From Bacteroidales bacterium (GTDB lineage: Bacteria; Bacteroidota; Bacteroidia; Bacteroidales; UBA932): 64,000 nt of DNA. Shown in pieces: positions 1 through 64,000 of the stretch (positions are counted from its first letter, which is position 1; the number at the start of each line of letters is the position of its first letter). The notes under the pieces were generated by a model. It did no database searches. It was not told where the DNA came from and was given only the letters and a program-made list of their open reading frames with translations. The position numbers and the translations under genes are program-made. The DNA is taken from positions 124,001 through 188,000 of the forward strand of contig JAGAFU010000052.1 of the NCBI GenBank assembly GCA_017627955.1. Reading direction: 5' to 3'.

Positions 1-53
1 ATGTCGTCAGGTAAAAATGAGATAGGGTATAGTTTTCTCTCGTTGTCGTCCAT
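1..53 (-). CDS. Start of an unidentified gene cut by the left edge
   Basis: An ATG at 53 reading left opens a frame of 17 codons with no stop before the window edge; it begins MDDNERKLYPISFLPDD. A good -7 box lies 19 bases upstream of it (73-80), and the leader just before the ATG is A-rich, as in other genes here. Type I mannose-6-phosphate isomerases of Bacteroidales often start with a similar K-L-Y-P-x-x-F stretch, but 17 residues are too few to name a family. It lies downstream of the AddA-like gene on the same strand. Confidence 0.5.
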   Translation of the reverse strand, partial: MDDNERKLYPISFLPDD

Positions 54-72
54 TTCTTGTAATGAGTTTTTA

Positions 73-80
73 CAAATATA
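73..80 (-). promoter_or_regulatory. Bacteroidetes -7 box for the left-edge gene
   Basis: On the minus strand this reads TATATTTG, a perfect match to the TAnnTTTG -7 element. The base run 19 positions upstream reads TGAG, a poor -33 box. The box lies just after the AddA-like stop codon (91-93), so the left-edge gene probably has its own promoter. Confidence 0.5.
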
Positions 81-90
81 TCAAAAATAC

Positions 91-3000
91 TCATTCGATC
101 TCATCATTGATAACATACCAGATCGCTGTGGAGACATTCTGGTAGCCAAGGCGGCGGTATATTCCGGCATATCTGTTGACTTGGGCTTTGTAACGGGATT
201 CCTTCTCACCGAACTTGTAGTCAATCACAGTCACTGAACCGTCCTTTATCACGACTCTGTCCGGTCTCCATTCCCTGCCGTCCGTGTCTATCAGGCTGGT
301 CTCGTTGAGAATCCTGGCCCCTTCGAGAGGGAACCATTCCGGGTGGGATTCTATTCTCTTTGAAAGCAGCGAGATAACCTCCTCTTTCTTGTCTGGCTCG
401 AGATCGCCTTGTCTTACAGCCACTTCCACAGATGACTCCAAATCGGAAGGGACCGTGACCCTGGATAGGATGTCATGCAGGACCACTCCATTATGCCTGG
501 CATTGGCCACAGCCTCGCCCTCTCCTGTGAGAAACTCGGCTGAGTCGGGGGACAGCCTGAGCCTTCCCCGGTCTTCAGAACCTTCATCCGCCGAGTTGAG
601 CGGGAAGGAGGGGAATCCCGGCTCGATCTTCTCAGCGGCGGATTCTTTCCTTTCCATCAGGGAGAAATCATACATTTGCCCCGAACGGTATCGGACATGC
701 CCGTCAGAGGGATCTTCAACCTTAATGAAACTTCCTTCGGACAGACTCTCCTCCAGATAGGCCTTCAATATTCCGGAGAAATTCTTGTCGGAGGAGCCAC
801 TGTTCCCGGAAATGATAGTCATCCCTTTGGAAGCCCTCGTCAGGGCCACGTAGAAGGTGTTGATGTTGTCTATGTACTGGAGAATCAATTCTTTCCGGTA
901 GTCCTCCTCGAAGAGGGTACCAGCGCTTGTTGCTGAAAGCATGACGTTGAAAGCCGCCTCTCCGATTGATTCCAGAGAAGTCCCATTGACATTCGGAACT
1001 GTCCATGCGTCAGCAGGCCGGAAGAGTCCGACTTTCTCGGCATACGGGAATATTACATAAGGGAATTCGAGGCCTTTGGCCTTGTGTATGGTCATTACCC
1101 TTATCGCCTCGACATCGGCCGGCGAGCTGACCTTCGGGTCCGCCTCGTCCCATGTCTTCAGGAATACATCGAGTGAGTTTCCGGCTGTCGCGACGTGGTC
1201 CTTCACATAATCCATAAAGGATTGGATATAAAGGGTCTCGTCTTCGAAGACTTCATGATCCGGACCTTCGGCGAGTAGTCTCGCAAGTGTCTCGCAGAGG
1301 TCTGTCAAGGAATGGAAAGAGATGCCGGCCGCATCCAGACCTGCCTCCATGGCGAGGAAGGAGCCTATCGTGTCGTCGGGATTCTTCACGGAAGACATCA
1401 GCGAGACGAGTTTCCTCACGATGGTGGAAGACTTGAGACGAAGGGAGTCGTCGGAAATCACGTCGATTCCGTTTTCCATGAGGAAGGTGGCCACCTCGGA
1501 GCCTTCCTGGTTATTCCGGACCAGGATGGTGATGTCTCCAGGGATCGCTCCGGCGGCAAGTACGTCGTTGATGGTCTCGAGTATCCGTTCATCCTGCATC
1601 CCGTCTGGACAGAAAACGGCTTCCACAAGCCCCGGTGAAGGATCTTTGGACTTTGTCTCCTGGAGGGCGAACGTCCCGTCGTCCTTCATTCCGTATATTG
1701 AGGAAACAGAGATTCCGGTGCCGCCGCCATAGAGGTTGTCAAGGTGGCGGGCGGCGTAGGAGAAAAAGCCGTTGTTGAAGTCCACGATCCCTCCAAGGCT
1801 TCTCCAGTTGCCTTTCAGGCTGTCTTGCTTAGCGGAAGGGAACTCTTCGGCGACATCCCTGGCCATCAGTTTCCAGTCCGAACCCCTCCAGCGGTAGATG
1901 CTCTGCTTGACATCCCCGACCAGCAGATTCTCGAATCCCTCGGAGTCGCTGTTGGCGATCAGTGGCTTGAAATTATCCCACTGTACCCTGGACGTGTCCT
2001 GAAACTCATCCAGTAGGAAATGCTCGAACCGGACGCCAAGCTTCTCGTAGATGAATGGAGCGTCAGCCCCGTCGATGATGTTTTTCAGGATGATGTTTGA
2101 GTCATCAAGACTCAGTACGTTCTTCTCTTTCAGCAGGTTCTGGAACTCCCGGTTCAGTTCGGAGGCTATTCCCAGACTTCCTATCTGCCCGACGAGTATC
2201 CTGGCCGTGTTGTAGGCCTTGATTCCTTTTTCATAATAATCCACGAGCTCGGAGGCTGGCGGGGCGAGGCTGCCTTCAAGAGAGGAATAGCGTTCCCGGT
2301 CGGCTTTTTTGAACCAGGAGCTGAAATCAAGAGCGTTTCTCCTGAAAGCCGCCGTAAGATCTGGCAATCCACCTCCGGGAACCATGGCGTCGAATTTTGA
2401 GAGGACCTTTCCAATGAAGCCCCGGCTTGTGTCGTAAGGGGACACCCCATTGTCAGAGAAGGCTTGCCCCAGTTCCCTCGCGCGTTTCTTCATCCCTTCC
2501 TCGAATGATGAGATCGCTGCCCTGAGACTTTTTCTCATCGCCGAAAGGTTCTCTTTTGAATATGCCTTATCCTCGTCGATACCATATTCTTCCACCACAG
2601 TCCGATGCTCATCGGACTTCAGTTTTGACGCCATCTCAGAGAGGCTGCCCTCAAGGTTGAATCGGTGACCTTGCTCGAGCTGCTCCATCATGTTGTCGCT
2701 TAGCCAGCCGAGCAAGACCTTGTCGTCCTCAGTCAGGGCGTCAAGGATCCTGTCCACGGTCTCCGTCACGAGGGAATTCTTGTCGAGCTCGACCTGGTAC
2801 GAGGCGAACTGGCCGATCTCCCTTGAGAATGCCTTCAGGGTTTGTTGGAAAAACCGGTCTATGGTGCTGATCGCGAAAGCCCCGTAGTCGTGCAGAATCC
2901 TCAGCAGTGAGTCTCCGGCTTTGGCTTTGAGTCTCTCCGCGTCAGGAAAGATACTTGGGACGAAATCGTTAAGGTAAGGGGATGAGGTGGGTTCCGTGGA

Positions 3001-3183
3001 GAGGGTGTGCAGTTCTTTGAGAATCCTCCTTTTCATCTCGTCAGTCGCCTTGTTGGTGAAGGTGACGGCGAGAATGTGCCTGTAGGCGGAAGGATCCTCG
3101 GATGTGAGGAGAAGCCTTATGTAAGTCTTCGCCAGATTATAGGTCTTGCCGGAGCCGGCCGATGCTTTAAGAATCTTGATCAT
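91..3183 (-). CDS. UvrD/RecB-type helicase-nuclease (AddA-like)
   Basis: Probable large subunit of a double-strand-break resection enzyme of the AddAB/RecBCD type. It starts with Walker A ASAGSGKT at residues 7-14, has the superfamily 1 Walker B DEFQDT at 392-397 and motif GDVKQSIYRWRG at 423-434, and a late helicase motif around TIHKAKGLEF. The last hundred residues contain a PD-(D/E)XK nuclease pattern (RPD, VIDYK, then QVNRY). The length of 1030 residues suits the Bacteroidetes form. Its ATG lies 6 bases after the stop of the AddB-like gene, so the two are surely co-transcribed. The name AddA rests on domain order and on its partner, not on a family search. Confidence 0.87.
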   Translation of the reverse strand: MIKILKASAGSGKTYNLAKTYIRLLLTSEDPSAYRHILAVTFTNKATDEMKRRILKELHTLSTEPTSSPYLNDFVPSIFPDAERLKAKAGDSLLRILHDYGAFAISTIDRFFQQTLKAFSREIGQFASYQVELDKNSLVTETVDRILDALTEDDKVLLGWLSDNMMEQLEQGHRFNLEGSLSEMASKLKSDEHRTVVEEYGIDEDKAYSKENLSAMRKSLRAAISSFEEGMKKRARELGQAFSDNGVSPYDTSRGFIGKVLSKFDAMVPGGGLPDLTAAFRRNALDFSSWFKKADRERYSSLEGSLAPPASELVDYYEKGIKAYNTARILVGQIGSLGIASELNREFQNLLKEKNVLSLDDSNIILKNIIDGADAPFIYEKLGVRFEHFLLDEFQDTSRVQWDNFKPLIANSDSEGFENLLVGDVKQSIYRWRGSDWKLMARDVAEEFPSAKQDSLKGNWRSLGGIVDFNNGFFSYAARHLDNLYGGGTGISVSSIYGMKDDGTFALQETKSKDPSPGLVEAVFCPDGMQDERILETINDVLAAGAIPGDITILVRNNQEGSEVATFLMENGIDVISDDSLRLKSSTIVRKLVSLMSSVKNPDDTIGSFLAMEAGLDAAGISFHSLTDLCETLARLLAEGPDHEVFEDETLYIQSFMDYVKDHVATAGNSLDVFLKTWDEADPKVSSPADVEAIRVMTIHKAKGLEFPYVIFPYAEKVGLFRPADAWTVPNVNGTSLESIGEAAFNVMLSATSAGTLFEEDYRKELILQYIDNINTFYVALTRASKGMTIISGNSGSSDKNFSGILKAYLEESLSEGSFIKVEDPSDGHVRYRSGQMYDFSLMERKESAAEKIEPGFPSFPLNSADEGSEDRGRLRLSPDSAEFLTGEGEAVANARHNGVVLHDILSRVTVPSDLESSVEVAVRQGDLEPDKKEEVISLLSKRIESHPEWFPLEGARILNETSLIDTDGREWRPDRVVIKDGSVTVIDYKFGEKESRYKAQVNRYAGIYRRLGYQNVSTAIWYVINDEIE

Positions 3184-3189
3184 GGTCTC

Positions 3190-6063
3190 TTACCTCCCGC
3201 AAATCATTTTGAAATCACACATCGAGCAAGTCTTCAAGTCATCAGTCCTTGTCCATCCGGCCGCAGGGTCTCTCATCTGGGCGAGCAGGCCGTGGAGCCT
3301 GTCCATGACTTCCTCGTTGAACTTCCCGCACATCGGTACATTCCTGACTCCTTCAGTGAAAAACCGCGCCGGCTGGTAGATCGAGTTGACAACGGCTTTA
3401 CCTTTGACTTCGGGGTCCCCGGCGCAAAGGATGTCATAAAGGAATAGCTGGAAAGCGATCTTGGGCCTCTCCTTATTGTTATCGCCGAACAGCGCCTCCG
3501 TGACCGAGGCATAGTTCCCGTCGTTTATGTCCACGTCCTTCTCTTCGACGCGTCCTGTCTTGTAGTCCACAATCCTGACTTCCCCAGGAAGGAAGCTGTC
3601 CATCCTGTCTATGTAGCCTACGAACTTGAAGCCGTCAATCTCACCGATGTACTTCCTCTCCAATCCGATGATCCGGAAAGAACTCACTCCCAGGCTCTCC
3701 ATGAGCTCCTTGTCCCGGCGAAGTGTCTTGACCACATACTGGACGATAATGTCTTCAAGGACAAGGTTCCTTCCGCTGACCTCAAGGGAGTGCAGCTGGG
3801 ACAGGATAAGGCTCCTTACCCTTTTCTTGATGTCGGATTTCCGGGAGAGCCATGAGGACACATATTCCAGCGTGATCTCTTTCAGGGCGCCTGGGAAGGC
3901 CGCGTTTCTGGCCCGGTCGCTCATGTCGTATGACGGATCCATCGCCCCTTCTCCCATGTACAGGGCTTGCATCGTGTAGTGGTAGACCTCACCGAGCATG
4001 CCGGAATCAAGGTCCCCGGCCACCTCGGTTTCTTCTTTAAGATTCTCGATCTTCGAGAAATAGAACTTGGCGGGACAGTCCAGGTAGCTCTTTAGGGATG
4101 AGGCGGAAAGTGTCACATTCTCAAGAGCTTCCAAATGCTTCTCGGTCTTGGGTATCTCTTCGGCGGAATCGCCTGTTTTGGCCTTCGCCTTCGAGAAACT
4201 CCTTTTAATGGGGAGGTTGTAGTGATACTCAAGCTGCTTGATGAACCGGCTTTCCTCGCCGTTTTTCAGCCCTTCCGTCCGGGAGTCAAAAACCATCGTG
4301 ACGGTCTCTGCCCTTTGGATCATCCGGTAGAAGTAATAGGCCCAGATGGCATCCTGGTACTCATAGGTCGGAAGACCGAACCCTTTACGGAGCTCCGGCG
4401 GAATGAATGAGGAACTGACGCTCCGCCGAGGGAATACGCCCTCGTTGCAGGAGAGGATAACCAAGTGTTTGAAATCCAGTGCCCTGGTCTCGAGCGGCCC
4501 CATGATTTGGAGGCCTATTAGCGGCTCCCCGTTGAAAGGAACGGACATCGGCCCGAGAAGCTGGTCGAGAAGGCGGGTGTAAGTCGAAGGCAGGATCGCC
4601 AATTCTTTTTCCTCAAGAAGATTGATGGCTGAATATGCCTTCCTGGCAAATTCCAGCTCGACCGCCATGTCAGGGTCTTTCGCCATGATTGATGCCATGC
4701 CCCTGAGCAACGACTTCTGGTATTCGGCAAACGCTTTGATCTGTTCCCTGGATGCTGTTTTCGGATCCTTTACGACCGGGTTGAATAGAAGGTCGAGAAG
4801 GGGAGTGCCCCTAAGTTCCGATTCGGGAATATAATACTTCGCCGCTCTCTTTACCTCGGAGATGATCCGCAGCGTCCCGGCATCTCCCCTGGAGATCTCC
4901 TTGAACAGCCCGCAAGAGAGCAGTGACCAGACTTGGCTATGGTAGAAATACCATTCTCCATCCTTGAGTCTCAGGTGGTTCTGCATTGAGGAGACAAGCC
5001 CCAGGAAGTCATGCAAAGCGCTCCCGCTCATCGGATAGCCCATGGTGACGTTAATGTCCTTTATTTCAGGGGGTATGGAGTTCAGCACCTGGATGAGCAG
5101 AGACTCATCCGGCAGGATGACAGCATGGTCCTCATCTTTGATAATGGATGGGAGGAGTTTGGCTTGCCCGGCAGAAGAAGGAACACTGATGACTTCGATT
5201 TTCGGCGTCGGAAGATTGTCCTCATCCAGGGGGAATGCCTGGCCGAACTCCTCGATGTTCCTGGACATGAATAGGGACGCTTTGTTGCGCCGGTCCTTGA
5301 TCATCCAGCTCGAGAAATCCCAGCAGAAGTCGGCCAGACCTGCATTCTTCATCTTGCGCATCACTGTCCGCTCGCATTCGTTCAGGGCGTTAAGACCGAT
5401 GAACACGAAGCCGCTGGTGTCCGGGAAAGACCGCTCAAGGACATCCGAGACGCTCTCTGTCTCCAACCTGTCGACGAGCCCCCTGTAGGCCATTCCCTCG
5501 TAAGTCATGTCCTTCGCCCGGAGCCTTTCCCCGAAACTCCGGTAAAGCGGGAGGAGAATATTCCAGATCTGGAGAAACCTTTCTTTTACTCCCTGCCCAG
5601 GGTCCATGAAACGCCTCATGAACCTTTCCATGGCCTCCTTCTGATTCTGGGTGAGATACTGGAAAGAGTCTTGTATCTCTTTGAATTCCTTTACATTGGT
5701 GAATATCTGATTAGGGTCGCAGAGGTATTTGTCCACGTCGTCAAAGTCCCCGAGGATCACGTCTCCCCAAAAAATGAACTCGTCCAGCGGCTCGGCGGAT
5801 TCATAGAGGTCTTTGTAACAATCGTATAGTTCCAGGAGGAGGGAAACTCGATCGCTCGCCCGGCTGGAAGTCACCCGGTAAAAGAAGTCATTGATGGTCA
5901 GCATCTCCGGAGCTATGATCGGCTTGCCGGAGGCGGCCACCGCCTCTCCCAGGTATTTCTTGAAGAACACCTGGCTCCTGCGATTCGGGAAGATCAGGCA
6001 CCTCGCTGAGATGTCGCCCGCCTCCATGTAATGGTCCGCTATTCGTTTGAGGAAAGGTATCAT
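3190..6063 (-). CDS. AddB-like PD-(D/E)XK exonuclease subunit
   Basis: Partner of the downstream helicase-nuclease. The N-terminus (RCLIFPNRRSQVFF) has the AddB-like inactive helicase start without a Walker A lysine. The C-terminal third carries a nuclease domain with GYIDRMD, then IVDYKTG and FQLFLYD. One cysteine near residue 661 (YLDCPAKFYF) and three at 946, 949 and 955 (CSMCDFKMIC) match the iron-sulphur staple known in AddB nuclease domains. The start is an ATG at the beginning of a 136-base divergent region shared with the rubrerythrin gene. AddAB makes recombinogenic 3' ends for RecA. I see no frame damage. Confidence 0.85.
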   Translation of the reverse strand: MIPFLKRIADHYMEAGDISARCLIFPNRRSQVFFKKYLGEAVAASGKPIIAPEMLTINDFFYRVTSSRASDRVSLLLELYDCYKDLYESAEPLDEFIFWGDVILGDFDDVDKYLCDPNQIFTNVKEFKEIQDSFQYLTQNQKEAMERFMRRFMDPGQGVKERFLQIWNILLPLYRSFGERLRAKDMTYEGMAYRGLVDRLETESVSDVLERSFPDTSGFVFIGLNALNECERTVMRKMKNAGLADFCWDFSSWMIKDRRNKASLFMSRNIEEFGQAFPLDEDNLPTPKIEVISVPSSAGQAKLLPSIIKDEDHAVILPDESLLIQVLNSIPPEIKDINVTMGYPMSGSALHDFLGLVSSMQNHLRLKDGEWYFYHSQVWSLLSCGLFKEISRGDAGTLRIISEVKRAAKYYIPESELRGTPLLDLLFNPVVKDPKTASREQIKAFAEYQKSLLRGMASIMAKDPDMAVELEFARKAYSAINLLEEKELAILPSTYTRLLDQLLGPMSVPFNGEPLIGLQIMGPLETRALDFKHLVILSCNEGVFPRRSVSSSFIPPELRKGFGLPTYEYQDAIWAYYFYRMIQRAETVTMVFDSRTEGLKNGEESRFIKQLEYHYNLPIKRSFSKAKAKTGDSAEEIPKTEKHLEALENVTLSASSLKSYLDCPAKFYFSKIENLKEETEVAGDLDSGMLGEVYHYTMQALYMGEGAMDPSYDMSDRARNAAFPGALKEITLEYVSSWLSRKSDIKKRVRSLILSQLHSLEVSGRNLVLEDIIVQYVVKTLRRDKELMESLGVSSFRIIGLERKYIGEIDGFKFVGYIDRMDSFLPGEVRIVDYKTGRVEEKDVDINDGNYASVTEALFGDNNKERPKIAFQLFLYDILCAGDPEVKGKAVVNSIYQPARFFTEGVRNVPMCGKFNEEVMDRLHGLLAQMRDPAAGWTRTDDLKTCSMCDFKMICGR

Positions 6064-6080
6064 GCGCGTGTTTTGTCGTA

Positions 6081-6088
6081 TAAAGATA
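6081..6088 (-). promoter_or_regulatory. Possible -7 box for the addBA pair
   Basis: On the minus strand this reads TATCTTTA, one mismatch from TAnnTTTG, 17 bases upstream of the AddB-like start codon. No clear -33 element was found. It is the nearest candidate; the palindrome at 6173-6191 also offers a box in this direction, farther away. Confidence 0.35.
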
Positions 6089-6172
6089 GTAATAAAATCC
6101 TAATCCGGCCAATCGCGAAAATAACCCGTCAATGTGCCAATTCGTGTTACAAGGATAATCGAAAATAGTTAT

Positions 6173-6191
6173 TATATTTGTAGCAAATATA
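6173..6191. promoter_or_regulatory. Palindromic promoter/operator upstream of rubrerythrin
   Basis: TATATTTG-TAG-CAAATATA: two 8-base arms in perfect inverted repeat around three bases. The left arm is a perfect plus-strand -7 box placed 19 bases before the rubrerythrin ATG; the right arm is the same box on the minus strand. It can be read as a bidirectional promoter core or as an operator overlapping the promoter. Confidence 0.55.
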
Positions 6192-6199
6192 CTCACGTT

Positions 6200-6754
6200 A
6201 TGAAAAAGAAATTCAGATGTTTAGTTTGCGGGTATGTCTATGAGGGCGAGAACCCGCCGGAGCGTTGCCCCCAGTGCAAGGCCCCAGCTAGTAAGTTCGT
6301 CGAGATAAAGGATGAGGATGGCAAGCCGCAGTGGGCTTGCGAGCATCATCTTGGTGACGGAAAAGTTGAAGATGAGATCGTTCTCCAGGGACTTAAGAAC
6401 GATTTCAATGGCGAATGCTGCGAAGTCGGCATGTATCTGGCGATGAGCCGCCAGGCGGAGAGGGAAGGATATCCCGAGATCGCCGAGGCTTTCAAGCGTT
6501 ATGCCTTTGAGGAGGCTGAGCACGCCGCCAAGTTCGCCGAGCTCCTGGGTGACCTTGTGTGGGACACCAAGACCAACCTTGAGAAGCGTTACCAGGCCGA
6601 GGCTGGCGCTTGCGAAGGCAAGCTTGCCATAGCCATGAGGGCAAAACAGCTTGGCTATGACGCCGTGCACGACACGGTTCATGAGATGGCCAAGGACGAG
6701 GCTCGTCATGGGGCTGGCTTCTACGGCCTTCTGAAGCGCTATTTCGGGAAGTAA
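6200..6754 (+). CDS. Rubrerythrin, N-terminal rubredoxin type
   Basis: Non-haem di-iron peroxidase that reduces hydrogen peroxide in anaerobes. The rubredoxin-like Fe(Cys)4 site is at the N-terminus (CLVC at 7-10, CPQC at 23-26), followed by a four-helix ferritin-like domain with EAEH and DEARH iron ligands. This reversed domain order is that of reverse rubrerythrins/NADH peroxidases. I chose the ATG at 6200 because the rubredoxin fold starts at once and a -7 box lies 19 bases upstream; an upstream in-frame ATG at 6134 would make the promoter coding. Length 184 residues is normal. The palindrome over the promoter suggests redox control, which is an inference. Confidence 0.93.
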
Positions 6755-6783
6755 TTTTCCCCGCAAGGTTTTATCTCGCAAGT

Positions 6784-7446
6784 ATGGAAGCTACCAACAA
6801 TTCGATTAAACTCTTCTATAACACTGAGAGGGAAAAACTTCAGATGCCGGAGTATGGCCGCAACATCCTGATAATGGTTGAACAGCTGAAGGCTATCCCT
6901 GACAGGGACAAGCGCAGCGAGCAGGCCAGGGCTGTCGTGAAAGTCATGGAGACCCTGAACCCGCAGGTTCACCAGCAGGAGAACTACGAGCAGAAACTCT
7001 GGGACCATCTGTACATGATCGCCGGGTATGACCTGGACATCGATTCTCCCTATCCAGCCCCGCTCCCCGAGGCCAAGGCCGAGAGACCTATGGTCATTCC
7101 TCTGGACAAAACGCCGGTCAGGGCCAATCATTATGGCCGTAACATTGAGAGCATCATTGATCTGATCGCGAAGGAACCCGAGGGAGAGGTCAAGACCGCC
7201 ATGATCCGTTCGCTGGCTATCTACATGCGCCAGCAGTATCTGATCTGGAACAAAGACAGTGTGGCCGATGAGACAATATTCGCCGATATCGAGAAACTTT
7301 CGGATTACAGGATCAAAGTTCCGGAAGGGATCGAGCTTGGCAAGATCTCCGGTGATTCCAATTTTTCCCGTCCCGGTCTCAATCTCGGGATGGGCGGACA
7401 GAACCGTAAGGGTGGCAAGAAGAACAATCGCAAGAATCGTAAATAA
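6784..7446 (+). CDS. DUF4290 family protein
   Basis: A 220-residue cytoplasmic protein of the Bacteroidetes-specific DUF4290 family. It has the characteristic start (NSIKLFYNTEREKLQMPEYG) and no signal peptide or membrane segment. The last 20 residues are a highly basic, Gly/Asn/Lys-rich tail, which could contact nucleic acid. The function of the family is unknown. It is followed after 5 bases by ftsK and probably forms a transcription unit with it. Confidence 0.85.
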   Translation: MEATNNSIKLFYNTEREKLQMPEYGRNILIMVEQLKAIPDRDKRSEQARAVVKVMETLNPQVHQQENYEQKLWDHLYMIAGYDLDIDSPYPAPLPEAKAERPMVIPLDKTPVRANHYGRNIESIIDLIAKEPEGEVKTAMIRSLAIYMRQQYLIWNKDSVADETIFADIEKLSDYRIKVPEGIELGKISGDSNFSRPGLNLGMGGQNRKGGKKNNRKNRK

Positions 7447-7451
7447 ACAAT

Positions 7452-9872
7452 ATGCGCAGGCTCTGGAAAGACATGGATGAAGACGACAAGGCGAGACTGG
7501 TCAAGACGGCCGGCCTTCTGGTGGCGGCGTTCGCGGTGTTCACCTTCCTGGCAACTGTCTCATATTTCTTCACCTGGAAAGTCGACCAGAGCACCCTCGC
7601 GAACCCTGTTTCCGACCAGACGGTTCCCATCAGCAACATCGCTGGAAAGCTGGGTTACCGCTGGGCTGATGTCTTGGTCCGCAAGTGGTTCGGTCTGGGC
7701 AGCCTAGCCCTGATAATCATCCTTTTCGCCGTTTCCGTGCGACTGTTGCTCAAGAGGTGGCATTACTCGATGACCAGGACAATCCTGTTGACGGTCTCAG
7801 GAGCGTTGGTGGCTTCTTTCATCCTTTCTTTCGTCTCGGATGTCGCCGGATGGTCAAATGTCTTCGGCGGCGGCCTTGGCGGGGAATGCGGGGAGTCTGT
7901 CGTGAGTTGGTCCCGGAACCTTTTCGGCTCCGTCATCACTGTCGTCTTCCTGCTCCTGCTCCTCGGTCTGTGGCTTTTCTTCGCCAGTGACAAGTTCCGC
8001 TTGTGGCTGGATTCCCTTGGAACGACTCCGGCAGCGCCGGAACCCGCGCCCGCGCCTGTACACGCTCCGGTAGAGGTCCGTGTCCGTGAGGAAAAGGCCG
8101 CGGAGATCGTCCCGCCCCTTTCTCCGGAACCCGTGATTCCGGAAGAAAAGCCCGCTCCAGTCGTTCCTCCCGCGGAGGAAAGGATCAGAAAAGAGCCGGT
8201 CGAGGAAAAACCGGCGCCTGTCAAAGAGACGACGGACAAGCCTTCGGGAGAGAACTCATTGGAAATCATCAAGAAAGACGACCTCTCCACTGAGATCACG
8301 AAGGAACTCGAGCCGATTAATGTGCGCGACGAGTTGCCCAGGTACGAGTTCCCTTCCCTTGAGCTCCTTGAGGAATATTCCACCGGTCGTCACGATGTTT
8401 CCGAGGAAGAGCTTGCCAGGAACAACAACAAGATCCGGGCGACTCTCGAGAATTACCGTATCCAGATTAATGATGTCAAGGCAATTGTCGGACCGACCGT
8501 GACCTTGTACAAGGTTTATCCCGCCCCTGGAGTCAAGATCGCTGAGATAAAGAAGCTCCAGGAGGACATCGGCATGTATCTCCATGCCAGGGGCGTCAGG
8601 GTAGTGACTTTGACCGATTCGGTTGGTATCGAAGTGGCCAATGACAAGCCCTCGATCGTGCCTATGCGCGCGGTCCTGAACGATGATGCTTTCCGTAACA
8701 GCAAGGCGGAGCTCCCGATCGCGATCGGCTACACTATCCACCAGAAAGTCAAGGTGTTTGACTTGGCTGACGCTCCTCACCTTCTTGTCGCTGGCGCTAC
8801 CAAGCAGGGTAAATCAGTGGGCCTGAACGCCATGGTGGCCTCCCTGCTGTATTCAAAGCATCCATCGGAGCTGAAGTTCGTATTCATCGATCCCAAGATG
8901 GTCGAGTTCTCCCACTACGGGCGACTGTTGCACCATTACCTCGCGGTGCTCCCTTCCAATGACGAGAGGGAAGAGCAGGAGAACGCGATAGTGAAAAAAG
9001 CGGACAAGGCGGAGAAGGTCCTTAAGTCCCTTGTCGCGGAGATGGAACAGCGCTACGAGCTGCTCAGCAAAGCTTTTGTCCCGAACATCAAGCTTTACAA
9101 CGAGAAGTACCGTGAGCGCCATCTGCTCCCGACCGATGGTCATCGGTTCCTGCCGTACATCGTCACGATTGTCGATGAATATGCCGACCTGACCATGTCT
9201 GTGGGCGGGGGAGGAGACTCCAAGGCAATGGCGAGGAGCATTTCCACATCTATCATTCGTCTTGCCCAGAAAGGTCGCGCGGCCGGTATCCACATAGTCC
9301 TCGCGACGCAGAGACCTTCCGTTGATGTGATCACAGGTCTTATTAAGGCGAACTTCCCGACCAGAATCGCCTTCAGGGTCATCTCCAGGATCGATTCGTC
9401 CACGATTCTTGATTCTCCGGGAGCGGAAAAGCTCATCGGAAGGGGAGACATGCTCTACTATGCCGGAGTTGAGATGGAAAGGGTCCAGTGCGCCCTCATC
9501 GACAGTGATGAGATCAGCAAGTTGACCGAGTTCATCGGAGCCCAGCAAGGCTATAAAAAGAGTTACAACACCCCTTATTACCTCCCGGATGTCGAGGAGA
9601 CTACCGAGGACGGCTCTGGCGGCATGGTCGACATGAAGAATCTTGACGAAAGGTTCGAAGAGGCCGCCAAGATGATCGTTATCAACCAGAGGGGATCCAC
9701 CTCGGATCTGCAGAGGCGTCTTGGGATGGGCTATGCAAAAGCCGGCAGGGTAATGGACCAGCTGGAAGCCGCGGGAGTTGTCGGTCCCCAGGAAGGGTCG
9801 AAGCCGAGACAGGTCCTGATCGGCAGTCTGGATGAGTTGGAAAAGGTCCTGGAATCCTTCAGGAACCAGTAG
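7452..9872 (+). CDS. ftsK: FtsK/SpoIIIE DNA translocase
   Basis: Septal DNA pump that clears chromosome termini during division. The N-terminus has about four membrane helices within the first 190 residues. A Pro/Glu/Lys-rich linker follows to about residue 280, then the alpha and beta motor domains with Walker A GATKQGKSVG near residue 447 and Walker B-type FVFIDPKMVEF. The C-terminal gamma winged helix (about 740-790, RRLGMGYAKAGRVMDQLE) reads polar DNA sequences in known FtsK proteins. The length of 806 residues is usual for Bacteroidetes. The lysine in place of the more common glycine inside Walker A is still within the GxxxxGKS pattern. Confidence 0.95.
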   Translation: MRRLWKDMDEDDKARLVKTAGLLVAAFAVFTFLATVSYFFTWKVDQSTLANPVSDQTVPISNIAGKLGYRWADVLVRKWFGLGSLALIIILFAVSVRLLLKRWHYSMTRTILLTVSGALVASFILSFVSDVAGWSNVFGGGLGGECGESVVSWSRNLFGSVITVVFLLLLLGLWLFFASDKFRLWLDSLGTTPAAPEPAPAPVHAPVEVRVREEKAAEIVPPLSPEPVIPEEKPAPVVPPAEERIRKEPVEEKPAPVKETTDKPSGENSLEIIKKDDLSTEITKELEPINVRDELPRYEFPSLELLEEYSTGRHDVSEEELARNNNKIRATLENYRIQINDVKAIVGPTVTLYKVYPAPGVKIAEIKKLQEDIGMYLHARGVRVVTLTDSVGIEVANDKPSIVPMRAVLNDDAFRNSKAELPIAIGYTIHQKVKVFDLADAPHLLVAGATKQGKSVGLNAMVASLLYSKHPSELKFVFIDPKMVEFSHYGRLLHHYLAVLPSNDEREEQENAIVKKADKAEKVLKSLVAEMEQRYELLSKAFVPNIKLYNEKYRERHLLPTDGHRFLPYIVTIVDEYADLTMSVGGGGDSKAMARSISTSIIRLAQKGRAAGIHIVLATQRPSVDVITGLIKANFPTRIAFRVISRIDSSTILDSPGAEKLIGRGDMLYYAGVEMERVQCALIDSDEISKLTEFIGAQQGYKKSYNTPYYLPDVEETTEDGSGGMVDMKNLDERFEEAAKMIVINQRGSTSDLQRRLGMGYAKAGRVMDQLEAAGVVGPQEGSKPRQVLIGSLDELEKVLESFRNQ

Positions 9873-9912
9873 GCTCGCTCATGGCACAACTTGTGCAATC
9901 CAGTATCGTATC

Positions 9913-10560
9913 ATGAGAAAGACAATCATCATAATCGCCGCTATCTTCGTTTCCATGCTGGATGCGGGGGCTAAGAGCAGGACTCTTGACAGTTTCATCG
10001 CCAAAGTCTCATCCTCGCTCGTTTCCTTTGACTATTCGTTCTCGATGAGTTCATCCAACTCAAAAGCCAAGATGACAGGATCTGGGAAAGTGAAAGTCCA
10101 GGGGAACGCTTTCATGCTTGATGGGAACGGCCTTGAAGTCTGGTGCGACGGGACCACGAGGTGGACTCTTGACCGCGTCAGTGAGGAGGCCCTTGTTGAG
10201 TTTGTGGAGGATTCTGGAGACAGCTACGCCACCAACCCGGCCCTGATGATAACCTCTGTCGACGCCGCTTTCACGGAAATATCCTTCGGCTCCTCGAAAT
10301 TCAAGGGAAAGTCCGTGGACGCCTCCGTCCTCTCTCCTGTGGACAAAGGTAAGTATTCGATGGACATCGCCCAGCTTAAGCTGTTCTTCAAGAGCGGCAC
10401 ATCGGACCTTGTCGGCGCTGAGGTCATGCTGAACGACGGGTCTGTCTCTGAGTTCGTTATCGACGGCTTGTCGATGAAGGCTCCTGAAGAAACAAAAGAG
10501 TCTTTCCGATTCGACGAAAAGACTCTCGATGATTCTTATGTGATCACGGATCTTAGATAA
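9913..10560 (+). CDS. LolA-like periplasmic lipoprotein carrier
   Basis: A secreted 215-residue protein with a signal peptide (MRKTIIIIAAIFVSMLDAGA) and a beta-rich body matching the LolA/LolB half-barrel in length and pattern: a signal-proximal strand, GSGKVKVQGNAFML, then a W-C-D-G-T turn. LolA shuttles lipoproteins from the inner to the outer membrane. The ATG at 9913 was preferred to an upstream one because the signal peptide begins there. It lies 40 bases after ftsK, as is common in Bacteroidetes, which supports the assignment. Another outer-membrane lipid-related role cannot be ruled out. Confidence 0.8.
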   Translation: MRKTIIIIAAIFVSMLDAGAKSRTLDSFIAKVSSSLVSFDYSFSMSSSNSKAKMTGSGKVKVQGNAFMLDGNGLEVWCDGTTRWTLDRVSEEALVEFVEDSGDSYATNPALMITSVDAAFTEISFGSSKFKGKSVDASVLSPVDKGKYSMDIAQLKLFFKSGTSDLVGAEVMLNDGSVSEFVIDGLSMKAPEETKESFRFDEKTLDDSYVITDLR

Positions 10561-10567
10561 AAATCCG

Positions 10568-11560
10568 CTATTTTTCTTTAACGCACCTGACCGAGGCGAG
10601 GAAAGAGTCCTTGTCACCCGCGGCCGGGAAAACATCCTTCTTGTCGACGTAAATGTATCTGTAGATCCCGGTGTCACCTTCCTGGCTTGAGGTCCAGAAA
10701 ACCGCGTATTCATTTGTCCCAACGAATTTGTGGTTTCCTTCCTGGTCAATCCCGTAACCCATCGGCACCGCTGAGAATTTGGTGGCGTTGGTGATCTTGA
10801 CATCGGGCCAGAATGTCCACATCTTGGAGCCGTTGAAGTAGACGTCAGCCATCATCGAGCCGGCGGCTCCGACGAGTATCATACCAGCACCTTCCGGATC
10901 GTCGCAAAGGGCGGCGAAATCAGCGTCTGTAGGAAGACGCCAGCCTTCAGGACACACCTTCGTGGCCTCGTTCCAGTTATAGAATCTTCCCGCTATAGGG
11001 TCCATCGCTTTACTGTCCTCATAAGACACACCTGCTCCTGAATAATAGAGGTTGTTCTGCATCCAGACGTTCCCACCAGCTGTCGCGAGGTAGTAGACAC
11101 CACCGTCCCTATGGTCCACGAACTTCACGGAATCAGATTGATAGCCAGCTCCTTTTAGTGACCCGTCCAGGGAAGGATCCACGACAGTGAAGGACCTGAA
11201 AGTGCTGATTGATGTGTATTCGGACGCATAGGCGAATGACGTGATTGTGTAAGTGCCCGTGCTCTGGGGAACAGAAACAGTCCAGGATCCATCTCCGGGA
11301 CCGGTCTCGGTCTTGACGGTGTCTCTCACCGTGTGCCACGAGGAGAACCAGTAGTAACCGATGCCGCCGCCTTTCGGATGCGAGGCACCTCTGGGGGTCA
11401 GAGTGAATTCTTCTCCGGGGAGGACGAACAGAGGCATGTCAAAAGCCATTGTCCCATCCAGTGTGGGAGAGATCGCGGTGTCGTCACCTTTCTTGTGGCA
11501 CCCTTGCAAAAGCGTGATTGCCACGGTTGAGAATATGATGAGAACGTTTTTTAGTTTCAT
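10568..11560 (-). CDS. FISUMP-domain lipoprotein
   Basis: A 330-residue surface or periplasmic lipoprotein. The lipobox cysteine is in LLQGC after the hydrophobic stretch of MKLKNVLIIFSTVAIT. An immunoglobulin-like region comes first (about 30-150). A C-terminal Fibrobacter succinogenes major paralogous (FISUMP) domain follows, with VWMQNNL, GRFYNWNEA, CPEGWRLPTDADF and a final SVRCVKE. The role of FISUMP domains is unknown. I chose the ATG at 11560 because it puts the lipoprotein signal at the N-terminus; longer readings run through the divergent promoter region. It converges with the lolA-like gene, leaving 7 bases between stops. Confidence 0.8.
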   Translation of the reverse strand: MKLKNVLIIFSTVAITLLQGCHKKGDDTAISPTLDGTMAFDMPLFVLPGEEFTLTPRGASHPKGGGIGYYWFSSWHTVRDTVKTETGPGDGSWTVSVPQSTGTYTITSFAYASEYTSISTFRSFTVVDPSLDGSLKGAGYQSDSVKFVDHRDGGVYYLATAGGNVWMQNNLYYSGAGVSYEDSKAMDPIAGRFYNWNEATKVCPEGWRLPTDADFAALCDDPEGAGMILVGAAGSMMADVYFNGSKMWTFWPDVKITNATKFSAVPMGYGIDQEGNHKFVGTNEYAVFWTSSQEGDTGIYRYIYVDKKDVFPAAGDKDSFLASVRCVKEK

Positions 11561-11579
11561 TCTTTTAGTCTTGAACATG

Positions 11580-11587
11580 CAAATATC
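11580..11587 (-). promoter_or_regulatory. Possible -7 box for the FISUMP lipoprotein
   Basis: On the minus strand this reads GATATTTG, one mismatch from TAnnTTTG, 19 bases upstream of the ATG at 11560. The leader between them contains ACTAAAA (11563-11569), an A-rich element also found before three other genes in the window. Confidence 0.4.
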
Positions 11588-11675
11588 GCATAAAAAAAGC
11601 AAAAACCGTATGGTTTCATCAAAAACCGGTCCAATGATTGCGATTTTTATGCCGTAAATGATTATTATTGCAATA

Positions 11676-12698
11676 ATGATCAGACATCTCACATTCAAGT
11701 TGGCGGCCGTGGCGGCCATGGTTTTGCCCCTTCTGCTCGGATCCTGTTCGGAGCGTGACAATTATATCCAGCTGACAGGTTACGCCCAGGGAGGAACATA
11801 TTCAGTCCGGTTCAATCATAAAGGAGTCAAGACTGATGTTGACCGCATCCAGGCTGTGGTGGATTCCATCCTCACCCTTGTCGACACGACTCTTTCCGGC
11901 TATAACAAAGGGTCGCAGCTGAGCCGTTTCAACTCGGGGCAGCCAGTTGAGCCCAACGCGATGTTCAAGGAAATGTTCGCCCTTTCCCGAGGTTTTTATG
12001 AGGAGACAGGAGGCGCCCTTGATGTGGCCTCAGCCCCGCTTTTCGACATTTGGGGCTTTGGTTTCACTTCCGATCAGATGCCTCCGCGATCCACTGTGGA
12101 CAGCGTGCTCTCCGTCTGCGGGATGGACAAGGTCTCCCCGGAAATGACCTCATTGGTCCCGGGAGTCCGGCCACGGCTTAATTTCAATGCGATAGCCCAG
12201 GGATACACGTCTGACAAGATAGCGGAATATCTCCATTCCCTCGGGGTCAAGGACATGCTTGTGGACATTGGTGAGATCTATTGCGAGGGGGTTAATCCGA
12301 AAGGAATTCCATGGAGCATCGGCATCGACAGGCCCTTTGACGGGAATATGTCTCCCGGGGCCGATCTGGACGGCATCTGGAGAGGCGACGGGAGCGGCAA
12401 GGGTGTGGTGACTTCCGGCAATTACCGCAAATACTATGAGAAGGACGGCCGGAAATATTCCCACACGATAGATCCGAGAACCGGTTATCCGGTGAGCCAC
12501 AATCTCTTGAGCGCTACCATAATCGCTCCAAACGCTGTGTCAGCTGACGCCTACGCCACCTTCTGCATGGTCATCGGACTGGAATCTGCCATCGATTTCA
12601 TCAACTCCAAAGAGGACGTTGAAGGTTATCTGATCTACGATGATGGCGGAAATATGAAAGAATGGGCGTCTTCTGGCTTCAATCTTGTAGGGAATTAG
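11676..12698 (+). CDS. apbE: FAD:protein FMN transferase (ApbE lipoprotein)
   Basis: ApbE attaches FMN covalently to threonines of flavoproteins such as NqrB, NqrC and RnfG at the outer face of the inner membrane. The sequence has a lipoprotein signal ending LLLGSC, the TYSVRF start of the fold, a D-x-x-L-S-x-Y-N-x-x-S-x-L-S-x-F-N segment, LNFNAIAQGYTSDKIA, DIGEI, and the active-site HTIDPRTGYP. The ATG at 11676 is preferred to one at 11658 because the signal peptide starts there. The downstream small lipoprotein starts 20 bases after its stop. Its usual clients (nqr/rnf) are not in this window. Confidence 0.93.
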   Translation: MIRHLTFKLAAVAAMVLPLLLGSCSERDNYIQLTGYAQGGTYSVRFNHKGVKTDVDRIQAVVDSILTLVDTTLSGYNKGSQLSRFNSGQPVEPNAMFKEMFALSRGFYEETGGALDVASAPLFDIWGFGFTSDQMPPRSTVDSVLSVCGMDKVSPEMTSLVPGVRPRLNFNAIAQGYTSDKIAEYLHSLGVKDMLVDIGEIYCEGVNPKGIPWSIGIDRPFDGNMSPGADLDGIWRGDGSGKGVVTSGNYRKYYEKDGRKYSHTIDPRTGYPVSHNLLSATIIAPNAVSADAYATFCMVIGLESAIDFINSKEDVEGYLIYDDGGNMKEWASSGFNLVGN

Positions 12699-12718
12699 GA
12701 CGGTTATATATTCAGGAA

Positions 12719-13114
12719 ATGACCAGATCTGTATTGTATTTGACCCAGTCGGCCGCTGTCGCCATGTTGCTCCTCTACGGGTGCAGCACCATGAGCCGTA
12801 CCGAGAAACAGCTGGCCAGGGTCGACTTTCTGGAGTCGCCGGACATCCCGTCCACCGGGGTGATGCCTCCGTTGCGTCCCACTGCCGCCGGGCTTGAGTT
12901 CGCCAAGGATGTGCTTGTGATCAATTACGACGTCGAGATAGGGAAGGAGCCCTTGAAAAAGGCCATCCGGAAGTATGGAGCCTCGATTATCTATGACTAT
13001 AGGATCGGGAACTCCGTTGTGGTGCGGATCCCGGATCCGGCCAAGCAGGAAGAGGCCGTATTGTATTTCGAGAAGGTGAAAGGAGTCCTTCAGGTCTCAA
13101 GGGAAAGGAAATAA
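12719..13114 (+). CDS. Small lipoprotein with protease-propeptide-like domain
   Basis: A 131-residue lipoprotein (signal ending LLLYGC, then STMSRTEKQ). Residues about 60-130 read like the small alpha/beta fold of subtilisin propeptides (inhibitor I9 type): a first strand VLVINYD, a helix over PLKKAIRKYGA, VVVRIPD, and a last strand GVLQVSRER. That resemblance comes from the strand-helix pattern only. It follows apbE directly and its 3' end overlaps that of truB, on the other strand, by 18 bases. No catalytic residues are apparent. Confidence 0.65.
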   Translation: MTRSVLYLTQSAAVAMLLLYGCSTMSRTEKQLARVDFLESPDIPSTGVMPPLRPTAAGLEFAKDVLVINYDVEIGKEPLKKAIRKYGASIIYDYRIGNSVVVRIPDPAKQEEAVLYFEKVKGVLQVSRERK

Positions 13115-13987
13115 TTCTACAGCTTGATCAACTGTCAGGGCGGCCTCTACTTTGAAGCCGCCTGTTTTTGTCCTGCGGAGTGAGTTGAGATGCGCGCCGG
13201 AGCCGAGCGCCTCGCCCAAGTCCCTGGCCAGGGCTCGGATATAGGTCCCCTTAGAACAGCCGATCCTGATCGTCGCGAGGGGTAAAACCAGCCCGGAGGT
13301 GTCAGCGATGTTGATTCTCCCCGCCGGATCTGGCATAGGTGTCTCGCCGGAGTGCTCCCGCTCGAAAGCGAGCAACTCCATCTCGTAGATGTTTATTTTC
13401 TGGACATTCAGGGACGCGACCTGCGAATGGTCGAAATCCTCGAAGACGTCTGTCTTCGCCTTGCCTTTCTCCTTGTATTGCTTCCTGGCCAGCTCATAAG
13501 CCCGAACACCGTCCACGGATTTGGCCGAGAACAGGGGAGCCACTTGCTCCTGCTCCCCGACAAACTTCGGAAGTAACTCACGAACAGCCTTTTCTGAAAC
13601 TTTGTCGAGAGGATACAGCTTGTCGACAGGCTTCTCAAGGTCGTAGGAAGGAGTGGTGGCGCCGAAGGATATTCCGGCCACATATTCCTTTCCCTCCTTC
13701 TGGAATGATTCGGCCAGCCGCGTGGCCTTACCGACGCAGACAAGGAGCACTCCCGTAGCGAGAGGATCCAAGGTTCCGGCATGCCCGACTTTGAGGTTCT
13801 TTTTACCGAAATGCCTGCAAGCGGCCCTCTTTATCTTTCGGACTACGTCGGCCGATGTCCAGCGGTAAGGCTTGTCAATGGGAATGACAATCCCGTCGGG
13901 ATAATCATCGATATTCCCCGACAACACCTTGCCCGCAAGGCGGGAGTCGGCAACAAGGGCCTTGAAAGCCAGACTATCGGAGGTCAA
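13097..13987 (-). CDS. truB: tRNA pseudouridine-55 synthase TruB
   Basis: Converts uridine 55 of the tRNA T-loop to pseudouridine. The catalytic aspartate lies in HAGTLDPLATGVLLV, preceded by the PIDKPYRWTSADVV start of the TruB fold and followed by GKEYVAGISFG. The best in-frame start seen is a TTG at 13987, which overlaps rpiB by 14 bases; there is no ATG before the core domain, so the exact start is uncertain. The N-terminal extension of about 30 residues before the fold is unusual. It is last in a run cvpA-tsaB-rpiB-truB on the minus strand. Confidence 0.92.
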   Translation of the reverse strand: MTSDSLAFKALVADSRLAGKVLSGNIDDYPDGIVIPIDKPYRWTSADVVRKIKRAACRHFGKKNLKVGHAGTLDPLATGVLLVCVGKATRLAESFQKEGKEYVAGISFGATTPSYDLEKPVDKLYPLDKVSEKAVRELLPKFVGEQEQVAPLFSAKSVDGVRAYELARKQYKEKGKAKTDVFEDFDHSQVASLNVQKINIYEMELLAFEREHSGETPMPDPAGRINIADTSGLVLPLATIRIGCSKGTYIRALARDLGEALGSGAHLNSLRRTKTGGFKVEAALTVDQAVELFPFP

Positions 13988-14405
13988 TTTTCTCCCTCCT
14001 GCGCTCGTGCCTTCCGCCCTCAGTCGGAGTGGCCAGCCATGTGTTCACGATCCTGGTCGCCATCTGGTAGGAGATGAATCTCGCTGGGAGGACCAGCACG
14101 TTGGCGTCATTGTGGGCCTTGACAAGGCGTCCGACCTCACTGTTCCAGGCAAGTCCCGCCCTCACTCCTTTATGTTTGTTGAGAGTGATGGCCATCCCGT
14201 TACCGGTCCCGCAAATCGCGATGCCGAGATCGACTTCCTTGTTTTCAATGGCCGTGGCCAGAGCGTGGGCATAGTCCGGATAGTCGCAGCTCTCCTGGGT
14301 GTAGGTCCCGTAGTCAGCCACGTCATGGCCCTTCTTTGTCAAAAGCTCCGCGAGCCTGTTCTTGTACTCATAGCCGGCATGGTCACCGGCGACACCTATT
14401 CTCAT
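13974..14405 (-). CDS. rpiB: Ribose-5-phosphate isomerase B
   Basis: Interconverts ribose-5-phosphate and ribulose-5-phosphate in the pentose phosphate pathway. The 143-residue sequence has GVAGDHAGYEYKN, the tyrosine-aspartate region DYPDYAHALA, the active-site cysteine loop GIAICGTGNGMAITLNK, and ARFISYQMA. The length is normal. It lies 9 bases after tsaB and overlaps truB by 14 bases, so it is translated within the same operon. Confidence 0.95.
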   Translation of the reverse strand: MRIGVAGDHAGYEYKNRLAELLTKKGHDVADYGTYTQESCDYPDYAHALATAIENKEVDLGIAICGTGNGMAITLNKHKGVRAGLAWNSEVGRLVKAHNDANVLVLPARFISYQMATRIVNTWLATPTEGGRHERRREKIDLR

Positions 14406-14414
14406 GATATTGAA

Positions 14415-15107
14415 TTAAAAAAGTTTCTTTTTGCTCACAGTTGTCACGAACTCCTTCAAGTAGTATGGCTCGAAATACGCCACATCCTCGAAACGTCCTT
14501 CCCGCAGGGCCGCGGTCGCCGGCCTTCTCATCCCGGAAGCCTTCGGGCAGCATTGCACGAAGGTGGCGTTGCCGTTTCGGATAACCTGCTCGCATTTTCC
14601 CGCGCCATCGCCGATGAACAGGACCGGTCCATCCTTGAGCTCCTCCGAGAAGGTGTTCTCGTCGATTACCTTGGACACTGTCGGTGAAGTCTGTACGCCT
14701 TCTGGAGTGAAGATCCCTGTGTAGACCTCCATCCTGCGAGCGTCTATCATAGGGATAATGTGCCGGCAACCGGCCGGGACCAGCCCCTCATCGATAGCTT
14801 GCCAGACGAGTGTGTCGAGAGTGCCCACGGAAATGAGTTTTATTCCCGCTCCGAAACAAAGCCCTTTGGCGGTCGAGACTCCAACCCTTAGGCCGGTGTA
14901 TGACCCGGGTCCTTTGCTGACCGCTACGGCATTGAAATCTTCCATTCCAAGCCCTCTCTCTTTCAGCATTCCGTCCACGAAAACCGCCGTCATCGAAGCG
15001 TGCGCGCGCGGCTCTTCACTCAGCCTGGAGCAGACGATCTCCCCATCCTCCACTATTGCCGTAGAACAGAGGGAAGTTGATGTTTCTATAAGGATTATTC
15101 TCTCCAT
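14415..15107 (-). CDS. tsaB: tRNA threonylcarbamoyladenosine protein TsaB
   Basis: Scaffold partner of TsaD in making t6A37 of tRNAs that read ANN codons. The ASKHA-fold N-terminus is clear (ILIETSTSLCSTAIVEDGE), followed by AVSKGPGSYTGLRVGVSTAKGL, which is typical of TsaB. A GTG at 15110 is in frame just before, but the ATG at 15107 overlaps the cvpA stop (TGATG) and is the likelier start. The product is 230 residues, a normal length. Confidence 0.92.
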   Translation of the reverse strand: MERIILIETSTSLCSTAIVEDGEIVCSRLSEEPRAHASMTAVFVDGMLKERGLGMEDFNAVAVSKGPGSYTGLRVGVSTAKGLCFGAGIKLISVGTLDTLVWQAIDEGLVPAGCRHIIPMIDARRMEVYTGIFTPEGVQTSPTVSKVIDENTFSEELKDGPVLFIGDGAGKCEQVIRNGNATFVQCCPKASGMRRPATAALREGRFEDVAYFEPYYLKEFVTTVSKKKLF

Positions 15108-15601
15108 CACTTCTTGAATATCAATTCTTTAAGGTAAGGGAACACCATGTCGGCAATGTCCTTTATGGGGCGGTAAAGCACTGACCCCTCGATGGTTTCT
15201 GACGAGACGAACGGAAGTTTTGTGTTTAAGGCGTCGAAGATGATGACTACCAGTCCGACGATCAGGAGCGCCTTTATGAGGGCGAACACGACTCCCAGAA
15301 GTTTGTCCAGCCAACCCAGCATCACGATTTTAAGGACTTTCGTGACGGCCTTTCCTGCCAGAGTGATAAGCAACATCACCACCACGAGGATCAGGGCGAA
15401 AGCGATGATATGCAGCATGGCGGGCGAGACCTCAAGAAAGGCGGAAAGGTAGTCTCCTACGATCTCGGCGAATTTGAAAGACAGCCATACTCCCAGCACC
15501 AAGGCTAGAAGCGAGTAGGCTTGGCTGACGAAACCTTTTGATACTCCGTGAATTACTGCTGGAATGCAACAGCAGAGGATGATTATGTCAATGATGTTCA
15601 C
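15107..15601 (-). CDS. CvpA family inner-membrane protein
   Basis: A 164-residue membrane protein with four predicted helices and the CvpA-type start NIIDIIILCCCIPAVIHGVSKGFV. Family members are linked to colicin V production and envelope stress, and their exact activity is unknown. The only plausible start is a GTG at 15601. It is the first gene of the minus-strand group ending with truB. Confidence 0.85.
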   Translation of the reverse strand: MNIIDIIILCCCIPAVIHGVSKGFVSQAYSLLALVLGVWLSFKFAEIVGDYLSAFLEVSPAMLHIIAFALILVVVMLLITLAGKAVTKVLKIVMLGWLDKLLGVVFALIKALLIVGLVVIIFDALNTKLPFVSSETIEGSVLYRPIKDIADMVFPYLKELIFKK

Positions 15602-15612
15602 CTCTATTATTC

Positions 15613-15645
15613 TATTGATAAATAATTAGGAAATGCCTAAATTCG
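15613..15645 (+). promoter_or_regulatory. Candidate promoter for ileS
   Basis: TATTG at 15613-15617, a 20-base gap and TAAATTCG at 15638-15645 (one mismatch from TAnnTTTG). This leaves a leader of roughly 55 bases before the ileS ATG. I saw no T-box or other structured leader in it. Confidence 0.4.
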
Positions 15646-15703
15646 CGTCTTAACATCAACGGGGGCAATCGCTCCCTCCAGATGCAAAATTAGGAAGAAA
15701 ATT

Positions 15704-18700
15704 ATGACATTCAAAGAGTACAAGGGACTGGATCTGGTGTCAGTCGGAAATGAGGTGCTGGAAAGATGGCGTAAAAACGGCGCTTTCGAGAAATCTCTTA
15801 AGGTAAGGGAAGGCGCTCCTGAATTCGTGTTTTTCGAGGGACCGCCCTCCGCTAACGGAAAGCCCGGCATCCACCATGTCATGGCCCGCTCAATCAAGGA
15901 TTCTATTTGCCGTTACAAGACCCAGACCGGCTTCAAGGTCAGCCGTAGGGCCGGATGGGATACTCATGGACTTCCGGTGGAGATCGGAGTCGAGAAGAAA
16001 CTCGGGATCCATAAGGAAGACATCGGCACAAGGATTTCTGTCGAGGAGTATAACAGGACCTGCCGTGAGGAGGTCATGAAGTACACCGCGGAGTGGGAGG
16101 AGATGACACAGCGTATCGGTTATTGGGTTGATATGGACGATCCGTACATCACCTACGACAATCGCTACATCGAAACCCTTTGGTACCTTCTGAAGAAGAT
16201 TTACGATAAGGGACTTCTGTACAAGGGTTACTCTATCCAGCCTTATTCTCCCTCTGACGGCACCGGCCTGAGCTCCCATGAGCTGAACCAGCCTGGATGC
16301 TACAAGGATGTGACCGACACGACCGCGACAGTCCAGTTCGAGGTCCTGCGGGACTCGAAGTCTGAGGCGTTGTTCGGCGATGAGGATCTCCCTGTATATT
16401 TCCTCGCGTGGACTACAACCCCTTGGACTCTGCCTTCAAACGTCGCTCTCTGCGTCGGCCCCAGGTTCGATTACGTCCGTGTCCTCTCTTTCAACCCATA
16501 TACCGGAAAGAAGGCTGTTTATGTCCTGGCGAAAGAGCTTGTGGGCGCCTGGTTCAATTCCAAGGCGGCCGATATTCCTTTCGAGGACTATAAACCCGGG
16601 GACAAACTCGTGCCCTTCAAAGTCCTTGACGGATCATTCAAAGGCGCCGACCTGGTAGGCATCCATTACAGGCAGTTGATCCCTTGGTTCACTCCAGCCG
16701 AGGAAGGGGATGCTTTCAGGGTGATCTCCGGTGATTATGTGACCACTGAGGATGGTACCGGAATAGTCCATATCGCTCCGACTTTCGGTGCCGATGACAA
16801 GAAAGTTGCCGCCAATTTCGGTGTTCCCGGAATAATGATGATTGACAAGGATGGGAAGAAGCAGGCGCAGGTCGATCATGAGGGACGCTTCTATCGTATG
16901 GAAGATCTTGATCCTGAATATGTAAGGACTCATGTTGATCCCTCCTATAAAGAATTTGCCGGGCGTTATGTCAAGAACGCTTTCGACGATTCGATCCCCG
17001 CGGATGCCCCGACTCTGGACGTGGACCTCTGCATGATGATGAAGCAGGACGGAAGGTGCTTCAAGATCCAGAAGCACACCCACAGCTATCCTCATTCATG
17101 GCGTACGGACAAGCCCGTGCTTTATTATCCTCTGGACGCGTGGTTTATAAAGACCACTGCCGTAAAGGATGAGATGGTCGCCTTGAACAAGACAATTACC
17201 TGGAAGCCAGAGTCCACCGGGACCGGACGCTTCGGACAGTGGCTGGAGAACATCCAGGACTGGAATTTGAGCCGTAGCCGCTTCTGGGGTACTCCTCTTC
17301 CTATCTGGCGCACAGAGGACGGCAAGGAGGAGATCTGCATTGGTTCCGCCGCTGAGCTTTACAAGGAAATCGACAAGGCTGTCGCTGCCGGGATCATGTC
17401 TTCGAACCCTCTGAAGGACAAGGGCTTTGATCCTAAGGATATGAGCAAGGACAACTATGACAAGATCGACCTCCACAGGCCTTATGTCGACGGTATATTC
17501 CTTGTCAGTCCTTCCGGAAAGAAGATGACGCGTGAGTCTGACCTCATAGATGTATGGTTTGATTCAGGTGCCATGCCGTATGCCCAGGAAGGGCTCCGCA
17601 ACCTCGGATCGGACAAGTTCGGATGCACCTCTGACTTCATAGCCGAGGGCGTTGACCAGACCCGCGGCTGGTTCTATACCCTGCATGCCATCCACACGAT
17701 GGTAAGTGGAACGCCTGCCTACAAGACGGTCATTTCCAACGGCCTGGTGCTTGACAAGAACGGCAATAAGATGAGCAAACGTCTCGGGAACGCCGTGGAT
17801 CCTTTCGAGGAGCTAGACAAATTCGGCGCTGACGCTCTCAGGTGGTATATGCTGACCAACGCCCAGCCTTGGGACAACCTCAAGTTTGACGAGTCTGGAG
17901 TTGATGAGGTCCGCAGGAAGTTCTTCGGGACTCTCTACAACACATATTCATTCTTCGCCCTTTACGCGAATGTGGATGGCTTTGACCCGAAAGCCGCAAA
18001 GGTTGATTATTCCAGGCGTCCGGAGACCGACAGGTGGATCATCTCTCTATTGAACTCACTTAAGAAATCCGTTACGGCGGCTTATGAGGACTATGACATT
18101 ACCACGGCCGGCCGTTTGATCCAGGATTTCGTCTGTGACGACCTCAGCAACTGGTACGTTCGCCTGAACCGCAAACGCTTCTGGGGTGGCAAGATGGATG
18201 AGGATAAGCTTTCGGCTTACCAGACACTTTATGAGGTGCTGGTCGATGTGGCTGTCATGGCCGCTCCGATCGCCCCGTTCTACATGGATCGTCTTTATCT
18301 GGACCTTGTCCAGGATGGGGAAGAGTCTGTCCATTATGTGATGATGCCTTCATGCGACGAGTCCGTTATTGACAAAGATCTCGAGGAGAGGATGTCTCTT
18401 GCCCAAAAGGCGACATCGATGGTCCTGGCGCTTCGCCGCAAGGTCTCCATCAAGGTGCGCCAGCCTCTCTCAAAGTTGGTTATCCCTGTCATCTCCGACA
18501 AGGTGCGTGACCAATTCGAGCAGGTCAAGGAAATCATCCTTAGCGAGGTCAATGTCAAGGAAGCCGAATTCATCTTCGACACCACAGGAATAATCACCAA
18601 GAAGATAAAGCCCAACTTCAAGACTCTTGGAAAAGCCTATGGCAAGCAGATGAAGGAGATAGCCTCCGCTTTCGCCGGTCTTGACCAGGCTACCATATCC

Positions 18701-19150
18701 GCGATCCAAACTTCTGGAGCTAACGGGCTTGACTATGTGCTTCCGCTCCCTTCAGGAGAGGTTGTCCTTGGCCCTGCGGACTATGAGATATCCTCAGAGG
18801 ATATGCCAGGATGGCTCGTGGCCACAGAAGGACCTCTTACTATCGCTATGGATATTCAGATTTCTGATGACCTGAAGAAAGAGGGTGTGGCCAGGGAACT
18901 TATCAACAGAATCCAGAATCTCAGGAAAGACAGCGGTTTTGAGGTGACGGATAAGATAGAAGTTATTATATTTGCAGATGGGAACGCCCGGGAAGAGATC
19001 GTTCCCGCGTTGGATGTGTACAGAAATTACGTCTCGGCCCAGACTTTGGCACTCTCTATAGGAGTGGAGGATGTCGCTGATGCTCCGTCAGGAGCAGCTG
19101 ATGTGGAATGGGATGAGGGTGTCGTCAGAATGGTGTTGAGCAGAGAATAG
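15704..19150 (+). CDS. ileS: Isoleucyl-tRNA synthetase
   Basis: Charges tRNA-Ile. The class I HIGH-type motif is PGIHH near residue 54, and KMSKR lies near residue 688. The WDTHGLPVEIGVEKKLGI region and an editing domain (WTTTPWTLPSNVALCVGP) identify it as IleS rather than ValRS or LeuRS. At 1148 residues, with a FFEGPPSANGKPG start and a long C-terminal region, it resembles the eukaryote-like IleS2 class, which in known cases is less sensitive to mupirocin; that class call is an inference. It is followed by the dksA-like gene after 21 bases and then lspA, as in many Bacteroidetes. Confidence 0.97.
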   Translation: MTFKEYKGLDLVSVGNEVLERWRKNGAFEKSLKVREGAPEFVFFEGPPSANGKPGIHHVMARSIKDSICRYKTQTGFKVSRRAGWDTHGLPVEIGVEKKLGIHKEDIGTRISVEEYNRTCREEVMKYTAEWEEMTQRIGYWVDMDDPYITYDNRYIETLWYLLKKIYDKGLLYKGYSIQPYSPSDGTGLSSHELNQPGCYKDVTDTTATVQFEVLRDSKSEALFGDEDLPVYFLAWTTTPWTLPSNVALCVGPRFDYVRVLSFNPYTGKKAVYVLAKELVGAWFNSKAADIPFEDYKPGDKLVPFKVLDGSFKGADLVGIHYRQLIPWFTPAEEGDAFRVISGDYVTTEDGTGIVHIAPTFGADDKKVAANFGVPGIMMIDKDGKKQAQVDHEGRFYRMEDLDPEYVRTHVDPSYKEFAGRYVKNAFDDSIPADAPTLDVDLCMMMKQDGRCFKIQKHTHSYPHSWRTDKPVLYYPLDAWFIKTTAVKDEMVALNKTITWKPESTGTGRFGQWLENIQDWNLSRSRFWGTPLPIWRTEDGKEEICIGSAAELYKEIDKAVAAGIMSSNPLKDKGFDPKDMSKDNYDKIDLHRPYVDGIFLVSPSGKKMTRESDLIDVWFDSGAMPYAQEGLRNLGSDKFGCTSDFIAEGVDQTRGWFYTLHAIHTMVSGTPAYKTVISNGLVLDKNGNKMSKRLGNAVDPFEELDKFGADALRWYMLTNAQPWDNLKFDESGVDEVRRKFFGTLYNTYSFFALYANVDGFDPKAAKVDYSRRPETDRWIISLLNSLKKSVTAAYEDYDITTAGRLIQDFVCDDLSNWYVRLNRKRFWGGKMDEDKLSAYQTLYEVLVDVAVMAAPIAPFYMDRLYLDLVQDGEESVHYVMMPSCDESVIDKDLEERMSLAQKATSMVLALRRKVSIKVRQPLSKLVIPVISDKVRDQFEQVKEIILSEVNVKEAEFIFDTTGIITKKIKPNFKTLGKAYGKQMKEIASAFAGLDQATISAIQTSGANGLDYVLPLPSGEVVLGPADYEISSEDMPGWLVATEGPLTIAMDIQISDDLKKEGVARELINRIQNLRKDSGFEVTDKIEVIIFADGNAREEIVPALDVYRNYVSAQTLALSIGVEDVADAPSGAADVEWDEGVVRMVLSRE

Positions 19151-19171
19151 ACCTAATTTATTTTTTGAGCT

Positions 19172-19603
19172 ATGTCAGAAGACGTCAAAGCGAATGTGCC
19201 GGCTCCTCAGACGGAGAAGACACGTTACAGTGATGAGGAACTTGCTGAGTTCAAGGTTATCATCAAGGAGAAACTGGAAACGGCTAGGAAAGAGTATGAC
19301 ACTCTTCGCAAGGTGATCATGCACAATGGCAGCAATGACATTGAGGACACCACTCCGTCTTTCAAGACTGTCGAGGATGATGGCGCTTACCAGCTCTCAA
19401 AAGAGGAAGCCAGCCAGCTGGCCCAGCGTCAGTACAAGTTTATCCAGAACCTTGAGGCCGCGCTGGTCCGTATCGAGAACAAGACTTATGGGGTCTGCAG
19501 GGTGACTGGAAAATTGATCCCTAAGGAAAGGCTTCGCCTTGTGCCTCATGCTACCCTGACGGTTGAGGCGAAGGAGATGCTTGCCAAAAAAGGCCGCAAT
19601 TAG
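19172..19603 (+). CDS. DksA/TraR-family regulator with degenerate zinc finger
   Basis: A 143-residue coiled-coil protein of the DksA/TraR type. Such proteins enter the RNA polymerase secondary channel and alter transcription. The long helical region (about 20-105) ends in YGVCRVTGKLIPKERL, where only one of the four zinc-binding cysteines of classical DksA remains. This reduced site is, to my knowledge, normal for the Bacteroidetes branch. The stop codon shares one base with the GTG start of lspA, so the two are translationally coupled. Confidence 0.85.
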   Translation: MSEDVKANVPAPQTEKTRYSDEELAEFKVIIKEKLETARKEYDTLRKVIMHNGSNDIEDTTPSFKTVEDDGAYQLSKEEASQLAQRQYKFIQNLEAALVRIENKTYGVCRVTGKLIPKERLRLVPHATLTVEAKEMLAKKGRN

Positions 19604-20253
19604 TGAATCTTTCCAAAGGTAATAAATTACTGATACTAGGAATTATCCTTGTTGTCATTGACCAGGTCATCAAGATCGTGGTCAAGACAAATATGCAGAT
19701 CGGGCAGCATATCTATGTGATAGGCAACTGGTTCCAGATCTTGTTCATCGAGAACGAGGGGATGGCTTTCGGGATGAAGTTCGGAGGAGCGGTCGGGAAA
19801 TTCCTGCTTTCTTTCTTCAGGATTGGGCTATTCGCCGCGCTTTGCTGGTGGATATCCTCCCTCGTCCGCAAGTCAGTTGGTCCTGACGGATCTCCAGCCC
19901 TGACATCGACAGGGGAGAAGCTTGTTCCTCCAGGTGTCCTGGTTGGTCTTGCCTTGATCACGGCAGGTGCTTTCGGTAATATTATCGACAGCCTTTTCTA
20001 CGGTATCATCTTTGACTATGCCCCGTTCATGTTCGGAAAGGTTGTGGATATGTTCTATTTCCCGATCATCGACACAACCTGGCCTTCATGGGTGCCTTTT
20101 GTCGGGGGAAATCACTTTCTCTTCTTCGCTCCGGTCTTCAATTTCGCTGACAGTTGCGTAACTGTCGGGGCCTTGTACCTGATCTTCTTCCAGTACAAGT
20201 TTTTCGCGAGGAGCGATGAGCCTGAGGAAAAGACAGAGAAGTCGGTGAAATAA
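19603..20253 (+). CDS. lspA: Lipoprotein signal peptidase (signal peptidase II)
   Basis: Inner-membrane aspartyl protease that removes signal peptides from diacylated prolipoproteins, of which this window encodes many. Four membrane helices are evident. The catalytic aspartates are in FGNIIDSLFYG and FNFADSCVTVG, and the first helix has the VVIDQVIKIVVK signature. It starts with GTG inside the stop of the preceding gene. The 216 residues are slightly long because of insertions between helices 2 and 3, and before the last catalytic segment. Confidence 0.95.
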   Translation: MNLSKGNKLLILGIILVVIDQVIKIVVKTNMQIGQHIYVIGNWFQILFIENEGMAFGMKFGGAVGKFLLSFFRIGLFAALCWWISSLVRKSVGPDGSPALTSTGEKLVPPGVLVGLALITAGAFGNIIDSLFYGIIFDYAPFMFGKVVDMFYFPIIDTTWPSWVPFVGGNHFLFFAPVFNFADSCVTVGALYLIFFQYKFFARSDEPEEKTEKSVK

Positions 20254-20255
20254 TT

Positions 20256-20286
20256 TTTGGCGGGAAGGATTTTATCTTTATCTTCG
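20256..20286 (+). promoter_or_regulatory. Promoter of tRNA-Ser
   Basis: TTTG at 20256-20259, exactly 19 bases, then TATCTTCG at 20279-20286 (one mismatch from TAnnTTTG). The tRNA begins 15 bases later. The -33 box starts 2 bases after the lspA stop. Confidence 0.7.
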
Positions 20287-20301
20287 CGTCTGCGAAATAC
20301 T

Positions 20302-20386
20302 GGAGGTGTGGCCGAGTGGTCGATGGCGGCAGTCTTGAAAACTGTTGAACGGCAACGTTCCGGGGGTTCGAATCCCTCCGCCTCCG
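20302..20386 (+). tRNA. tRNA-Ser (anticodon TGA)
   Basis: The 85-base cloverleaf has acceptor arms GGAGGTG and CGCCTCC, discriminator G, and a class II long variable arm. The anticodon loop is CTTGAAA with anticodon TGA at 20336-20338, and the T-arm contains GGTTCGAATCC. The 3' CCA is not encoded. Anticodon TGA reads UCA and other UCN serine codons. Confidence 0.96.
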
Positions 20387-20387
20387 C

Positions 20388-20425
20388 AAAAATCCCTTGC
20401 AGAATGCTCTGTGAGGGATTTTTCT
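20388..20425 (+). terminator. Intrinsic terminator after tRNA-Ser
   Basis: AAAAATCCCT at 20388-20397 pairs with AGGGATTTTT at 20414-20423. The inner bases also pair (two G-T wobbles, then CAGA with TCTG), giving a 16-base-pair stem with an ATGC loop. The 3' arm itself supplies the T run, followed by another T-rich stretch. Confidence 0.8.
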
Positions 20426-20523
20426 GTTTTTGTATCCCCAAAGTGTCCCACATGGCCGAGAAATGGCCTACCAAGAACCGTCGGGTTGAGTTTGTGAAAA
20501 AAAAGCGGGAAGCTATAATTTGT

Positions 20524-20555
20524 TATATTTGCCACTTGATAAACACTTGTGGCAA
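20524..20555 (+). promoter_or_regulatory. -7 box and leader inverted repeat of the DUF1295 gene
   Basis: TATATTTG at 20524-20531 is a perfect -7 box, 23 bases before the ATG at 20555. The leader holds an inverted repeat, TTGCCAC at 20529-20535 and GTGGCAA at 20549-20555, whose right arm reaches the first base of the start codon. It may be an operator or an RNA hairpin that affects initiation. Confidence 0.55.
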
Positions 20556-21496
20556 TGAAAATGAATATTCCTTTGATGGGAACCCTTCTGGGGTTGTCGC
20601 TCATCGTTTGTCCATTACTGTATATCTATGTTGGACCTTCCCTTGACTCAACACAGCTTGAGACATTGAAGGTCCTTGGGATCATCGCCGGTTGCTCCGT
20701 GGCATATTGCTTCATTGTCGGGGAGATAACCGGGAACAACTCCCAGATGGACAAACTCTGGAGCCTGCTTCCCATCGCATATACCTGGATAATAGCCGCT
20801 AAGGGAGGTTTTTCCGTAAGGCTTGTCGTGATGGCTGTCCTCGCGACTCTCTGGGGTGCCAGGCTCACCTTCAACTTCGCTCGGAAGGGCGCTTACCGGC
20901 TCAAGTTCTGGGAAGGCGCGGAAGACTACAGGTGGAGCATCGTCAGAAGTGGCCCGGCCTTCCGCAAGCGCTGGGCTTGGATGCTGTTCGACCTTCTTTT
21001 CATCTCCATCTACCAGAATGCCCTTGTGCTGATGATCACCTTCCCGGCCCTGGTCTCCATGGGCTCGTCCGCTCCATTTGGCCTGGTTGACATCATAGCC
21101 GCCGTCCTGATGCTCGCTTTCATCATTTATGAGACCGTGGCCGACGAACAGCAATGGGCTTTCCAGACCCGCAAATGGGCGATGATAGGGGATGGACGCA
21201 AACTGGAGGAACTGCCAGCGCCTTACAATAAGGGTTTCAACACTACCGGCTTGTGGGGCCTGAGCCGCCACCCTAATTATTTCGCCGAGCAAGCGACATG
21301 GATATCCTTCTATATCTTCTCGATCGGTGCCGGAATCGGAATATTCAATTGGAGCGTCATAGGGGCGCTTCTGCTGGTGGTCCTATTCCTCGGCAGCTCT
21401 GCCCTCGGAGAACAGATCAGCGGAAGCAAATATCCTGAATATGCCACCTATCGGGCGTCCGTCTCAAGGTATTTCCCTTGGAAAACAAAGCGTTAA
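20555..21496 (+). CDS. DUF1295 / steroid 5-alpha-reductase-like membrane enzyme
   Basis: A polytopic membrane protein of 313 residues with about seven hydrophobic segments. It belongs to the DUF1295 group, related to 3-oxo-5-alpha-steroid 4-dehydrogenases and isoprenylcysteine methyltransferases. The signature lies in the C-terminal half: TGLWGLSRHPNYFAEQATW, then LGEQISGSKYPEYATYRASVSRYFPW. Substrate is unknown; a lipid is likely. ATG at 20555 was chosen over an in-frame GTG at 20549 because of the -7 box spacing. The GH30 gene follows after 22 bases. Confidence 0.88.
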   Translation: MKMNIPLMGTLLGLSLIVCPLLYIYVGPSLDSTQLETLKVLGIIAGCSVAYCFIVGEITGNNSQMDKLWSLLPIAYTWIIAAKGGFSVRLVVMAVLATLWGARLTFNFARKGAYRLKFWEGAEDYRWSIVRSGPAFRKRWAWMLFDLLFISIYQNALVLMITFPALVSMGSSAPFGLVDIIAAVLMLAFIIYETVADEQQWAFQTRKWAMIGDGRKLEELPAPYNKGFNTTGLWGLSRHPNYFAEQATWISFYIFSIGAGIGIFNWSVIGALLLVVLFLGSSALGEQISGSKYPEYATYRASVSRYFPWKTKR

Positions 21497-21518
21497 CATT
21501 TCAATAGCGTACATCATC

Positions 21519-22922
21519 ATGAAGAAGGTTTTTGTCATACTTACTGTGGCGTTGGTCGTCATGACGGCCTGCCATCCGGCTCTTACAATACAAGAGTATG
21601 TCTCCAGCACTATGGATATGCCTTGGCAAGTCGGGAGCCCGCTGCCAGCTTCTGGCGACAGCGTGGTTGTCATCGAAATATGTCCTGACAGCACAGGACA
21701 GGCTATCCGGGGTTTTGGAGTGTCCTTCAGCGAGTTGAGCGCTTACTCCTTGAGCCTGTTGACGGAATCTGACCGTAAGGCCGTGCTGGACGAACTGTTC
21801 GTTCCAGGACAGGGCGCAAACCTCGTCATCAACCGTACTCCTGTGGGAGCCAATGATTTCAGCTTGGATTGGTACTCCTACGACGAGGTGGACAAGGATT
21901 TCGGGATGGAAAGATTCTCCGTCTCCCATGATGAACAATGGCTGATCCCGCTGATCCGGGAAGCTTTGAGCCGCAATCCTGACATGACCATCTGGGCCAG
22001 CCCTTGGTGCCCTCCGACTTGGATGAAATATAACCATCATTACGCGATGCGGCCTGACAAAGTGAACGATCTCCCTGAATCCGGGCGAGGCTATGAGGGT
22101 CAGGATATGTTCATTCAGAAGGAGGAATTCTTTGAGGCTTATGCCTTGTATTTCGAGAAATACATCCAAGCCTACCGTGAACACGGTATCGATATCTCGA
22201 TGGTAATGCCGCAAAACGAGCCCAACTCGGATCAGAATTTCCCAAGCTGTTGTTGGACATCCGCTGGTTTGACTCGCTTTATATCTCACCTTGGACCGAG
22301 AATGGACCGTTTGGGGGTGGACCTTTGGTTCGGCACGTGTGAAAGGCCTAAAGTAGCCTTGATTGACTCGGTACTCACGGATCCTGTCGCAGGGAAATAC
22401 ATCAAGGGAGTCGGTTTCCAGTGGGCTGGACGCTCGGCATTACCTGTCGTCAAGGAAAAATATCCTGAGATGGATTTAATGATGACCGAACAGGAATGCG
22501 GCAATGGCCGAAACGATTGGAGTGGCGTCTCGCATGCCTGGGAGCTGATGAAGCACTATCTCTCGAATGGTGTGAGCGCATACGATTATTGGAATATGGC
22601 ACTGCCGGAAAACGGTTTGAGCCGCTGGGGATGGCGTCAGAATTCGCTGGTGACTGTTGATTCAGAGAAACATACTTTCCGTTATACGATTGAGTACTAT
22701 CTTCTCAAGCATATGAGCCATTATGTCCAGAGTGGCGCTCGGCTTCTGCGCCTGCCGGCAGGGACGGATGCCCTGGCTTTCCTCAACCCGGATGGCAGCA
22801 TCGCTTTGGTGGCAGCAAATCCGCTGGAGAAGCCTATGGTTCTCCGAGTGCGTCTTCTCGGTCGGGAACAGACCCTCTCCGTGCTAGCTTGCTCATTCAA
22901 TACGTTGATTATTACTGGATAA
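21519..22922 (+). CDS. Glycoside hydrolase family 30 lipoprotein
   Basis: Secreted glycosidase of 467 residues with a lipoprotein signal ending VVMTAC. The TIM-barrel and side beta-domain pattern of GH30 (glucosylceramidase and beta-1,6-glucanase types) is clear: GFGVSFSELSAYSL near the start, WASPWCPPTWMK, the acid/base glutamate E234 in MPQNEPN, and the nucleophile region MTEQECGNG (E324 or E326). The C-terminal part (LRLPAGTDALAFLNPDGS) is the small beta-domain. Likely substrates are beta-linked glucans or glycosides outside the cell; the exact linkage cannot be read. There is no SusC/SusD pair nearby, so it is not in a standard polysaccharide locus. Confidence 0.9.
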   Translation: MKKVFVILTVALVVMTACHPALTIQEYVSSTMDMPWQVGSPLPASGDSVVVIEICPDSTGQAIRGFGVSFSELSAYSLSLLTESDRKAVLDELFVPGQGANLVINRTPVGANDFSLDWYSYDEVDKDFGMERFSVSHDEQWLIPLIREALSRNPDMTIWASPWCPPTWMKYNHHYAMRPDKVNDLPESGRGYEGQDMFIQKEEFFEAYALYFEKYIQAYREHGIDISMVMPQNEPNSDQNFPSCCWTSAGLTRFISHLGPRMDRLGVDLWFGTCERPKVALIDSVLTDPVAGKYIKGVGFQWAGRSALPVVKEKYPEMDLMMTEQECGNGRNDWSGVSHAWELMKHYLSNGVSAYDYWNMALPENGLSRWGWRQNSLVTVDSEKHTFRYTIEYYLLKHMSHYVQSGARLLRLPAGTDALAFLNPDGSIALVAANPLEKPMVLRVRLLGREQTLSVLACSFNTLIITG

Positions 22923-22943
22923 TCTCAAAACCCGTTCAGCCGG

Positions 22944-24032
22944 TTATTTAGAGGAAAGATAACGTCTGACGGGACGGTCGTAAAACCTCATGCAGACGAG
23001 GGCGAGCGCCAGGCTGACCGCGACTGTCAGCAATGCCGCTGGCCAGGCTTCCGCGAATGTCTTTGACACACCGTTCCCGTTGAATCCTATGTAGTTATAG
23101 AACAAATAGAAGATCGGATAGTGGACCATGTATAGAGGGTAGGACAGGTCTCCGAGGAAAGAGCAAACCCCTTTTGTCCGGGAACCGTATGAGCTGTCAG
23201 AGGCTCCCAGCCAGACCAGGCATGGGAACACTACGATCACGCAAAAAGCCTCGAACAGGCCATTGCGCCAAGCCTCGCCGCCAATCGAGGGAAGCAAGGC
23301 CACGGCCAGAAGCATGATCGAACAAAGGAGGAATGAACGCTTTACCTTGACGGGCCTGAACATCCTGGCCATCAGCATTCCGGCTGTGTAGGGGAACAGC
23401 ATCCTGACAAGCCCTCCCCAGAATCCTCCGTCGATGAATGACCAGCCGACACCAAGGAAACCGTCATGTGCGGCGATGCCGGCGAGCAGGACGCCGGAGA
23501 CAGCGCAGATGATAGCCAGGGCCCATTTGGGAAGCCTCCTGAGCAGGAGAGCATAAAGAATATTCCCGATATATTCAAAGAAGAGGGACCATGAGGGGCC
23601 GTTGAGGGGGAACATCTCCCCGTTCCCGCGGACTTCTCTTGCCATTCCCGGGGCGGAAGGGATCATGAGCATGGCGCAAAGCATCGCTAGCATGACCCAT
23701 CCCGTGCCTACCTTCGTTCCGTCCCACTGGACGCCTCCCTGGATCAGGAAAGTGACCGCTCCCAGGACAGCACCCATCACGACCATCGGATGCAACCGGA
23801 TCAACCTGCGTTTGAAGAAACCGCCGGTGGTCATCTTGTCCCATCTGCCGTCATAGGCATAACCGATGACAAAACCGGAAAGGATGAAGAAGAAATCCAC
23901 CGCCAGGTAGCCATGAGGCACAGGCGTTCCGGGGAAAAGCTCGAACACGTGATAGACTATGACGATCAGTGCCGCGACACCTCGCAGGCCGTCGAGGATG
24001 TCGTAATGTGGTCTGGAATCTTTGAGCAGCAT
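22944..24032 (-). CDS. Acyltransferase family 3 (OafA/YrhL-like) membrane protein
   Basis: Integral membrane O-acyltransferase of 362 residues with about ten hydrophobic segments. Motifs typical of the family are YDILDGLRGVAALIVIVYHV, with the catalytic-type histidine, then DFFFILSGFVIGYAYDGRW and RRLIRLHPMVV. Such enzymes acylate surface sugars or peptidoglycan from a cytoplasmic acyl donor; the target here is unknown. The GTG at 24056 lies upstream of the -7 box, so the ATG at 24032 is preferred. It converges with the GH30 gene. Confidence 0.88.
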   Translation of the reverse strand: MLLKDSRPHYDILDGLRGVAALIVIVYHVFELFPGTPVPHGYLAVDFFFILSGFVIGYAYDGRWDKMTTGGFFKRRLIRLHPMVVMGAVLGAVTFLIQGGVQWDGTKVGTGWVMLAMLCAMLMIPSAPGMAREVRGNGEMFPLNGPSWSLFFEYIGNILYALLLRRLPKWALAIICAVSGVLLAGIAAHDGFLGVGWSFIDGGFWGGLVRMLFPYTAGMLMARMFRPVKVKRSFLLCSIMLLAVALLPSIGGEAWRNGLFEAFCVIVVFPCLVWLGASDSSYGSRTKGVCSFLGDLSYPLYMVHYPIFYLFYNYIGFNGNGVSKTFAEAWPAALLTVAVSLALALVCMRFYDRPVRRYLSSK

Positions 24033-24037
24033 AGCTA

Positions 24038-24045
24038 CAAATATA
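24038..24045 (-). promoter_or_regulatory. -7 box abutting the acyltransferase start codon
   Basis: On the minus strand this reads TATATTTG, a perfect -7 element whose last base is only 5 bases from the ATG at 24032. A transcript from it would have almost no leader. No good -33 element lies 19 bases upstream. Confidence 0.5.
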
Positions 24046-24120
24046 GTATTTCTCACCGTAATTTAGCGATAAATTGGGATTGTGGAAGAGGCTTGGAAAG
24101 CTGAAATTCGCGTTCGAATT

Positions 24121-25386
24121 ATGAGAAAAGCTTTATTTATAGTTATCATAGGCCTTCTGATGGCCTTTGGGGCAGGTGCCCAGGAGAATGGAAACCGCCT
24201 TGTGATCGGCGGTTACGGAGAAGTCGCCTTGAGCAGGCACTTCTACAGCGACAATGTCTACAGGTATTCCCATCCCGACAATTACAGGAATGACAAGAGC
24301 CACGGGCGCTTTGACATCCCCCATGCCGTGATCTATCTCGGATACGATTTCGGCAAGGGCTGGACGATGCAAAGCGAGATTGAGTTCGAGCACACCGGCA
24401 CGGGTTCGGCGGTCGAGAAAGAGTTCACCGAGGCAGGCGAGTGGGAGACGGAAATAGAAAAAGGCGGAGAGGTTGAGTTTGAGCAGTTCTGGATCCAGAA
24501 ATCCTTCGCCAGGGCCCTGAATGTGCGAATGGGCCATTTCGTGGTGCCCGTCGGAGGACTTAATAATGCTCATGAACCCCTAAATTTCTTCACGGTATAC
24601 CGTCCGGAAGGGGAGTACACGATTCTGCCTTCGACTTGGCATGACACGGGCATAAGCCTTTGGGGTGAGGCAGGAAAATGGCGGTATGAGGCCCAGGTGA
24701 TCGCCGGTCTGGACGCGTTCATGTTCGACCGCGACAATTTTGTCAAGAACGGTGCCGGCTCACCCTATGAGTTCAAGGTCGCCAACAATTATGGCTTTGC
24801 GGCAAGGGTTGACAATGAGTCAATTAGAAACCTCCGGCTGAGTCTTAGCGGATATTTCGGAAACAGCATGCACAATTCTTTCCCCAACGACATGAGGGAC
24901 ACCCGTTACGGGGATCTGAAAGGCGCGACAGCGATCGGAGCCTTTGACTTCGCTTACAAGTCCGAATCTCTTGTCGTCCGGGGCAATGCCGACTATGGTT
25001 ATGTGGGGGATGCCGCGACGATCAGCACGATCAAGCGCAACCTTACCTCGAATAACGCGCCTTACAAGAAGACCCCGGTCGGGCAAAACGCCATGGCAGT
25101 TGGTCTGGAGGCCGGCTATGATATCTTTCGGCTGTTCAATACCGGTGCAGGCGACAAAGTCTTCCTGTTCGGGAGATATGACTGGTACGACTCTTACATC
25201 CCTGCTTCCGGGCAGCAGGAATACGAATACACTTCAAGGCACGTCGCCACGGTCGGACTGAACTGGTTGCCTCTGCCACAGATCGCGGTCAAGGCGGAAT
25301 ATTCCCACCGTTTCTTCAAGAGCCAGTTCAACAATGAACCTTCGGTCTCTATTGGGATCGCTTACATGGGTTTCTTTAATAGATAG
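24121..25386 (+). CDS. Outer-membrane porin, phosphate-selective porin O/P-like
   Basis: A 421-residue beta-barrel protein with a cleavable signal peptide (MRKALFIVIIGLLMAFGAGAQ) and a terminal phenylalanine-containing strand (IAYMGFFNR). Repeated amphipathic strands and segments such as MGHFVVPVGGLNNAHEP resemble porins of the OprO/OprP group found next to imelysin genes in Bacteroidetes. The ATG at 24121 puts the signal peptide first. It is followed after 20 bases by the imelysin gene and then a di-haem protein, so it probably lets their substrate across the outer membrane. Confidence 0.82.
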   Translation: MRKALFIVIIGLLMAFGAGAQENGNRLVIGGYGEVALSRHFYSDNVYRYSHPDNYRNDKSHGRFDIPHAVIYLGYDFGKGWTMQSEIEFEHTGTGSAVEKEFTEAGEWETEIEKGGEVEFEQFWIQKSFARALNVRMGHFVVPVGGLNNAHEPLNFFTVYRPEGEYTILPSTWHDTGISLWGEAGKWRYEAQVIAGLDAFMFDRDNFVKNGAGSPYEFKVANNYGFAARVDNESIRNLRLSLSGYFGNSMHNSFPNDMRDTRYGDLKGATAIGAFDFAYKSESLVVRGNADYGYVGDAATISTIKRNLTSNNAPYKKTPVGQNAMAVGLEAGYDIFRLFNTGAGDKVFLFGRYDWYDSYIPASGQQEYEYTSRHVATVGLNWLPLPQIAVKAEYSHRFFKSQFNNEPSVSIGIAYMGFFNR

Positions 25387-25406
25387 TATTATAAAAGTAA
25401 TTGAAT

Positions 25407-26627
25407 ATGAAAGAGTTGATTAAAACAATGCTTGCGTTTGTCGCCGCTTGCGGAATGTTTGTGGCATGCGACAAAGATAACGATGGCCCTGGTCTCTCCG
25501 ATGAGGAGCAAGAGATGAAAGACATTGTCTCCCAGTATGTTCCCGGAGTAATTTACTCCACTTACGGGGACTTGGCAAAGGAGAGTTCCGAGCTATATGA
25601 CCTTCTGGCGGCGGCCTCGAAGAAAGGTGTCGCCTCGTTAAGCCAAGGGGAACTGGACGCCATCTGCTCGAAATTCCTGCAGGCCAGGCAGAGCTGGGAG
25701 GAGTCTGAGGCCTTCCTTTACGGCGCCGCTACCGACTTCGGCATTGATCCGCATATCGATACATGGCCGCTGGATGTCGAGGCCTTGGCGACCTCTCTGT
25801 CCAACGCCGAGCAGGTCGCTGCCCTCGAAGGCGAGGACGGAATCGCCTACGCCGCCGCGAAACTTGGCCAGGAACTGCTTGGTTTCCATGGTATTGAGTT
25901 TGTCCTGTTCCGTGACGGCGTTAACCGTAAGGTTGAGGCTCTGCGCTCTAATGAGGATCACGCCGCTTTCGCCGGCAAGACTGTCACGGGAGCTCAGGAG
26001 CTGGTTTACGCCACGGCTGTCGCCGGAGATTTGAGGGACAACTGCTACCGCCTGTGCGTCTCATGGAATCCTGACGCTCCTGCTGCCTACAAATCCCGCT
26101 GTGAGGAACTTGAGGTCGCCGTCACCCTGACAGGCTCCGACAGGACCTATGGTGAGAATATGCTTGGCGCGGCCGCGACCGGAAGCACTTATTCGACTTG
26201 GCAGGAGACGCTATCCTCGATCCTTGTCGCCGGCTGCTCCAACATCTGCAACGAAGTGGCCAATGTCAAGATGGGCAATGCCCATTCCGGAGAGGATGTC
26301 AACTACATCGAGTCTCCTTATAGCAAGAAATCCTTCCAGGACTTCATCGACAATATCCTCAGCATCCAGTACAGCCTGTATGGCGGTGCCGGTGCGACTA
26401 CTCCCGGGGCGAAATCCTTGATGACATATCTGGGAAACCACAACTATAGTGGAGCATCTGAAATGCGGAAAGCCCTTGAGTCCTCTTTGTCAGCTTTGAA
26501 GGCATGCCAGGCGAAGGGCGCTTTCGTGGACATCTACACTGACTCTTCAGTCCAGAAAGCCATGGATGAGGTGAATAAGCTGGACGAGGAACTTAATAAG
26601 GCCGCGGCATGGATTGTAAAGCGATAA
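25407..26627 (+). CDS. Imelysin-family lipoprotein
   Basis: A 406-residue lipoprotein (signal ending CGMFVAC) of the imelysin/EfeO-like peptidase M75 family. These proteins are linked to iron uptake and are probably metal binding rather than peptidases. The conserved GxHxxE motif is GFHGIE at 159-164, and a second helical bundle repeat follows. An in-frame TTG at 25401 precedes the chosen ATG at 25407. Its 3' end overlaps the di-haem protein gene by 19 bases, so the two are made together. Imelysin followed by a DUF1111 protein is a recurring Bacteroidetes pair. Confidence 0.92.
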   Translation: MKELIKTMLAFVAACGMFVACDKDNDGPGLSDEEQEMKDIVSQYVPGVIYSTYGDLAKESSELYDLLAAASKKGVASLSQGELDAICSKFLQARQSWEESEAFLYGAATDFGIDPHIDTWPLDVEALATSLSNAEQVAALEGEDGIAYAAAKLGQELLGFHGIEFVLFRDGVNRKVEALRSNEDHAAFAGKTVTGAQELVYATAVAGDLRDNCYRLCVSWNPDAPAAYKSRCEELEVAVTLTGSDRTYGENMLGAAATGSTYSTWQETLSSILVAGCSNICNEVANVKMGNAHSGEDVNYIESPYSKKSFQDFIDNILSIQYSLYGGAGATTPGAKSLMTYLGNHNYSGASEMRKALESSLSALKACQAKGAFVDIYTDSSVQKAMDEVNKLDEELNKAAAWIVKR

Positions 26628-28318
26628 GATTTGTAGTGATGTTGATGGCGGCGGTCACTTTGGCCGCCTGCCACGAAAATGGCGACGGGCCCTCTTTGAA
26701 AAGGGAGCCCGACGCCAAGTATGTTGGTCAGGCCGTCGGTAACTTCGAGGCTTCGGAGTGGTATCCTGGCGGTGAGTTAGGCACAACCGACAATGTCACC
26801 GAAGGTTGTTATGAGGATGAGACTCCTTCGGTCTTGGCTCAAGGACTCGAGACGGAATTCAATCTTGGCGAGGCGGCATTCGAGCGCAAATTCACCCAGA
26901 GCACGGCGCCTTTCAAAGGATTGGGACCTGCTTATGTGCGTTCCTCCTGCCTTGACTGCCATCCCGGGTACGGGCATGGAAAATGGCAAAAGGAATACAA
27001 AGCCGGTTTCGGAAACGGCTATCTCCTTGTGATTTACCATCCCGTGGACGGAGCCAACAGCGATGACGGCCCCTATGTGGCGGAGGTCACGGGGATGCCT
27101 CAGACAAAGGCTGTAGCTCCATTCCTCCCTCCTATTGACGAGGATAAGATCTCCCTTAATTGGGTGAAGGTCACAGCCATGGAGAGCGGTATTCCGATGG
27201 CTTTCCCGGACGGGGAAACCTACGAGTTGATCTACCCGGAGTTGTATATTCCTGAAGACGCCTTCAACACCGATCCCACGCCTTATCAGACAGGACCTGT
27301 AGCCTTCCGCCTGGAATCGACGATCGGGATAATCGGGACTGGTCTCCTTGATGCCATCCCTGAGGAGAGCATTAAGGAGCAGTACATAGCGGAAGCGCCT
27401 TATGTCGAGCTCAATCCGGCTTTCTGGGACAAGGCCGCCGGAGATTTCGCTCCTACTGCTTGGTACACTCTGGCGGAGGGACAGTTCGCTGATGGCACAC
27501 CCGCTCCGGCCGGTACCAAGAAGCTCAAGAGGTTCACGTACGCCATGACCCGCGCCTCGCTGCAGGACGGAGCCGGAGCCAACGCCATCTGGAATATCAC
27601 CAATGTGAGCCGCGGAGACCGCCACTTCCTCTATACCACTAAGGCCTGGGCGAAGAAGATGTCCGAGACTCCTTCTGTGATCGCGGCGGTAAAGGCTGAT
27701 CCATCATCGCCTTACTATGCGGACGGGACAGACGAGGGTATAGCCGAGGCGATCCTGAATCTTCTTGATCCTTACACCGATCAATTTGACAACAAGTGGC
27801 ATAACTTCACTCCGGAAATGGGTGAGGATCAGTACTATAACTTCTTGGTTTGGCATCGCGGGCTCTCTATTCCGAGGGCCAGGAACCTCAATCGTCCGGA
27901 GGTCCAGAGGGGCAAGGAAGTGTTCAACAAGATCGGTTGCGCCACCTGCCACAAGGCATCATGGGAGACCAAGGATGACAATTATTGGGCTCCGGCGATC
28001 ACCAAGGGCAAGCAGCTCCCTAGGTATCGCAATCAGAAGATATACCCCTACTCTGACATGATCCAGCATCGCCTGTTCATGAAGAACGGGATCCACGGAA
28101 GCTGGTGCCGTACAACCCCTCTTTGGGGCAGGGGACTCTCCAGGGCCAACACAGGGTCTGAGGACAGGATCCATGACTGCAGGGCAAGGAATGTCGTCGA
28201 GGCCATCATGTGGCACGGCTACAGCAAGAAGAGTGACGCTTACGACTCCACCGAGAAGTTCTACAATCTCTCAAAAGACGACCGCGAGGCAGTCGTGGAG
28301 TTTATTAATTCGTTATAA
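26609..28318 (+). CDS. Di-haem DUF1111 oxidoreductase-like lipoprotein
   Basis: A 569-residue exported cytochrome with lipobox LAAC at residues 18-21. Two c-type haem motifs are present, CLDCH at 114-118 and CATCH at 444-448, which puts it with DUF1111 proteins related to MauG and di-haem peroxidases. The C-terminal part has the usual TTPLWGRGLSRA and the conserved HDCRARNVVEAIMWHG. It overlaps the imelysin gene and probably oxidises or reduces metal handled by imelysin; that role is an inference. The electron partner is not visible here. Confidence 0.9.
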   Translation: MDCKAIRFVVMLMAAVTLAACHENGDGPSLKREPDAKYVGQAVGNFEASEWYPGGELGTTDNVTEGCYEDETPSVLAQGLETEFNLGEAAFERKFTQSTAPFKGLGPAYVRSSCLDCHPGYGHGKWQKEYKAGFGNGYLLVIYHPVDGANSDDGPYVAEVTGMPQTKAVAPFLPPIDEDKISLNWVKVTAMESGIPMAFPDGETYELIYPELYIPEDAFNTDPTPYQTGPVAFRLESTIGIIGTGLLDAIPEESIKEQYIAEAPYVELNPAFWDKAAGDFAPTAWYTLAEGQFADGTPAPAGTKKLKRFTYAMTRASLQDGAGANAIWNITNVSRGDRHFLYTTKAWAKKMSETPSVIAAVKADPSSPYYADGTDEGIAEAILNLLDPYTDQFDNKWHNFTPEMGEDQYYNFLVWHRGLSIPRARNLNRPEVQRGKEVFNKIGCATCHKASWETKDDNYWAPAITKGKQLPRYRNQKIYPYSDMIQHRLFMKNGIHGSWCRTTPLWGRGLSRANTGSEDRIHDCRARNVVEAIMWHGYSKKSDAYDSTEKFYNLSKDDREAVVEFINSL

Positions 28319-28326
28319 TTGACCTA

Positions 28327-28385
28327 CTTCCTTGGCGAGACGGCAATTATTGCTATCTTTGTCCACTCATGACTCGCCAAGGAAG
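28327..28385. promoter_or_regulatory. 13-base inverted repeat flanking a promoter
   Basis: CTTCCTTGGCGAG at 28327-28339 and its exact reverse complement at 28373-28385 enclose a 33-base spacer. The spacer contains the -7 box TATCTTTG (28354-28361) and the ATG of the GNAT gene. CTTG at 28331-28334, exactly 19 bases before the -7 box, could be the -33 element and lies inside the left arm. The right arm falls in codons 2 to 6 of the gene. Confidence 0.7.
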
Positions 28386-28881
28386 AATCATACGTGAGGC
28401 CAAGGCTGCCGATCTGGATGGGATAATGCCCGTTCTGGAGGCAGCTAAAGGTATAATGCGTTCTGACGGGAACATGAACCAGTGGTCCGACGGCTACCCT
28501 TCCAGAGAGGCCATTTTGGCCGATATTCAAAGGAAAGGCGGCTTTGTGATGGAGGACTTCGGCAAGATTGTCGGCTACTTCGCGTTCCTGCCTTCTCCGG
28601 AACCGACATATTCTTATATCGAAGGCGGGGAGTGGATTGATGATGTGATGCCTTATCATGTCATTCACCGGATAGCGAGTTATCCCGAGGCTCACGGGAT
28701 ATTCTCAGACATGATGGATTTCTGTTTCGATCGGGATCCTAACATCCGGATTGACACCCATTGTGATAATTCAATAATGCGCCACAATATAGCCAAACAC
28801 GGTTTTACCTATTGCGGCATAATCTATCTGGAGTCGGGCGACGAGAGGCTCGCCTACCAGAAAATATTGACAACTAAATGA
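28369..28881 (+). CDS. GNAT-family N-acetyltransferase
   Basis: A 170-residue acyl-CoA-dependent transferase. The N-terminal strand-helix (IIREAKAADLDGIMPVLEAAKGIMR), the central strands (GKIVGYFAFLPSPEPTY) and the C-terminal pattern (RIDTHCDNSIMRHNIAKHGFTYCG) fit small GNAT enzymes such as RimI-like acetyltransferases. Substrate is unknown. The ATG sits 8 bases after a -7 box, so its own transcript would be nearly leaderless. The stop overlaps the next gene's start as ATGA. Confidence 0.88.
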   Translation: MTRQGRIIREAKAADLDGIMPVLEAAKGIMRSDGNMNQWSDGYPSREAILADIQRKGGFVMEDFGKIVGYFAFLPSPEPTYSYIEGGEWIDDVMPYHVIHRIASYPEAHGIFSDMMDFCFDRDPNIRIDTHCDNSIMRHNIAKHGFTYCGIIYLESGDERLAYQKILTTK

Positions 28882-29252
28882 ATTTTAATGGAATAATAGT
28901 GGGCGTGTCTGTGTTCCTTATAATAGGAATATGCCACCCGATCACGATTAAGATGGAATATTACTGGGGCAGGAAAAGCTGGATGGTCTTCTGTGTGGCG
29001 GGGATTATCCTCAGCGTTCTTTCCCTGTTCACGAAGAACATGGTTCTGTCCACCATTCTCGCCGCTTTCGCGTTCTCATGCTTCTGGGGCATCCATGAGG
29101 TGATCTCTCAGGAGATGAGGGTGCTCAGAGGCTGGTTCCCCGAGAATCCGGCTCGTCATGACTATTACGAGCGTCGCCGCGCCGAGCTTGGAGACAAGAT
29201 CCTCAAAAGCCATCCCAACCACAAGGATCTTATGAAGAAACTCGGGAAATAG
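28878..29252 (+). CDS. DUF4491 family membrane protein
   Basis: A 124-residue protein with three hydrophobic segments in the first 75 residues. A conserved cytoplasmic-looking tail (EMRVLRGWFPENPARHDYYERRRAE) follows. It matches the DUF4491 family, common in gut Bacteroidetes and Firmicutes, function unknown. Its ATG overlaps the GNAT stop, so the two are translated together. Confidence 0.8.
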   Translation: MNFNGIIVGVSVFLIIGICHPITIKMEYYWGRKSWMVFCVAGIILSVLSLFTKNMVLSTILAAFAFSCFWGIHEVISQEMRVLRGWFPENPARHDYYERRRAELGDKILKSHPNHKDLMKKLGK

Positions 29253-29262
29253 TTGATTCTGA

Positions 29263-29403
29263 ATGCTTAAAAGGAAAATATATGGGATATTGATGTTGGC
29301 GGTCATCCTGCCGACAATCCATTTGTTTTCTGTTAGTTTTTATGCCCTGAACCGTCTTAGGGGCAATATTCCGACAACAGAAAACAAAATACCAGATGAA
29401 TAA
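29263..29403 (+). CDS. 46-residue membrane micro-ORF before the TonB receptor
   Basis: The frame starts ATG at 29263, right after the DUF4491 stop, and ends at TAA 29401-29403. Its last codons overlap the receptor start at 29396, so translation of the two could be coupled. The product begins MLKRKIYGILMLAVILP, a basic start then one hydrophobic segment, and ends in a short polar tail. It could be a tiny inner-membrane protein, a secreted peptide, or a leader that controls receptor translation. I know no family for it. Confidence 0.45.
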   Translation: MLKRKIYGILMLAVILPTIHLFSVSFYALNRLRGNIPTTENKIPDE

Positions 29404-31408
29404 AAGATTATTTGCGGGGGTATTGTGCGCCCTCGTATGCGCCATGTCCAATGCGCAGGATTCGACAGATGTATTCTCGCGGCATCTGCGACTTAATGAG
29501 TCGATAGTCACATGGTTGACTGGCGAGAGCAAGCTCGGCGAGACTTCTACGGCGGTCAGCCTTTTGGATTTCAACGAGTTGAGGTCAGTGGCCTCAGGGA
29601 ATATAATCGATGCTATCTCCCGGGAACCGGGAGTGAGCCAAGTCACCACCGGCTCCGGAATATCCAAGCCTGTCATAAGGGGCCTGGGCTACAACAGGGT
29701 GGTGGTCATTTCAGACGGCATCCGTCAGGAAGGCCAGCAGTGGGGTGATGAGCATGGAATCGAGGTGGATGCCAATGGTGTACACAATGTCGAGATCATT
29801 AAGGGACCGGCCAGCTTGATGTATGGCTCCGACGCTTTGGCCGGAGTCATCATTTTTCATCCTGATCCTAATATGGCTCCAGGTTCATTCGCCGCCGGTC
29901 TTTCCAGCGAGTATCAAAGCAACAGTGGTCTGGCCGCATATAGCCTCTACCATGCCGGCAACAGCGGCAAAGTGTTCTGGGATGCCCGTTTCAGCGACAA
30001 ATATGCCCATGCTTATCGTAATGGCGCTGATGGGCTTGTGCCTGGCTCGCAGTTCCGCGAACGGGCATTGACAGGGAAAGTGGGGACCAACAGGAAGTGG
30101 GGTTTTTCCCGTGTGACGCTTGGATATTACCATCTGACGCCGGGAATGATTGAAGGCTTTGAGGATGGTGTCCTTGCCGGCCCGACCGGTTATGGCCTTG
30201 AGCTTCCGTTCCAACATGTCCACCACTATAAAGCAGCGTGGGACAATTCTTTCCGAGTTGGCGAGGGAAGGATCAAGGCACTTGTCGGCTTCCAGCAGAA
30301 CCGTCGGCAGGAGTACGAGGAGGAACTGGATGAGGCGGAACTTGACTTCAAACTTAACACCTTTAATTATGACTTGAAATACATATCCGGAGAAAGCGCC
30401 GGTTGGAAATATTCCGTCGGTCTTGGGGGAATGTACCAAGCCAGCGGCAATCTCGGGGAGGAGGTCCTGATCCCGGCGTATAACCTGTTTGATGCCGGGG
30501 TGTTCACCACTGTCTCGAAACAGCTGGGACTGTTCCATTTATCCGGAGGACTGCGAGGTGATGTCAGGCATCTTCATTCTTTTTCCCTGGAAGACAAGTT
30601 CAAAGATTTCACCAGGGATTTCCAGGGTATTACAGGTAGTCTCGGGGCTGTCTTCGCACCGGTTAAAAACCTGAATATCAGGGCTAATATTGCCAGAGGT
30701 TTCCGCACCCCCAACCTCAGCGAGCTGGCCTCTAACGGGGTGCATGAGGGGACTGTCCGTTATGAGGTCGGTAACAATGACCTTAATCCCGAGTTCAGTC
30801 TCCAAGGCGATCTCGGCATGGACTGGACCACTGAGCATTTCTTCTTCAATGTGGCGTTGTTCCGCAATAAGATAGACAACTACATCTTCGCCGAGAAAAC
30901 CGGGGAAGTCGCTGAGGATCATGATGTTTATGCCTACACTTCCGGCGAAGCCCTGCTGCGCGGCCTTGAGGCTTCCGTGGATTTCCACCCGGTCCACAGT
31001 CTCCACATAGGGACTTCGTATTCGTTTGTACGGGGTACTTCCGGTGACGGTGACCTCCCGCTGATCCCGGCTCCGAGGATCTCCGGAGAATTGAAATGGG
31101 AAATCACTCATGACGGGAAGGTGCTGAATAATAACTATGTGTCTTTGCGGATAGACAGGCATTTCTCCCAGGATCATTTCCTCCTCGGAACCGAGACCGC
31201 TACGGAGGGGTACACCTTGGTCGGAGTTTCCGCTTCCACGGAGGTGTTGAGGAAAGGGAAAAGGATAGCGACAGTCAGCCTTATCGCGGACAATTTGACG
31301 GATGTGGTCTATTTCGATCATCTCAACAGGCTGAAGTATGTCGGGATCCACAATCCGGGCCGCAATGTGACCCTTAAGTTGGAAGTCCCCCTGATTACTC
31401 CCAGATAA
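29396..31408 (+). CDS. TonB-dependent outer-membrane receptor
   Basis: A 670-residue active transporter with a signal peptide ending SNAQ. It has a plug domain (DAISREPGVSQVTTG, RGLGYNRVVVISDGIRQEG, then VEIIKGPASLMYGSDALAG) and a C-terminal 22-strand barrel. The C-terminal region has a GRNVTLKLEVPL final strand. The plug segment GDEHGIEVDANGV resembles receptors of the zinc/haem group (ZnuD-like), so a metal or metal chelate is the likely cargo. No N-terminal carboxypeptidase-like extension is present, so it is not a SusC protein. It is preceded by a micro-ORF and followed by a rhodanese-MBL lipoprotein. Confidence 0.92.
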   Translation: MNKRLFAGVLCALVCAMSNAQDSTDVFSRHLRLNESIVTWLTGESKLGETSTAVSLLDFNELRSVASGNIIDAISREPGVSQVTTGSGISKPVIRGLGYNRVVVISDGIRQEGQQWGDEHGIEVDANGVHNVEIIKGPASLMYGSDALAGVIIFHPDPNMAPGSFAAGLSSEYQSNSGLAAYSLYHAGNSGKVFWDARFSDKYAHAYRNGADGLVPGSQFRERALTGKVGTNRKWGFSRVTLGYYHLTPGMIEGFEDGVLAGPTGYGLELPFQHVHHYKAAWDNSFRVGEGRIKALVGFQQNRRQEYEEELDEAELDFKLNTFNYDLKYISGESAGWKYSVGLGGMYQASGNLGEEVLIPAYNLFDAGVFTTVSKQLGLFHLSGGLRGDVRHLHSFSLEDKFKDFTRDFQGITGSLGAVFAPVKNLNIRANIARGFRTPNLSELASNGVHEGTVRYEVGNNDLNPEFSLQGDLGMDWTTEHFFFNVALFRNKIDNYIFAEKTGEVAEDHDVYAYTSGEALLRGLEASVDFHPVHSLHIGTSYSFVRGTSGDGDLPLIPAPRISGELKWEITHDGKVLNNNYVSLRIDRHFSQDHFLLGTETATEGYTLVGVSASTEVLRKGKRIATVSLIADNLTDVVYFDHLNRLKYVGIHNPGRNVTLKLEVPLITPR

Positions 31409-31457
31409 GGTCATTTCGAAATAAATCACTATATTGGCGCATATAACTGTTAATGGT

Positions 31458-32504
31458 ATGCGCCAATTCTTTTTTTCCATTATGGCATTCTCGCTGCTCG
31501 GCCTATTTTCCTGCAAGGCCAATTATACTGATTTGGACATCAATGGTTTCTCCTCCAAGATCGAGTCTTCGACTCCTGTGAGGCTGATAGATGTCAGGAC
31601 TCCTGAGGAGTTCGCCGAGGGTCACCTTCGGGGGGCGGTCAACCACGACTGGTACGATTCGACCTTTGTGGATAAAGTCTCCGCCGCCTATGACAAGAAC
31701 GCACCCTTGTACATCTATTGCCGGAGCGGGAAAAGGGCCTCGGAGGCTGCCGCGGCATTGGACAAGGCCGGTTTCGAGGTGTTTAATCTAAAAGGAGGCT
31801 ATCTGGCTTGGACAGGGGCCGGGATGCCCGTGACGAAATATGAGGTCGAGCGTTTCAGGACCGCCTCGGGTAAGACAGTGGACATAACTCTCATAAAGCA
31901 TGGCTCTCTGGAGATCCGTTATGATGGGCTGTCGATCCAGTTCGATCCGGTCTCCGGACTGGGCAAGCCGACCGATTACGCCGCGGAGTTTCCCAAGGCC
32001 GATGTCATCCTTGTGACGCACGAGCATGGGGACCATCTGGAGGATGCTACCATAGCGACTCTCACTGGTGAGAACACGACCCTGATTCTCAATCAGACCA
32101 GCCGGGATAAGATCGGCAGGGGAGAAGCGCTTTCCAATGGTGATGTGATCGAAATTGCCGAAGGAATATCTGTCGAAGTTGTGCCGGCCTACAACACCAC
32201 TCCCGGCCGTGAGAAATTTCATCCCAAGGGCAATGGCAATGGCTATGTGTTGACTTTGGACGGACTGCGGATCTATGTTGCCGGAGACACTGAAGACATC
32301 CCGGAAATGTCTGATTTAAAGGATATTGATGTCGCCTTCCTGCCTGTTAACCAGCCTTTCACCATGACCGTGGACCAATGCGTCTCGGCGGCGCTGGCAT
32401 TCAAACCCAAGGTGCTTATTCCCTACCATTTCAGCCAGACCGACATCACCCCGATCCCCGGCCGTCTCCCCGGAATCGATGTCCGCCTGTGCGACATGCG
32501 CTAA
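31458..32504 (+). CDS. Lipoprotein with rhodanese and metallo-beta-lactamase-fold domains
   Basis: A 348-residue fusion. A lipoprotein signal (cysteine 19 in GLFSC) leads into a rhodanese domain at about 25-125 with the persulphide-type active cysteine C88 in IYCRSGKR. An UlaG-like metallo-beta-lactamase-fold domain follows at about 135-348. Metal ligands are visible as HEHGDH at 188-193, with AGDTED and PYHF later. Rhodaneses move sulfane sulphur, and some MBL proteins oxidise persulphides, so sulphur chemistry at the cell surface is a reasonable guess, not a finding. An in-frame TTG at 31434 was rejected in favour of the ATG at 31458. It lies 49 bases after the TonB receptor. Confidence 0.88.
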   Translation: MRQFFFSIMAFSLLGLFSCKANYTDLDINGFSSKIESSTPVRLIDVRTPEEFAEGHLRGAVNHDWYDSTFVDKVSAAYDKNAPLYIYCRSGKRASEAAAALDKAGFEVFNLKGGYLAWTGAGMPVTKYEVERFRTASGKTVDITLIKHGSLEIRYDGLSIQFDPVSGLGKPTDYAAEFPKADVILVTHEHGDHLEDATIATLTGENTTLILNQTSRDKIGRGEALSNGDVIEIAEGISVEVVPAYNTTPGREKFHPKGNGNGYVLTLDGLRIYVAGDTEDIPEMSDLKDIDVAFLPVNQPFTMTVDQCVSAALAFKPKVLIPYHFSQTDITPIPGRLPGIDVRLCDMR

Positions 32505-32506
32505 TA

Positions 32507-32619
32507 AAGGCCCAAAATGGCTGATTATGGGCCCAAAACTAGTAAAATGTAAAGCTTTGGGACCAAATACTGAATATATGGGCCCAAAAACTAGTAAAAA
32601 TACGGAATATTATGGGCCG
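32507..32619. repeat. Imperfect 51-base tandem repeat
   Basis: Two adjacent copies (about 32507-32557 and 32558-32608) each contain a GGcCCAAAA-like block, then TATGGGCCC, AAAA and CTAGTAAAA. A third partial copy (TATGGGCCG) starts at 32611. It begins 3 bases after the stop of the rhodanese-MBL gene and ends before the tRNA-Asn terminator. No open frame or RNA gene was recognised in it. Confidence 0.7.
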
Positions 32620-32621
32620 AA

Positions 32622-32662
32622 TAAAGAAAAGAAAGACGGGCGGCTGATGCCGTCCGTCTTTC
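32622..32662 (-). terminator. Intrinsic terminator of tRNA-Asn
   Basis: A 14-base-pair stem (32631-32644 with 32649-32662, one G-T wobble) closes on a TGAT loop. On the minus strand it is followed by CTTTTCTTTA, and it starts 4 bases after the tRNA 3' end. On the plus strand there is no T run, so it works for the tRNA only. Confidence 0.8.
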
Positions 32663-32665
32663 TTG

Positions 32666-32739
32666 CTCCCCAAGTAGGACTTGAACCTACGACCCCCTGA
32701 TTAACAGTCAGGTGCTCTAACCAACTGAGCTATTGAGGA
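32666..32739 (-). tRNA. tRNA-Asn (anticodon GTT)
   Basis: The 74-base cloverleaf has acceptor arms TCCTCAA and TTGGGGA with one T-G pair, discriminator G, D-loop AGCTCAGTTGGTTAGAGC and T-arm GGTTCAAGTCC. The anticodon GTT lies at 32703-32705 in the loop CTGTTAA. The 3' CCA is not encoded. Confidence 0.96.
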
Positions 32740-32762
32740 AGGTTATTTCCCTTTCGGGATTG

Positions 32763-32793
32763 CAAAGGTACAACAAAAAGACATTTATCCAAA
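32763..32793 (-). promoter_or_regulatory. Consensus promoter of tRNA-Asn
   Basis: On the minus strand it reads TTTG (32790-32793), exactly 19 bases, then TACCTTTG (32763-32770). This is a perfect Bacteroidetes housekeeping promoter, 23 bases before the tRNA 5' end. Confidence 0.85.
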
Positions 32794-32815
32794 TTTTTTT
32801 CAATGTTTTTTTGCG

Positions 32816-32823
32816 TATATTTG
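32816..32823 (+). promoter_or_regulatory. -7 box heading the peptidoglycan-salvage operon
   Basis: TATATTTG, a perfect -7 element, 23 bases before the ATG at 32847; a T-rich run stands where the -33 box should be. I saw no equally good promoter inside the next nine genes, so this may drive all of them. Confidence 0.6.
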
Positions 32824-32846
32824 TGAGAACATTCGTCAGCAAAAAG

Positions 32847-33512
32847 ATGGATATCGACCTTTTCTCAGACATAGTCAAGAGCTTGATTCTTGACAATGAT
32901 GAAGTTACGTTGCCAGGATTGGGGACGTTCGTGTCTGAGTTGATGCCATCGACATTTTCAGACAAAGGCTACACGATCAACCCTCCTTACCGCCGCCTGT
33001 CTTTCCGTCAGCGCTCCGGTTCATCCGATTCGCTGCTCGTTGACTTCTATTCGAAGACAAACGACATCGATCCAGATAAGGCCGCTGAGATTGTCGGGGA
33101 TTTCCTCGAGGGACTGAAGGAGACTCTGAGCTCAAAGAAACTGGTGGTCTTGCCTGGTCTTGGCCGATTGAGGGCCACAAAGGAGAACGCCTTCTTCTTC
33201 ATCGCGGATGAGGATCTGGACATATTCCCTGATGGATTCGGCTTGGAACCGGTGTCCCTGAAGGCGCATGAGGAAACTCAGGAGGCCCTAGCCGCCGAGG
33301 ACCCTGCCCCGGCCGCGGAATCTCCCTCTTCGGCAGTAAAGCCGAAGAAGAGCGGTCGCTTCCTTAAAATCGTACTCGGCGTGGCTGGGTGTCTGATACT
33401 GGCCCTGGCGCTATTCGTCATCCTGTCGAGATTGGCCCCTGATTTTGTCGACCATTTGCTGTACAACAAGGAAGAACTGATGATCATCAATTATCCTGAT
33501 CCTAATGTTTGA
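32847..33512 (+). CDS. Membrane-anchored HU-like (HU-CCDC81 type) protein
   Basis: A 221-residue protein with two HU-like segments (about 1-65, VTLPGLGTFVSE; and about 70-125, VVLPGLGRLRATKENAFFF). An acidic Ala/Glu/Pro linker follows, then one membrane helix (about 170-195, FLKIVLGVAGCLILALALFVIL) and a short outer tail. Related Bacteroidetes proteins carry a C-terminal SPOR domain that binds denuded peptidoglycan; here the protein stops soon after the helix, so SPOR is missing. The ATG at 32847 follows the -7 box by 23 bases; an earlier in-frame ATG would span the promoter. Its end overlaps the NUDIX gene by 8 bases. Confidence 0.78.
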   Translation: MDIDLFSDIVKSLILDNDEVTLPGLGTFVSELMPSTFSDKGYTINPPYRRLSFRQRSGSSDSLLVDFYSKTNDIDPDKAAEIVGDFLEGLKETLSSKKLVVLPGLGRLRATKENAFFFIADEDLDIFPDGFGLEPVSLKAHEETQEALAAEDPAPAAESPSSAVKPKKSGRFLKIVLGVAGCLILALALFVILSRLAPDFVDHLLYNKEELMIINYPDPNV

Positions 33513-34095
33513 ATTGATATATCCCGTTGATCCAGCCCCGCTGCTTCCTCTCCCGAGTGCCGACAAGCCGGGGATCCGTTCGCTTGCCGGCGCGGAGATG
33601 TTGCCTGTTGTGGAAGAGAACGGCCTTGTGATCGGCCAGACTCCCAGGAAGGAGGTCCACTCAGGACTTAAGCTCCTCCATCCTGTCGTGCACCTCCATA
33701 TCTTGAACCGTTCTTCAGAGTTGTTCCTTCAGAAAAGATCCATGAAGAAGGATTTGCTCCCCGGTAAGTGGGACACCGCTGTCGGTGGTCATGTGGATTA
33801 TGGCGAGCTCCTTGAAGTCGCGCTATACAGGGAGGCTTACGAGGAGCTGCGTTTCACGGCTTTCAATCCTATATATCTAAGGACCTACGTCTGGGAAAGC
33901 TCCACGGAAAAAGAACTTGTCAATGTGTTCGCTGCGGTGGGCAATTTCAAGATAGATGTGGTCAATGAGGAGGTGGAAGAGTGTCGCTACTGGACCATGG
34001 AGGAGATATTCTCTTCTCTCGGGAAAGGAATATTCACTCCTAATTTCGAGCACGAGTTCACTTCTTTCAAAGATAATCTTTTGGCTCTGTTGTAA
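33505..34095 (+). CDS. NUDIX hydrolase
   Basis: A 196-residue pyrophosphohydrolase. The NUDIX box runs from G95 (GHVDYGE, then RE at 109-110 and EE at 113-114), matching Gx5Ex7REUxEExGU up to its last positions (LRF). The region just before it (KRSMKKDLLPGKWDTAVGGH) resembles isopentenyl-diphosphate isomerase-like or YfcD-like NUDIX enzymes. Its place in a cell-wall operon suggests a nucleotide-sugar or prenyl-diphosphate substrate, as inference only. The stop TAA shares its last base with the next ATG. Confidence 0.9.
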   Translation: MFELIYPVDPAPLLPLPSADKPGIRSLAGAEMLPVVEENGLVIGQTPRKEVHSGLKLLHPVVHLHILNRSSELFLQKRSMKKDLLPGKWDTAVGGHVDYGELLEVALYREAYEELRFTAFNPIYLRTYVWESSTEKELVNVFAAVGNFKIDVVNEEVEECRYWTMEEIFSSLGKGIFTPNFEHEFTSFKDNLLALL

Positions 34096-36359
34096 TGGAG
34101 ACTGAAATCGGCAAATTCATCAGGGACCAGTTGTCTGTTTGGCCGCTGGCTGCCGCCAATTACCGGGATCTCAGGAAGGTCAGGACCAAGACCCTGACTG
34201 TCGGGGGAGTGGATGTCATCGTGCAGTTCAACCCTTGCAGAAAGGTATCATCCGAGGCGGCTTTGGATCCGGAATCAATAGCCGGAAGGCCGTGTTTCCT
34301 TTGCCCTGAGAACCGCCCCCAGGAACAGTACAATATTGATTTTGAAGGGCGTAAGGGAAAGAAGTACCGCATTACCCTGAATCCTTTCCCGATCTTTCCT
34401 CGGCATCTTGTCATCTCGAATGTCCATCACATCCCCCAGTCAATCTGGAGACGTTATCAGGATATGCTTGATTTTGTCAAGGAAAATCCTGGTTATCAGT
34501 GCTTTTACAACGGGCCCAGGAGTGGGGCTTCCGCACCTGACCATCTTCATTTCCAGGCTTGTCCCCAAAGGTTAATGCCCTTGGTGGAAAAGATTGACTC
34601 GTTGATTGATTCACAAGCTCCGGATCTTACGTACCTCACGAGCATAAAAGAGGCCCGCCTTTATCACATGACAGGGTTCGCCAATGGGCTGTACGTCCTT
34701 CGGGCATCCACTCCGAAATCCATATCCAAGCTTTTCTACAGGCTTCTCGATTGCGCTCCGGTTCACGAAGGGGAAGACGAGCCGAGGATGAACGTCATCT
34801 CATGGAAGACTGACCTCGAATTCAGGACTGTGGTGATATTCAGAAGCAAACATCGGCCTGGACATTATTTCAGTGATGGTCCCGTGCATCTTGCCATGAG
34901 TCCAGGGTGCGCTGACATGGGCGGCGTTTTCATTACCACCCGCGAGGATGATTTCAATAAGCTTGATTCGGCCCTTCTCGAGGAAGTCGTCAAGGAGGTG
35001 ACAATCTCCGAGGACGAGGACAAGGGGATAATCTGGCGGTTGACAAGGACCCAGGAGAAGCTGGAGGTCGGAATCATGTCTTCGGAAGAGATCGTGTTCG
35101 AGATAGTCGCTGACGGGGCAGGCCCCCAACGAGTGGCCTATCAGGAGGGCAAGATATCATATAATGGAGCTCTCTATGACGAGTTGACCTTCGAGGCCCA
35201 GACAGAGGATGCCATGTTCGCCCGTCCGTCTTTCATCCTCCATGATGTGACAATAGGAGTTGATTTCCATTGGGAACGCAAGATCACTCGGCAATATGCC
35301 GGGACGCTGAAGTTCATCGTTGAGGAAGGAAAGGTCACAGCGGTGAATATCATCGGCGTTGAGGATTATCTGCTTAGCGTGATATCCTCCGAGATGAAAC
35401 CCTCCGCCGGACTTGAGTTCCTGAAGGCCCATGCCGTGATATCCCGCTCATGGGTGATGGCCCAGATTCGTAACCGCAAGTTGAAGGCTTCCAGGACGTT
35501 ACCGGTGGAAGAACTTGAAAGCATGAACAGTGTTCCGGCTTTGGTCACGGCGCTGGATTCCAGAATGGCCGCCAGCCCGGACTCTGAAGATCAGGGAGGA
35601 GAATACATCAAATGGTTCGACCATGATGACCACTCCCGGTTTGACGTTTGCGCTGATGATCACTGTCAGCGTTACCAGGGATTGACCAAGGCGATCGGGC
35701 AGACAGCCAGAAAGGCTGTCGATCTCACCTGGGGTAAGGTGCTGACTTATGGAGGTGAGGTCTGTGACGCCCGTTTCTCCAAATGCTGCGGAGGACGCAC
35801 GGAATTGTTCAGTACATGTTGGGAAGAGAAGGAATATCCTTATCTTCAATCATTTCCGGATACCCCGAACGAGACCGCTGGCGCTTGCCCGTTCTGTGAC
35901 ACATCTGACGAAGGAATCCTTTCGCAGGTGCTGAATGACTACGATCTTGAGACGAAGGACTTCTACAAGTGGAAGACGGAATATACTCGGGATGAGTTGT
36001 CATCGCTCGTCCGCAGGAGGTCAGGCATTGACTTCGGGACCATCCGGGACCTTGTCCCTGTCGAACGCGGGCCATCGGGCCGGTTGAAAAAGTTGGGAAT
36101 AGTCGGTGACCGCACCTCCATGGTGATCGGTAAGGAATTGATAATAAGGCGCTGGCTATCTGACTCCCATCTGAAAAGCTCAGCTTTCGGGGTCAAGTGG
36201 GAAGGCGACAAAATTATTCTTGAAGGATCCGGCTGGGGACATGGTGTCGGCCTTTGTCAGATTGGGGCGGCAGTGATGGGTGCGAAGGGATATTCCTTCG
36301 AAGAAATATTGAGGCATTATTATCCAGGCGCTACAATAGAAGAATATGAATACGAGTAA
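34095..36359 (+). CDS. DUF4922 (GalT/HIT-like) fused to SpoIID/LytB
   Basis: A 754-residue two-part protein. Residues about 1-310 are DUF4922, with RPCFLCPENRP and an HLHFQ motif at 150-154 that matches the HxHxQ of nucleotidyl transferases such as GalT and GDP-L-galactose phosphorylase. Residues about 330-754 are a SpoIID/LytB domain. It has VEDYLLSVISSEMKPSAG with the catalytic-type glutamate, AHAVISRSW, cysteine-bearing CCGGRTE, and the end GSGWGHGVGLCQIGAAVMGA. SpoIID is a lytic transglycosylase that cuts denuded glycan strands. There is no signal peptide, which is odd for a wall hydrolase. It overlaps the NUDIX gene by one base and the permease by 14. Confidence 0.88.
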   Translation: METEIGKFIRDQLSVWPLAAANYRDLRKVRTKTLTVGGVDVIVQFNPCRKVSSEAALDPESIAGRPCFLCPENRPQEQYNIDFEGRKGKKYRITLNPFPIFPRHLVISNVHHIPQSIWRRYQDMLDFVKENPGYQCFYNGPRSGASAPDHLHFQACPQRLMPLVEKIDSLIDSQAPDLTYLTSIKEARLYHMTGFANGLYVLRASTPKSISKLFYRLLDCAPVHEGEDEPRMNVISWKTDLEFRTVVIFRSKHRPGHYFSDGPVHLAMSPGCADMGGVFITTREDDFNKLDSALLEEVVKEVTISEDEDKGIIWRLTRTQEKLEVGIMSSEEIVFEIVADGAGPQRVAYQEGKISYNGALYDELTFEAQTEDAMFARPSFILHDVTIGVDFHWERKITRQYAGTLKFIVEEGKVTAVNIIGVEDYLLSVISSEMKPSAGLEFLKAHAVISRSWVMAQIRNRKLKASRTLPVEELESMNSVPALVTALDSRMAASPDSEDQGGEYIKWFDHDDHSRFDVCADDHCQRYQGLTKAIGQTARKAVDLTWGKVLTYGGEVCDARFSKCCGGRTELFSTCWEEKEYPYLQSFPDTPNETAGACPFCDTSDEGILSQVLNDYDLETKDFYKWKTEYTRDELSSLVRRRSGIDFGTIRDLVPVERGPSGRLKKLGIVGDRTSMVIGKELIIRRWLSDSHLKSSAFGVKWEGDKIILEGSGWGHGVGLCQIGAAVMGAKGYSFEEILRHYYPGATIEEYEYE

Positions 36360-37629
36360 ATCTCCTTGGTTGTGGGTCCCCACATTGTATCTTGTGGAAG
36401 GGCTTCCTTACGCCATCGTCAACACAATCGCTCTTGCGGTCTTCAAGGATATGGGGGTTGATAACGGCACTCTCGGTCCATTGACGACGCTGATCAGCCT
36501 TCCGTGGCTCATCAAGCCTCTCTGGAGCCCTTTTATGGACATATTCCGGAGCAAGAGATGGTGGATCCTCATCACGCAATTCACGATGTTGGCTGTGGTG
36601 GCCCTGATAGCCCTCATGCTGCCAATGTGCTCGATGACCGTTCTATTGATCCTGTTCGTCATTGTCGCGTTCGCCTCCGCCACTCATGACATATCGGCTG
36701 ACGGCTACTACATGCTTGCCTTGGACAGGCAGCGCCAATCCTCTTTCGTTGGGATCCGCAACACCTTCTACAGAGGTGGGCTTGTCCTTGGTCAAGGGCT
36801 TCTGGTCATGCTTGGCGGCGTGTTACAGAAACGCACGGGGGACGTGGCCCAGTCTTGGGCCGTCGTCCTATTCATCTCCGCCGCTCTTCTTGCCTGTGTC
36901 GCCGTCTATCACTTTTTCCTGTTGCCTAGGCCCGAGGAGGACGTGGACAGGCGCTCGAAAGATTCCGCTGTCAAGATCTGGTCTGAGTTTGGCGAGGCTT
37001 TCCGCTCGTTCTTCATGAAGAAAGGAGTATGGTGGGCGATAGCTTTCCTGCTTCTGTACCGCCTTCCCGAGGCACTTTCCCTCAATCTCCTGTATCCTTT
37101 CTTCAAGGATGGTCCTGAAGTCGGAGGATTGGGAGCCGGCACTCAGATGTACGGCCTTGTGTACGGCACTTTCGGAGTCGTGGCTCTTCTCCTGGGTGGA
37201 ATCCTGGGTGGGGTTTACGCTTCCCGCCGCGGTTTGAGAAAGTCCATGTGGCCCATGGCTCTCGCTCTTGCCTTGCCATGTGCGGTCTATCTGCTGATGG
37301 CGATTTTCCGTCCCGTCAGTGTGTGGCCGATAGGATCCCTGATCGTTCTGGACCAGTTCGGTTACGGGTTCGGTTTTACTGCCTACACTCTTTTTATGAT
37401 GAGGTTTGTGGACGGTCCCCTCAAGACATCGCACTATGCCATCTGCACAGCCTTCATGTGGCTCTCGATGAAACTTCCAGCGATCTTCGCCGGCTATCTC
37501 CAGCAATGGCTGGGGTATGTCGGTTTCTTTACCCTTGTGATGGTCTCCTGCCTTGGCACCTTCGCCGCCGCTGTTATCGCCCGTTCGAAGATCCTTGCCA
37601 CCGATCAGGAATCCGTCTCGAATAATTGA
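36346..37629 (+). CDS. AmpG-like muropeptide permease (major facilitator)
   Basis: A 427-residue transporter with about twelve membrane helices. The start SPWLWVPTLYLVEGLPYAIVNTIALAVFKDMG and the internal ATHDISADGYYML are characteristic of AmpG-type major facilitators, which import GlcNAc-anhydroMurNAc peptides. It overlaps the DUF4922-SpoIID gene by 14 bases and is 13 bases before namZ, so import sits between two glycan-cutting enzymes. The exact cargo in this organism (anhydro or reducing muropeptide, or free sugar) cannot be read from sequence. Confidence 0.85.
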   Translation: MNTSKSPWLWVPTLYLVEGLPYAIVNTIALAVFKDMGVDNGTLGPLTTLISLPWLIKPLWSPFMDIFRSKRWWILITQFTMLAVVALIALMLPMCSMTVLLILFVIVAFASATHDISADGYYMLALDRQRQSSFVGIRNTFYRGGLVLGQGLLVMLGGVLQKRTGDVAQSWAVVLFISAALLACVAVYHFFLLPRPEEDVDRRSKDSAVKIWSEFGEAFRSFFMKKGVWWAIAFLLLYRLPEALSLNLLYPFFKDGPEVGGLGAGTQMYGLVYGTFGVVALLLGGILGGVYASRRGLRKSMWPMALALALPCAVYLLMAIFRPVSVWPIGSLIVLDQFGYGFGFTAYTLFMMRFVDGPLKTSHYAICTAFMWLSMKLPAIFAGYLQQWLGYVGFFTLVMVSCLGTFAAAVIARSKILATDQESVSNN

Positions 37630-37642
37630 AACTTTTGATGAT

Positions 37643-38953
37643 ATGAGAACTCAGCTGATTCTTATGGCGGCGGCCTTGCTTTTGTCGTGCCGTACCCAGG
37701 CCTCCAGAGAGGCTCCGGCATCCTCGCCGGCCGCGCTTCCTGTCACGACCTCGTCCGTTCCGGTCGTGAAGGTCGGGATAGAAGTCCTTGAGAGCAAGGG
37801 ATTTGAGGGCTTGAAAGGGAAGAGGGTCGGTCTTGTCACGAATCCAAGCGGAGTCGACCATGAGCTTAGGTCGACCATCGATATCCTGCATGCCGCACCG
37901 GAGGTCAATCTGACGAAACTTTTCGCCCCGGAGCACGGAGTGCGCGGTGACATCTACGCCGGCGGAAGGGTAGAGGACGGCAAGGATCCCGTGACCGGTC
38001 TCCCAGTGTTCTCTCTCTATGGAGCGACCCGTAAACCGACTCCGGAGATGATTTCAGGCCTGGATATCGTCGTCTATGACATACAGGACATCGGCAGCCG
38101 GTCCTACACCTTCATCAGTACTCTTGGCCTGGTGATGCGGGCCTGCGCGGAGCAGGGGATAGAAGTCATGGTTCTGGACCGTCCTAATCCTTTGGGTGGC
38201 AATAAGGTCGAGGGGAGCATCGTCGAAGACGGCTTCCACTCATTCGTCAGCGAGTTCAAGATTCCCTACATATATGGACTCACGGTCGGAGAACTGGCCA
38301 CCTTGATCAATGAGGAAGGCCTCAACTGTGGAGAGAAGGGCAACGAGAAGCCCCTCAAATGCGAGTTGAGCGTTGTCCCGATGGAAGGGTGGCATAGGGA
38401 CATGCTATACGAGGACACCAAACTACCATGGGTCCTTCCTTCTCCCAACATCCCATATCCCCAGTCCGCAATCAATTATCCTTCCGCCGGAATAGTCGGA
38501 GAGTTTCAAGGCTATTTGAATATCGGGATCGGCTATACCCTTCCGTTCGGCGTTTTCGCCGCCGAATGGATTGATGCCGACAAGCTTAAGGCCAGGCTGG
38601 ACAGCTATCAACTGCCTGGAATAGCTTTCCGGACCATCCATTTCAAGCCATTCTCTGGCAGTGCGCAAGGCAAGCTGATACATGGGGTTCAATATCATTA
38701 CACCGATTTCGAGGCCGCTTGCTGTACTCTCACGCAATTCTATGTGATGCAGGCTGTTGGTGAATTATATCCTTCAAAGAACCCTTTCAAGCTATCTTCC
38801 GGGCGAATCGGAATGTTCGATAAGGTTTGTGGTACGGATTATGTAAGGACGAATTTTGAGAAGCGACTGAAAGTCGAAGACATCGCGGACTACTGGTCCA
38901 AAGATGTGTATAGTTTCAAGGAGCTCTCCAGAAAGTACCTGATGTACGAGTAA
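37643..38953 (+). CDS. namZ: Exo-beta-N-acetylmuramidase NamZ (DUF1343) lipoprotein
   Basis: A 436-residue lipoprotein (LLLSC at about 12-16) of the DUF1343/GH171 family. Characterised members remove MurNAc from the non-reducing end of peptidoglycan fragments. The conserved core starts with GKRVGLVTNPSG, then FAPEHGVRGD with the catalytic-type glutamate E97, DIQDIGSRSYTFISTLG, and LDRPNPLGG. The ATG at 37643 puts the lipobox at the N-terminus. Just upstream is an AmpG-like importer and downstream are a sugar kinase and a MurU-like enzyme, so released MurNAc probably feeds that route. Confidence 0.9.
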   Translation: MRTQLILMAAALLLSCRTQASREAPASSPAALPVTTSSVPVVKVGIEVLESKGFEGLKGKRVGLVTNPSGVDHELRSTIDILHAAPEVNLTKLFAPEHGVRGDIYAGGRVEDGKDPVTGLPVFSLYGATRKPTPEMISGLDIVVYDIQDIGSRSYTFISTLGLVMRACAEQGIEVMVLDRPNPLGGNKVEGSIVEDGFHSFVSEFKIPYIYGLTVGELATLINEEGLNCGEKGNEKPLKCELSVVPMEGWHRDMLYEDTKLPWVLPSPNIPYPQSAINYPSAGIVGEFQGYLNIGIGYTLPFGVFAAEWIDADKLKARLDSYQLPGIAFRTIHFKPFSGSAQGKLIHGVQYHYTDFEAACCTLTQFYVMQAVGELYPSKNPFKLSSGRIGMFDKVCGTDYVRTNFEKRLKVEDIADYWSKDVYSFKELSRKYLMYE

Positions 38954-38972
38954 CTACTAAAACTACTGTAAT

Positions 38973-40445
38973 ATGAAAAACATCCTTAACATCGCGATCG
39001 CATCGATAGTGGCTCTTGCCATGGTCGCGTCTCCTGTGGATTCATATTCCCAGAATAGATCTTCCTCGGGCAGAAGCTCGACGTCTTCAACCTCCAGTGC
39101 CAGAAGCTCTTCTTCAGGATCTTCCTCCAGAAGTTCAGGCAGTGTCTCCAGAAGTTCTTCCCAGAGAAGCTCCGCCGCGGCTCCCCAGAGAAGCTCCGGC
39201 AGCGTCTCCCAGAGAAGTTCCGGTAGTGTCTCCCAGAGAAGTTCCGGCAGCGTCTCCCAGAGAAGCTCCGGCAGCGTCTCCAGAAGCTCTTCCGGTTCTT
39301 CCTCTTCCCGTAGCTCGCAAGTGAGCGGCAGCTCTTCCCAGAGAAGCTCCGCCACCACTTCCTCTTCACGTAGCTCACAAGTGAGCGGCAGTTCTTCCCA
39401 GAGAAGTTCCACCGGGACTTCCCAGAGAAGCTCCGGCAACGTCTCCAGAAGCTCTTCTACCACCTCCAGGAGCTCCAGCTCCAGGGTCGCTCGCCCTATC
39501 GGACAAAACTCCACTTCAAGGAGCAATGTTTCCCGCAGCGCCGCCAACAACGGTACAAGGGATAGGTCACAGGCAGTCGGCAACGCTACTCGCGGTGGTT
39601 TGACCACCTATGACAAGAACGCTGTCCGCACTGGAAACGACGTGATGAAGGAGACCCGCAATGACTTTATGAGGATTGGCGAGGACAGGAATGTCCACAG
39701 GATCCCTCCGAGGGACCGTGACTTCCTCCCTTACAACCATCCTGGCCACTTCTGGGGTCATGCGCCTCACTACTACGGCTACAGGGTCAGCTACCTGCCT
39801 CCGAGGTACAGGAGACTGACTTACTGGGGTGTCGAGTACTGCTTGTATGACGGCATCTACTACAGGCCCTACGGTGGGTACTGGGTAGTCTGCAGACCTC
39901 CCTTCGGAGTTTGCATCGACATGGCGATCTCTGATCTGGTATTCTCCAGGGTACGCTTCTCGTACTACTACAATACCTATAGGATCTACAACGCGATCGA
40001 TGCCAACAACAGGGTAATCGACGAGCAGAACAGGATCATCGCCCAGAACAATGCCACCATCGCGGCGCAGAACAACGCGCTGGCCTTGAACACAACCAGG
40101 GCTAACGACGCTTACACCCTCGCCAACAGGCTTGGACTGGTGCAGAGCTACGCTTATGCCGATCAGCCTTACTACTATCAGGACGGTGTGTTCTACATCG
40201 TGAACTCCAAAGGTCAGTATGAGGTCATAGTCCCTCCGGCCGGAGCTCTTGTCGAGGAGCTGCCTGACGACTACGACACCATTACCCTCGATGGAGTACC
40301 TTACTACAAGGTTGACGACACCGTCTACAGGACCACCCTCGTGGAGGGCAAGCCCTATCTCGAGGTCCTTGGCCAGATGTACGGCAAACTCGCCCAGCAG
40401 CACAACTATTACTCCAACGGAGCCAAATACAACGACCTCTATTGA
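38973..40445 (+). CDS. Secreted Ser/Arg-rich repeat protein, DUF6515-like C-terminus
   Basis: A 490-residue exported protein with a signal peptide ending about residue 26 (VDSYSQ). Residues 28-175 are almost only serine, with arginine, glycine, glutamine and valine, including four copies of QRSSGSVS at 72-103 and two copies of SSRSSQVSGSSSQRSS from about 111. A Tyr/Pro-rich folded part follows (HYYGYRVSYLPPRYRRLTYW, then VIVPPAGALVEELPDDYD), which looks like the DUF6515 family, plus an Asn/Gln-rich helical stretch (NNRVIDEQNRIIAQNNATIA). The basic disordered arm could bind wall or nucleic acid. A leader ACTAAAAC precedes its ATG. Role unknown. Confidence 0.72.
   Translation: MKNILNIAIASIVALAMVASPVDSYSQNRSSSGRSSTSSTSSARSSSSGSSSRSSGSVSRSSSQRSSAAAPQRSSGSVSQRSSGSVSQRSSGSVSQRSSGSVSRSSSGSSSSRSSQVSGSSSQRSSATTSSSRSSQVSGSSSQRSSTGTSQRSSGNVSRSSSTTSRSSSSRVARPIGQNSTSRSNVSRSAANNGTRDRSQAVGNATRGGLTTYDKNAVRTGNDVMKETRNDFMRIGEDRNVHRIPPRDRDFLPYNHPGHFWGHAPHYYGYRVSYLPPRYRRLTYWGVEYCLYDGIYYRPYGGYWVVCRPPFGVCIDMAISDLVFSRVRFSYYYNTYRIYNAIDANNRVIDEQNRIIAQNNATIAAQNNALALNTTRANDAYTLANRLGLVQSYAYADQPYYYQDGVFYIVNSKGQYEVIVPPAGALVEELPDDYDTITLDGVPYYKVDDTVYRTTLVEGKPYLEVLGQMYGKLAQQHNYYSNGAKYNDLY
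39186..39281 (+). repeat. Four 24-base tandem repeats inside the Ser/Arg-rich gene
   Basis: Each unit encodes QRSSGSVS. The copies differ at some third positions, yet are close enough to slip during replication, so length variation between strains is likely. Further serine repeats flank them from 39057 to 39495. Confidence 0.85.
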
Positions 40446-40449
40446 TCTG

Positions 40450-41865
40450 ATGGAAAAGCTCAAGGATTTATTCGAAAGCTACACAGGTCAGAGAGCCACG
40501 GAAACGGAGGAGTTGACATCTTCCGGCAGTAACAGGAGATATTTCCGCCTCAAGGGCGGAAATATCTCTATTATTGGCGTGGTCGGGACCAACAAAGAAG
40601 AGAATAACGCTTTCATCAAATTAAGCCGGCACTTCACCGGCAAGGGAATCAACGTGCCGAGGGTGCTGGCAGTCTCGTCTGACGGGATGCGTTACATCCA
40701 GGAAGATCTCGGGGATGGCCAGTTGTACAAACTGGTCACTCAAGGGAGGGAGAGCGGTGAGTATAGCTCCGCCGAGCGGGGGCTGCTTCTCCGGGCCATG
40801 GAAGAACTTCCGAAGATCCAGTTCAAGGGGGCTGAGGGCTTGGATTGGTCTGTATGCTATCCTGAACCGGCTTTCAGTGAGCGGATGATAATGTTTGATC
40901 TTAATTATTTCAAATATTGCTTCCTTAAAGCGACCGGGCTGGATTTCAATGAGGTCACTCTTCAAGAGGATTTCGAGCGGCTTCGTGACGATCTCATGAG
41001 TGACATGGGGCAGACTTTTATGTGTCGCGACTTCCAGGCAAGGAATGTGATGGTCAAAGATGGGGAACCATATTTCATTGATTTCCAGGGGGGACGCCGA
41101 GGACCAATCTACTACGATGTCGCTTCGTTCGTCTTTCAGGCGAGAGCCCGTTATCCCGAGTCCCTGCGTAAGGAGATGATTCAGACTTACCTGGCTTCCC
41201 TCAAAGGGTATATGCCTGTAGATGAGGAAGTTTTCCAGGACAAACTCAGGCTCTTCGTCCTATTCCGGAGCCTTCAGGTACTTGGCGCTTATGGCTTCCG
41301 GGGATATTTCGAAAAGAAGCCCCATTTCCTTGCCAGTGTCCCGTTCGCTCTGGGGAATCTTCGCAAGCTGCTCCAGAAGCCTTTCACGGCTTATCCGTAT
41401 CTGAACCAGATTCTCACCAAGCTGACAACCATGTCTCAATTCAACAGCATTGTTGAGGATAAACGCTTGGAGGTGAGGATATTCAGCTTTTCTTACAAGA
41501 AAGGGATCCCGGCCGATACCTCCGGTAACGGCGGGGGATATGTCTTTGATTGCAGGGCGATCAACAATCCTGGGAAATATGAATATTACCGCCAGTTTAC
41601 AGGGTTGGACGCGGAGGTCATAAAGTTCCTTGAGGACGACGGGGAAGTCATGAGATTCCTCGACAATGTCTATCCTCTTGTCGACGCTCATGTCAAGCGC
41701 TTCATGGAGAGGAAGTTCACCCACCTCCAGGTCAGTTTCGGATGTACTGGAGGCCAGCACCGTTCCGTCTACTGCGCGGAGAGCCTGGCGAGGCATCTGT
41801 CGGATAAATTTGACATCAAGATCACGGTCTCGCACCGTGAGCTGGACATTGAGAAGATCCTGTAG
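40450..41865 (+). CDS. AmgK-like sugar kinase fused to RapZ C-terminal domain
   Basis: A 471-residue cytoplasmic fusion. Residues about 1-325 are an aminoglycoside-phosphotransferase-fold kinase (SSGSNRRYFRL at 24-34, catalytic D194 and N199 in CRDFQARNVM, metal-binding D211 in DFQG). It resembles AmgK, which makes MurNAc- or GlcNAc-1-phosphate. Residues about 338-470 match the RapZ C-terminal domain (FSYKKGIP, GYVFDCRAINNPG, FTGLD, GCTGGQHRSVY at 431-441). In E. coli that domain senses glucosamine-6-phosphate and binds RNA. The RapZ N-terminal P-loop domain is absent. The next base after its stop starts the MurU-like gene. Kinase substrate is inferred from neighbours. Confidence 0.88.
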   Translation: MEKLKDLFESYTGQRATETEELTSSGSNRRYFRLKGGNISIIGVVGTNKEENNAFIKLSRHFTGKGINVPRVLAVSSDGMRYIQEDLGDGQLYKLVTQGRESGEYSSAERGLLLRAMEELPKIQFKGAEGLDWSVCYPEPAFSERMIMFDLNYFKYCFLKATGLDFNEVTLQEDFERLRDDLMSDMGQTFMCRDFQARNVMVKDGEPYFIDFQGGRRGPIYYDVASFVFQARARYPESLRKEMIQTYLASLKGYMPVDEEVFQDKLRLFVLFRSLQVLGAYGFRGYFEKKPHFLASVPFALGNLRKLLQKPFTAYPYLNQILTKLTTMSQFNSIVEDKRLEVRIFSFSYKKGIPADTSGNGGGYVFDCRAINNPGKYEYYRQFTGLDAEVIKFLEDDGEVMRFLDNVYPLVDAHVKRFMERKFTHLQVSFGCTGGQHRSVYCAESLARHLSDKFDIKITVSHRELDIEKIL

Positions 41866-42606
41866 ATGAAAGCTTTGATATTCGCCGCCGGGCTGGGGAC
41901 CCGTCTCAAGCCATTGACAGACACCATGCCGAAAGCACTTGTCAAAGTCGGTGGCAAGCCCCTTCTTTACCATGTTATCACGAAGTTGAAGTCGGCCGGG
42001 TACGATGATATCGTGATCAATGTCCATCATTTTGCCGATGCGATTATAGATTATGTGAGGGCGAATGACGATTTCGGCATTAAGATATCTTTTTCTGACG
42101 AGAGGGATCATCTGCTTGAGACCGGTGGCGGAATACTTCATGCCAGGCACTTGCTAGAAGGGGGACCGTTTCTTATCCATAATGTGGATATCCTTTCCGA
42201 TCTCGATCTCGGTTGGTTCAAGGCCCAGGCCAGGCCGGAGGCGCTTTCCACGGTCCTCGTCAGCGACCGGGTCACCAAACGCTATCTCCTTTTCGATGAG
42301 GAAATGAGGATGGTCGGGTGGACCAATGTCGCCACAGGAGAGGTCCGGAGTCCTTATCCCGGGCTTGACCCGTCAAAATGCCGGCGCTACGCTTTTTCCG
42401 GGATGCATTTGATTTCTGACAGAATTTTCACTATATTTGAGGATGATGGTTGGGGAGAGCGCTTTCCGATAATGGATTTTTACATTAAGGAATGTGCCTC
42501 TCATCCTATCTATGGCGTGATACCGGACCATTTGAACATGCTGGACGTCGGAAAGGTTGAGACCATCGCTGAAGCTGAGACATTCATTCAAACTCTCAAA
42601 TATTAA
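41866..42606 (+). CDS. MurU-like sugar-1-phosphate nucleotidyltransferase
   Basis: A 246-residue enzyme with the pyrophosphorylase signature AAGLGTRLKPLTDTMPKALV at 7-26. The conserved GGKPLLYH, an E-T-G-G-G loop (HLLETGGGILHA), and the metal-binding NVDILSD follow. Size and order match MurU, which converts MurNAc-1-phosphate and UTP to UDP-MurNAc and so bypasses fosfomycin-sensitive MurA; other NDP-sugars are possible. It begins at the base after the kinase-RapZ stop, a coupling also seen for amgK-murU in other bacteria. Confidence 0.88.
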   Translation: MKALIFAAGLGTRLKPLTDTMPKALVKVGGKPLLYHVITKLKSAGYDDIVINVHHFADAIIDYVRANDDFGIKISFSDERDHLLETGGGILHARHLLEGGPFLIHNVDILSDLDLGWFKAQARPEALSTVLVSDRVTKRYLLFDEEMRMVGWTNVATGEVRSPYPGLDPSKCRRYAFSGMHLISDRIFTIFEDDGWGERFPIMDFYIKECASHPIYGVIPDHLNMLDVGKVETIAEAETFIQTLKY

Positions 42607-42611
42607 GCATT

Positions 42612-43058
42612 ATGGCTAAAGGTAAATTATGGTCCGAGTTCAAGGATTTCGCGATGAAGGGTAATGTCATTGACATGGCTGTCGGTGTGGTCATCGGCGG
42701 TGCCTTCGGAAAGATCGTCACCTCATTGGTGAGCGACATCATCATGCCCGCTGTGGGCGCTCTGTGCGGAGGACTCAATTTCACAGATTGGAAATGGGTT
42801 ATCAGCAAGGCTGTAGAGGAAGGTGGAGAGATTGTCAAACCCGAGGTCGCTATCTCATGGGGTAACTTCCTTCAGGTGATTTTCGACTTCATCATCATCG
42901 CCTTCTGCATCTTCATGGTGATTAAGGGCATCAACAAGGCCAAGGCCCTCAGCGAGAAGAAGGAAGAGGCTCCCGCCGAGCCTGAGGCTCCGGCTCCGAA
43001 GCCTGACGATGTGGTTCTTCTCGAGGAGATCCGTGACTTGCTCAAGAACAAGCAGTAA
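42612..43058 (+). CDS. mscL: Large-conductance mechanosensitive channel MscL
   Basis: A 148-residue channel that opens on membrane tension to release solutes during osmotic downshock. The N-terminal helix and first membrane span (FAMKGNVIDMAVGVVIGGAFGKIV) are textbook MscL, the second span (FDFIIIAFCIFMVIKGIN) follows, and the C-terminal bundle is preceded by an Ala/Glu/Pro linker. It is the last gene of the nine-gene run, 5 bases after murU, and a terminator stands shortly downstream. Confidence 0.96.
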   Translation: MAKGKLWSEFKDFAMKGNVIDMAVGVVIGGAFGKIVTSLVSDIIMPAVGALCGGLNFTDWKWVISKAVEEGGEIVKPEVAISWGNFLQVIFDFIIIAFCIFMVIKGINKAKALSEKKEEAPAEPEAPAPKPDDVVLLEEIRDLLKNKQ

Positions 43059-43068
43059 AACTCCCTGT

Positions 43069-44556
43069 TCAAGATTTCTGAGCGTCAGCCTCTTGTGTGG
43101 CTGGCGCTTCTTCTTTTTTCAGCCTGCGGATTATCTTGTAGCCGGTAATGGCCACGATGACGCTCATGAAAGGACTTATTATGTTGAAGAAGCAGTAGGG
43201 CAGATAGGTTATCGTCGGAACCGAGAGAATCGTGGCCTGTGTCATGCCGCAACTGCTCCAGGGGAATAAAGGCGAAGTCACTGTCGCTGAGTCTTCCACT
43301 GCCCGGCTCAAGAGCCGTCCTTCGTATCCTTCTTTCTCGTAGATGTCCTTGAAAACGCTGGAAGTCAATATTATGGAAAGATATTGATCAGAGACTATCC
43401 CATTCAGGGCTGTTCCAGTCGTGACGGTGGAAGCGACCAGGCCGCCGCGAGTCTTTGTGAGTGGCAGTATCAGCCTGGAGAGACTCTCAAGCATGCCGCT
43501 GGCTTTCATGGCGGCGCCAAAACACATCGCGCAGATTATGAGGTAGACGGTGTTGAGCATACCTGCCATACCCCTTGTTGACACCAGCTCGTTGACTTCG
43601 GGATTCCCTGTCTCCAGCGAGACGGAGTCGTAAATTGTCTGGACAACTCCGGTGAACATGATTTTCCAACCACTGCCATTGGATATTCCCGAACCGATCT
43701 CACGCATGATCCCTGGTTGTAGCACCAGGGCGGCCACTACCGCTGTGACGATCGAGATGGCAAGGACGATTATGGCGGGCATCTTTTTGTAGATCATGAA
43801 AGCCGTCAGAAGCGGGACGATGAAAAGCCACGGGGAGATGTTGAACTTTTCGGCAAGGGTGTCAGTGTAGATGCTGATGTTGGCGGAGTCGGCCCCCGAA
43901 TGCGAGAGACCGAGGATCAGGAAGATTATCAGCGTGATGGTTATGGAAGGGACCGTGGTGAAGAGCATGTAGCGGATATGCTCGAACAGGGGGACTTTAT
44001 TCATGGAAGAAGCCATCACGGTGGTGTCGGACAGGGGAGAGATCTTGTCTCCGAAATATGCTCCGGAGATAATGGCTCCGGCTATCATGCCGTCGCTGAA
44101 TCCTTCGGCCTTCCCGATGCCAAGGAGGGCGATTCCTATCGTGGCTATTGTTGTCCATGAACTTCCTATCATCAATGAGACGAAGGCACAGATCACGCAA
44201 GCTGTCAGGAGGAATATCTTCGGACTGATGATCTTGACCCCGTAATAGATGAATGTCGGGACGATTCCGCTCATGGTCCATGTCCCTGAGATTCCTCCGA
44301 TAAGGAACAGGATGACAATCGCCGTGGTCACATCCCCGATATTCCCTTTGATGGCTTCCTCAAACTCATGCCATGGGACTTTCAGGCGCCACATCGCGAG
44401 CCATACGCAGATGCCTGAAGCGAATAGCAGCGACACCTGGCTGGCGCCAAGGATAGCGTCGCTCCCGAATATGCTGATGTCAAGCGCCAGGAGGATAATT
44501 AGAGTCAAGATGGGGATCAATGAGATCCCCAGCCTGGACGGGGATTGTGCTGTCAT
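43069..44556 (-). CDS. nhaC: Na+/H+ antiporter, NhaC family
   Basis: A 495-residue integral membrane antiporter with about eleven or twelve helices. Typical NhaC segments are visible: SSWTTIATIGIALLGIGKAEG, AIISGAYFGDKISPLSDTT and the C-terminal CGMTQATIL region. It exchanges sodium for protons and helps with pH and salt balance. Its last codons (an Ala/Glu/Lys tail) also encode a terminator for the converging mscL operon. NhaC family members can also move amino acids or malate/lactate with Na+/H+, so the ion assignment is by family only. Confidence 0.9.
   Translation of the reverse strand: MTAQSPSRLGISLIPILTLIILLALDISIFGSDAILGASQVSLLFASGICVWLAMWRLKVPWHEFEEAIKGNIGDVTTAIVILFLIGGISGTWTMSGIVPTFIYYGVKIISPKIFLLTACVICAFVSLMIGSSWTTIATIGIALLGIGKAEGFSDGMIAGAIISGAYFGDKISPLSDTTVMASSMNKVPLFEHIRYMLFTTVPSITITLIIFLILGLSHSGADSANISIYTDTLAEKFNISPWLFIVPLLTAFMIYKKMPAIIVLAISIVTAVVAALVLQPGIMREIGSGISNGSGWKIMFTGVVQTIYDSVSLETGNPEVNELVSTRGMAGMLNTVYLIICAMCFGAAMKASGMLESLSRLILPLTKTRGGLVASTVTTGTALNGIVSDQYLSIILTSSVFKDIYEKEGYEGRLLSRAVEDSATVTSPLFPWSSCGMTQATILSVPTITYLPYCFFNIISPFMSVIVAITGYKIIRRLKKEEAPATQEADAQKS
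43081..43119 (+). terminator. Intrinsic terminator of the salvage operon, inside nhaC
   Basis: GCGTCAGCC at 43082-43090 pairs with GGCTGGCGC at 43099-43107 (one G-T pair) around an 8-base loop, followed by TTCTTCTTTTTT. It lies 24 bases past the mscL stop but within the last codons of nhaC on the other strand. Confidence 0.6.
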
Positions 44557-44582
44557 TTAGTTAAATTCGTTGTGTGACAACA

Positions 44583-44590
44583 CGAATATA
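44583..44590 (-). promoter_or_regulatory. Possible -7 box for nhaC
   Basis: On the minus strand it reads TATATTCG, one mismatch from TAnnTTTG, 26 bases upstream of the nhaC ATG. No clear -33 box was seen. Confidence 0.35.
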
Positions 44591-44650
44591 AAATTTTTTT
44601 GTCATTTTTATGCAAGATTTCGGAAAAACGGGATTTATAGTATAGAAGCT

Positions 44651-45466
44651 ATGAATAAGAATGACCTGTTTCTATCCTGCCGTCTGTTGATGGCTCTGAC
44701 GCTCCCAGCTTTGCTGATAGCGGCTTGCACTGCGGAAAGTACTTTCCTGGAGCAAACCAATCATGCTGCGGAAGTGTCTAGCTTCCAGAACGATATGCGC
44801 TGGGCTAACGCCATCGTGACGGTTAGGAAGACTTCAGCTGGAAGGAATTATTTCCAATTGGACGAGGCAACCACTCTTGAGCCGGTAGGCTGGGACAATC
44901 CTTTCAAGTCAGAAGTGAGGGCATTGGTCGCTTTTTCGGACCTAGGGGCGAAAACCGATTTCTGCACAAGAGCGGTTTCTGTGGAGCGCATAGACTCCAT
45001 CGTGACCAGGGACGCGGCTTACATTGATGTTGACGACGGCTTTTCCGGTGCATCACCATACCCTGTGTTTCCGGTATCAGTCGGTTACTCATCGTCAACC
45101 GAGATGCTTGAGGCCAGCAGTCCCGTTGATTTGGTCACGAACGAGGGCATCCCGGATTGGATGACATTCTCCGAAGACGGCTACCTGATGATTCACTTCG
45201 CCACTTTCTGGGGAGATGTCACTCAGCACTCTGTCAATCTCTACGCTTCCAGGAGGCATCCGGACCATTTGTATCTGGTCCATAAGGATAACGGAGATTT
45301 TCAGAGCGCGTGGAAAGAAAGCTTGGTAGCCTTCAGGATCTGCCAATTGTACATGTCCAGAAAGGACTCGTACAAAGATCCTGGATCGGTTGTTCTCCAT
45401 TGGATGTCATTCAGCGGGGAGAAGACGATAAGGCTGAAGTATGGAAACAGGGCAACTGAGAAATAG
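44651..45466 (+). CDS. NigD-like lipoprotein
   Basis: A 271-residue lipoprotein with signal ending LLIAAC. The N-terminal part (NAIVTVRKTSAGRNYFQLDEATTLEPV) and the later ERIDSIVTRD fit the OB-like and beta-sandwich layout of NigD-like proteins of Bacteroidetes, which occur near bacteriocin or envelope genes and have no assigned function. The ATG at 44651 starts the signal peptide; the longer frame from 44570 does not. It ends 7 bases before the sigma factor gene, so the three genes 44651-47290 may be one unit. Confidence 0.7.
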   Translation: MNKNDLFLSCRLLMALTLPALLIAACTAESTFLEQTNHAAEVSSFQNDMRWANAIVTVRKTSAGRNYFQLDEATTLEPVGWDNPFKSEVRALVAFSDLGAKTDFCTRAVSVERIDSIVTRDAAYIDVDDGFSGASPYPVFPVSVGYSSSTEMLEASSPVDLVTNEGIPDWMTFSEDGYLMIHFATFWGDVTQHSVNLYASRRHPDHLYLVHKDNGDFQSAWKESLVAFRICQLYMSRKDSYKDPGSVVLHWMSFSGEKTIRLKYGNRATEK

Positions 45467-45473
45467 CTTGTAG

Positions 45474-46049
45474 GTGGAGGCGACAGAGAAGAAGGTCATT
45501 GAAAAGGCCCTGGAAGGGGACAGGAATGCGGTTAAGCTGTTGTACGACCGCTATTCCGATTTCCTTACGGCCATTTGCTCGAGGTTCTTTCCGGCGAGGG
45601 TTGATCAATGTGACATCCTCCAGGACTCCTTCGTGAAGATATTCTCTTCCCTGGACAGGTTCGTTTATAAGGGAGAGGGATCTTTGAAAGCCTGGATGAA
45701 GCAGATCACCATAAATGAGTGCCTGAAGACTTTGAGGAATAGAAAGCGTAGCGTGCCGATCGTTTACGAGGGTGAGCTCCGCGACACTGAGGAGGAAGAT
45801 GACAGCGGGCCGCCTGATTTGACAGATGTCCCGGCGGGCGTTATCCACAGGATGATCCAGGAGCTTCCGGAAGGTTACAGGGCAGTGTTCAACCTTTTCG
45901 CGCTCGAGAGAAAGCCTCATAAAGAGATAGCGCGCTTGTTGGGAATAAGTGAAAGCACATCAGCGTCGCAGTTTGCCCGGGCCAAGGGATTATTGGCAAA
46001 GAAGATAATAGAATATAGTAGTAATAACAAGGTCAATAAAAAACGATGA
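45474..46049 (+). CDS. ECF-type RNA polymerase sigma factor
   Basis: A 191-residue group 4 sigma factor. Region 2 includes LLYDRYSDFLTAICSRFF, then DILQDSFVKIFSSLDRF and the promoter-melting segment with GSLKAWMKQITINECLKTLR. Region 4 includes LPEGYRAVFNLFALERKPHKEIARLLGISESTSASQFARAKGLL. The start is a GTG at 45474, preceded by the NigD-like gene. Its stop overlaps the next start as ATGA, and that gene encodes its likely anti-sigma partner. The signal is unknown. Confidence 0.93.
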   Translation: MEATEKKVIEKALEGDRNAVKLLYDRYSDFLTAICSRFFPARVDQCDILQDSFVKIFSSLDRFVYKGEGSLKAWMKQITINECLKTLRNRKRSVPIVYEGELRDTEEEDDSGPPDLTDVPAGVIHRMIQELPEGYRAVFNLFALERKPHKEIARLLGISESTSASQFARAKGLLAKKIIEYSSNNKVNKKR

Positions 46050-47290
46050 GCGAAGATTGGTTGAAAATAGTCAAGGAGAAGATGGACTCCTACGAGACTC
46101 CCGTTCCTGAAGAGGTCTGGGAGAGAGTGGAGGCTTCTGTCTTCCCCGAGAAGACACGCAAGGTGCGGTTCATGCCTTGGGTGTGGTCAGCCGTCGCCGC
46201 CGCGGCTGTGGCCTTGGGCGTTTTCGCTGGCTTGCGTCTGATGGACAATAATGGCGGGCGTGGTACTGATGATAACTATGTGGCGGAGAACCAGGTCTCT
46301 TCCGAAACAAATTCTTCTTCTTCAGTCATTGATGGAGGAGACCAGGTTTCTTCGGCATCAGAAGAACCTATCCGTTTGGTTCCCGCGCCTTCGAGGTCGG
46401 TTCTGGCCGTGGCCTCTCCGGTCATTCCTGAGGATAATGCCGAACCTCAAGTCTCGGAAGATGTTGAGATTGTCAACGTCCCTCCTGCAGGTCCTGAACA
46501 AGTCAAACCGCAGGATGACAAGAAGGATTCCGGGTTCAAGACAGATCACGATGGCGAGGATTGGTCGGACTATATGTCCGCTACAGGAGAAGGAAGGCGT
46601 TCCGGGAAGAGGACTCCTTCTGCCGGTTTCTCGCTGACCAGCGCCGCCAGTACGGCGCAGACCATCAATACGATGGACACAAAGCCATTCTTCCTTGGGT
46701 ATGCCTCCAATCTTGACATGGGCACCAGGAACGACGCGACAATCTACACCAAGACAACGTCTATTCCTGTCAAGAAAGATGAGGAGCATAACAGGCCGAT
46801 CCGTATGTCCCTTTCTGTCGACATTCCGTTGACAGGCGCCCTTTCGCTGGAATCCGGCATCACTTATTCAATCCTGCGCAGCACTTTCACGACCTCCTCA
46901 GGAACCAGGGTCTCCGAAGACAAACAGACATTGGGGTATCTTGGGGTTCCTCTGAATCTTAAGGCTGACCTGTGGCGCAATGATTTGTTTACCGTCTACG
47001 GCATCGGTGGCGGGATGGTGGAAAAGTGTGTCAACGCTGTCGCCAACACCTACACGACCGTAGGAGGAGAGAAGAATGGTACAACCAAACTTCAGTTCAA
47101 TGTCAAGCCTCTTGCCTGGTCAGTGAACGCCTCGGCGGGATTTCAGGTCAATATTCCCGGATCTCTGGGCATATATGCGGAACCTGGTGTCAGCTACCAT
47201 TTCCCGGACAACTCCAAGGTGAGATCCATCTACACGGAGAAGCCATTTGATTTTGTCATGTCTTTCGGTGTCCGGTACTCCTTCAGATGA
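46046..47290 (+). CDS. Anti-sigma-type membrane protein with C-terminal beta-barrel
   Basis: A 414-residue protein. The first 45 residues resemble the cytoplasmic part of anti-sigma factors (DWLKIVKEKMDSYETPVPEEVWERVEAS, taken in pieces). One membrane helix follows (about 48-66, WSAVAAAAVALGVFAGL), then a Ser/Glu/Pro-rich stretch to about 200. The C-terminal 200 residues look like a PorT/OmpA-type beta-barrel (SVDIPLTGALSLESGITYS, ending VMSFGVRYSFR). A single chain with an inner-membrane anchor and an outer-membrane-type barrel is puzzling but recurs in Bacteroidetes. The 3' end overlaps hutI by 8 bases on the other strand. Confidence 0.78.
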   Translation: MSEDWLKIVKEKMDSYETPVPEEVWERVEASVFPEKTRKVRFMPWVWSAVAAAAVALGVFAGLRLMDNNGGRGTDDNYVAENQVSSETNSSSSVIDGGDQVSSASEEPIRLVPAPSRSVLAVASPVIPEDNAEPQVSEDVEIVNVPPAGPEQVKPQDDKKDSGFKTDHDGEDWSDYMSATGEGRRSGKRTPSAGFSLTSAASTAQTINTMDTKPFFLGYASNLDMGTRNDATIYTKTTSIPVKKDEEHNRPIRMSLSVDIPLTGALSLESGITYSILRSTFTTSSGTRVSEDKQTLGYLGVPLNLKADLWRNDLFTVYGIGGGMVEKCVNAVANTYTTVGGEKNGTTKLQFNVKPLAWSVNASAGFQVNIPGSLGIYAEPGVSYHFPDNSKVRSIYTEKPFDFVMSFGVRYSFR

Positions 47291-48503
47291 TCACTTTCTT
47301 AATGAAAGGACTCTGGTGGGCATAGGGAATATAAGCTAATGAAGGAAGCGGCCTGGTCAGTATCAGGTTCGCTTTCTTTCCTTTTGTGATGGATCCCGCG
47401 ATGTCGGACACCCCCATGGCGTAAGCGGAATTGAGAGTACACGCGTTGAATGCCTGCTCCGGGGTAAGCTTCATCTTTATGCATCCGAGAGCCATCACGA
47501 AGCGCATGTCTCCCGAGGGAGATGATCCGGGATTGTAATCTGACGCCAGGGCAACACCTAAACCGGCTTGAATGAAAGTCTTGGCTTTCCCGTAGGGCAG
47601 CCCAAGGAAAAAAGACGAGCCAGGCAGCATTGTGGGCATGGTCCCGGTCCCTTTGAGAGCTTCGATTTCGGCTTCTGTAGTCCTCTCAAGGTGGTCAACT
47701 GAAAGAGCCTTGCGGGAGACTCCCACTTGGACTCCTCCGGAGCATGCCAGCTCGTTGGCGTGGATCTTCGGCACCAGACCGAAACGTTCTCCAGCTTCAA
47801 GAATCCGGTCGGTCTGGGCGGGGGAGAAGAACCCCTCATCGCAAAACACGTCAACATAATCCGCCAACCCTTCCGAAGCGACAGCGGGAATCATCTCCGA
47901 GCAGACGAGATCGACATATTCCTCCTGCCTCCCGGTATACGCCCTTCCGACGGCGTGCGCTCCAAGGAAAGTCGACTTGATGATGGCGGGAGAAGTCTCT
48001 TTGACCCGTTTGATAACCCTGAGCATCTTGAGCTCGTCCTGGGTATTGAGTCCATATCCGCTCTTTATCTCGATCGCTCCGGTGCCTTTCCTGATCATTT
48101 CCAGGACCCTCTCCATGGTTTGGGAATACAGATCATCCTCTGATGTGTCATGAAGCAGGTCAGCGGAGTTCAGGATACCGCCACCTCGGGCGGCTATCTC
48201 CTCGTAGCTCAGGCCATTTATCTTATCTATAAACTCCTGTTCCCGGGAGCCGGCGAAGCATATGTGGGTGTGCGAGTCGCAGAACATCGGCATAACCATG
48301 CCTCCTTCTGCGTCGGTCACCTCGTCGGCCTGGCTTGCTTCAGGGCAAGTCTCGGCAGGTCCAAAGTCTTTGATCAGGCCGTTCTCAATCGTGAGGAAGG
48401 CGTCACTGATGGAGACCACCTCGTCCATCTCCGATCCTGTCTTGCGGTCCACTCCCTCGGGGACAATCCCAACAAGGCAACCTATGTTCTTGATTATCTT
48501 CAT
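47283..48503 (-). CDS. hutI: Imidazolonepropionase HutI
   Basis: Third step of histidine breakdown: hydrolyses imidazolone-5-propionate to N-formimino-L-glutamate. The amidohydrolase pattern is clear: metal ligands in CDSHTHICFAG, GAIEIKSGYGL, FLGAHAV, HANELACSGGVQVG, and DYNPGSSPSGDM near the end. The 406 residues match the family. The start ATG overlaps the hutH stop by 4 bases; it is the last gene of the run. Confidence 0.96.
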   Translation of the reverse strand: MKIIKNIGCLVGIVPEGVDRKTGSEMDEVVSISDAFLTIENGLIKDFGPAETCPEASQADEVTDAEGGMVMPMFCDSHTHICFAGSREQEFIDKINGLSYEEIAARGGGILNSADLLHDTSEDDLYSQTMERVLEMIRKGTGAIEIKSGYGLNTQDELKMLRVIKRVKETSPAIIKSTFLGAHAVGRAYTGRQEEYVDLVCSEMIPAVASEGLADYVDVFCDEGFFSPAQTDRILEAGERFGLVPKIHANELACSGGVQVGVSRKALSVDHLERTTEAEIEALKGTGTMPTMLPGSSFFLGLPYGKAKTFIQAGLGVALASDYNPGSSPSGDMRFVMALGCIKMKLTPEQAFNACTLNSAYAMGVSDIAGSITKGKKANLILTRPLPSLAYIPYAHQSPFIKKVII

Positions 48504-49981
48504 CTTATGAATTCGACAGACTTCATGATCAGCGGATGCATGTATTGGTCGTTCTCTATGAAGGGAACGCTCTCCCTGAACGCCTCGAATATGCTCTCAA
48601 TGGCAGGCGATGACTTGGCTCCTGTCTCTCTATGCCTGAAATCCAGTGCCTGGGCGGCGTTGAAGAGCTCGATTGCCAGCACTGTCTCACAGTTTTCCAC
48701 AACTCTGACGAGTTTGGTGGCTGAGTTGGAGCCCATGCTGACATGGTCCTCCTGCCCTTGCGAGGAAGGAATCGAATCCACAGAGGCCGGCCAGCAAAGC
48801 CCCTTGTTCTGGCTGACGATCGAGGCGGCGGTATATTGCGGGATCATGAACCCGCTGTTGAGGCCCGGATTCGCGACGAGGAATTTGGGAAGTCCTCTCT
48901 GTCCGGAGATCAGGCGGAATATCCTGCGTTCAGAGATATTAGCAAGCTCCGACATGGCTATCGCTAGAGTGTCCATCGGGATCGCGATGGGCTCTCCGTG
49001 GAAATTGCCGGCGGAGATGATCATATCCTCATCCGGGAATATGTTCGGGTTGTCAGTGGCGGAGTTGATCTCGTTCTCGATGACGGACTCGACGTAGCGG
49101 CAGTTGTCCTTGACAGCTCCATGCACTTGAGGGATGCACCTGAATGAATAAGGATCCTGGACATGCTCCTTGGGCCTGCTCATCAGCTCGCTTCCCTCAA
49201 GAAGCCTCCTGAACCTCTCGGCGGTGTCAATCTGGCCTTTATGCGGCCTTAGGACATGCGTGAGCGGAAGGAATGGCTCAATCCTGCCGTCGTATGCCTC
49301 CAGGGACATCGCGGCTATCTTGTCCGCCCATTCGGAAAGCCTGTGGCATTGTATCAGGCACCAGATGGCATGAGCGCTCATGAACTGGGTTCCGTTGAGG
49401 AGGGCAAGACCTTCCTTCGACTGCAGGGTTATCGGTTCCCAGCCCATCTCCTTCCAGACCTCCTCGCTTGGCCTTATCCTGCCTTTGTACAGGACCTCTC
49501 CTAGTCCTATCAGCGGGAGGCTCATGTGGGCGAGGGGAGCGAGATCCCCTGAGGCTCCAAGCGATCCCTGCTGATAGACTACAGGGAGGATGTCGTTGTT
49601 GAACATGTCCAGAAGTCGCTGGACAGTAATTAATTGGGCTCCTGAATGGCCATAGGAGAGGGACTGGGCTTTCAGAAGCAACATGAGTCTCACTATCTCG
49701 GGCCGGACCGTGTCACCAGTTCCGCACGCATGGCTTACGACCAGGTTATACTGGAGTTGGGAGAGCTGATCGGTAGGGATCGTGACGTTATACAGCGATC
49801 CGAAACCGGTAGTTATCCCGTAAACCGGACGGCTGATGTCCTCCATCTTGCTGTCGAGGTAAGAGCGGCATTTTTCTATAGCCGCTTTAGCTTCTGAGCC
49901 AAGCTCGAGTCTCTCATGGTTATCAAGGATATTCTTAAGCCTCTGCAGGCTGAGATGGTCTTTCGAGATGATGTGTGTCAT
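48500..49981 (-). CDS. hutH: Histidine ammonia-lyase HutH
   Basis: First step of histidine breakdown: removes ammonia from L-histidine to give urocanate. The Ala-Ser-Gly triad that forms the MIO cofactor is in QGSLGASGDLAPLAHMSLP. The Y-G-I-T-T-G-F-G start region and DNPNIFPDEDMIISAGNFHG are also present. Length 493 is normal. It overlaps hutU and hutI by 4 bases on each side. Confidence 0.97.
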   Translation of the reverse strand: MTHIISKDHLSLQRLKNILDNHERLELGSEAKAAIEKCRSYLDSKMEDISRPVYGITTGFGSLYNVTIPTDQLSQLQYNLVVSHACGTGDTVRPEIVRLMLLLKAQSLSYGHSGAQLITVQRLLDMFNNDILPVVYQQGSLGASGDLAPLAHMSLPLIGLGEVLYKGRIRPSEEVWKEMGWEPITLQSKEGLALLNGTQFMSAHAIWCLIQCHRLSEWADKIAAMSLEAYDGRIEPFLPLTHVLRPHKGQIDTAERFRRLLEGSELMSRPKEHVQDPYSFRCIPQVHGAVKDNCRYVESVIENEINSATDNPNIFPDEDMIISAGNFHGEPIAIPMDTLAIAMSELANISERRIFRLISGQRGLPKFLVANPGLNSGFMIPQYTAASIVSQNKGLCWPASVDSIPSSQGQEDHVSMGSNSATKLVRVVENCETVLAIELFNAAQALDFRHRETGAKSSPAIESIFEAFRESVPFIENDQYMHPLIMKSVEFIR

Positions 49982-52008
49982 TTTTCTTCCAAAACTTTAG
50001 TGATCAATGAATTATCTGTTAAGTTCGGAATTGTGACTTGAAGGCCCGGGGTTCGGCCCATTTCTCTCAATATGGCGCTTCTGGCACCTTCGTTCCTGGC
50101 CCAGGATCGGCGGGCGATGCCGTTGTTGACATCCCAGAACAGCATCTGGCGGATGTGCCTGGCGGAATCCTCGGAACCGTCTATGACCATTCCGAATCCG
50201 CCGTTGATCACCTCGCCCCATCCGACGCCTCCTCCGTTGTGGATGGAGACCCAGGTGGCTCCGCGGAAGGAGTCGCCGATGACATTCTGGATCGCCATGT
50301 CGGCAGTGAACCTCGACCCGTCGTAGATATTGGACGTCTCCCTGAATGGGGAATCAGTACCGGAGACGTCGTGATGATCCCTTCCAAGGACTATCGGGGC
50401 AGAGATCTCACCTTTGGCTATCGCCTCATTGAACGCGAGAGCTATATTCGTCCTTCCCTCGCAGTCCGCGTAAAGGATCCTGGCCTGGGAGCCGACAACC
50501 AGGTGGTTGCGACCGGCCTCCTCAATCCAGTGAATATTATCTCTTAGCTGTCCCTGAATATCTTCCGGAGCGCTCTCAGCCTCCTTGGAGAGGATCCTGA
50601 CGGCGATCTCGTCGGTCTTGGCGAGGTCCTTGGGATCTTCACTCATGCAGACCCAGCGGAACGGACCGAAACCGTAGTCGAAGTACAGGGGCCCCATGAT
50701 GTCTTGGACATAAGAGGGATAGCGGAATGATCCATCCTCTTTAAGAACATCTGCGCCAGCCCTGGATGACTCCAGAAGGAACGCGTTGCCATAGTCGAAG
50801 AAATACATCCCTTTGGAAGCCAGTTTGTTGATGGCGTCAACTTGCCTTCTTAAAGAAGTCCTTACAGCCTCCTTGAAGCGTTCCGGATCCTCCGCCATCA
50901 TCTTCTTTGACTCCTCCAAGCTAAGGCCTACTGGGTAATAACCTCCAGCCCATGGGTTATGCAAGGAGGTTTGGTCAGAGCCGAGATCCACATGGATATC
51001 ATCAGCCGCCAATCTCTCCCAAAGATCCACGACATTGCCGACGTATGCCAATGAGACGACTTCCTTGCCGCTTACCGCCTTCCGGATTCTCGGGATAAGC
51101 TCGTCAAGATCCTCGTGAAGCTCATCTACCCAGCCCTGTTCGGAACGTTTCCTGGCCGCGAGGGGATTGATCTCGGCTGTAACGCTGACCACTCCGGCTA
51201 TATTCCCGGCTTTTGGCTGGGCTCCTGACATTCCTCCGAGTCCGGCGGTCACGAAAAGCATTCCCTTCATGTTCTCTGAGGTTCCCGGAATATTCCTGAC
51301 TTTCAGTTGTTTCCGAGCGGCGTTCATGACCGTGATAGTCGTGCCGTGGACTATTCCCTGCGGGCCGATGTACATGTAGGATCCCGCGGTCATCTGGCCG
51401 TACTGCGAGACTCCCAGGGCATTGAACCGTTCCCAGTCATCTTGGCTGGAATAGTTCGGGATGACCATCCCGTTGGTAACAACGACCCTTGGAGCGTCTT
51501 TGTGGCTGGGGAACAGCCCCATCGGGTGGCCTGAGTACATCGCCAACGTCTGCTCGTCGGTCATCGTGGCGAGGTACCTCATCGCCAGCCTGTACTGGGC
51601 CCAGTTCTGGAATATGGCCCCGTTACCACCGTAGATGATCAGTTCGTGCGGGTGCTGGGCCACTCTCGGGTCCAGGTTGTTCTGTATCATGGCCATGATC
51701 GCCGCGGCCTGGCGGGACTTCGCCGGATACTCGTCAATCGGCCTGGCGTACATCTCGTATGACGGGCGGAAACGGTACATGTAGATGCGGCCGTAGTCTT
51801 TCAGCTCCTTAGCGAATTCGGGAGCCAGCTCGGCATGGAACTTCTCCGGGAAGTAACGCAGGGCATTCTTCAGGGCAAGCTCCTTCTGCGCTCTGGAAAG
51901 GATGTCTTTGCGTTTGGGAGCGTGGTTGATTTCTTTGTCGTATGGCTTGGGCTCGGGAAGCCGGTCCTGCGGGATCCCGGCGAGAATCTCTTCCTGAAAC
52001 TTATCCAT
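49978..52008 (-). CDS. hutU: Urocanate hydratase HutU
   Basis: Second step: adds water to urocanate to give imidazolone-5-propionate with a tightly bound NAD+. The NAD-binding region GLGGMSGAQPKAGNIAGV and YGGNGAIFQNWAQYRL are typical. At 676 residues it is the longer form found in Bacteroidetes rather than the 550-residue Pseudomonas form. It overlaps ftcD by 8 bases and hutH by 4. Confidence 0.96.
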   Translation of the reverse strand: MDKFQEEILAGIPQDRLPEPKPYDKEINHAPKRKDILSRAQKELALKNALRYFPEKFHAELAPEFAKELKDYGRIYMYRFRPSYEMYARPIDEYPAKSRQAAAIMAMIQNNLDPRVAQHPHELIIYGGNGAIFQNWAQYRLAMRYLATMTDEQTLAMYSGHPMGLFPSHKDAPRVVVTNGMVIPNYSSQDDWERFNALGVSQYGQMTAGSYMYIGPQGIVHGTTITVMNAARKQLKVRNIPGTSENMKGMLFVTAGLGGMSGAQPKAGNIAGVVSVTAEINPLAARKRSEQGWVDELHEDLDELIPRIRKAVSGKEVVSLAYVGNVVDLWERLAADDIHVDLGSDQTSLHNPWAGGYYPVGLSLEESKKMMAEDPERFKEAVRTSLRRQVDAINKLASKGMYFFDYGNAFLLESSRAGADVLKEDGSFRYPSYVQDIMGPLYFDYGFGPFRWVCMSEDPKDLAKTDEIAVRILSKEAESAPEDIQGQLRDNIHWIEEAGRNHLVVGSQARILYADCEGRTNIALAFNEAIAKGEISAPIVLGRDHHDVSGTDSPFRETSNIYDGSRFTADMAIQNVIGDSFRGATWVSIHNGGGVGWGEVINGGFGMVIDGSEDSARHIRQMLFWDVNNGIARRSWARNEGARSAILREMGRTPGLQVTIPNLTDNSLITKVLEEK

Positions 52009-53710
52009 CTATTTTGCTGTTAACTATTTCCAGAATTTCCCGTTCTTCAGTAACTGCTTTTGCGGCCATCTCCCGGGCCTCGGCAATAAGCTCCGCTGCA
52101 TTGGCCTGGTCCTTGAGCCCGACAGCGTTGATTTTGACGTTGAGGCAAGCTCCAAGCACGGCGCTTCTCGCGGCAAGCGCGCCAACACCGGCATCCGAGA
52201 CGGAATTGGGATTTCCCTCCGCGGCCATCGACCGGGCAATTTCAAACACTTTCAGAGATGCCTTCATAGTCCGTAATGGGACTTGAGACGCATAGAGTGT
52301 GGCGTCCTCAATGGCTTGATCTCTCGCGGCCTTCTCCTCATCGCTGCCTTTCGGGAGTCCGAAAGCCGCCATGATCTTGTCAAAAGCAGCCGTGTCCTCA
52401 TCCACAAGGCTTACCAGTTCATTTATGATTGCCTGGCCTTTCTCAGCCCAGTCAGAAAACTCTTTCCAGCGGTCATCCCAGCCTCTCTTGTGGGCGGAAA
52501 GATTGGCGACCATGGTCCCGAGAGCCGCTCCGAGAGCTCCCATGTAGGCCGAGATGGATCCGCCGCCAGGGGCAGGGGACTCAGAGGCGGTCTCGGAGGC
52601 GAACCCCTTCAGAGTCATTCTGACAAGTCTTTCATGCATAGCGACTTCCGTCGGATCCTCCATCAGATATTCAATAACCTTTTCTTTTGGATTGAACGGT
52701 CTGAGGTCGTCCAGGCTCATGGATTTGACCGCTATTTTCATAATCTCCTCGTCTGAGATGCCGAGGGACCGCCGCTGTTTTTCCAGATAATACTTCCCGG
52801 CGTCCATCAGCACGCTCTTTGGGACAAGGCCGACTATCTCTGTGCCAGTTACTTTCAGCCCCCTGACCGCGGCAGCCCTGCAGACTTCCTCGTAGGCGAG
52901 GTGAAGGGGAGTGGCTTCTATGTCGGTGATATTCATAGAGACCTGGGAGATCCCATATTCATCAATGTACCATCCGATTGCCTTGCAACCTTTGAGGGTT
53001 CCCGGAATCCAGATCTGGTTCCCGTCGGCGTCTTTAAGTAGTTTTCCGGTCAACGATCCACCTTCCCTGGCCTTGCGGCCCTTCTCCCTCACATCGAAGG
53101 CCACGGCCATCGCCCTACGGGTCGAGGTGGTGTTGAGGTTGAAGTTGACGGCGACAAGGAAGTTCCTGGCTCCCACATTGATAGCCCCGCAACGGGCTAC
53201 TGTGTCGTTATATTCCTTGGGGCTGAAATCCGGCCTCCTGTCTGGATCGGCGATCTTCTCGGGAAGGGCCTCGTACTCTCCCGCTCTGCAGACGGCCAAG
53301 TTCTTGCGCTCCGGCTTGAAAGCCGCAGCCTCATAGCAATAACAGGGGATTCCGAGTTCCTTGAATATCCTCTCCGCCAGGCTCCTGGCCAAGGCGGCGC
53401 ATTCCTCCAAGGTTATACCCGAGACAGGAACCAGAGGCAGCACGTCGCACCCTCCGGAACGGGGATGAGCCCCGTGGTGGCGCCTCATGTCGATCACCTC
53501 ACCGGATTTTCTCACACCTTGGTAAGCGGCCTCAAGGACCGCTTTGGGTTCCCCGACAAAGGTCACCACCGTGCGGTTGGTGGCCTCGCCCGGGTCAACA
53601 TTCAGGACTTTCACTCCTTCAACTGACGCTATCGCATTCACAATCTGATCGATAACGCCTTTGTCACGCCCCTCGCTGAAATTGGGCACACACTCGATGA
53701 TTTGTCTCAT
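52001..53710 (-). CDS. ftcD: Glutamate formimidoyltransferase / formimino-THF cyclodeaminase fusion
   Basis: A bifunctional 569-residue enzyme that moves the formimino group from formiminoglutamate to tetrahydrofolate, releasing glutamate, then cyclises it to methenyl-THF and ammonia. Residues about 1-325 are the transferase (QIIECVPNFSEGRDKGVID, then RRHHGAHPRSGGCDVLPLVP). Residues about 365-569 are the cyclodeaminase (SPAPGGGSISAYMGALGAALG). The vertebrate FTCD has the same order. The leader holds AACACTAAAAC 4 bases before the ATG; I saw no promoter box in the 28-base gap upstream. Confidence 0.95.
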   Translation of the reverse strand: MRQIIECVPNFSEGRDKGVIDQIVNAIASVEGVKVLNVDPGEATNRTVVTFVGEPKAVLEAAYQGVRKSGEVIDMRRHHGAHPRSGGCDVLPLVPVSGITLEECAALARSLAERIFKELGIPCYCYEAAAFKPERKNLAVCRAGEYEALPEKIADPDRRPDFSPKEYNDTVARCGAINVGARNFLVAVNFNLNTTSTRRAMAVAFDVREKGRKAREGGSLTGKLLKDADGNQIWIPGTLKGCKAIGWYIDEYGISQVSMNITDIEATPLHLAYEEVCRAAAVRGLKVTGTEIVGLVPKSVLMDAGKYYLEKQRRSLGISDEEIMKIAVKSMSLDDLRPFNPKEKVIEYLMEDPTEVAMHERLVRMTLKGFASETASESPAPGGGSISAYMGALGAALGTMVANLSAHKRGWDDRWKEFSDWAEKGQAIINELVSLVDEDTAAFDKIMAAFGLPKGSDEEKAARDQAIEDATLYASQVPLRTMKASLKVFEIARSMAAEGNPNSVSDAGVGALAARSAVLGACLNVKINAVGLKDQANAAELIAEAREMAAKAVTEEREILEIVNSKIDG

Positions 53711-53738
53711 TATGGTTTTAGTGTTATTGTTTGTGTTA

Positions 53739-54878
53739 TTAAATGATCAGGTAAAGCAGCACTATCGTCCAGTGGGCGACGATGGCGGCGACGAGGCCTC
53801 CTACTGTGTGGGAAAGGATGGCTTTGCCGGTGAGCTCACGGTAGCCGAGGGAGTCCAGCATCGCGGTGTGGGTGCTGAGGAAGCCGCTCCAGCACATTCC
53901 GATGGCAGTGAAGACCGCGATCGCGTTGCCGTCAATCCATCCCTGGGCGGCAAAGTTGGGAACCAGGCTCAAAGCTGCTCCAACGGCTCCGAGGGCTGTG
54001 ATCGGGAAAGCTATCTGATGAGGATCCCCAAACCCGAACAGCCCCTTGAACAGCCAATCCACTTTGTTGGCGAGCCAGGGGAGTAGCTCGGTCCCCTGAT
54101 AGGCTGCTCCGGTGTAAGCTCCAGCATTGTCTGGCCCGAAAGTCAGCACCATCACCAGGGTCGAGATTATGAGGACTCCCGGAATAATCGCCAAACCGAC
54201 TTCAACCCCGTTTTTACCGCCGTCCAAAAGGGCGTTGAGGGTCCTCAGAAACACGCTTTTCTCCTCGACATGCTCCGGCTCGGCATTGATGGCCTCAAGT
54301 TCCTCGTCGCTGACGACATCCTCATCTTTGTAGGCCGGATAAGCCTTGATTACAAAGTGCTGCATCAGCCTTGTGGTTACGACACAGCCGGCTATGGCAC
54401 CGAAAAGACCGACAAGAGGCTCCACGAAATACCCCTGGCTGATCATGAATATTATCACGATCAGTCCCATTCCGAAAGCGGTTCCGAAGTTGGTGAGGGA
54501 GATGTACTGGTATTTCTTGAAATAGCTGGCGAAACGCTTGTCCTTGGTGAGGGTAATGATCGCCGGGTTGTCCGAAAGGAAGGTCATGACGGCTCCGAGG
54601 GATGCGACTCCCGGAAGGTTGAAAATAGGCCTCATGAGTGGCCTGAGCAGTTTCTCTATGAGATCGACAACACCGAACTCCACGAACAGTTTGCCAAGCG
54701 CTCCGGTGATCACGCATATTCCCATAAGGTAGAATACGGTGTTCAAGAGCAGGTCGTGAGCTGTGCGCATGATGGTGTTGAGCATGTTGGCGGCTCCCAT
54801 CACAATTCCCATGTAGGTGAAGAGTCCAACGACAATCGTGAGGCACACAATGGCCGACACTGTACGGTTTCTTTTCAT
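53739..54878 (-). CDS. Gate-domain membrane protein, possible permease of the hut operon
   Basis: A 379-residue integral membrane protein with about nine or ten helices, of the nucleoside-recognition (Gate) superfamily, like proteins named CD0519/CD1768 family. Conserved segments include VFYLMGICVITGALGKLFVEFGVVD (in parts), FLSDNPAIITL and GDPHQIAFPITALGAVGAALS. A charged cytoplasmic loop (about 195-215) separates the halves. No substrate is established. Lying between a transglutaminase-like gene (4-base gap) and ftcD (28-base gap), it is a candidate importer of histidine, urocanate or a peptide, by position only. Confidence 0.72.
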   Translation of the reverse strand: MKRNRTVSAIVCLTIVVGLFTYMGIVMGAANMLNTIMRTAHDLLLNTVFYLMGICVITGALGKLFVEFGVVDLIEKLLRPLMRPIFNLPGVASLGAVMTFLSDNPAIITLTKDKRFASYFKKYQYISLTNFGTAFGMGLIVIIFMISQGYFVEPLVGLFGAIAGCVVTTRLMQHFVIKAYPAYKDEDVVSDEELEAINAEPEHVEEKSVFLRTLNALLDGGKNGVEVGLAIIPGVLIISTLVMVLTFGPDNAGAYTGAAYQGTELLPWLANKVDWLFKGLFGFGDPHQIAFPITALGAVGAALSLVPNFAAQGWIDGNAIAVFTAIGMCWSGFLSTHTAMLDSLGYRELTGKAILSHTVGGLVAAIVAHWTIVLLYLII

Positions 54879-54882
54879 ATCC

Positions 54883-56325
54883 TTACAAATACTCTATCTC
54901 AAAATCGTAATCCCATTGGCTGAAATAAAGGTTACCTCCTTCCCACTCGACCTCACCTCTCTGGAAATCCACCATGTCGCTTCTGGGGTAATTCTTGACA
55001 GGGGAGAATTCCCTGCCATAATCATTGTTGACGATCAGCCTGTAGGGTTCAATACCGCCAAGAAAGAAATCGTCACCGTAAGGTGTCATACCGAAGCTCT
55101 GATCCACAGGCACCCAACCGAAACCCTCGAAATAAAGCTTTCCCCAATCGTGGAGATTCTTTGATCCGGGATGTGTCATCAGGCCGCTTTCCCATCGGGC
55201 CGGAATGCCCTTGTAACGGCACATGGTAAGAAGAAGCAGTGTCTTCATGCCGCAGTCTCCGTGGCCTTCGGTAAGTACATATTCAGGAATATTCTCAATC
55301 GTCGAATACTCCCTGGCGGACGCCCAGGGGATGTTTTCGTCTATCCACGTGAAGAAAGCCTTTGCCTGCAGGTAGGGATTGCCGATACCGGCTGAGAGTG
55401 AGTCGGCCAAGGCTTTGATCCTGTCGGTGAATATGACATGCTTTTCCCGCTCGGAGGTGTATTCCTTGTACTCCTCGGTCGTGGTGTCGTAAGGCATCAC
55501 CAATGCGGGAGCTATCGGGTGCCATTCCCCGTAGGAAGTGTACTCGAACACCTCGTAGAAGGTGACGTCTTTGTACCGGTTGGTCTTAGCCTCCATATAG
55601 AGGCTGCTGTGGGCGCAGGACGGATCGGAGAAGATGATCTTTTCCATCGGATATGCCACGCTGTCCACTCCCGCTTCGATGAATTTGATGTCGGTTTGTC
55701 TGGGAACATCCGCTCTTGGGTAGGGGAGCCAGCATCTCAGGGTCTTTCCGGGCCTGAGTGTATTCACCGGCACCGTCAGGGAAAAGCGTACCCTCATCCT
55801 CTTCGGCAGAGCAAGGTACGGGTTTTCCGGCACGCCGATGTCTCCGGTCCGCATCCATTCTCGCTTCGCTGCGGCTGAGTACGTCCCGGGGACATCGGCG
55901 CTGCCGTCAAGCCGACTAAGGACTTCCTCTTCGATGGCCGGAATCGTCACGGCGTCTATCTCCTCATGACCTCCGGATGGTTGTCCGTCAATCAGTTCCT
56001 TCTTGGCCTTCATCTCCGGAACCAGCCTGAACAGGTTGGGAGCGGCGTTGCGGAAATACATTGTCCGTTTTCCGATGACCATAGACTCCAACTTGCTCGA
56101 CTCCGTCCAGGCATCGATTTGGGCGTCAGTGACATAGGGGTCATATTTCCGGATATAATCCTTCACTTCATCCCTTGTCTTGCAGAAATCGGTGGCAAGT
56201 CTTTGGCTGAGATCCCTGTCCCATGAGTATTTCTGTCGCATGTGCCTCGGAACCCAGATATTGGCCGCCAAGGCAATCGCCACCATGACCCAGAGGATAA
56301 TCTCGCTTTTCTTCATCTTCGCCAT
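54883..56325 (-). CDS. Transglutaminase-like membrane-anchored protein
   Basis: A 480-residue protein with one N-terminal membrane helix (EIILWVMVAIALAANIWV) and an outside body. The papain-like transglutaminase triad appears in the C-terminal part: cysteine in EGHGDCGMKTLLLL, histidine in NLHDWGKLY, aspartate in WVPVDQSFG. Bacterial members are mostly proteases or peptide-acting enzymes. Position between an Ala-Glu epimerase and a permease suggests a role in opening cell-wall or dietary peptides, by inference. A start at the second methionine (56316) is also possible. Confidence 0.83.
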   Translation of the reverse strand: MAKMKKSEIILWVMVAIALAANIWVPRHMRQKYSWDRDLSQRLATDFCKTRDEVKDYIRKYDPYVTDAQIDAWTESSKLESMVIGKRTMYFRNAAPNLFRLVPEMKAKKELIDGQPSGGHEEIDAVTIPAIEEEVLSRLDGSADVPGTYSAAAKREWMRTGDIGVPENPYLALPKRMRVRFSLTVPVNTLRPGKTLRCWLPYPRADVPRQTDIKFIEAGVDSVAYPMEKIIFSDPSCAHSSLYMEAKTNRYKDVTFYEVFEYTSYGEWHPIAPALVMPYDTTTEEYKEYTSEREKHVIFTDRIKALADSLSAGIGNPYLQAKAFFTWIDENIPWASAREYSTIENIPEYVLTEGHGDCGMKTLLLLTMCRYKGIPARWESGLMTHPGSKNLHDWGKLYFEGFGWVPVDQSFGMTPYGDDFFLGGIEPYRLIVNNDYGREFSPVKNYPRSDMVDFQRGEVEWEGGNLYFSQWDYDFEIEYL

Positions 56326-56338
56326 AACACTTCAGGCT

Positions 56339-57529
56339 TTAAATACCTATCTTTCCAAGCGGCTTGAGACCAATTCCCGGCCTGTCCGGAAGGGTGATCT
56401 TGCCTTTCTCGACTATCATTCCTTCAAATAAGTCGTTGCTGATCAACAGGTTCCCGTCAAGGTCGGCGAAATCGACTATAGGGGAGAGCTGGGCGGCGGC
56501 GGAGACCGCGCAGGAGGTTTCGGTCATGCAGCCGATCATCACCCTCATGCCCTCAGCCCTGGCGTAATTGGCCATTTTCCAGGCCTCACGCATGCCGGTA
56601 CACTTCATCAGTTTGATGTTGATTCCGGAATATGCCCCCTTGATAGCGGGGATGTCCTTCAAACGCTGGATAGCCTCGTCGGCAAAGACCGGAAGCGGAC
56701 TGTTCTCTGTGATCCATGCGTTTTCGTCGAGCATTTCCTTTGGCATCGGCTGCTCGACCATCACGACCCCATGCTCAGCGAGCCAATGGATCATCTCCAG
56801 GGCCTGTTTCTTGTCCTTCCAGCCCTGATTGGCGTCCACGGCTATCGGGAGGTCGGTGATCTCGCGGATAGTCTCGATCATCTCTTTGTCGTTATCCAGA
56901 CCGACCTTGACTTTCAAGATGTTGAATTTGTCGGCGCACTCCCTGGTCTTTTCCCTTACTACATCGGGAGTATCAATACCGATAGTAAAGGTAGTGTCTG
57001 GAGCCTTCGAGGGGTCGAGTCCCCAGATCCTATACCAGGGCTGGCCCAGAAGTTTTCCGACCAAGTCGTGAAGGGCGATGTCCACCGCTGCTTTGGCGGC
57101 GGTGTCTCCTTCGCTGAGACTGTCCACATATTCCAGGATCCCATCGATTTGGAACGGGTCCTTGAACTGCTCCAGATTCACTTTCTTGAGAAATGTGGAG
57201 ACGGTTTCGACAGACTGGCCGAGATATGGCGGCATCGAGGCCTCCCCGTAGCCAGTGAATCCGTCATATTCAATCTTCACCTGCACATCCGGAGTCGTTG
57301 TCCTTGAATATGATGCGACAGTGAAAGTGTGACGAAGCTGGAGCTCGTAAGGCTCAAAGCTCAGTTTCATCCGGGCGGAACCTGAGGTGTTGACGTGGTA
57401 GCCTTCCACGCTCGCCCCCACCGTTCTCTTCTTCACTTGCCCTACGGCGTAGGATGTGGCCGCCCCGACAGCCGCTCCGGCGACTGCCGAGGTGGCTGTC
57501 TTTATAAATTCCCTGCGGTTGAAGGGCAT
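56339..57529 (-). CDS. L-Ala-D/L-Glu (dipeptide) epimerase, Tat-exported
   Basis: A 396-residue enolase-superfamily enzyme of the muconate-lactonising subgroup. Visible motifs are KVKVG with the catalytic lysine pair, the metal ligand VDANQGW, EQPM, FADEA, IKLMK with the second catalytic lysine, and GCMTET. That set is typical of L-Ala-D/L-Glu epimerases, which recycle the wall dipeptide. The N-terminus has a Tat signal (NRREFIKTATSAVAGAAVGAA), so it should act outside the cytoplasm, which is unusual for enzymes like E. coli YcjG. It lies 13 bases before the transglutaminase-like gene. Confidence 0.88.
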   Translation of the reverse strand: MPFNRREFIKTATSAVAGAAVGAATSYAVGQVKKRTVGASVEGYHVNTSGSARMKLSFEPYELQLRHTFTVASYSRTTTPDVQVKIEYDGFTGYGEASMPPYLGQSVETVSTFLKKVNLEQFKDPFQIDGILEYVDSLSEGDTAAKAAVDIALHDLVGKLLGQPWYRIWGLDPSKAPDTTFTIGIDTPDVVREKTRECADKFNILKVKVGLDNDKEMIETIREITDLPIAVDANQGWKDKKQALEMIHWLAEHGVVMVEQPMPKEMLDENAWITENSPLPVFADEAIQRLKDIPAIKGAYSGINIKLMKCTGMREAWKMANYARAEGMRVMIGCMTETSCAVSAAAQLSPIVDFADLDGNLLISNDLFEGMIVEKGKITLPDRPGIGLKPLGKIGI

Positions 57530-57533
57530 ATCC

Positions 57534-58631
57534 TTAAAGCGTATCGAGCCAGGCCTTCATCTCCGGAGTCTTAGCGTAAGCGGAGCGGAAAAGGGCCATC
57601 TGGTTGCGGGTACGCACCAGGTTGTGCTCGGGGTATTTGATCTTGTAATATGTGTCTCCGTTGATGTAGTCGGCGAAGAACCTGACGGCCTGCATGAAGG
57701 GGAAGAGGCATGCGGCGTAGGGGAGGTTATCCTTCTCAACCTTGGTCAGGAAGGACTTGGTGCCTCTGATGTAACCTCTTGAGAAAGCCTTGAATATGTC
57801 CATGTTGAAGTCCACCTTGTCCAGTTCCGGGGAATCCTCGGCGACAGGGTTGGCGGCATAACGGAGGAAGTCCCCGAAGTCGGAGAAGACGTAGCTCGGC
57901 ATCAGGGTGTCAAGATCGATGACGCAGAGGACATTCCCGTTCTCGTCGAACATCATGTTGTTGACCTTAGTGTCGCAATGGCAGATACGCTTGGGAAGAA
58001 TGCCGTCCCTGTGCATCTGCTCGGCCTTGCACATCTCGACCCCATGGGCATCGATTTCCTCGAGGATCTTGTGAAGCTCTCCATCCTTGGGGTCTGCGGC
58101 TAGCCTGCCTGCCTTGTCGTCATGGACGGCCTGGACCAGCTGGCGGAGCCTCAGTTCCATGTTGTGGAAGTCCGGAATAGTCTCTCCAAGAGTGTCGGGA
58201 ATGTCAGCGAGCATCGCCTCGAAATGACCAAAGGCCTCTCCCGCGTATTCGGAATATTCCGGGTTGACGGTCTCGTAGGTCTTGGCTCCGGTGATGAACA
58301 CTGAGACCCTCCAGAACTTGTCCTCCACCTCGATATAGGTCTTGGGACTGTCCTTCAAGGGGATGAATCTCAGTACCTTCCGGTCGATGTCGGTCTCCCC
58401 GGCGGCCTCCAGCTTGCGACGGATGTGCCTTGTGGCAGCCTCGATGTTGTTCTGGAGCAGTTCCACATCCTGGAACACAGCATTGTTGATCCGTTGAAGG
58501 ACATAATCGGGGGTGCCGTCTCCGGTTGTCACTTTATAGGTATCATTGATGAGTCCGTTTCCCAGAGGGGCTATTTCCTTGACCTCGCCCTCGATGGCGA
58601 AGCATCCGACGATCTTTTTCAGGTCTTCCAT
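57534..58631 (-). CDS. N-acetylhexosamine 1-kinase (NahK)-like phosphotransferase
   Basis: A 365-residue kinase of the aminoglycoside phosphotransferase fold that resembles Bifidobacterium NahK along its length: GNGLINDTYKVTT near residue 24, RICHCDTKVNNMMF with catalytic Asp and Asn, CVIDLDTLMPSYVFSDFGDFLRY, and KYPEHNLVRTRNQ near the end. NahK makes GlcNAc- or GalNAc-1-phosphate. No nucleotidyltransferase is next to it; the MurU-like enzyme at 41866 could be its partner. It heads the minus-strand run reaching hutI. AACACTAAAAC lies 8 bases before its ATG. Confidence 0.86.
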   Translation of the reverse strand: MEDLKKIVGCFAIEGEVKEIAPLGNGLINDTYKVTTGDGTPDYVLQRINNAVFQDVELLQNNIEAATRHIRRKLEAAGETDIDRKVLRFIPLKDSPKTYIEVEDKFWRVSVFITGAKTYETVNPEYSEYAGEAFGHFEAMLADIPDTLGETIPDFHNMELRLRQLVQAVHDDKAGRLAADPKDGELHKILEEIDAHGVEMCKAEQMHRDGILPKRICHCDTKVNNMMFDENGNVLCVIDLDTLMPSYVFSDFGDFLRYAANPVAEDSPELDKVDFNMDIFKAFSRGYIRGTKSFLTKVEKDNLPYAACLFPFMQAVRFFADYINGDTYYKIKYPEHNLVRTRNQMALFRSAYAKTPEMKAWLDTL

Positions 58632-58666
58632 TATTTTGTGTTTTAGTGTTTGACGTTTTAATCTTT

Positions 58667-58674
58667 CAAAAATA
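58667..58674 (-). promoter_or_regulatory. -7 box of the nahK-hut run
   Basis: On the minus strand this reads TATTTTTG, a perfect match to TAnnTTTG, 35 bases upstream of the NahK-like ATG. No TTTG lies 19 bases upstream. An overlapping site (58676-58683, AATATTTG) is one base off consensus. Confidence 0.45.
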
Positions 58675-58701
58675 ACAAATATTCACGAAATTCGCAGGGT
58701 T

Positions 58702-59871
58702 ATGGAAAAGAAAAGATACGTTGTGCTCGACGCCCTCCGAGGGTTCGCCATTTTGGGAATATGCCTGGCTAATTTCCCGGAGTTCTCGCTATGGACCTTC
58801 TCGGATTCTTCCACCTGGACTATGACCGACAAGGTCACCAGGGCGATCCAGACTTTCCTGGTTGACGGTAAGTTTTACACTCTTTTTTCCCTTCTGTTCG
58901 GAATGGGTTTCAGCATCCAACTTGAGAATGCCGGCCAGAAGACCAGGACTTTCTATCGCAGGATGATCATTCTTTTCCTGATCGGACTTTGCCATCTGTT
59001 CTTCCTTTGGAGCGGGGACATCCTGATGCTATATGCGGCCATGGGCATGCTGCTGCCTTTGTTCAAACGCCTGTCCACCAAAGGGATACTTATCTCTGCA
59101 GGAATATTCCTTGTCCTTCCTGTTGTCTGCGAGGCTATTTTCGGGACCACGCTGTCGGATCCTCTTGAGGCGGAGCAGTGGAGAATATGTGCACTGTACG
59201 GCATCACGGAGGCTAATTTCGGGACTTGGCTTGCCGACATCACGAGTTATAAAGGCATGCTTCAGTTCCTCCATCAGGGAGCCGTGGAGCGGATGTGGGA
59301 GTTTGTCTCCAGCTATCGTTTCTTCAAGGTGCTGGGACTGTTCCTGATCGGATTCGCTATCGGCCGGGAGAAGTTGTTCGCTGACTTGGGCGCACACCGG
59401 AAGTTGCTGAAAAATATTCTGTTATACGGATTGCTTCTGGGCATTCCCGTTAGTTTCTTCTACACTTGGAGCTCTATGGCCGGAGAGCCTCTCGGGAGCG
59501 TGGCGCATAGCGTTTTCTATCTTTTGAGCGTCTATCCTATGGGCTTCGCCTACGCCGCGGGATTCTGCATGCTCTTTGACCGTTCTCCTGAAGGGAAGGG
59601 ATGGCTGCTGCTGACCAAGCCCGGGAAGGTGGCGTGTACCAACTACCTGATGCAATCAGTTCTGGGAGTCGTGATCTTCTACGGGATCGGTTTCGGTCTT
59701 GGAGGCAAGGTTGGACTGCTTGGAACGGAGGCTATCGCTGCTGGAGTATATGCCTTGGAGATTGCCGCCAGCGCCTTGTGGCTGAATTACTTCCGTTTTG
59801 GCCCAGTCGAGTGGGTATGGCGTATGCTGACTTATGGCCAGCGCCTTCCGCTGCGTAAGACTGATAAGTAG
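58702..59871 (+). CDS. DUF418 (YeiB-like) membrane protein
   Basis: A 389-residue polytopic membrane protein with about ten helices. It starts with RYVVLDALRGFAILGICLANFPEF, the typical mark of the YeiB/DUF418 group, and the C-terminal DUF418 part has ACTNYLMQSVLGVVIFYG and a final FGPVEWVWRMLTYG. The function of the family is not known; it is related to acyltransferase-like membrane enzymes. It is divergent from the NahK-like gene and is followed after 18 bases by a TIM-barrel lipoprotein gene. Confidence 0.9.
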   Translation: MEKKRYVVLDALRGFAILGICLANFPEFSLWTFSDSSTWTMTDKVTRAIQTFLVDGKFYTLFSLLFGMGFSIQLENAGQKTRTFYRRMIILFLIGLCHLFFLWSGDILMLYAAMGMLLPLFKRLSTKGILISAGIFLVLPVVCEAIFGTTLSDPLEAEQWRICALYGITEANFGTWLADITSYKGMLQFLHQGAVERMWEFVSSYRFFKVLGLFLIGFAIGREKLFADLGAHRKLLKNILLYGLLLGIPVSFFYTWSSMAGEPLGSVAHSVFYLLSVYPMGFAYAAGFCMLFDRSPEGKGWLLLTKPGKVACTNYLMQSVLGVVIFYGIGFGLGGKVGLLGTEAIAAGVYALEIAASALWLNYFRFGPVEWVWRMLTYGQRLPLRKTDK

Positions 59872-59889
59872 GATTATTGATTATAACTC

Positions 59890-60780
59890 ATGAAAAAGTT
59901 CTTTGTTTTTTTATTTGTGTCAATGGCGTCTATCATTGTCGCGGCGTCATGCACAAGCGGTTCTGATAAGAAACCCTTGATCGTTACGACAACAGATGTT
60001 TTCGAAGATGGTTACCCCGCGGAAAAAGCGATAGACAGGCTCGCCCGTCTCGGTTATGAAGGAATCGACATGGGTCTGGACTATTGGACGTTCGAGGGAT
60101 CACCTTTAGCCGCTGACAATTACGCCGAATGGGGGAAGACTCTGCGCGCCCATGCTGATAAAGTCGGCATACCATACACTCATGCCCATGCTCCCGGCGA
60201 CGCGGGCAGCGACTGGTGGGTGGAGCGGTCCATTGAGATCTCGGCCATTCTCGGGGCGAAATATCTTGTCGTTCACCCGATATTCAAGATTGAAGGCAAT
60301 GACATAGAAGATAGGGATCAATTCATTTCCGTCAATGCCGCGGCGATTCGGAAGTGGCTTCCTCTGCTTAAAGAAAAAGGCGTCGTCATTCTTTCTGAAA
60401 ATGTTCTCTGGGGAGCGTCCAAGGACCCCCGCATCATCGCCGATCTTGTGAAGGAGGTTGACAGCCCCTATTTCGGCTGGTGTTTTGACGTCGGGCACGC
60501 CTGGAGTTGCGGTTTCGCTCCTGATATCCTTAAGCAATGCGGCACTGTGCCGCTTTCCCTCCACATCCAGGACAATCACGGGAACGGGGACGAACACTTG
60601 ATTCCCGGGGATGGAACCATTGATTTCGATCTGTTCCTTTCGACTCTGAAAGAGGTCGGTTACAAAGGAGACTGCGTTCTTGAGGCGCACCATCAGAGCC
60701 TTGAGGCTCCGGATGCTGAGCGAGACGAGATTCTCGCGAGGCTCCTCGAAGTGTCGCGCGACATCAGGGACCGATATTGA
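59890..60780 (+). CDS. Xylose-isomerase-like TIM-barrel lipoprotein
   Basis: A 296-residue sugar phosphate isomerase/epimerase-family protein carrying a signal peptide with a possible lipobox (VAASC). Metal-binding and catalytic-type residues are visible in LSENVLWG, CFDVGHAWSCG, SLHIQDNHG and CVLEAHHQS. Such proteins epimerise or isomerise sugars, often outside the cytoplasm in Bacteroidetes. Substrate is unknown, and no glycosidase partner adjoins. Its stop codon falls inside a short hairpin shared with the end of the RhuM gene. Confidence 0.87.
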   Translation: MKKFFVFLFVSMASIIVAASCTSGSDKKPLIVTTTDVFEDGYPAEKAIDRLARLGYEGIDMGLDYWTFEGSPLAADNYAEWGKTLRAHADKVGIPYTHAHAPGDAGSDWWVERSIEISAILGAKYLVVHPIFKIEGNDIEDRDQFISVNAAAIRKWLPLLKEKGVVILSENVLWGASKDPRIIADLVKEVDSPYFGWCFDVGHAWSCGFAPDILKQCGTVPLSLHIQDNHGNGDEHLIPGDGTIDFDLFLSTLKEVGYKGDCVLEAHHQSLEAPDAERDEILARLLEVSRDIRDRY

Positions 60781-60792
60781 TGATTATCGGTC
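60769..60792. terminator. Hairpin between convergent genes at the island edge
   Basis: GACCGATA at 60769-60776 pairs perfectly with TATCGGTC at 60785-60792 around an 8-base loop that holds the plus-strand stop. There is no T run on either side, so termination would be weak or factor-dependent. Confidence 0.4.
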
Positions 60793-61815
60793 GGCCTCCG
60801 GGAGTTCAAGCAAATCATCCCCGTTAACGAGACGGTCAAAGTCGGACTGGAAGAGGCGGTCCTGAATGACGCGGTATTTCTCGAATTCGGTTTCGGCAAA
60901 TTCTTTGGCGTATTCTGCGGAGACGCGGCCCGCATCATCGAGAATGGGACGGTCATCGCCTTCCAGGAATTTGTCAATGCGGGTGGCCCAGTCTTCCATC
61001 GTCATCGGGATATGGCGCTTGGCCCGCTCTTCGGCGAGATCCAGGAATGCGCTGACGATTCGGCCCATCGACTCCAACTCATTTTCTTTGAGGTAGTTCT
61101 TGGCAACGGAGACATCGGATTTGAGTATCTTTCCGCGTGGGGATTTGGCCCAGGTGGTAAGACCCATATGCTCTTTATCTGCGTTTGCGCGTTCGACGAT
61201 GAGTTCAGCGGCCGTGTGGCCGTGGACTGCGTAGTGCATCTTGTTCTGGACTTTCTGGAAGAAGATGCGGGTGGTCGGAGCATCGGGGTTATAGTCGATG
61301 GCCGTGGCGTAGATGTCGGTTATCTTCTGGTAGAACCGGCGTTCGCTGAGGCGGATTTCCCGGATTTCCTCCAGGAGATGCTCAAAGTAATCGACATTCA
61401 GGAAGGAGCCGTTTTCCATCCGCTGTTTGTCAATAACGTAGCCACGTATGGCGAACTGGCGGAGCACATTTGTACACCACTGGCGGAACTGGGTGGCTCT
61501 CACTGAGTTGACGCGGTAACCGACGGAAATGACGGCATCCAGATTATAGTATTTCACCTGGTAGTTTTTCCCGTCTGCGGCAGTTTGTCGGAATTTCCGA
61601 CAAACTGCATCTTCGGCCAACTCTCCGGAGGCAAAGATGTTCTGCAGGTGCTCGGCAATGGTAGAGCGTCCTTTGTCAAAAAGCTGGGAGATGGCATCCT
61701 GGGTCAGCCAAAGCGTTTCGTCGGAGTAAATCAGCTGTACGCCGTCTTCCCGATTCTCCAGCTGAAAGATAAGGAATTCAGCGGTGCTGTTGCGTATGGT
61801 GAGGTTCTTTTCCAT
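60784..61815 (-). CDS. RhuM-family protein
   Basis: A 343-residue protein of the RhuM (virulence RhuM) family. The N-terminal third has the expected DNA-binding-like segment (LWLTQDAISQLFDKGRSTIAEHLQNIF), the conserved YNLDAVISVGYRVNS, then QFRQWCTNVLRQFAIRGYVID. The C-terminal part is helical and ends in acidic residues. The activity is not established; family members often lie within or beside restriction-modification operons. It starts 6 bases after the methyltransferase stop, so it is its operon partner here. Confidence 0.88.
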   Translation of the reverse strand: MEKNLTIRNSTAEFLIFQLENREDGVQLIYSDETLWLTQDAISQLFDKGRSTIAEHLQNIFASGELAEDAVCRKFRQTAADGKNYQVKYYNLDAVISVGYRVNSVRATQFRQWCTNVLRQFAIRGYVIDKQRMENGSFLNVDYFEHLLEEIREIRLSERRFYQKITDIYATAIDYNPDAPTTRIFFQKVQNKMHYAVHGHTAAELIVERANADKEHMGLTTWAKSPRGKILKSDVSVAKNYLKENELESMGRIVSAFLDLAEERAKRHIPMTMEDWATRIDKFLEGDDRPILDDAGRVSAEYAKEFAETEFEKYRVIQDRLFQSDFDRLVNGDDLLELPEADR

Positions 61816-61821
61816 AGTGGG

Positions 61822-64000
61822 TTATTTCTGGGTGAGTTCCTGGTACATCTTGAACAGCCTTGCCACTATGTCGGACTCGGTGGCGTCTTTGGGGAAGCCA
61901 TAGGCCTCCAGGACGGCGGTGTCGTTGGCTTGATGGGCGCGTCGGAGTTCGGGCGGCATGGCCATTTCATCGTACAGATCCGCTAAACTACTCTCCGGAT
62001 ATAACGCACGTGCATCGAGAATACCCTGAGCAGTATTTCTAATCTTTTCCTTCTGGGTATCAGTCGGAATCGGCCAAGGGAAATTGTTGTACACGATGTC
62101 ATTTGAGTAGCGATACCTCATTTCTAATCGTCCGCATACAACCCTTGTCCAAGCCATATGTACACTAGAAGTCAGAACGCCAAAATGGACCAAAGTGGCG
62201 TCTGGTATGAACTGGATTGCATCACTTACGATATGATCAGAAGAGAGGAAACCAATAGGAATATATTTCCGTCCTTCAGACGAGACACGAGGGATTAGAA
62301 TGAAGTTCGTATCGGGCTGACGGATCTGCTGGAACAACGTTGGAAACTCTGCACTTTTTACTGTGGCTGCCTTAGGGCTTGCCTCACGGAATGCCTGGAC
62401 ACCTGCGACTCTTTCTTTAATGACAGAACTGCTTCGTATGTCGGCCGGTGAAGCATTTTTCAGCCACAAACAGTATCTGGGCTCGCCATTAATGAACTCA
62501 CGGGCACCGATGAAGGGCTTAACGTATTTGAAAGCGACTGGATCTGTCTTCTCGATTTCGTCTGCAACATCTTTATCGAAAATCAGAAAGCCACCATCCG
62601 CAGCCTTATTCCCGTTTATCATCTCTTCGACACCCTTGCTGACGGGCTTGTTATTGCTTCCAATGAACACGTCGTCTGCATCTATAAGATAACAGTTGAT
62701 GTTCTGCGCTGTTATAACGTTCTTCCCATCGAAAATAATACGAGGCTTGCTATTGGGGTAAGAGCTAAATCCAATAATAACACAATGGACATGCGCCATA
62801 TTCGTCGCTTCACTATCCCAGCGGAAGGTCTTATAAGCGAAATCGATATGAATGTCAAACATATCGTAGAGGTTCTTCCAGAGACCTTCAACTTGCTCGC
62901 CCTGGGTAATGGAATTAGTAGATACAAGAGCGACGCAAATAGGTCTGCCAGCAATCATTTGAGCTGCCTTATAATACCAACCAGAGACATAGTCAATCTT
63001 GCCGGCAAGACGGAATGGCTTTCCCTTTGCATCCAGCAGCAAGTCCATCATATCCTTCTTCTGCTCAGCAGTCTGCATGGAATACCCCACAAACGGCGGA
63101 TTACCCATAATGTAATCCAGCTCGATCGCAGGCACAACCTCATTCCAATCCATCCGGAGCGCATTGCCTTCGTGAATGTTGGTGTAGGTCTTCAGCGGCA
63201 GCGGGTCGAGGTTGAAGCCCACGATTTCGTCCGTTTCCTGCATCATCTGTGCTTCGGCAATCCACAGCGCTGTCTGGGCTACGGAACAGGCGAAGTCGTT
63301 TATCTCTATGCCGTAGAACTGATTGATACTAACCTTGATCGGATCCACCACCTCACCAATCACACGGTCGCCGCCGTAGATAATGCGCAGCGCCTCGTTT
63401 TCCAGTCGCCGAAGCGATGTGTAGGATTCCGTCAGGAAGTTGCCGGAGCCGCAGGCAGGGTCGAAGAATTTCAGTTTGGAAATCTTATCCTGGAACGCAT
63501 ACGCCCGGTCCTTCTTCGTTTTCGCTACGGATGTCGCCTTGATGTCGGCCATCTCCGCTTTGAAGTCGTCAAGGAAAAGCGGGTCGATGACCTTGTGGAT
63601 GTTCTCAATGGAGGTGTAATGCATTCCTCCGGAGCGGCGGGTCTCCGGATTCAGTGTGGACTCGAACACGGCGCCGAAGATGGTCGGGCTGATGAGCGAC
63701 CAGTCGAAGTCATCAGAAGCTCGCTGGAGGATCAGATCCCGGATTTCTTCCGTGATACGTGGTATCTCAATCTCCTCGGCAAACATACCGCCGTTGACGT
63801 ATGGGAAAGCAAGGAGTTTCTCATCCTCGTAGGGGTCACGGTCTTCTGGTTTCTGGTTCAGGATGCGGAAGAGTTTGATCAACTGCTCGCGGAACATCGA
63901 GACAGGGAATTGCTCCATATAGTCATGGAACACGTTCTTGGAGCCGAAGATGCCGGCGTCCTCAGCGTAGAGGCAGAATACCAGTCGCACGCAGAGCTTG
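61822..64000 (-). CDS. MmeI-type DNA methyltransferase, partial at right edge
   Basis: The visible 726 or so residues are the C-terminal part of a large class I adenine methyltransferase of the MmeI/type IIG-like group. The frame runs off the window: the first M-like codon (GTG at 63990) lies inside the usual RLVFCLYAEDAGIF motif. Then come GGMHYTSIENIHKVIDPLF, SAM-binding FFDPACGSGNFLTESY, and catalytic MGNPPFVGYS (NPPF). A target-recognition-like region follows (about 62100-62700). The stretch that would contain an N-terminal nuclease is off the edge, so whether it also cuts DNA is unknown. RhuM follows downstream. Confidence 0.9.
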   Translation of the reverse strand, partial: KLCVRLVFCLYAEDAGIFGSKNVFHDYMEQFPVSMFREQLIKLFRILNQKPEDRDPYEDEKLLAFPYVNGGMFAEEIEIPRITEEIRDLILQRASDDFDWSLISPTIFGAVFESTLNPETRRSGGMHYTSIENIHKVIDPLFLDDFKAEMADIKATSVAKTKKDRAYAFQDKISKLKFFDPACGSGNFLTESYTSLRRLENEALRIIYGGDRVIGEVVDPIKVSINQFYGIEINDFACSVAQTALWIAEAQMMQETDEIVGFNLDPLPLKTYTNIHEGNALRMDWNEVVPAIELDYIMGNPPFVGYSMQTAEQKKDMMDLLLDAKGKPFRLAGKIDYVSGWYYKAAQMIAGRPICVALVSTNSITQGEQVEGLWKNLYDMFDIHIDFAYKTFRWDSEATNMAHVHCVIIGFSSYPNSKPRIIFDGKNVITAQNINCYLIDADDVFIGSNNKPVSKGVEEMINGNKAADGGFLIFDKDVADEIEKTDPVAFKYVKPFIGAREFINGEPRYCLWLKNASPADIRSSSVIKERVAGVQAFREASPKAATVKSAEFPTLFQQIRQPDTNFILIPRVSSEGRKYIPIGFLSSDHIVSDAIQFIPDATLVHFGVLTSSVHMAWTRVVCGRLEMRYRYSNDIVYNNFPWPIPTDTQKEKIRNTAQGILDARALYPESSLADLYDEMAMPPELRRAHQANDTAVLEAYGFPKDATESDIVARLFKMYQELTQK

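Follow-up and report, generated by a model that had tools for sequence, protein, structure and literature searches.

The locus described here raises a plain question: why should a predicted sugar kinase carry at its end the C-terminal domain of RapZ, and what would that domain do there? In the window, by which we mean the whole 64,000-nucleotide stretch of a Bacteroidales genome that was analyzed, one chain of 471 amino acids is encoded on the forward strand at 40450-41865, exactly where the original prediction had placed it, with an ATG at 40450, 471 codons and a stop codon at 41863-41865; taking an in-frame TTG further upstream (40249) as the start would produce an overlap with the preceding gene. 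Residues 1-318 (40450..41403, +) make up an APH-fold sugar kinase domain, recognized by Pfam APH over residues 21-248 (46 bits, cut-off 23.2) and by the NCBIfam AmgK model NF045759, the latter at 69.3 and 37.8 bits and so far below its equivalog cut-offs of 550 and 500; the name we give it therefore goes no further than “AmgK-like”. A variable linker (residues 319-338; 41404..41463, +) leads into the RapZ C-terminal domain, here RapZ-C (residues 339-465; 41464..41844, +), which PF22740 matches over residues 341-465 with 120.3 bits (cut-off 27). The NCBIfam RapZ model NF003828 aligns to residues 333-465 only, from profile position 153 onward, and at 106.3 bits misses its cut-off of 244, leaving the P-loop half of RapZ without a match in the window protein. 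The closest solved chains in a sequence search of the PDB were the RapZ C-terminal domain 5o5s (residues 339-465, E 4e-15) and, for residues 21-314, 3csv, deposited as an aminoglycoside phosphotransferase (E 7e-11). The original prediction had read the protein as an AmgK-like kinase joined to a RapZ C-terminal domain that lacks the P-loop half, and these searches bear it out, as does the presence of the motifs it quoted (CRDFQARNVM, DFQG and GCTGGQHRSVY). Pfam finds APH and PF22740 alone, and hence no HAD fold, in the window protein. Judged from its sequence, the fusion is an AmgK-like kinase with an added pocket domain; having no P-loop half and missing the RapZ family cut-off, it does not count as a RapZ.

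D194, N199 and D211, which stand where APH kinases have their catalytic D...N...D residues, are invariant in 34/34 aligned kinases, and RDF..RN and ID.QGG motifs are found across 27 fusions from a phylum-wide sample described below. The first base of the next gene (41866..42606, +) directly follows the stop codon of the fusion, and its product is a MurU-like MurNAc-1-phosphate uridylyltransferase, for which NF045761 is the top family match (131.9 bits, with the cut-off of 250 missed). Upstream and in the same direction lie genes for the exo-beta-N-acetylmuramidase NamZ (37661..38953, +; PF07075 at 284 bits, PF20732 at 126 bits), a likely source of MurNAc, and for an AmpG-family muropeptide transporter (36346..37629, +; TIGR00901 at 174 bits, cut-off 350). 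Between namZ and the fusion is the gene for a Ser/Arg-rich protein of 490 amino acids with a C-terminal DUF6515 (38973-40445, +). Homology and context make it well supported that the predicted activity of the kinase domain is the production of MurNAc-1-phosphate for the adjacent MurU. We also observed, at 34095-36359 (+), a gene for a 754-aa protein in which DUF4922 (182 bits) is fused to a SpoIID/LytB domain (TIGR02669, 171 bits), and in which the region 88-158 weakly resembles a hexose-1-phosphate uridylyltransferase model.

The arrangement is not a peculiarity of one assembly. We searched 296 genomes of at least 90% completeness, sampled evenly from the phylum, which we take as Bacteroidota in the GTDB sense, and found PF22740 in 36, one copy each. 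The domain is fused to the kinase in 27 of these (open frames of 478-544 aa) and free-standing in nine (134-155 aa), and none of the 36 matches is a full-length RapZ. Seven of the nine free-standing genes sit between the kinase gene and murU on one strand; for the other two (G180 and G271), the 18-19 kb that were fetched contain neither kinase nor murU, and the kinase is encoded in another part of the genome. In all, murU adjoins RapZ-C in 28/36 genomes (21/27 fused, 7/9 free-standing). The tree as drawn puts the free-standing copies in three separate positions, with most of the forks between these lacking support. In one genome (L022:7682-9106) an in-frame TAA, followed by TTT ATG, separates kinase and RapZ-C, which would reflect either a recent fission or a sequence error. 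A scan of named genomes gave at least 587 confirmed relatives, and among the best 80 of these (79 with titles from Bacteroidota groups, the other from Ignavibacteriales), 75 are fused, four carry the two parts as separate open frames that overlap, and one has RapZ-C beside murU with no kinase match. Of the same best 80, 53 have a murU no more than 600 bp away in the same orientation; in 19 the fetched stretch contained none, and for 17 of these more than 1.5 kb had been available. The expectation that the fusion would persist in relatives beside murU thus holds, and the many gut and environmental Bacteroidota that carry it show a recurrence that is not due to chance.

Among the matches listed, the nearest named relatives of the window fusion are Bacteroidales metagenome-assembled genomes (MAGs), with a top identity of 84% over RapZ-C. 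When the neighbors of 116 loci were clustered (35 from the genome sample, the best 80 of at least 587 relatives, and the window), kinase/RapZ-C occurred in 109 and MurU in 81, every other cluster being confined to 12 loci or fewer. It is well supported, again from homology and context, that RapZ-C acts in the same pathway as the kinase and MurU. As a separate observation, five sequences from human faeces labeled “Bacteriophage sp.” (H41-H45: MT837443, MT839161, MT836462, MT839078 and MT837446) hold relatives of the fusion with 50-60% identity, the similarity in H44 beginning at residue 65; they are either mislabeled bacterial contigs or phage-borne copies.

RapZ-C and the kinase tend to occur together. 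A kinase profile matched 100 of the 296 genomes, 37 of them strongly (264 bits or more), and these 37 comprise all 36 RapZ-C genomes plus one, G009, which has kinase and murU side by side without RapZ-C. The remaining 63 matches are weak (71-151 bits) and belong to a single family, f18. Put in both directions, RapZ-C occurs in 36/37 strong-kinase genomes and the kinase in 36/36 RapZ-C genomes, and kinase genomes without RapZ-C amount to essentially one family. In the three f18 loci viewed, out of 63 (L186, L187 and L188), the weaker kinase gene is the first of a cluster that continues with murU and namZ and has no RapZ-C.

What RapZ-C might contribute is suggested by the enzymes that make and consume MurNAc-6-phosphate. 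The 36 RapZ-C genomes divide into 13 with both AnmK and MurQ (in one of which, G216, the AnmK match is a contig-end fragment), 12 with AnmK alone, four with MurQ alone, the window's genome included, and seven with neither. The 63 f18 genomes and G009 all lack both enzymes, and the 196 genomes without the kinase divide into 181 with both, none with AnmK alone, 13 with MurQ alone and two with neither. AnmK without MurQ is hence seen only together with RapZ-C (12/12 genomes among the 296 searched), and none of the 181 AnmK-positive, RapZ-C-negative genomes lacks MurQ. The association of RapZ-C with MurQ absence gives p = 2.8e-15 in a Fisher test from which the 63 f18 genomes were left out and which takes no account of kinship. 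MurQ absence accompanies the AmgK-type route, and PMC5371407 describes the same pattern for Proteobacteria and, for Pseudomonas, the dephosphorylation of MurNAc-6-phosphate by the HAD enzyme MupP; it also states that MurNAc-6-phosphate builds up in an E. coli K-12 murQ mutant. Cells with AnmK and no MurQ should make MurNAc-6-phosphate, which they cannot open with MurQ, and dephosphorylation should therefore be needed for the AmgK-MurU route. Eight of the nine free-standing RapZ-C copies occur in such genomes, six of the eight coming from one family (f5) and two being unlinked to the kinase.

Several simpler predictors failed. AnmK by itself shows no link with RapZ-C (25/36 genomes with the domain vs 181/260 without); it lies near RapZ-C in only two of the 25 genomes that have both (about 11 kb away in G005 and about 16 kb in G271), so that proximity is no general rule; and NamZ is uninformative, with 69 of 72 genomes positive (36 with RapZ-C and 36 chosen without). 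Five genomes of one family (f17) keep RapZ-C with AnmK absent. In all seven RapZ-C genomes that lack both AnmK and MurQ, a protein matches PF01869, the BadF/NagK/MurK family (85-227 bits); G009 has no such match, and among 12 of the 63 f18 genomes, two matched strongly, four only weakly and over part of the length (E about 1e-4), and six not at all. In the window's genome (L221:8270-9965) a kinase-like protein with no Pfam match of its own sits beside MurQ. It is 36% identical to a BadF-type protein that occupies the same position in another genome (G230), and T. forsythia MurK likewise adjoins MurQ, according to PMC5790795. In the window's genome this neighbor is a probable MurK-like kinase, so that MurNAc may be broken down there in addition to being recycled through AmgK-MurU. 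Taken as a whole, the profile data fit, without proving it, a 6-phospho-amino-sugar ligand for RapZ-C.

We aligned 37 Bacteroidota domains (36 genomes and Bacteroides finegoldii) with eight full-length RapZ proteins and three actinobacterial plasmid copies. In E. coli numbering, S166, F167, D182, R184, N188, P189, G200, G246, C247, G249, G250, H252, R253 and S254 are invariant across the 37 Bacteroidota domains and the eight RapZ proteins, and the C, G, G, H, R and S of the loop are invariant in the three plasmid copies also. T248 is kept in 37/37 Bacteroidota domains and is Thr in 7/8 RapZ proteins, D202 is Asp in 36/37 and 8/8, and a C-terminal His (H462 in the window) is invariant in Bacteroidota and also present in the RapZ rows, as read off the printed alignment. 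The loop itself, C432-T-G-G-Q-H-R438-S439 in the window, lies within GCTGGQHRS (residues 431-439; 41740..41766, +) and corresponds to C247...R253-S254 of E. coli RapZ. LMW-PTP-type phosphatases have a loop of the form C-X5-R-[S/T], and this pattern is present in 37/37 Bacteroidota domains; homology to that family was rejected, an hhalign comparison with 26 LMWPc proteins (PF01451) giving a probability of about 1%. The loop is a possible anion-binding loop with a candidate catalytic Cys. We consider the site enzyme-like because the loop, D182, R184, P189 and G200 are invariant and because conservation is higher in RapZ-C than in the kinase: mean pairwise identity among the 27 fusions is 55.2% for RapZ-C, 46.1% for the kinase and 18.5% for the linker.

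The pocket is not identical to that of RapZ. In the E. coli protein a malonate is held by the T248/G249 backbone and by the side chains of H190, H252 and R253, and function needs H190. The original prediction had staked itself on the fusion and the pocket: the fusion persists and four of these five pocket residues are retained in 37/37 Bacteroidota domains, but H190, which is His in 7/8 full-length RapZ proteins, is Gly in 37/37, followed by R or K in 36/37. An NGGG insertion (residues 360-363; 41527..41538, +) marks RapZ-C of the Bacteroidota and is missing from the full-length RapZ proteins compared. The Bacteroidota domains also stand apart from the eight RapZ proteins in the tree, drawn with a midpoint root (support 100/100, branch 1.5).

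We suggest that RapZ-C performs the MupP step, MurNAc-6-phosphate to MurNAc, as a candidate phosphatase, a tentative reading to which we give a probability of roughly 0.4. In this proposal the domain would not be an RNA adapter; it would hold, and most likely hydrolyze, a 6-phospho amino sugar by means of the Cys-X5-Arg loop. The best substrate candidate would be MurNAc-6-phosphate, formed by AnmK or by a kinase of the MurK/NagK type, and the MurNAc released would be handed to the attached kinase, with the net effect that the fusion would turn a phosphate at position 6 into one at position 1. The R or K next to the lost H190 could bind the lactyl carboxylate, which tells MurNAc from GlcN.

A live rival, an allosteric sensor that we regard as nearly as likely, develops the idea of a self-regulating kinase that the original prediction put forward: RapZ-C would bind GlcN6P, MurNAc-6-phosphate or a similar phospho-amino sugar without hydrolyzing it and would act as a switch on the attached or neighboring kinase, keeping salvage and de novo synthesis in balance. 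The E. coli RapZ C-terminal domain alone binds GlcN6P with a KD of 10 nM, releasing GlmY in response (PMC7073468), and four of the five pocket residues are invariant. Covalent attachment in 27/36 genomes suits intramolecular control, and a sensor requires no particular substrate-making enzyme, so that genomes without AnmK are accommodated. However, in two genomes RapZ-C is far from kinase and murU, the replacement of H190 by Gly in 37/37 together with the inserted NGGG loop makes GlcN6P specificity doubtful, and in our judgment the invariant Cys, Asp182 and C-terminal His seem to go beyond the needs of ligand binding. On this sequence evidence we rate a catalytic role of the conserved site, a possibility absent from the original prediction, slightly above a sensor role.

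It is improbable that RapZ-C is a dimerization or docking module joining kinase and MurU for channeling. The E. coli RapZ C-terminal domain is a homodimer, and the presence of the kinase in every RapZ-C genome and the adjacency of murU in 28/36 would be explained; but such a module would make an invariant polar pocket superfluous, the whole Cys-X5-Arg-Ser loop is among the invariant columns, and two genomes have RapZ-C unlinked.

The idea of an RNA-binding domain that would link RNA decay to the flux through salvage, raised in the original prediction, fares worst. In its favor, the E. coli domain binds GlmY and GlmZ, and of seven basic residues that line the published RNA path the window protein retains three (K170, R184 and R196); it lacks the other four (K194, R211, R238 and K251) and the K281-R282-K283 cluster. 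R238, K or R in 8/8 full-length RapZ proteins, is F, W or Y in 37/37 Bacteroidota domains, and K270 is missing in 37/37, with the caveat that full-length RapZ proteins are themselves not uniform at K194, R211, R223 and K270, so that only R238 and H190 separate the two groups. The supposition that Bacteroidetes lack the GlmY/GlmZ circuit agrees with our searches as regards GlmZ, which reached its gathering score in none of the 36 RapZ-C genomes (at most the best 47 first-look candidates scored in each; one sub-threshold match, 25 bits, in G150), and an Rfam search of window positions 30000-48000 returned one tRNA and nothing else. With 0/36 matches being full-length RapZ, with a domain that follows kinase and MurU, and with recurrent neighbors that are metabolic, we consider an RNA-linked regulator very unlikely.

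Returning to the phosphatase proposal, a broader version of it would place the activity at the root of the family: RapZ-C would have begun as a Cys-dependent amino-sugar-6-phosphate phosphatase and would still serve cell-wall recycling in Bacteroidota as a MurNAc-6-phosphate phosphatase, either joined to AmgK and MurU or encoded next to them. E. coli RapZ would be a descendant in which the active-site pocket was recruited for GlcN6P sensing and for holding sRNAs. We think this rather unlikely as a whole. The Bacteroidota domain also bears on a remark left open in the RapZ literature, which concerns the loss of function in the C247S variant and the nature of the “transformed” GlcN6P density.

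Among known systems, one of the closest is the anabolic recycling of MurNAc by AmgK and MurU, which occurs in Pseudomonas and is also reported for Tannerella forsythia (PMC13046382). Like that pathway, the locus has an APH-fold kinase beside MurU, with NamZ and an AmpG-type transporter added nearby in the window; unlike it, the Bacteroidota kinase bears RapZ-C, and the AmgK and MurU scores are far under the equivalog cut-offs. A preprint (PMC13041923) uses E. coli equipped with AmgK and MurU of T. forsythia as a positive control for MurNAc labeling, and T. forsythia AmgK is probably a fusion of the present kind, given that two Tannerella sp. MAGs carry it (L108 and L121). The proposed reaction is that of MupP, as is the genomic role, in which AnmK and AmgK-MurU are present and MurQ is missing; the difference is that MupP is a HAD phosphatase and RapZ-C, from another family, would use a Cys nucleophile. 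RapZ-C is a candidate MurNAc-6-phosphate phosphatase for AnmK-positive, MurQ-negative Bacteroidota.

With RapZ/YvcJ, the RNase adapter and GlcN6P receptor, the fusion shares the C-terminal domain with its Cys-X5-Arg-Ser loop, D182, R184 and D202; the Bacteroidota form differs in lacking the P-loop half, in having Gly for H190, an aromatic residue for R238 and the NGGG insertion, and in its separate place in the tree. The database name “RNase adapter RapZ”, found in at least one Bacteroides record (the 476-aa fusion of B. finegoldii in RefSeq, whose neighbor is annotated “nucleotidyltransferase family protein”), is thereby called into question. RapZ-C occurs outside RapZ, free-standing or fused, on actinobacterial plasmids also, where the partner in two of the three copies viewed is not an AmgK-like kinase but a NUDIX protein, fused or adjacent (L169:1212-2333 and L170:2210-3489). 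On a plasmid of Streptomyces sp. ITFR-6 the domain is fused to a NUDIX domain, and on one of Planobispora rosea a separate RapZ-C gene lies beside a NUDIX hydrolase, both being annotated “RNase adapter RapZ”. Set beside these systems, the Bacteroidota fusion suggests a metabolic role for RapZ-C in which neither RNA nor the P-loop half takes part.
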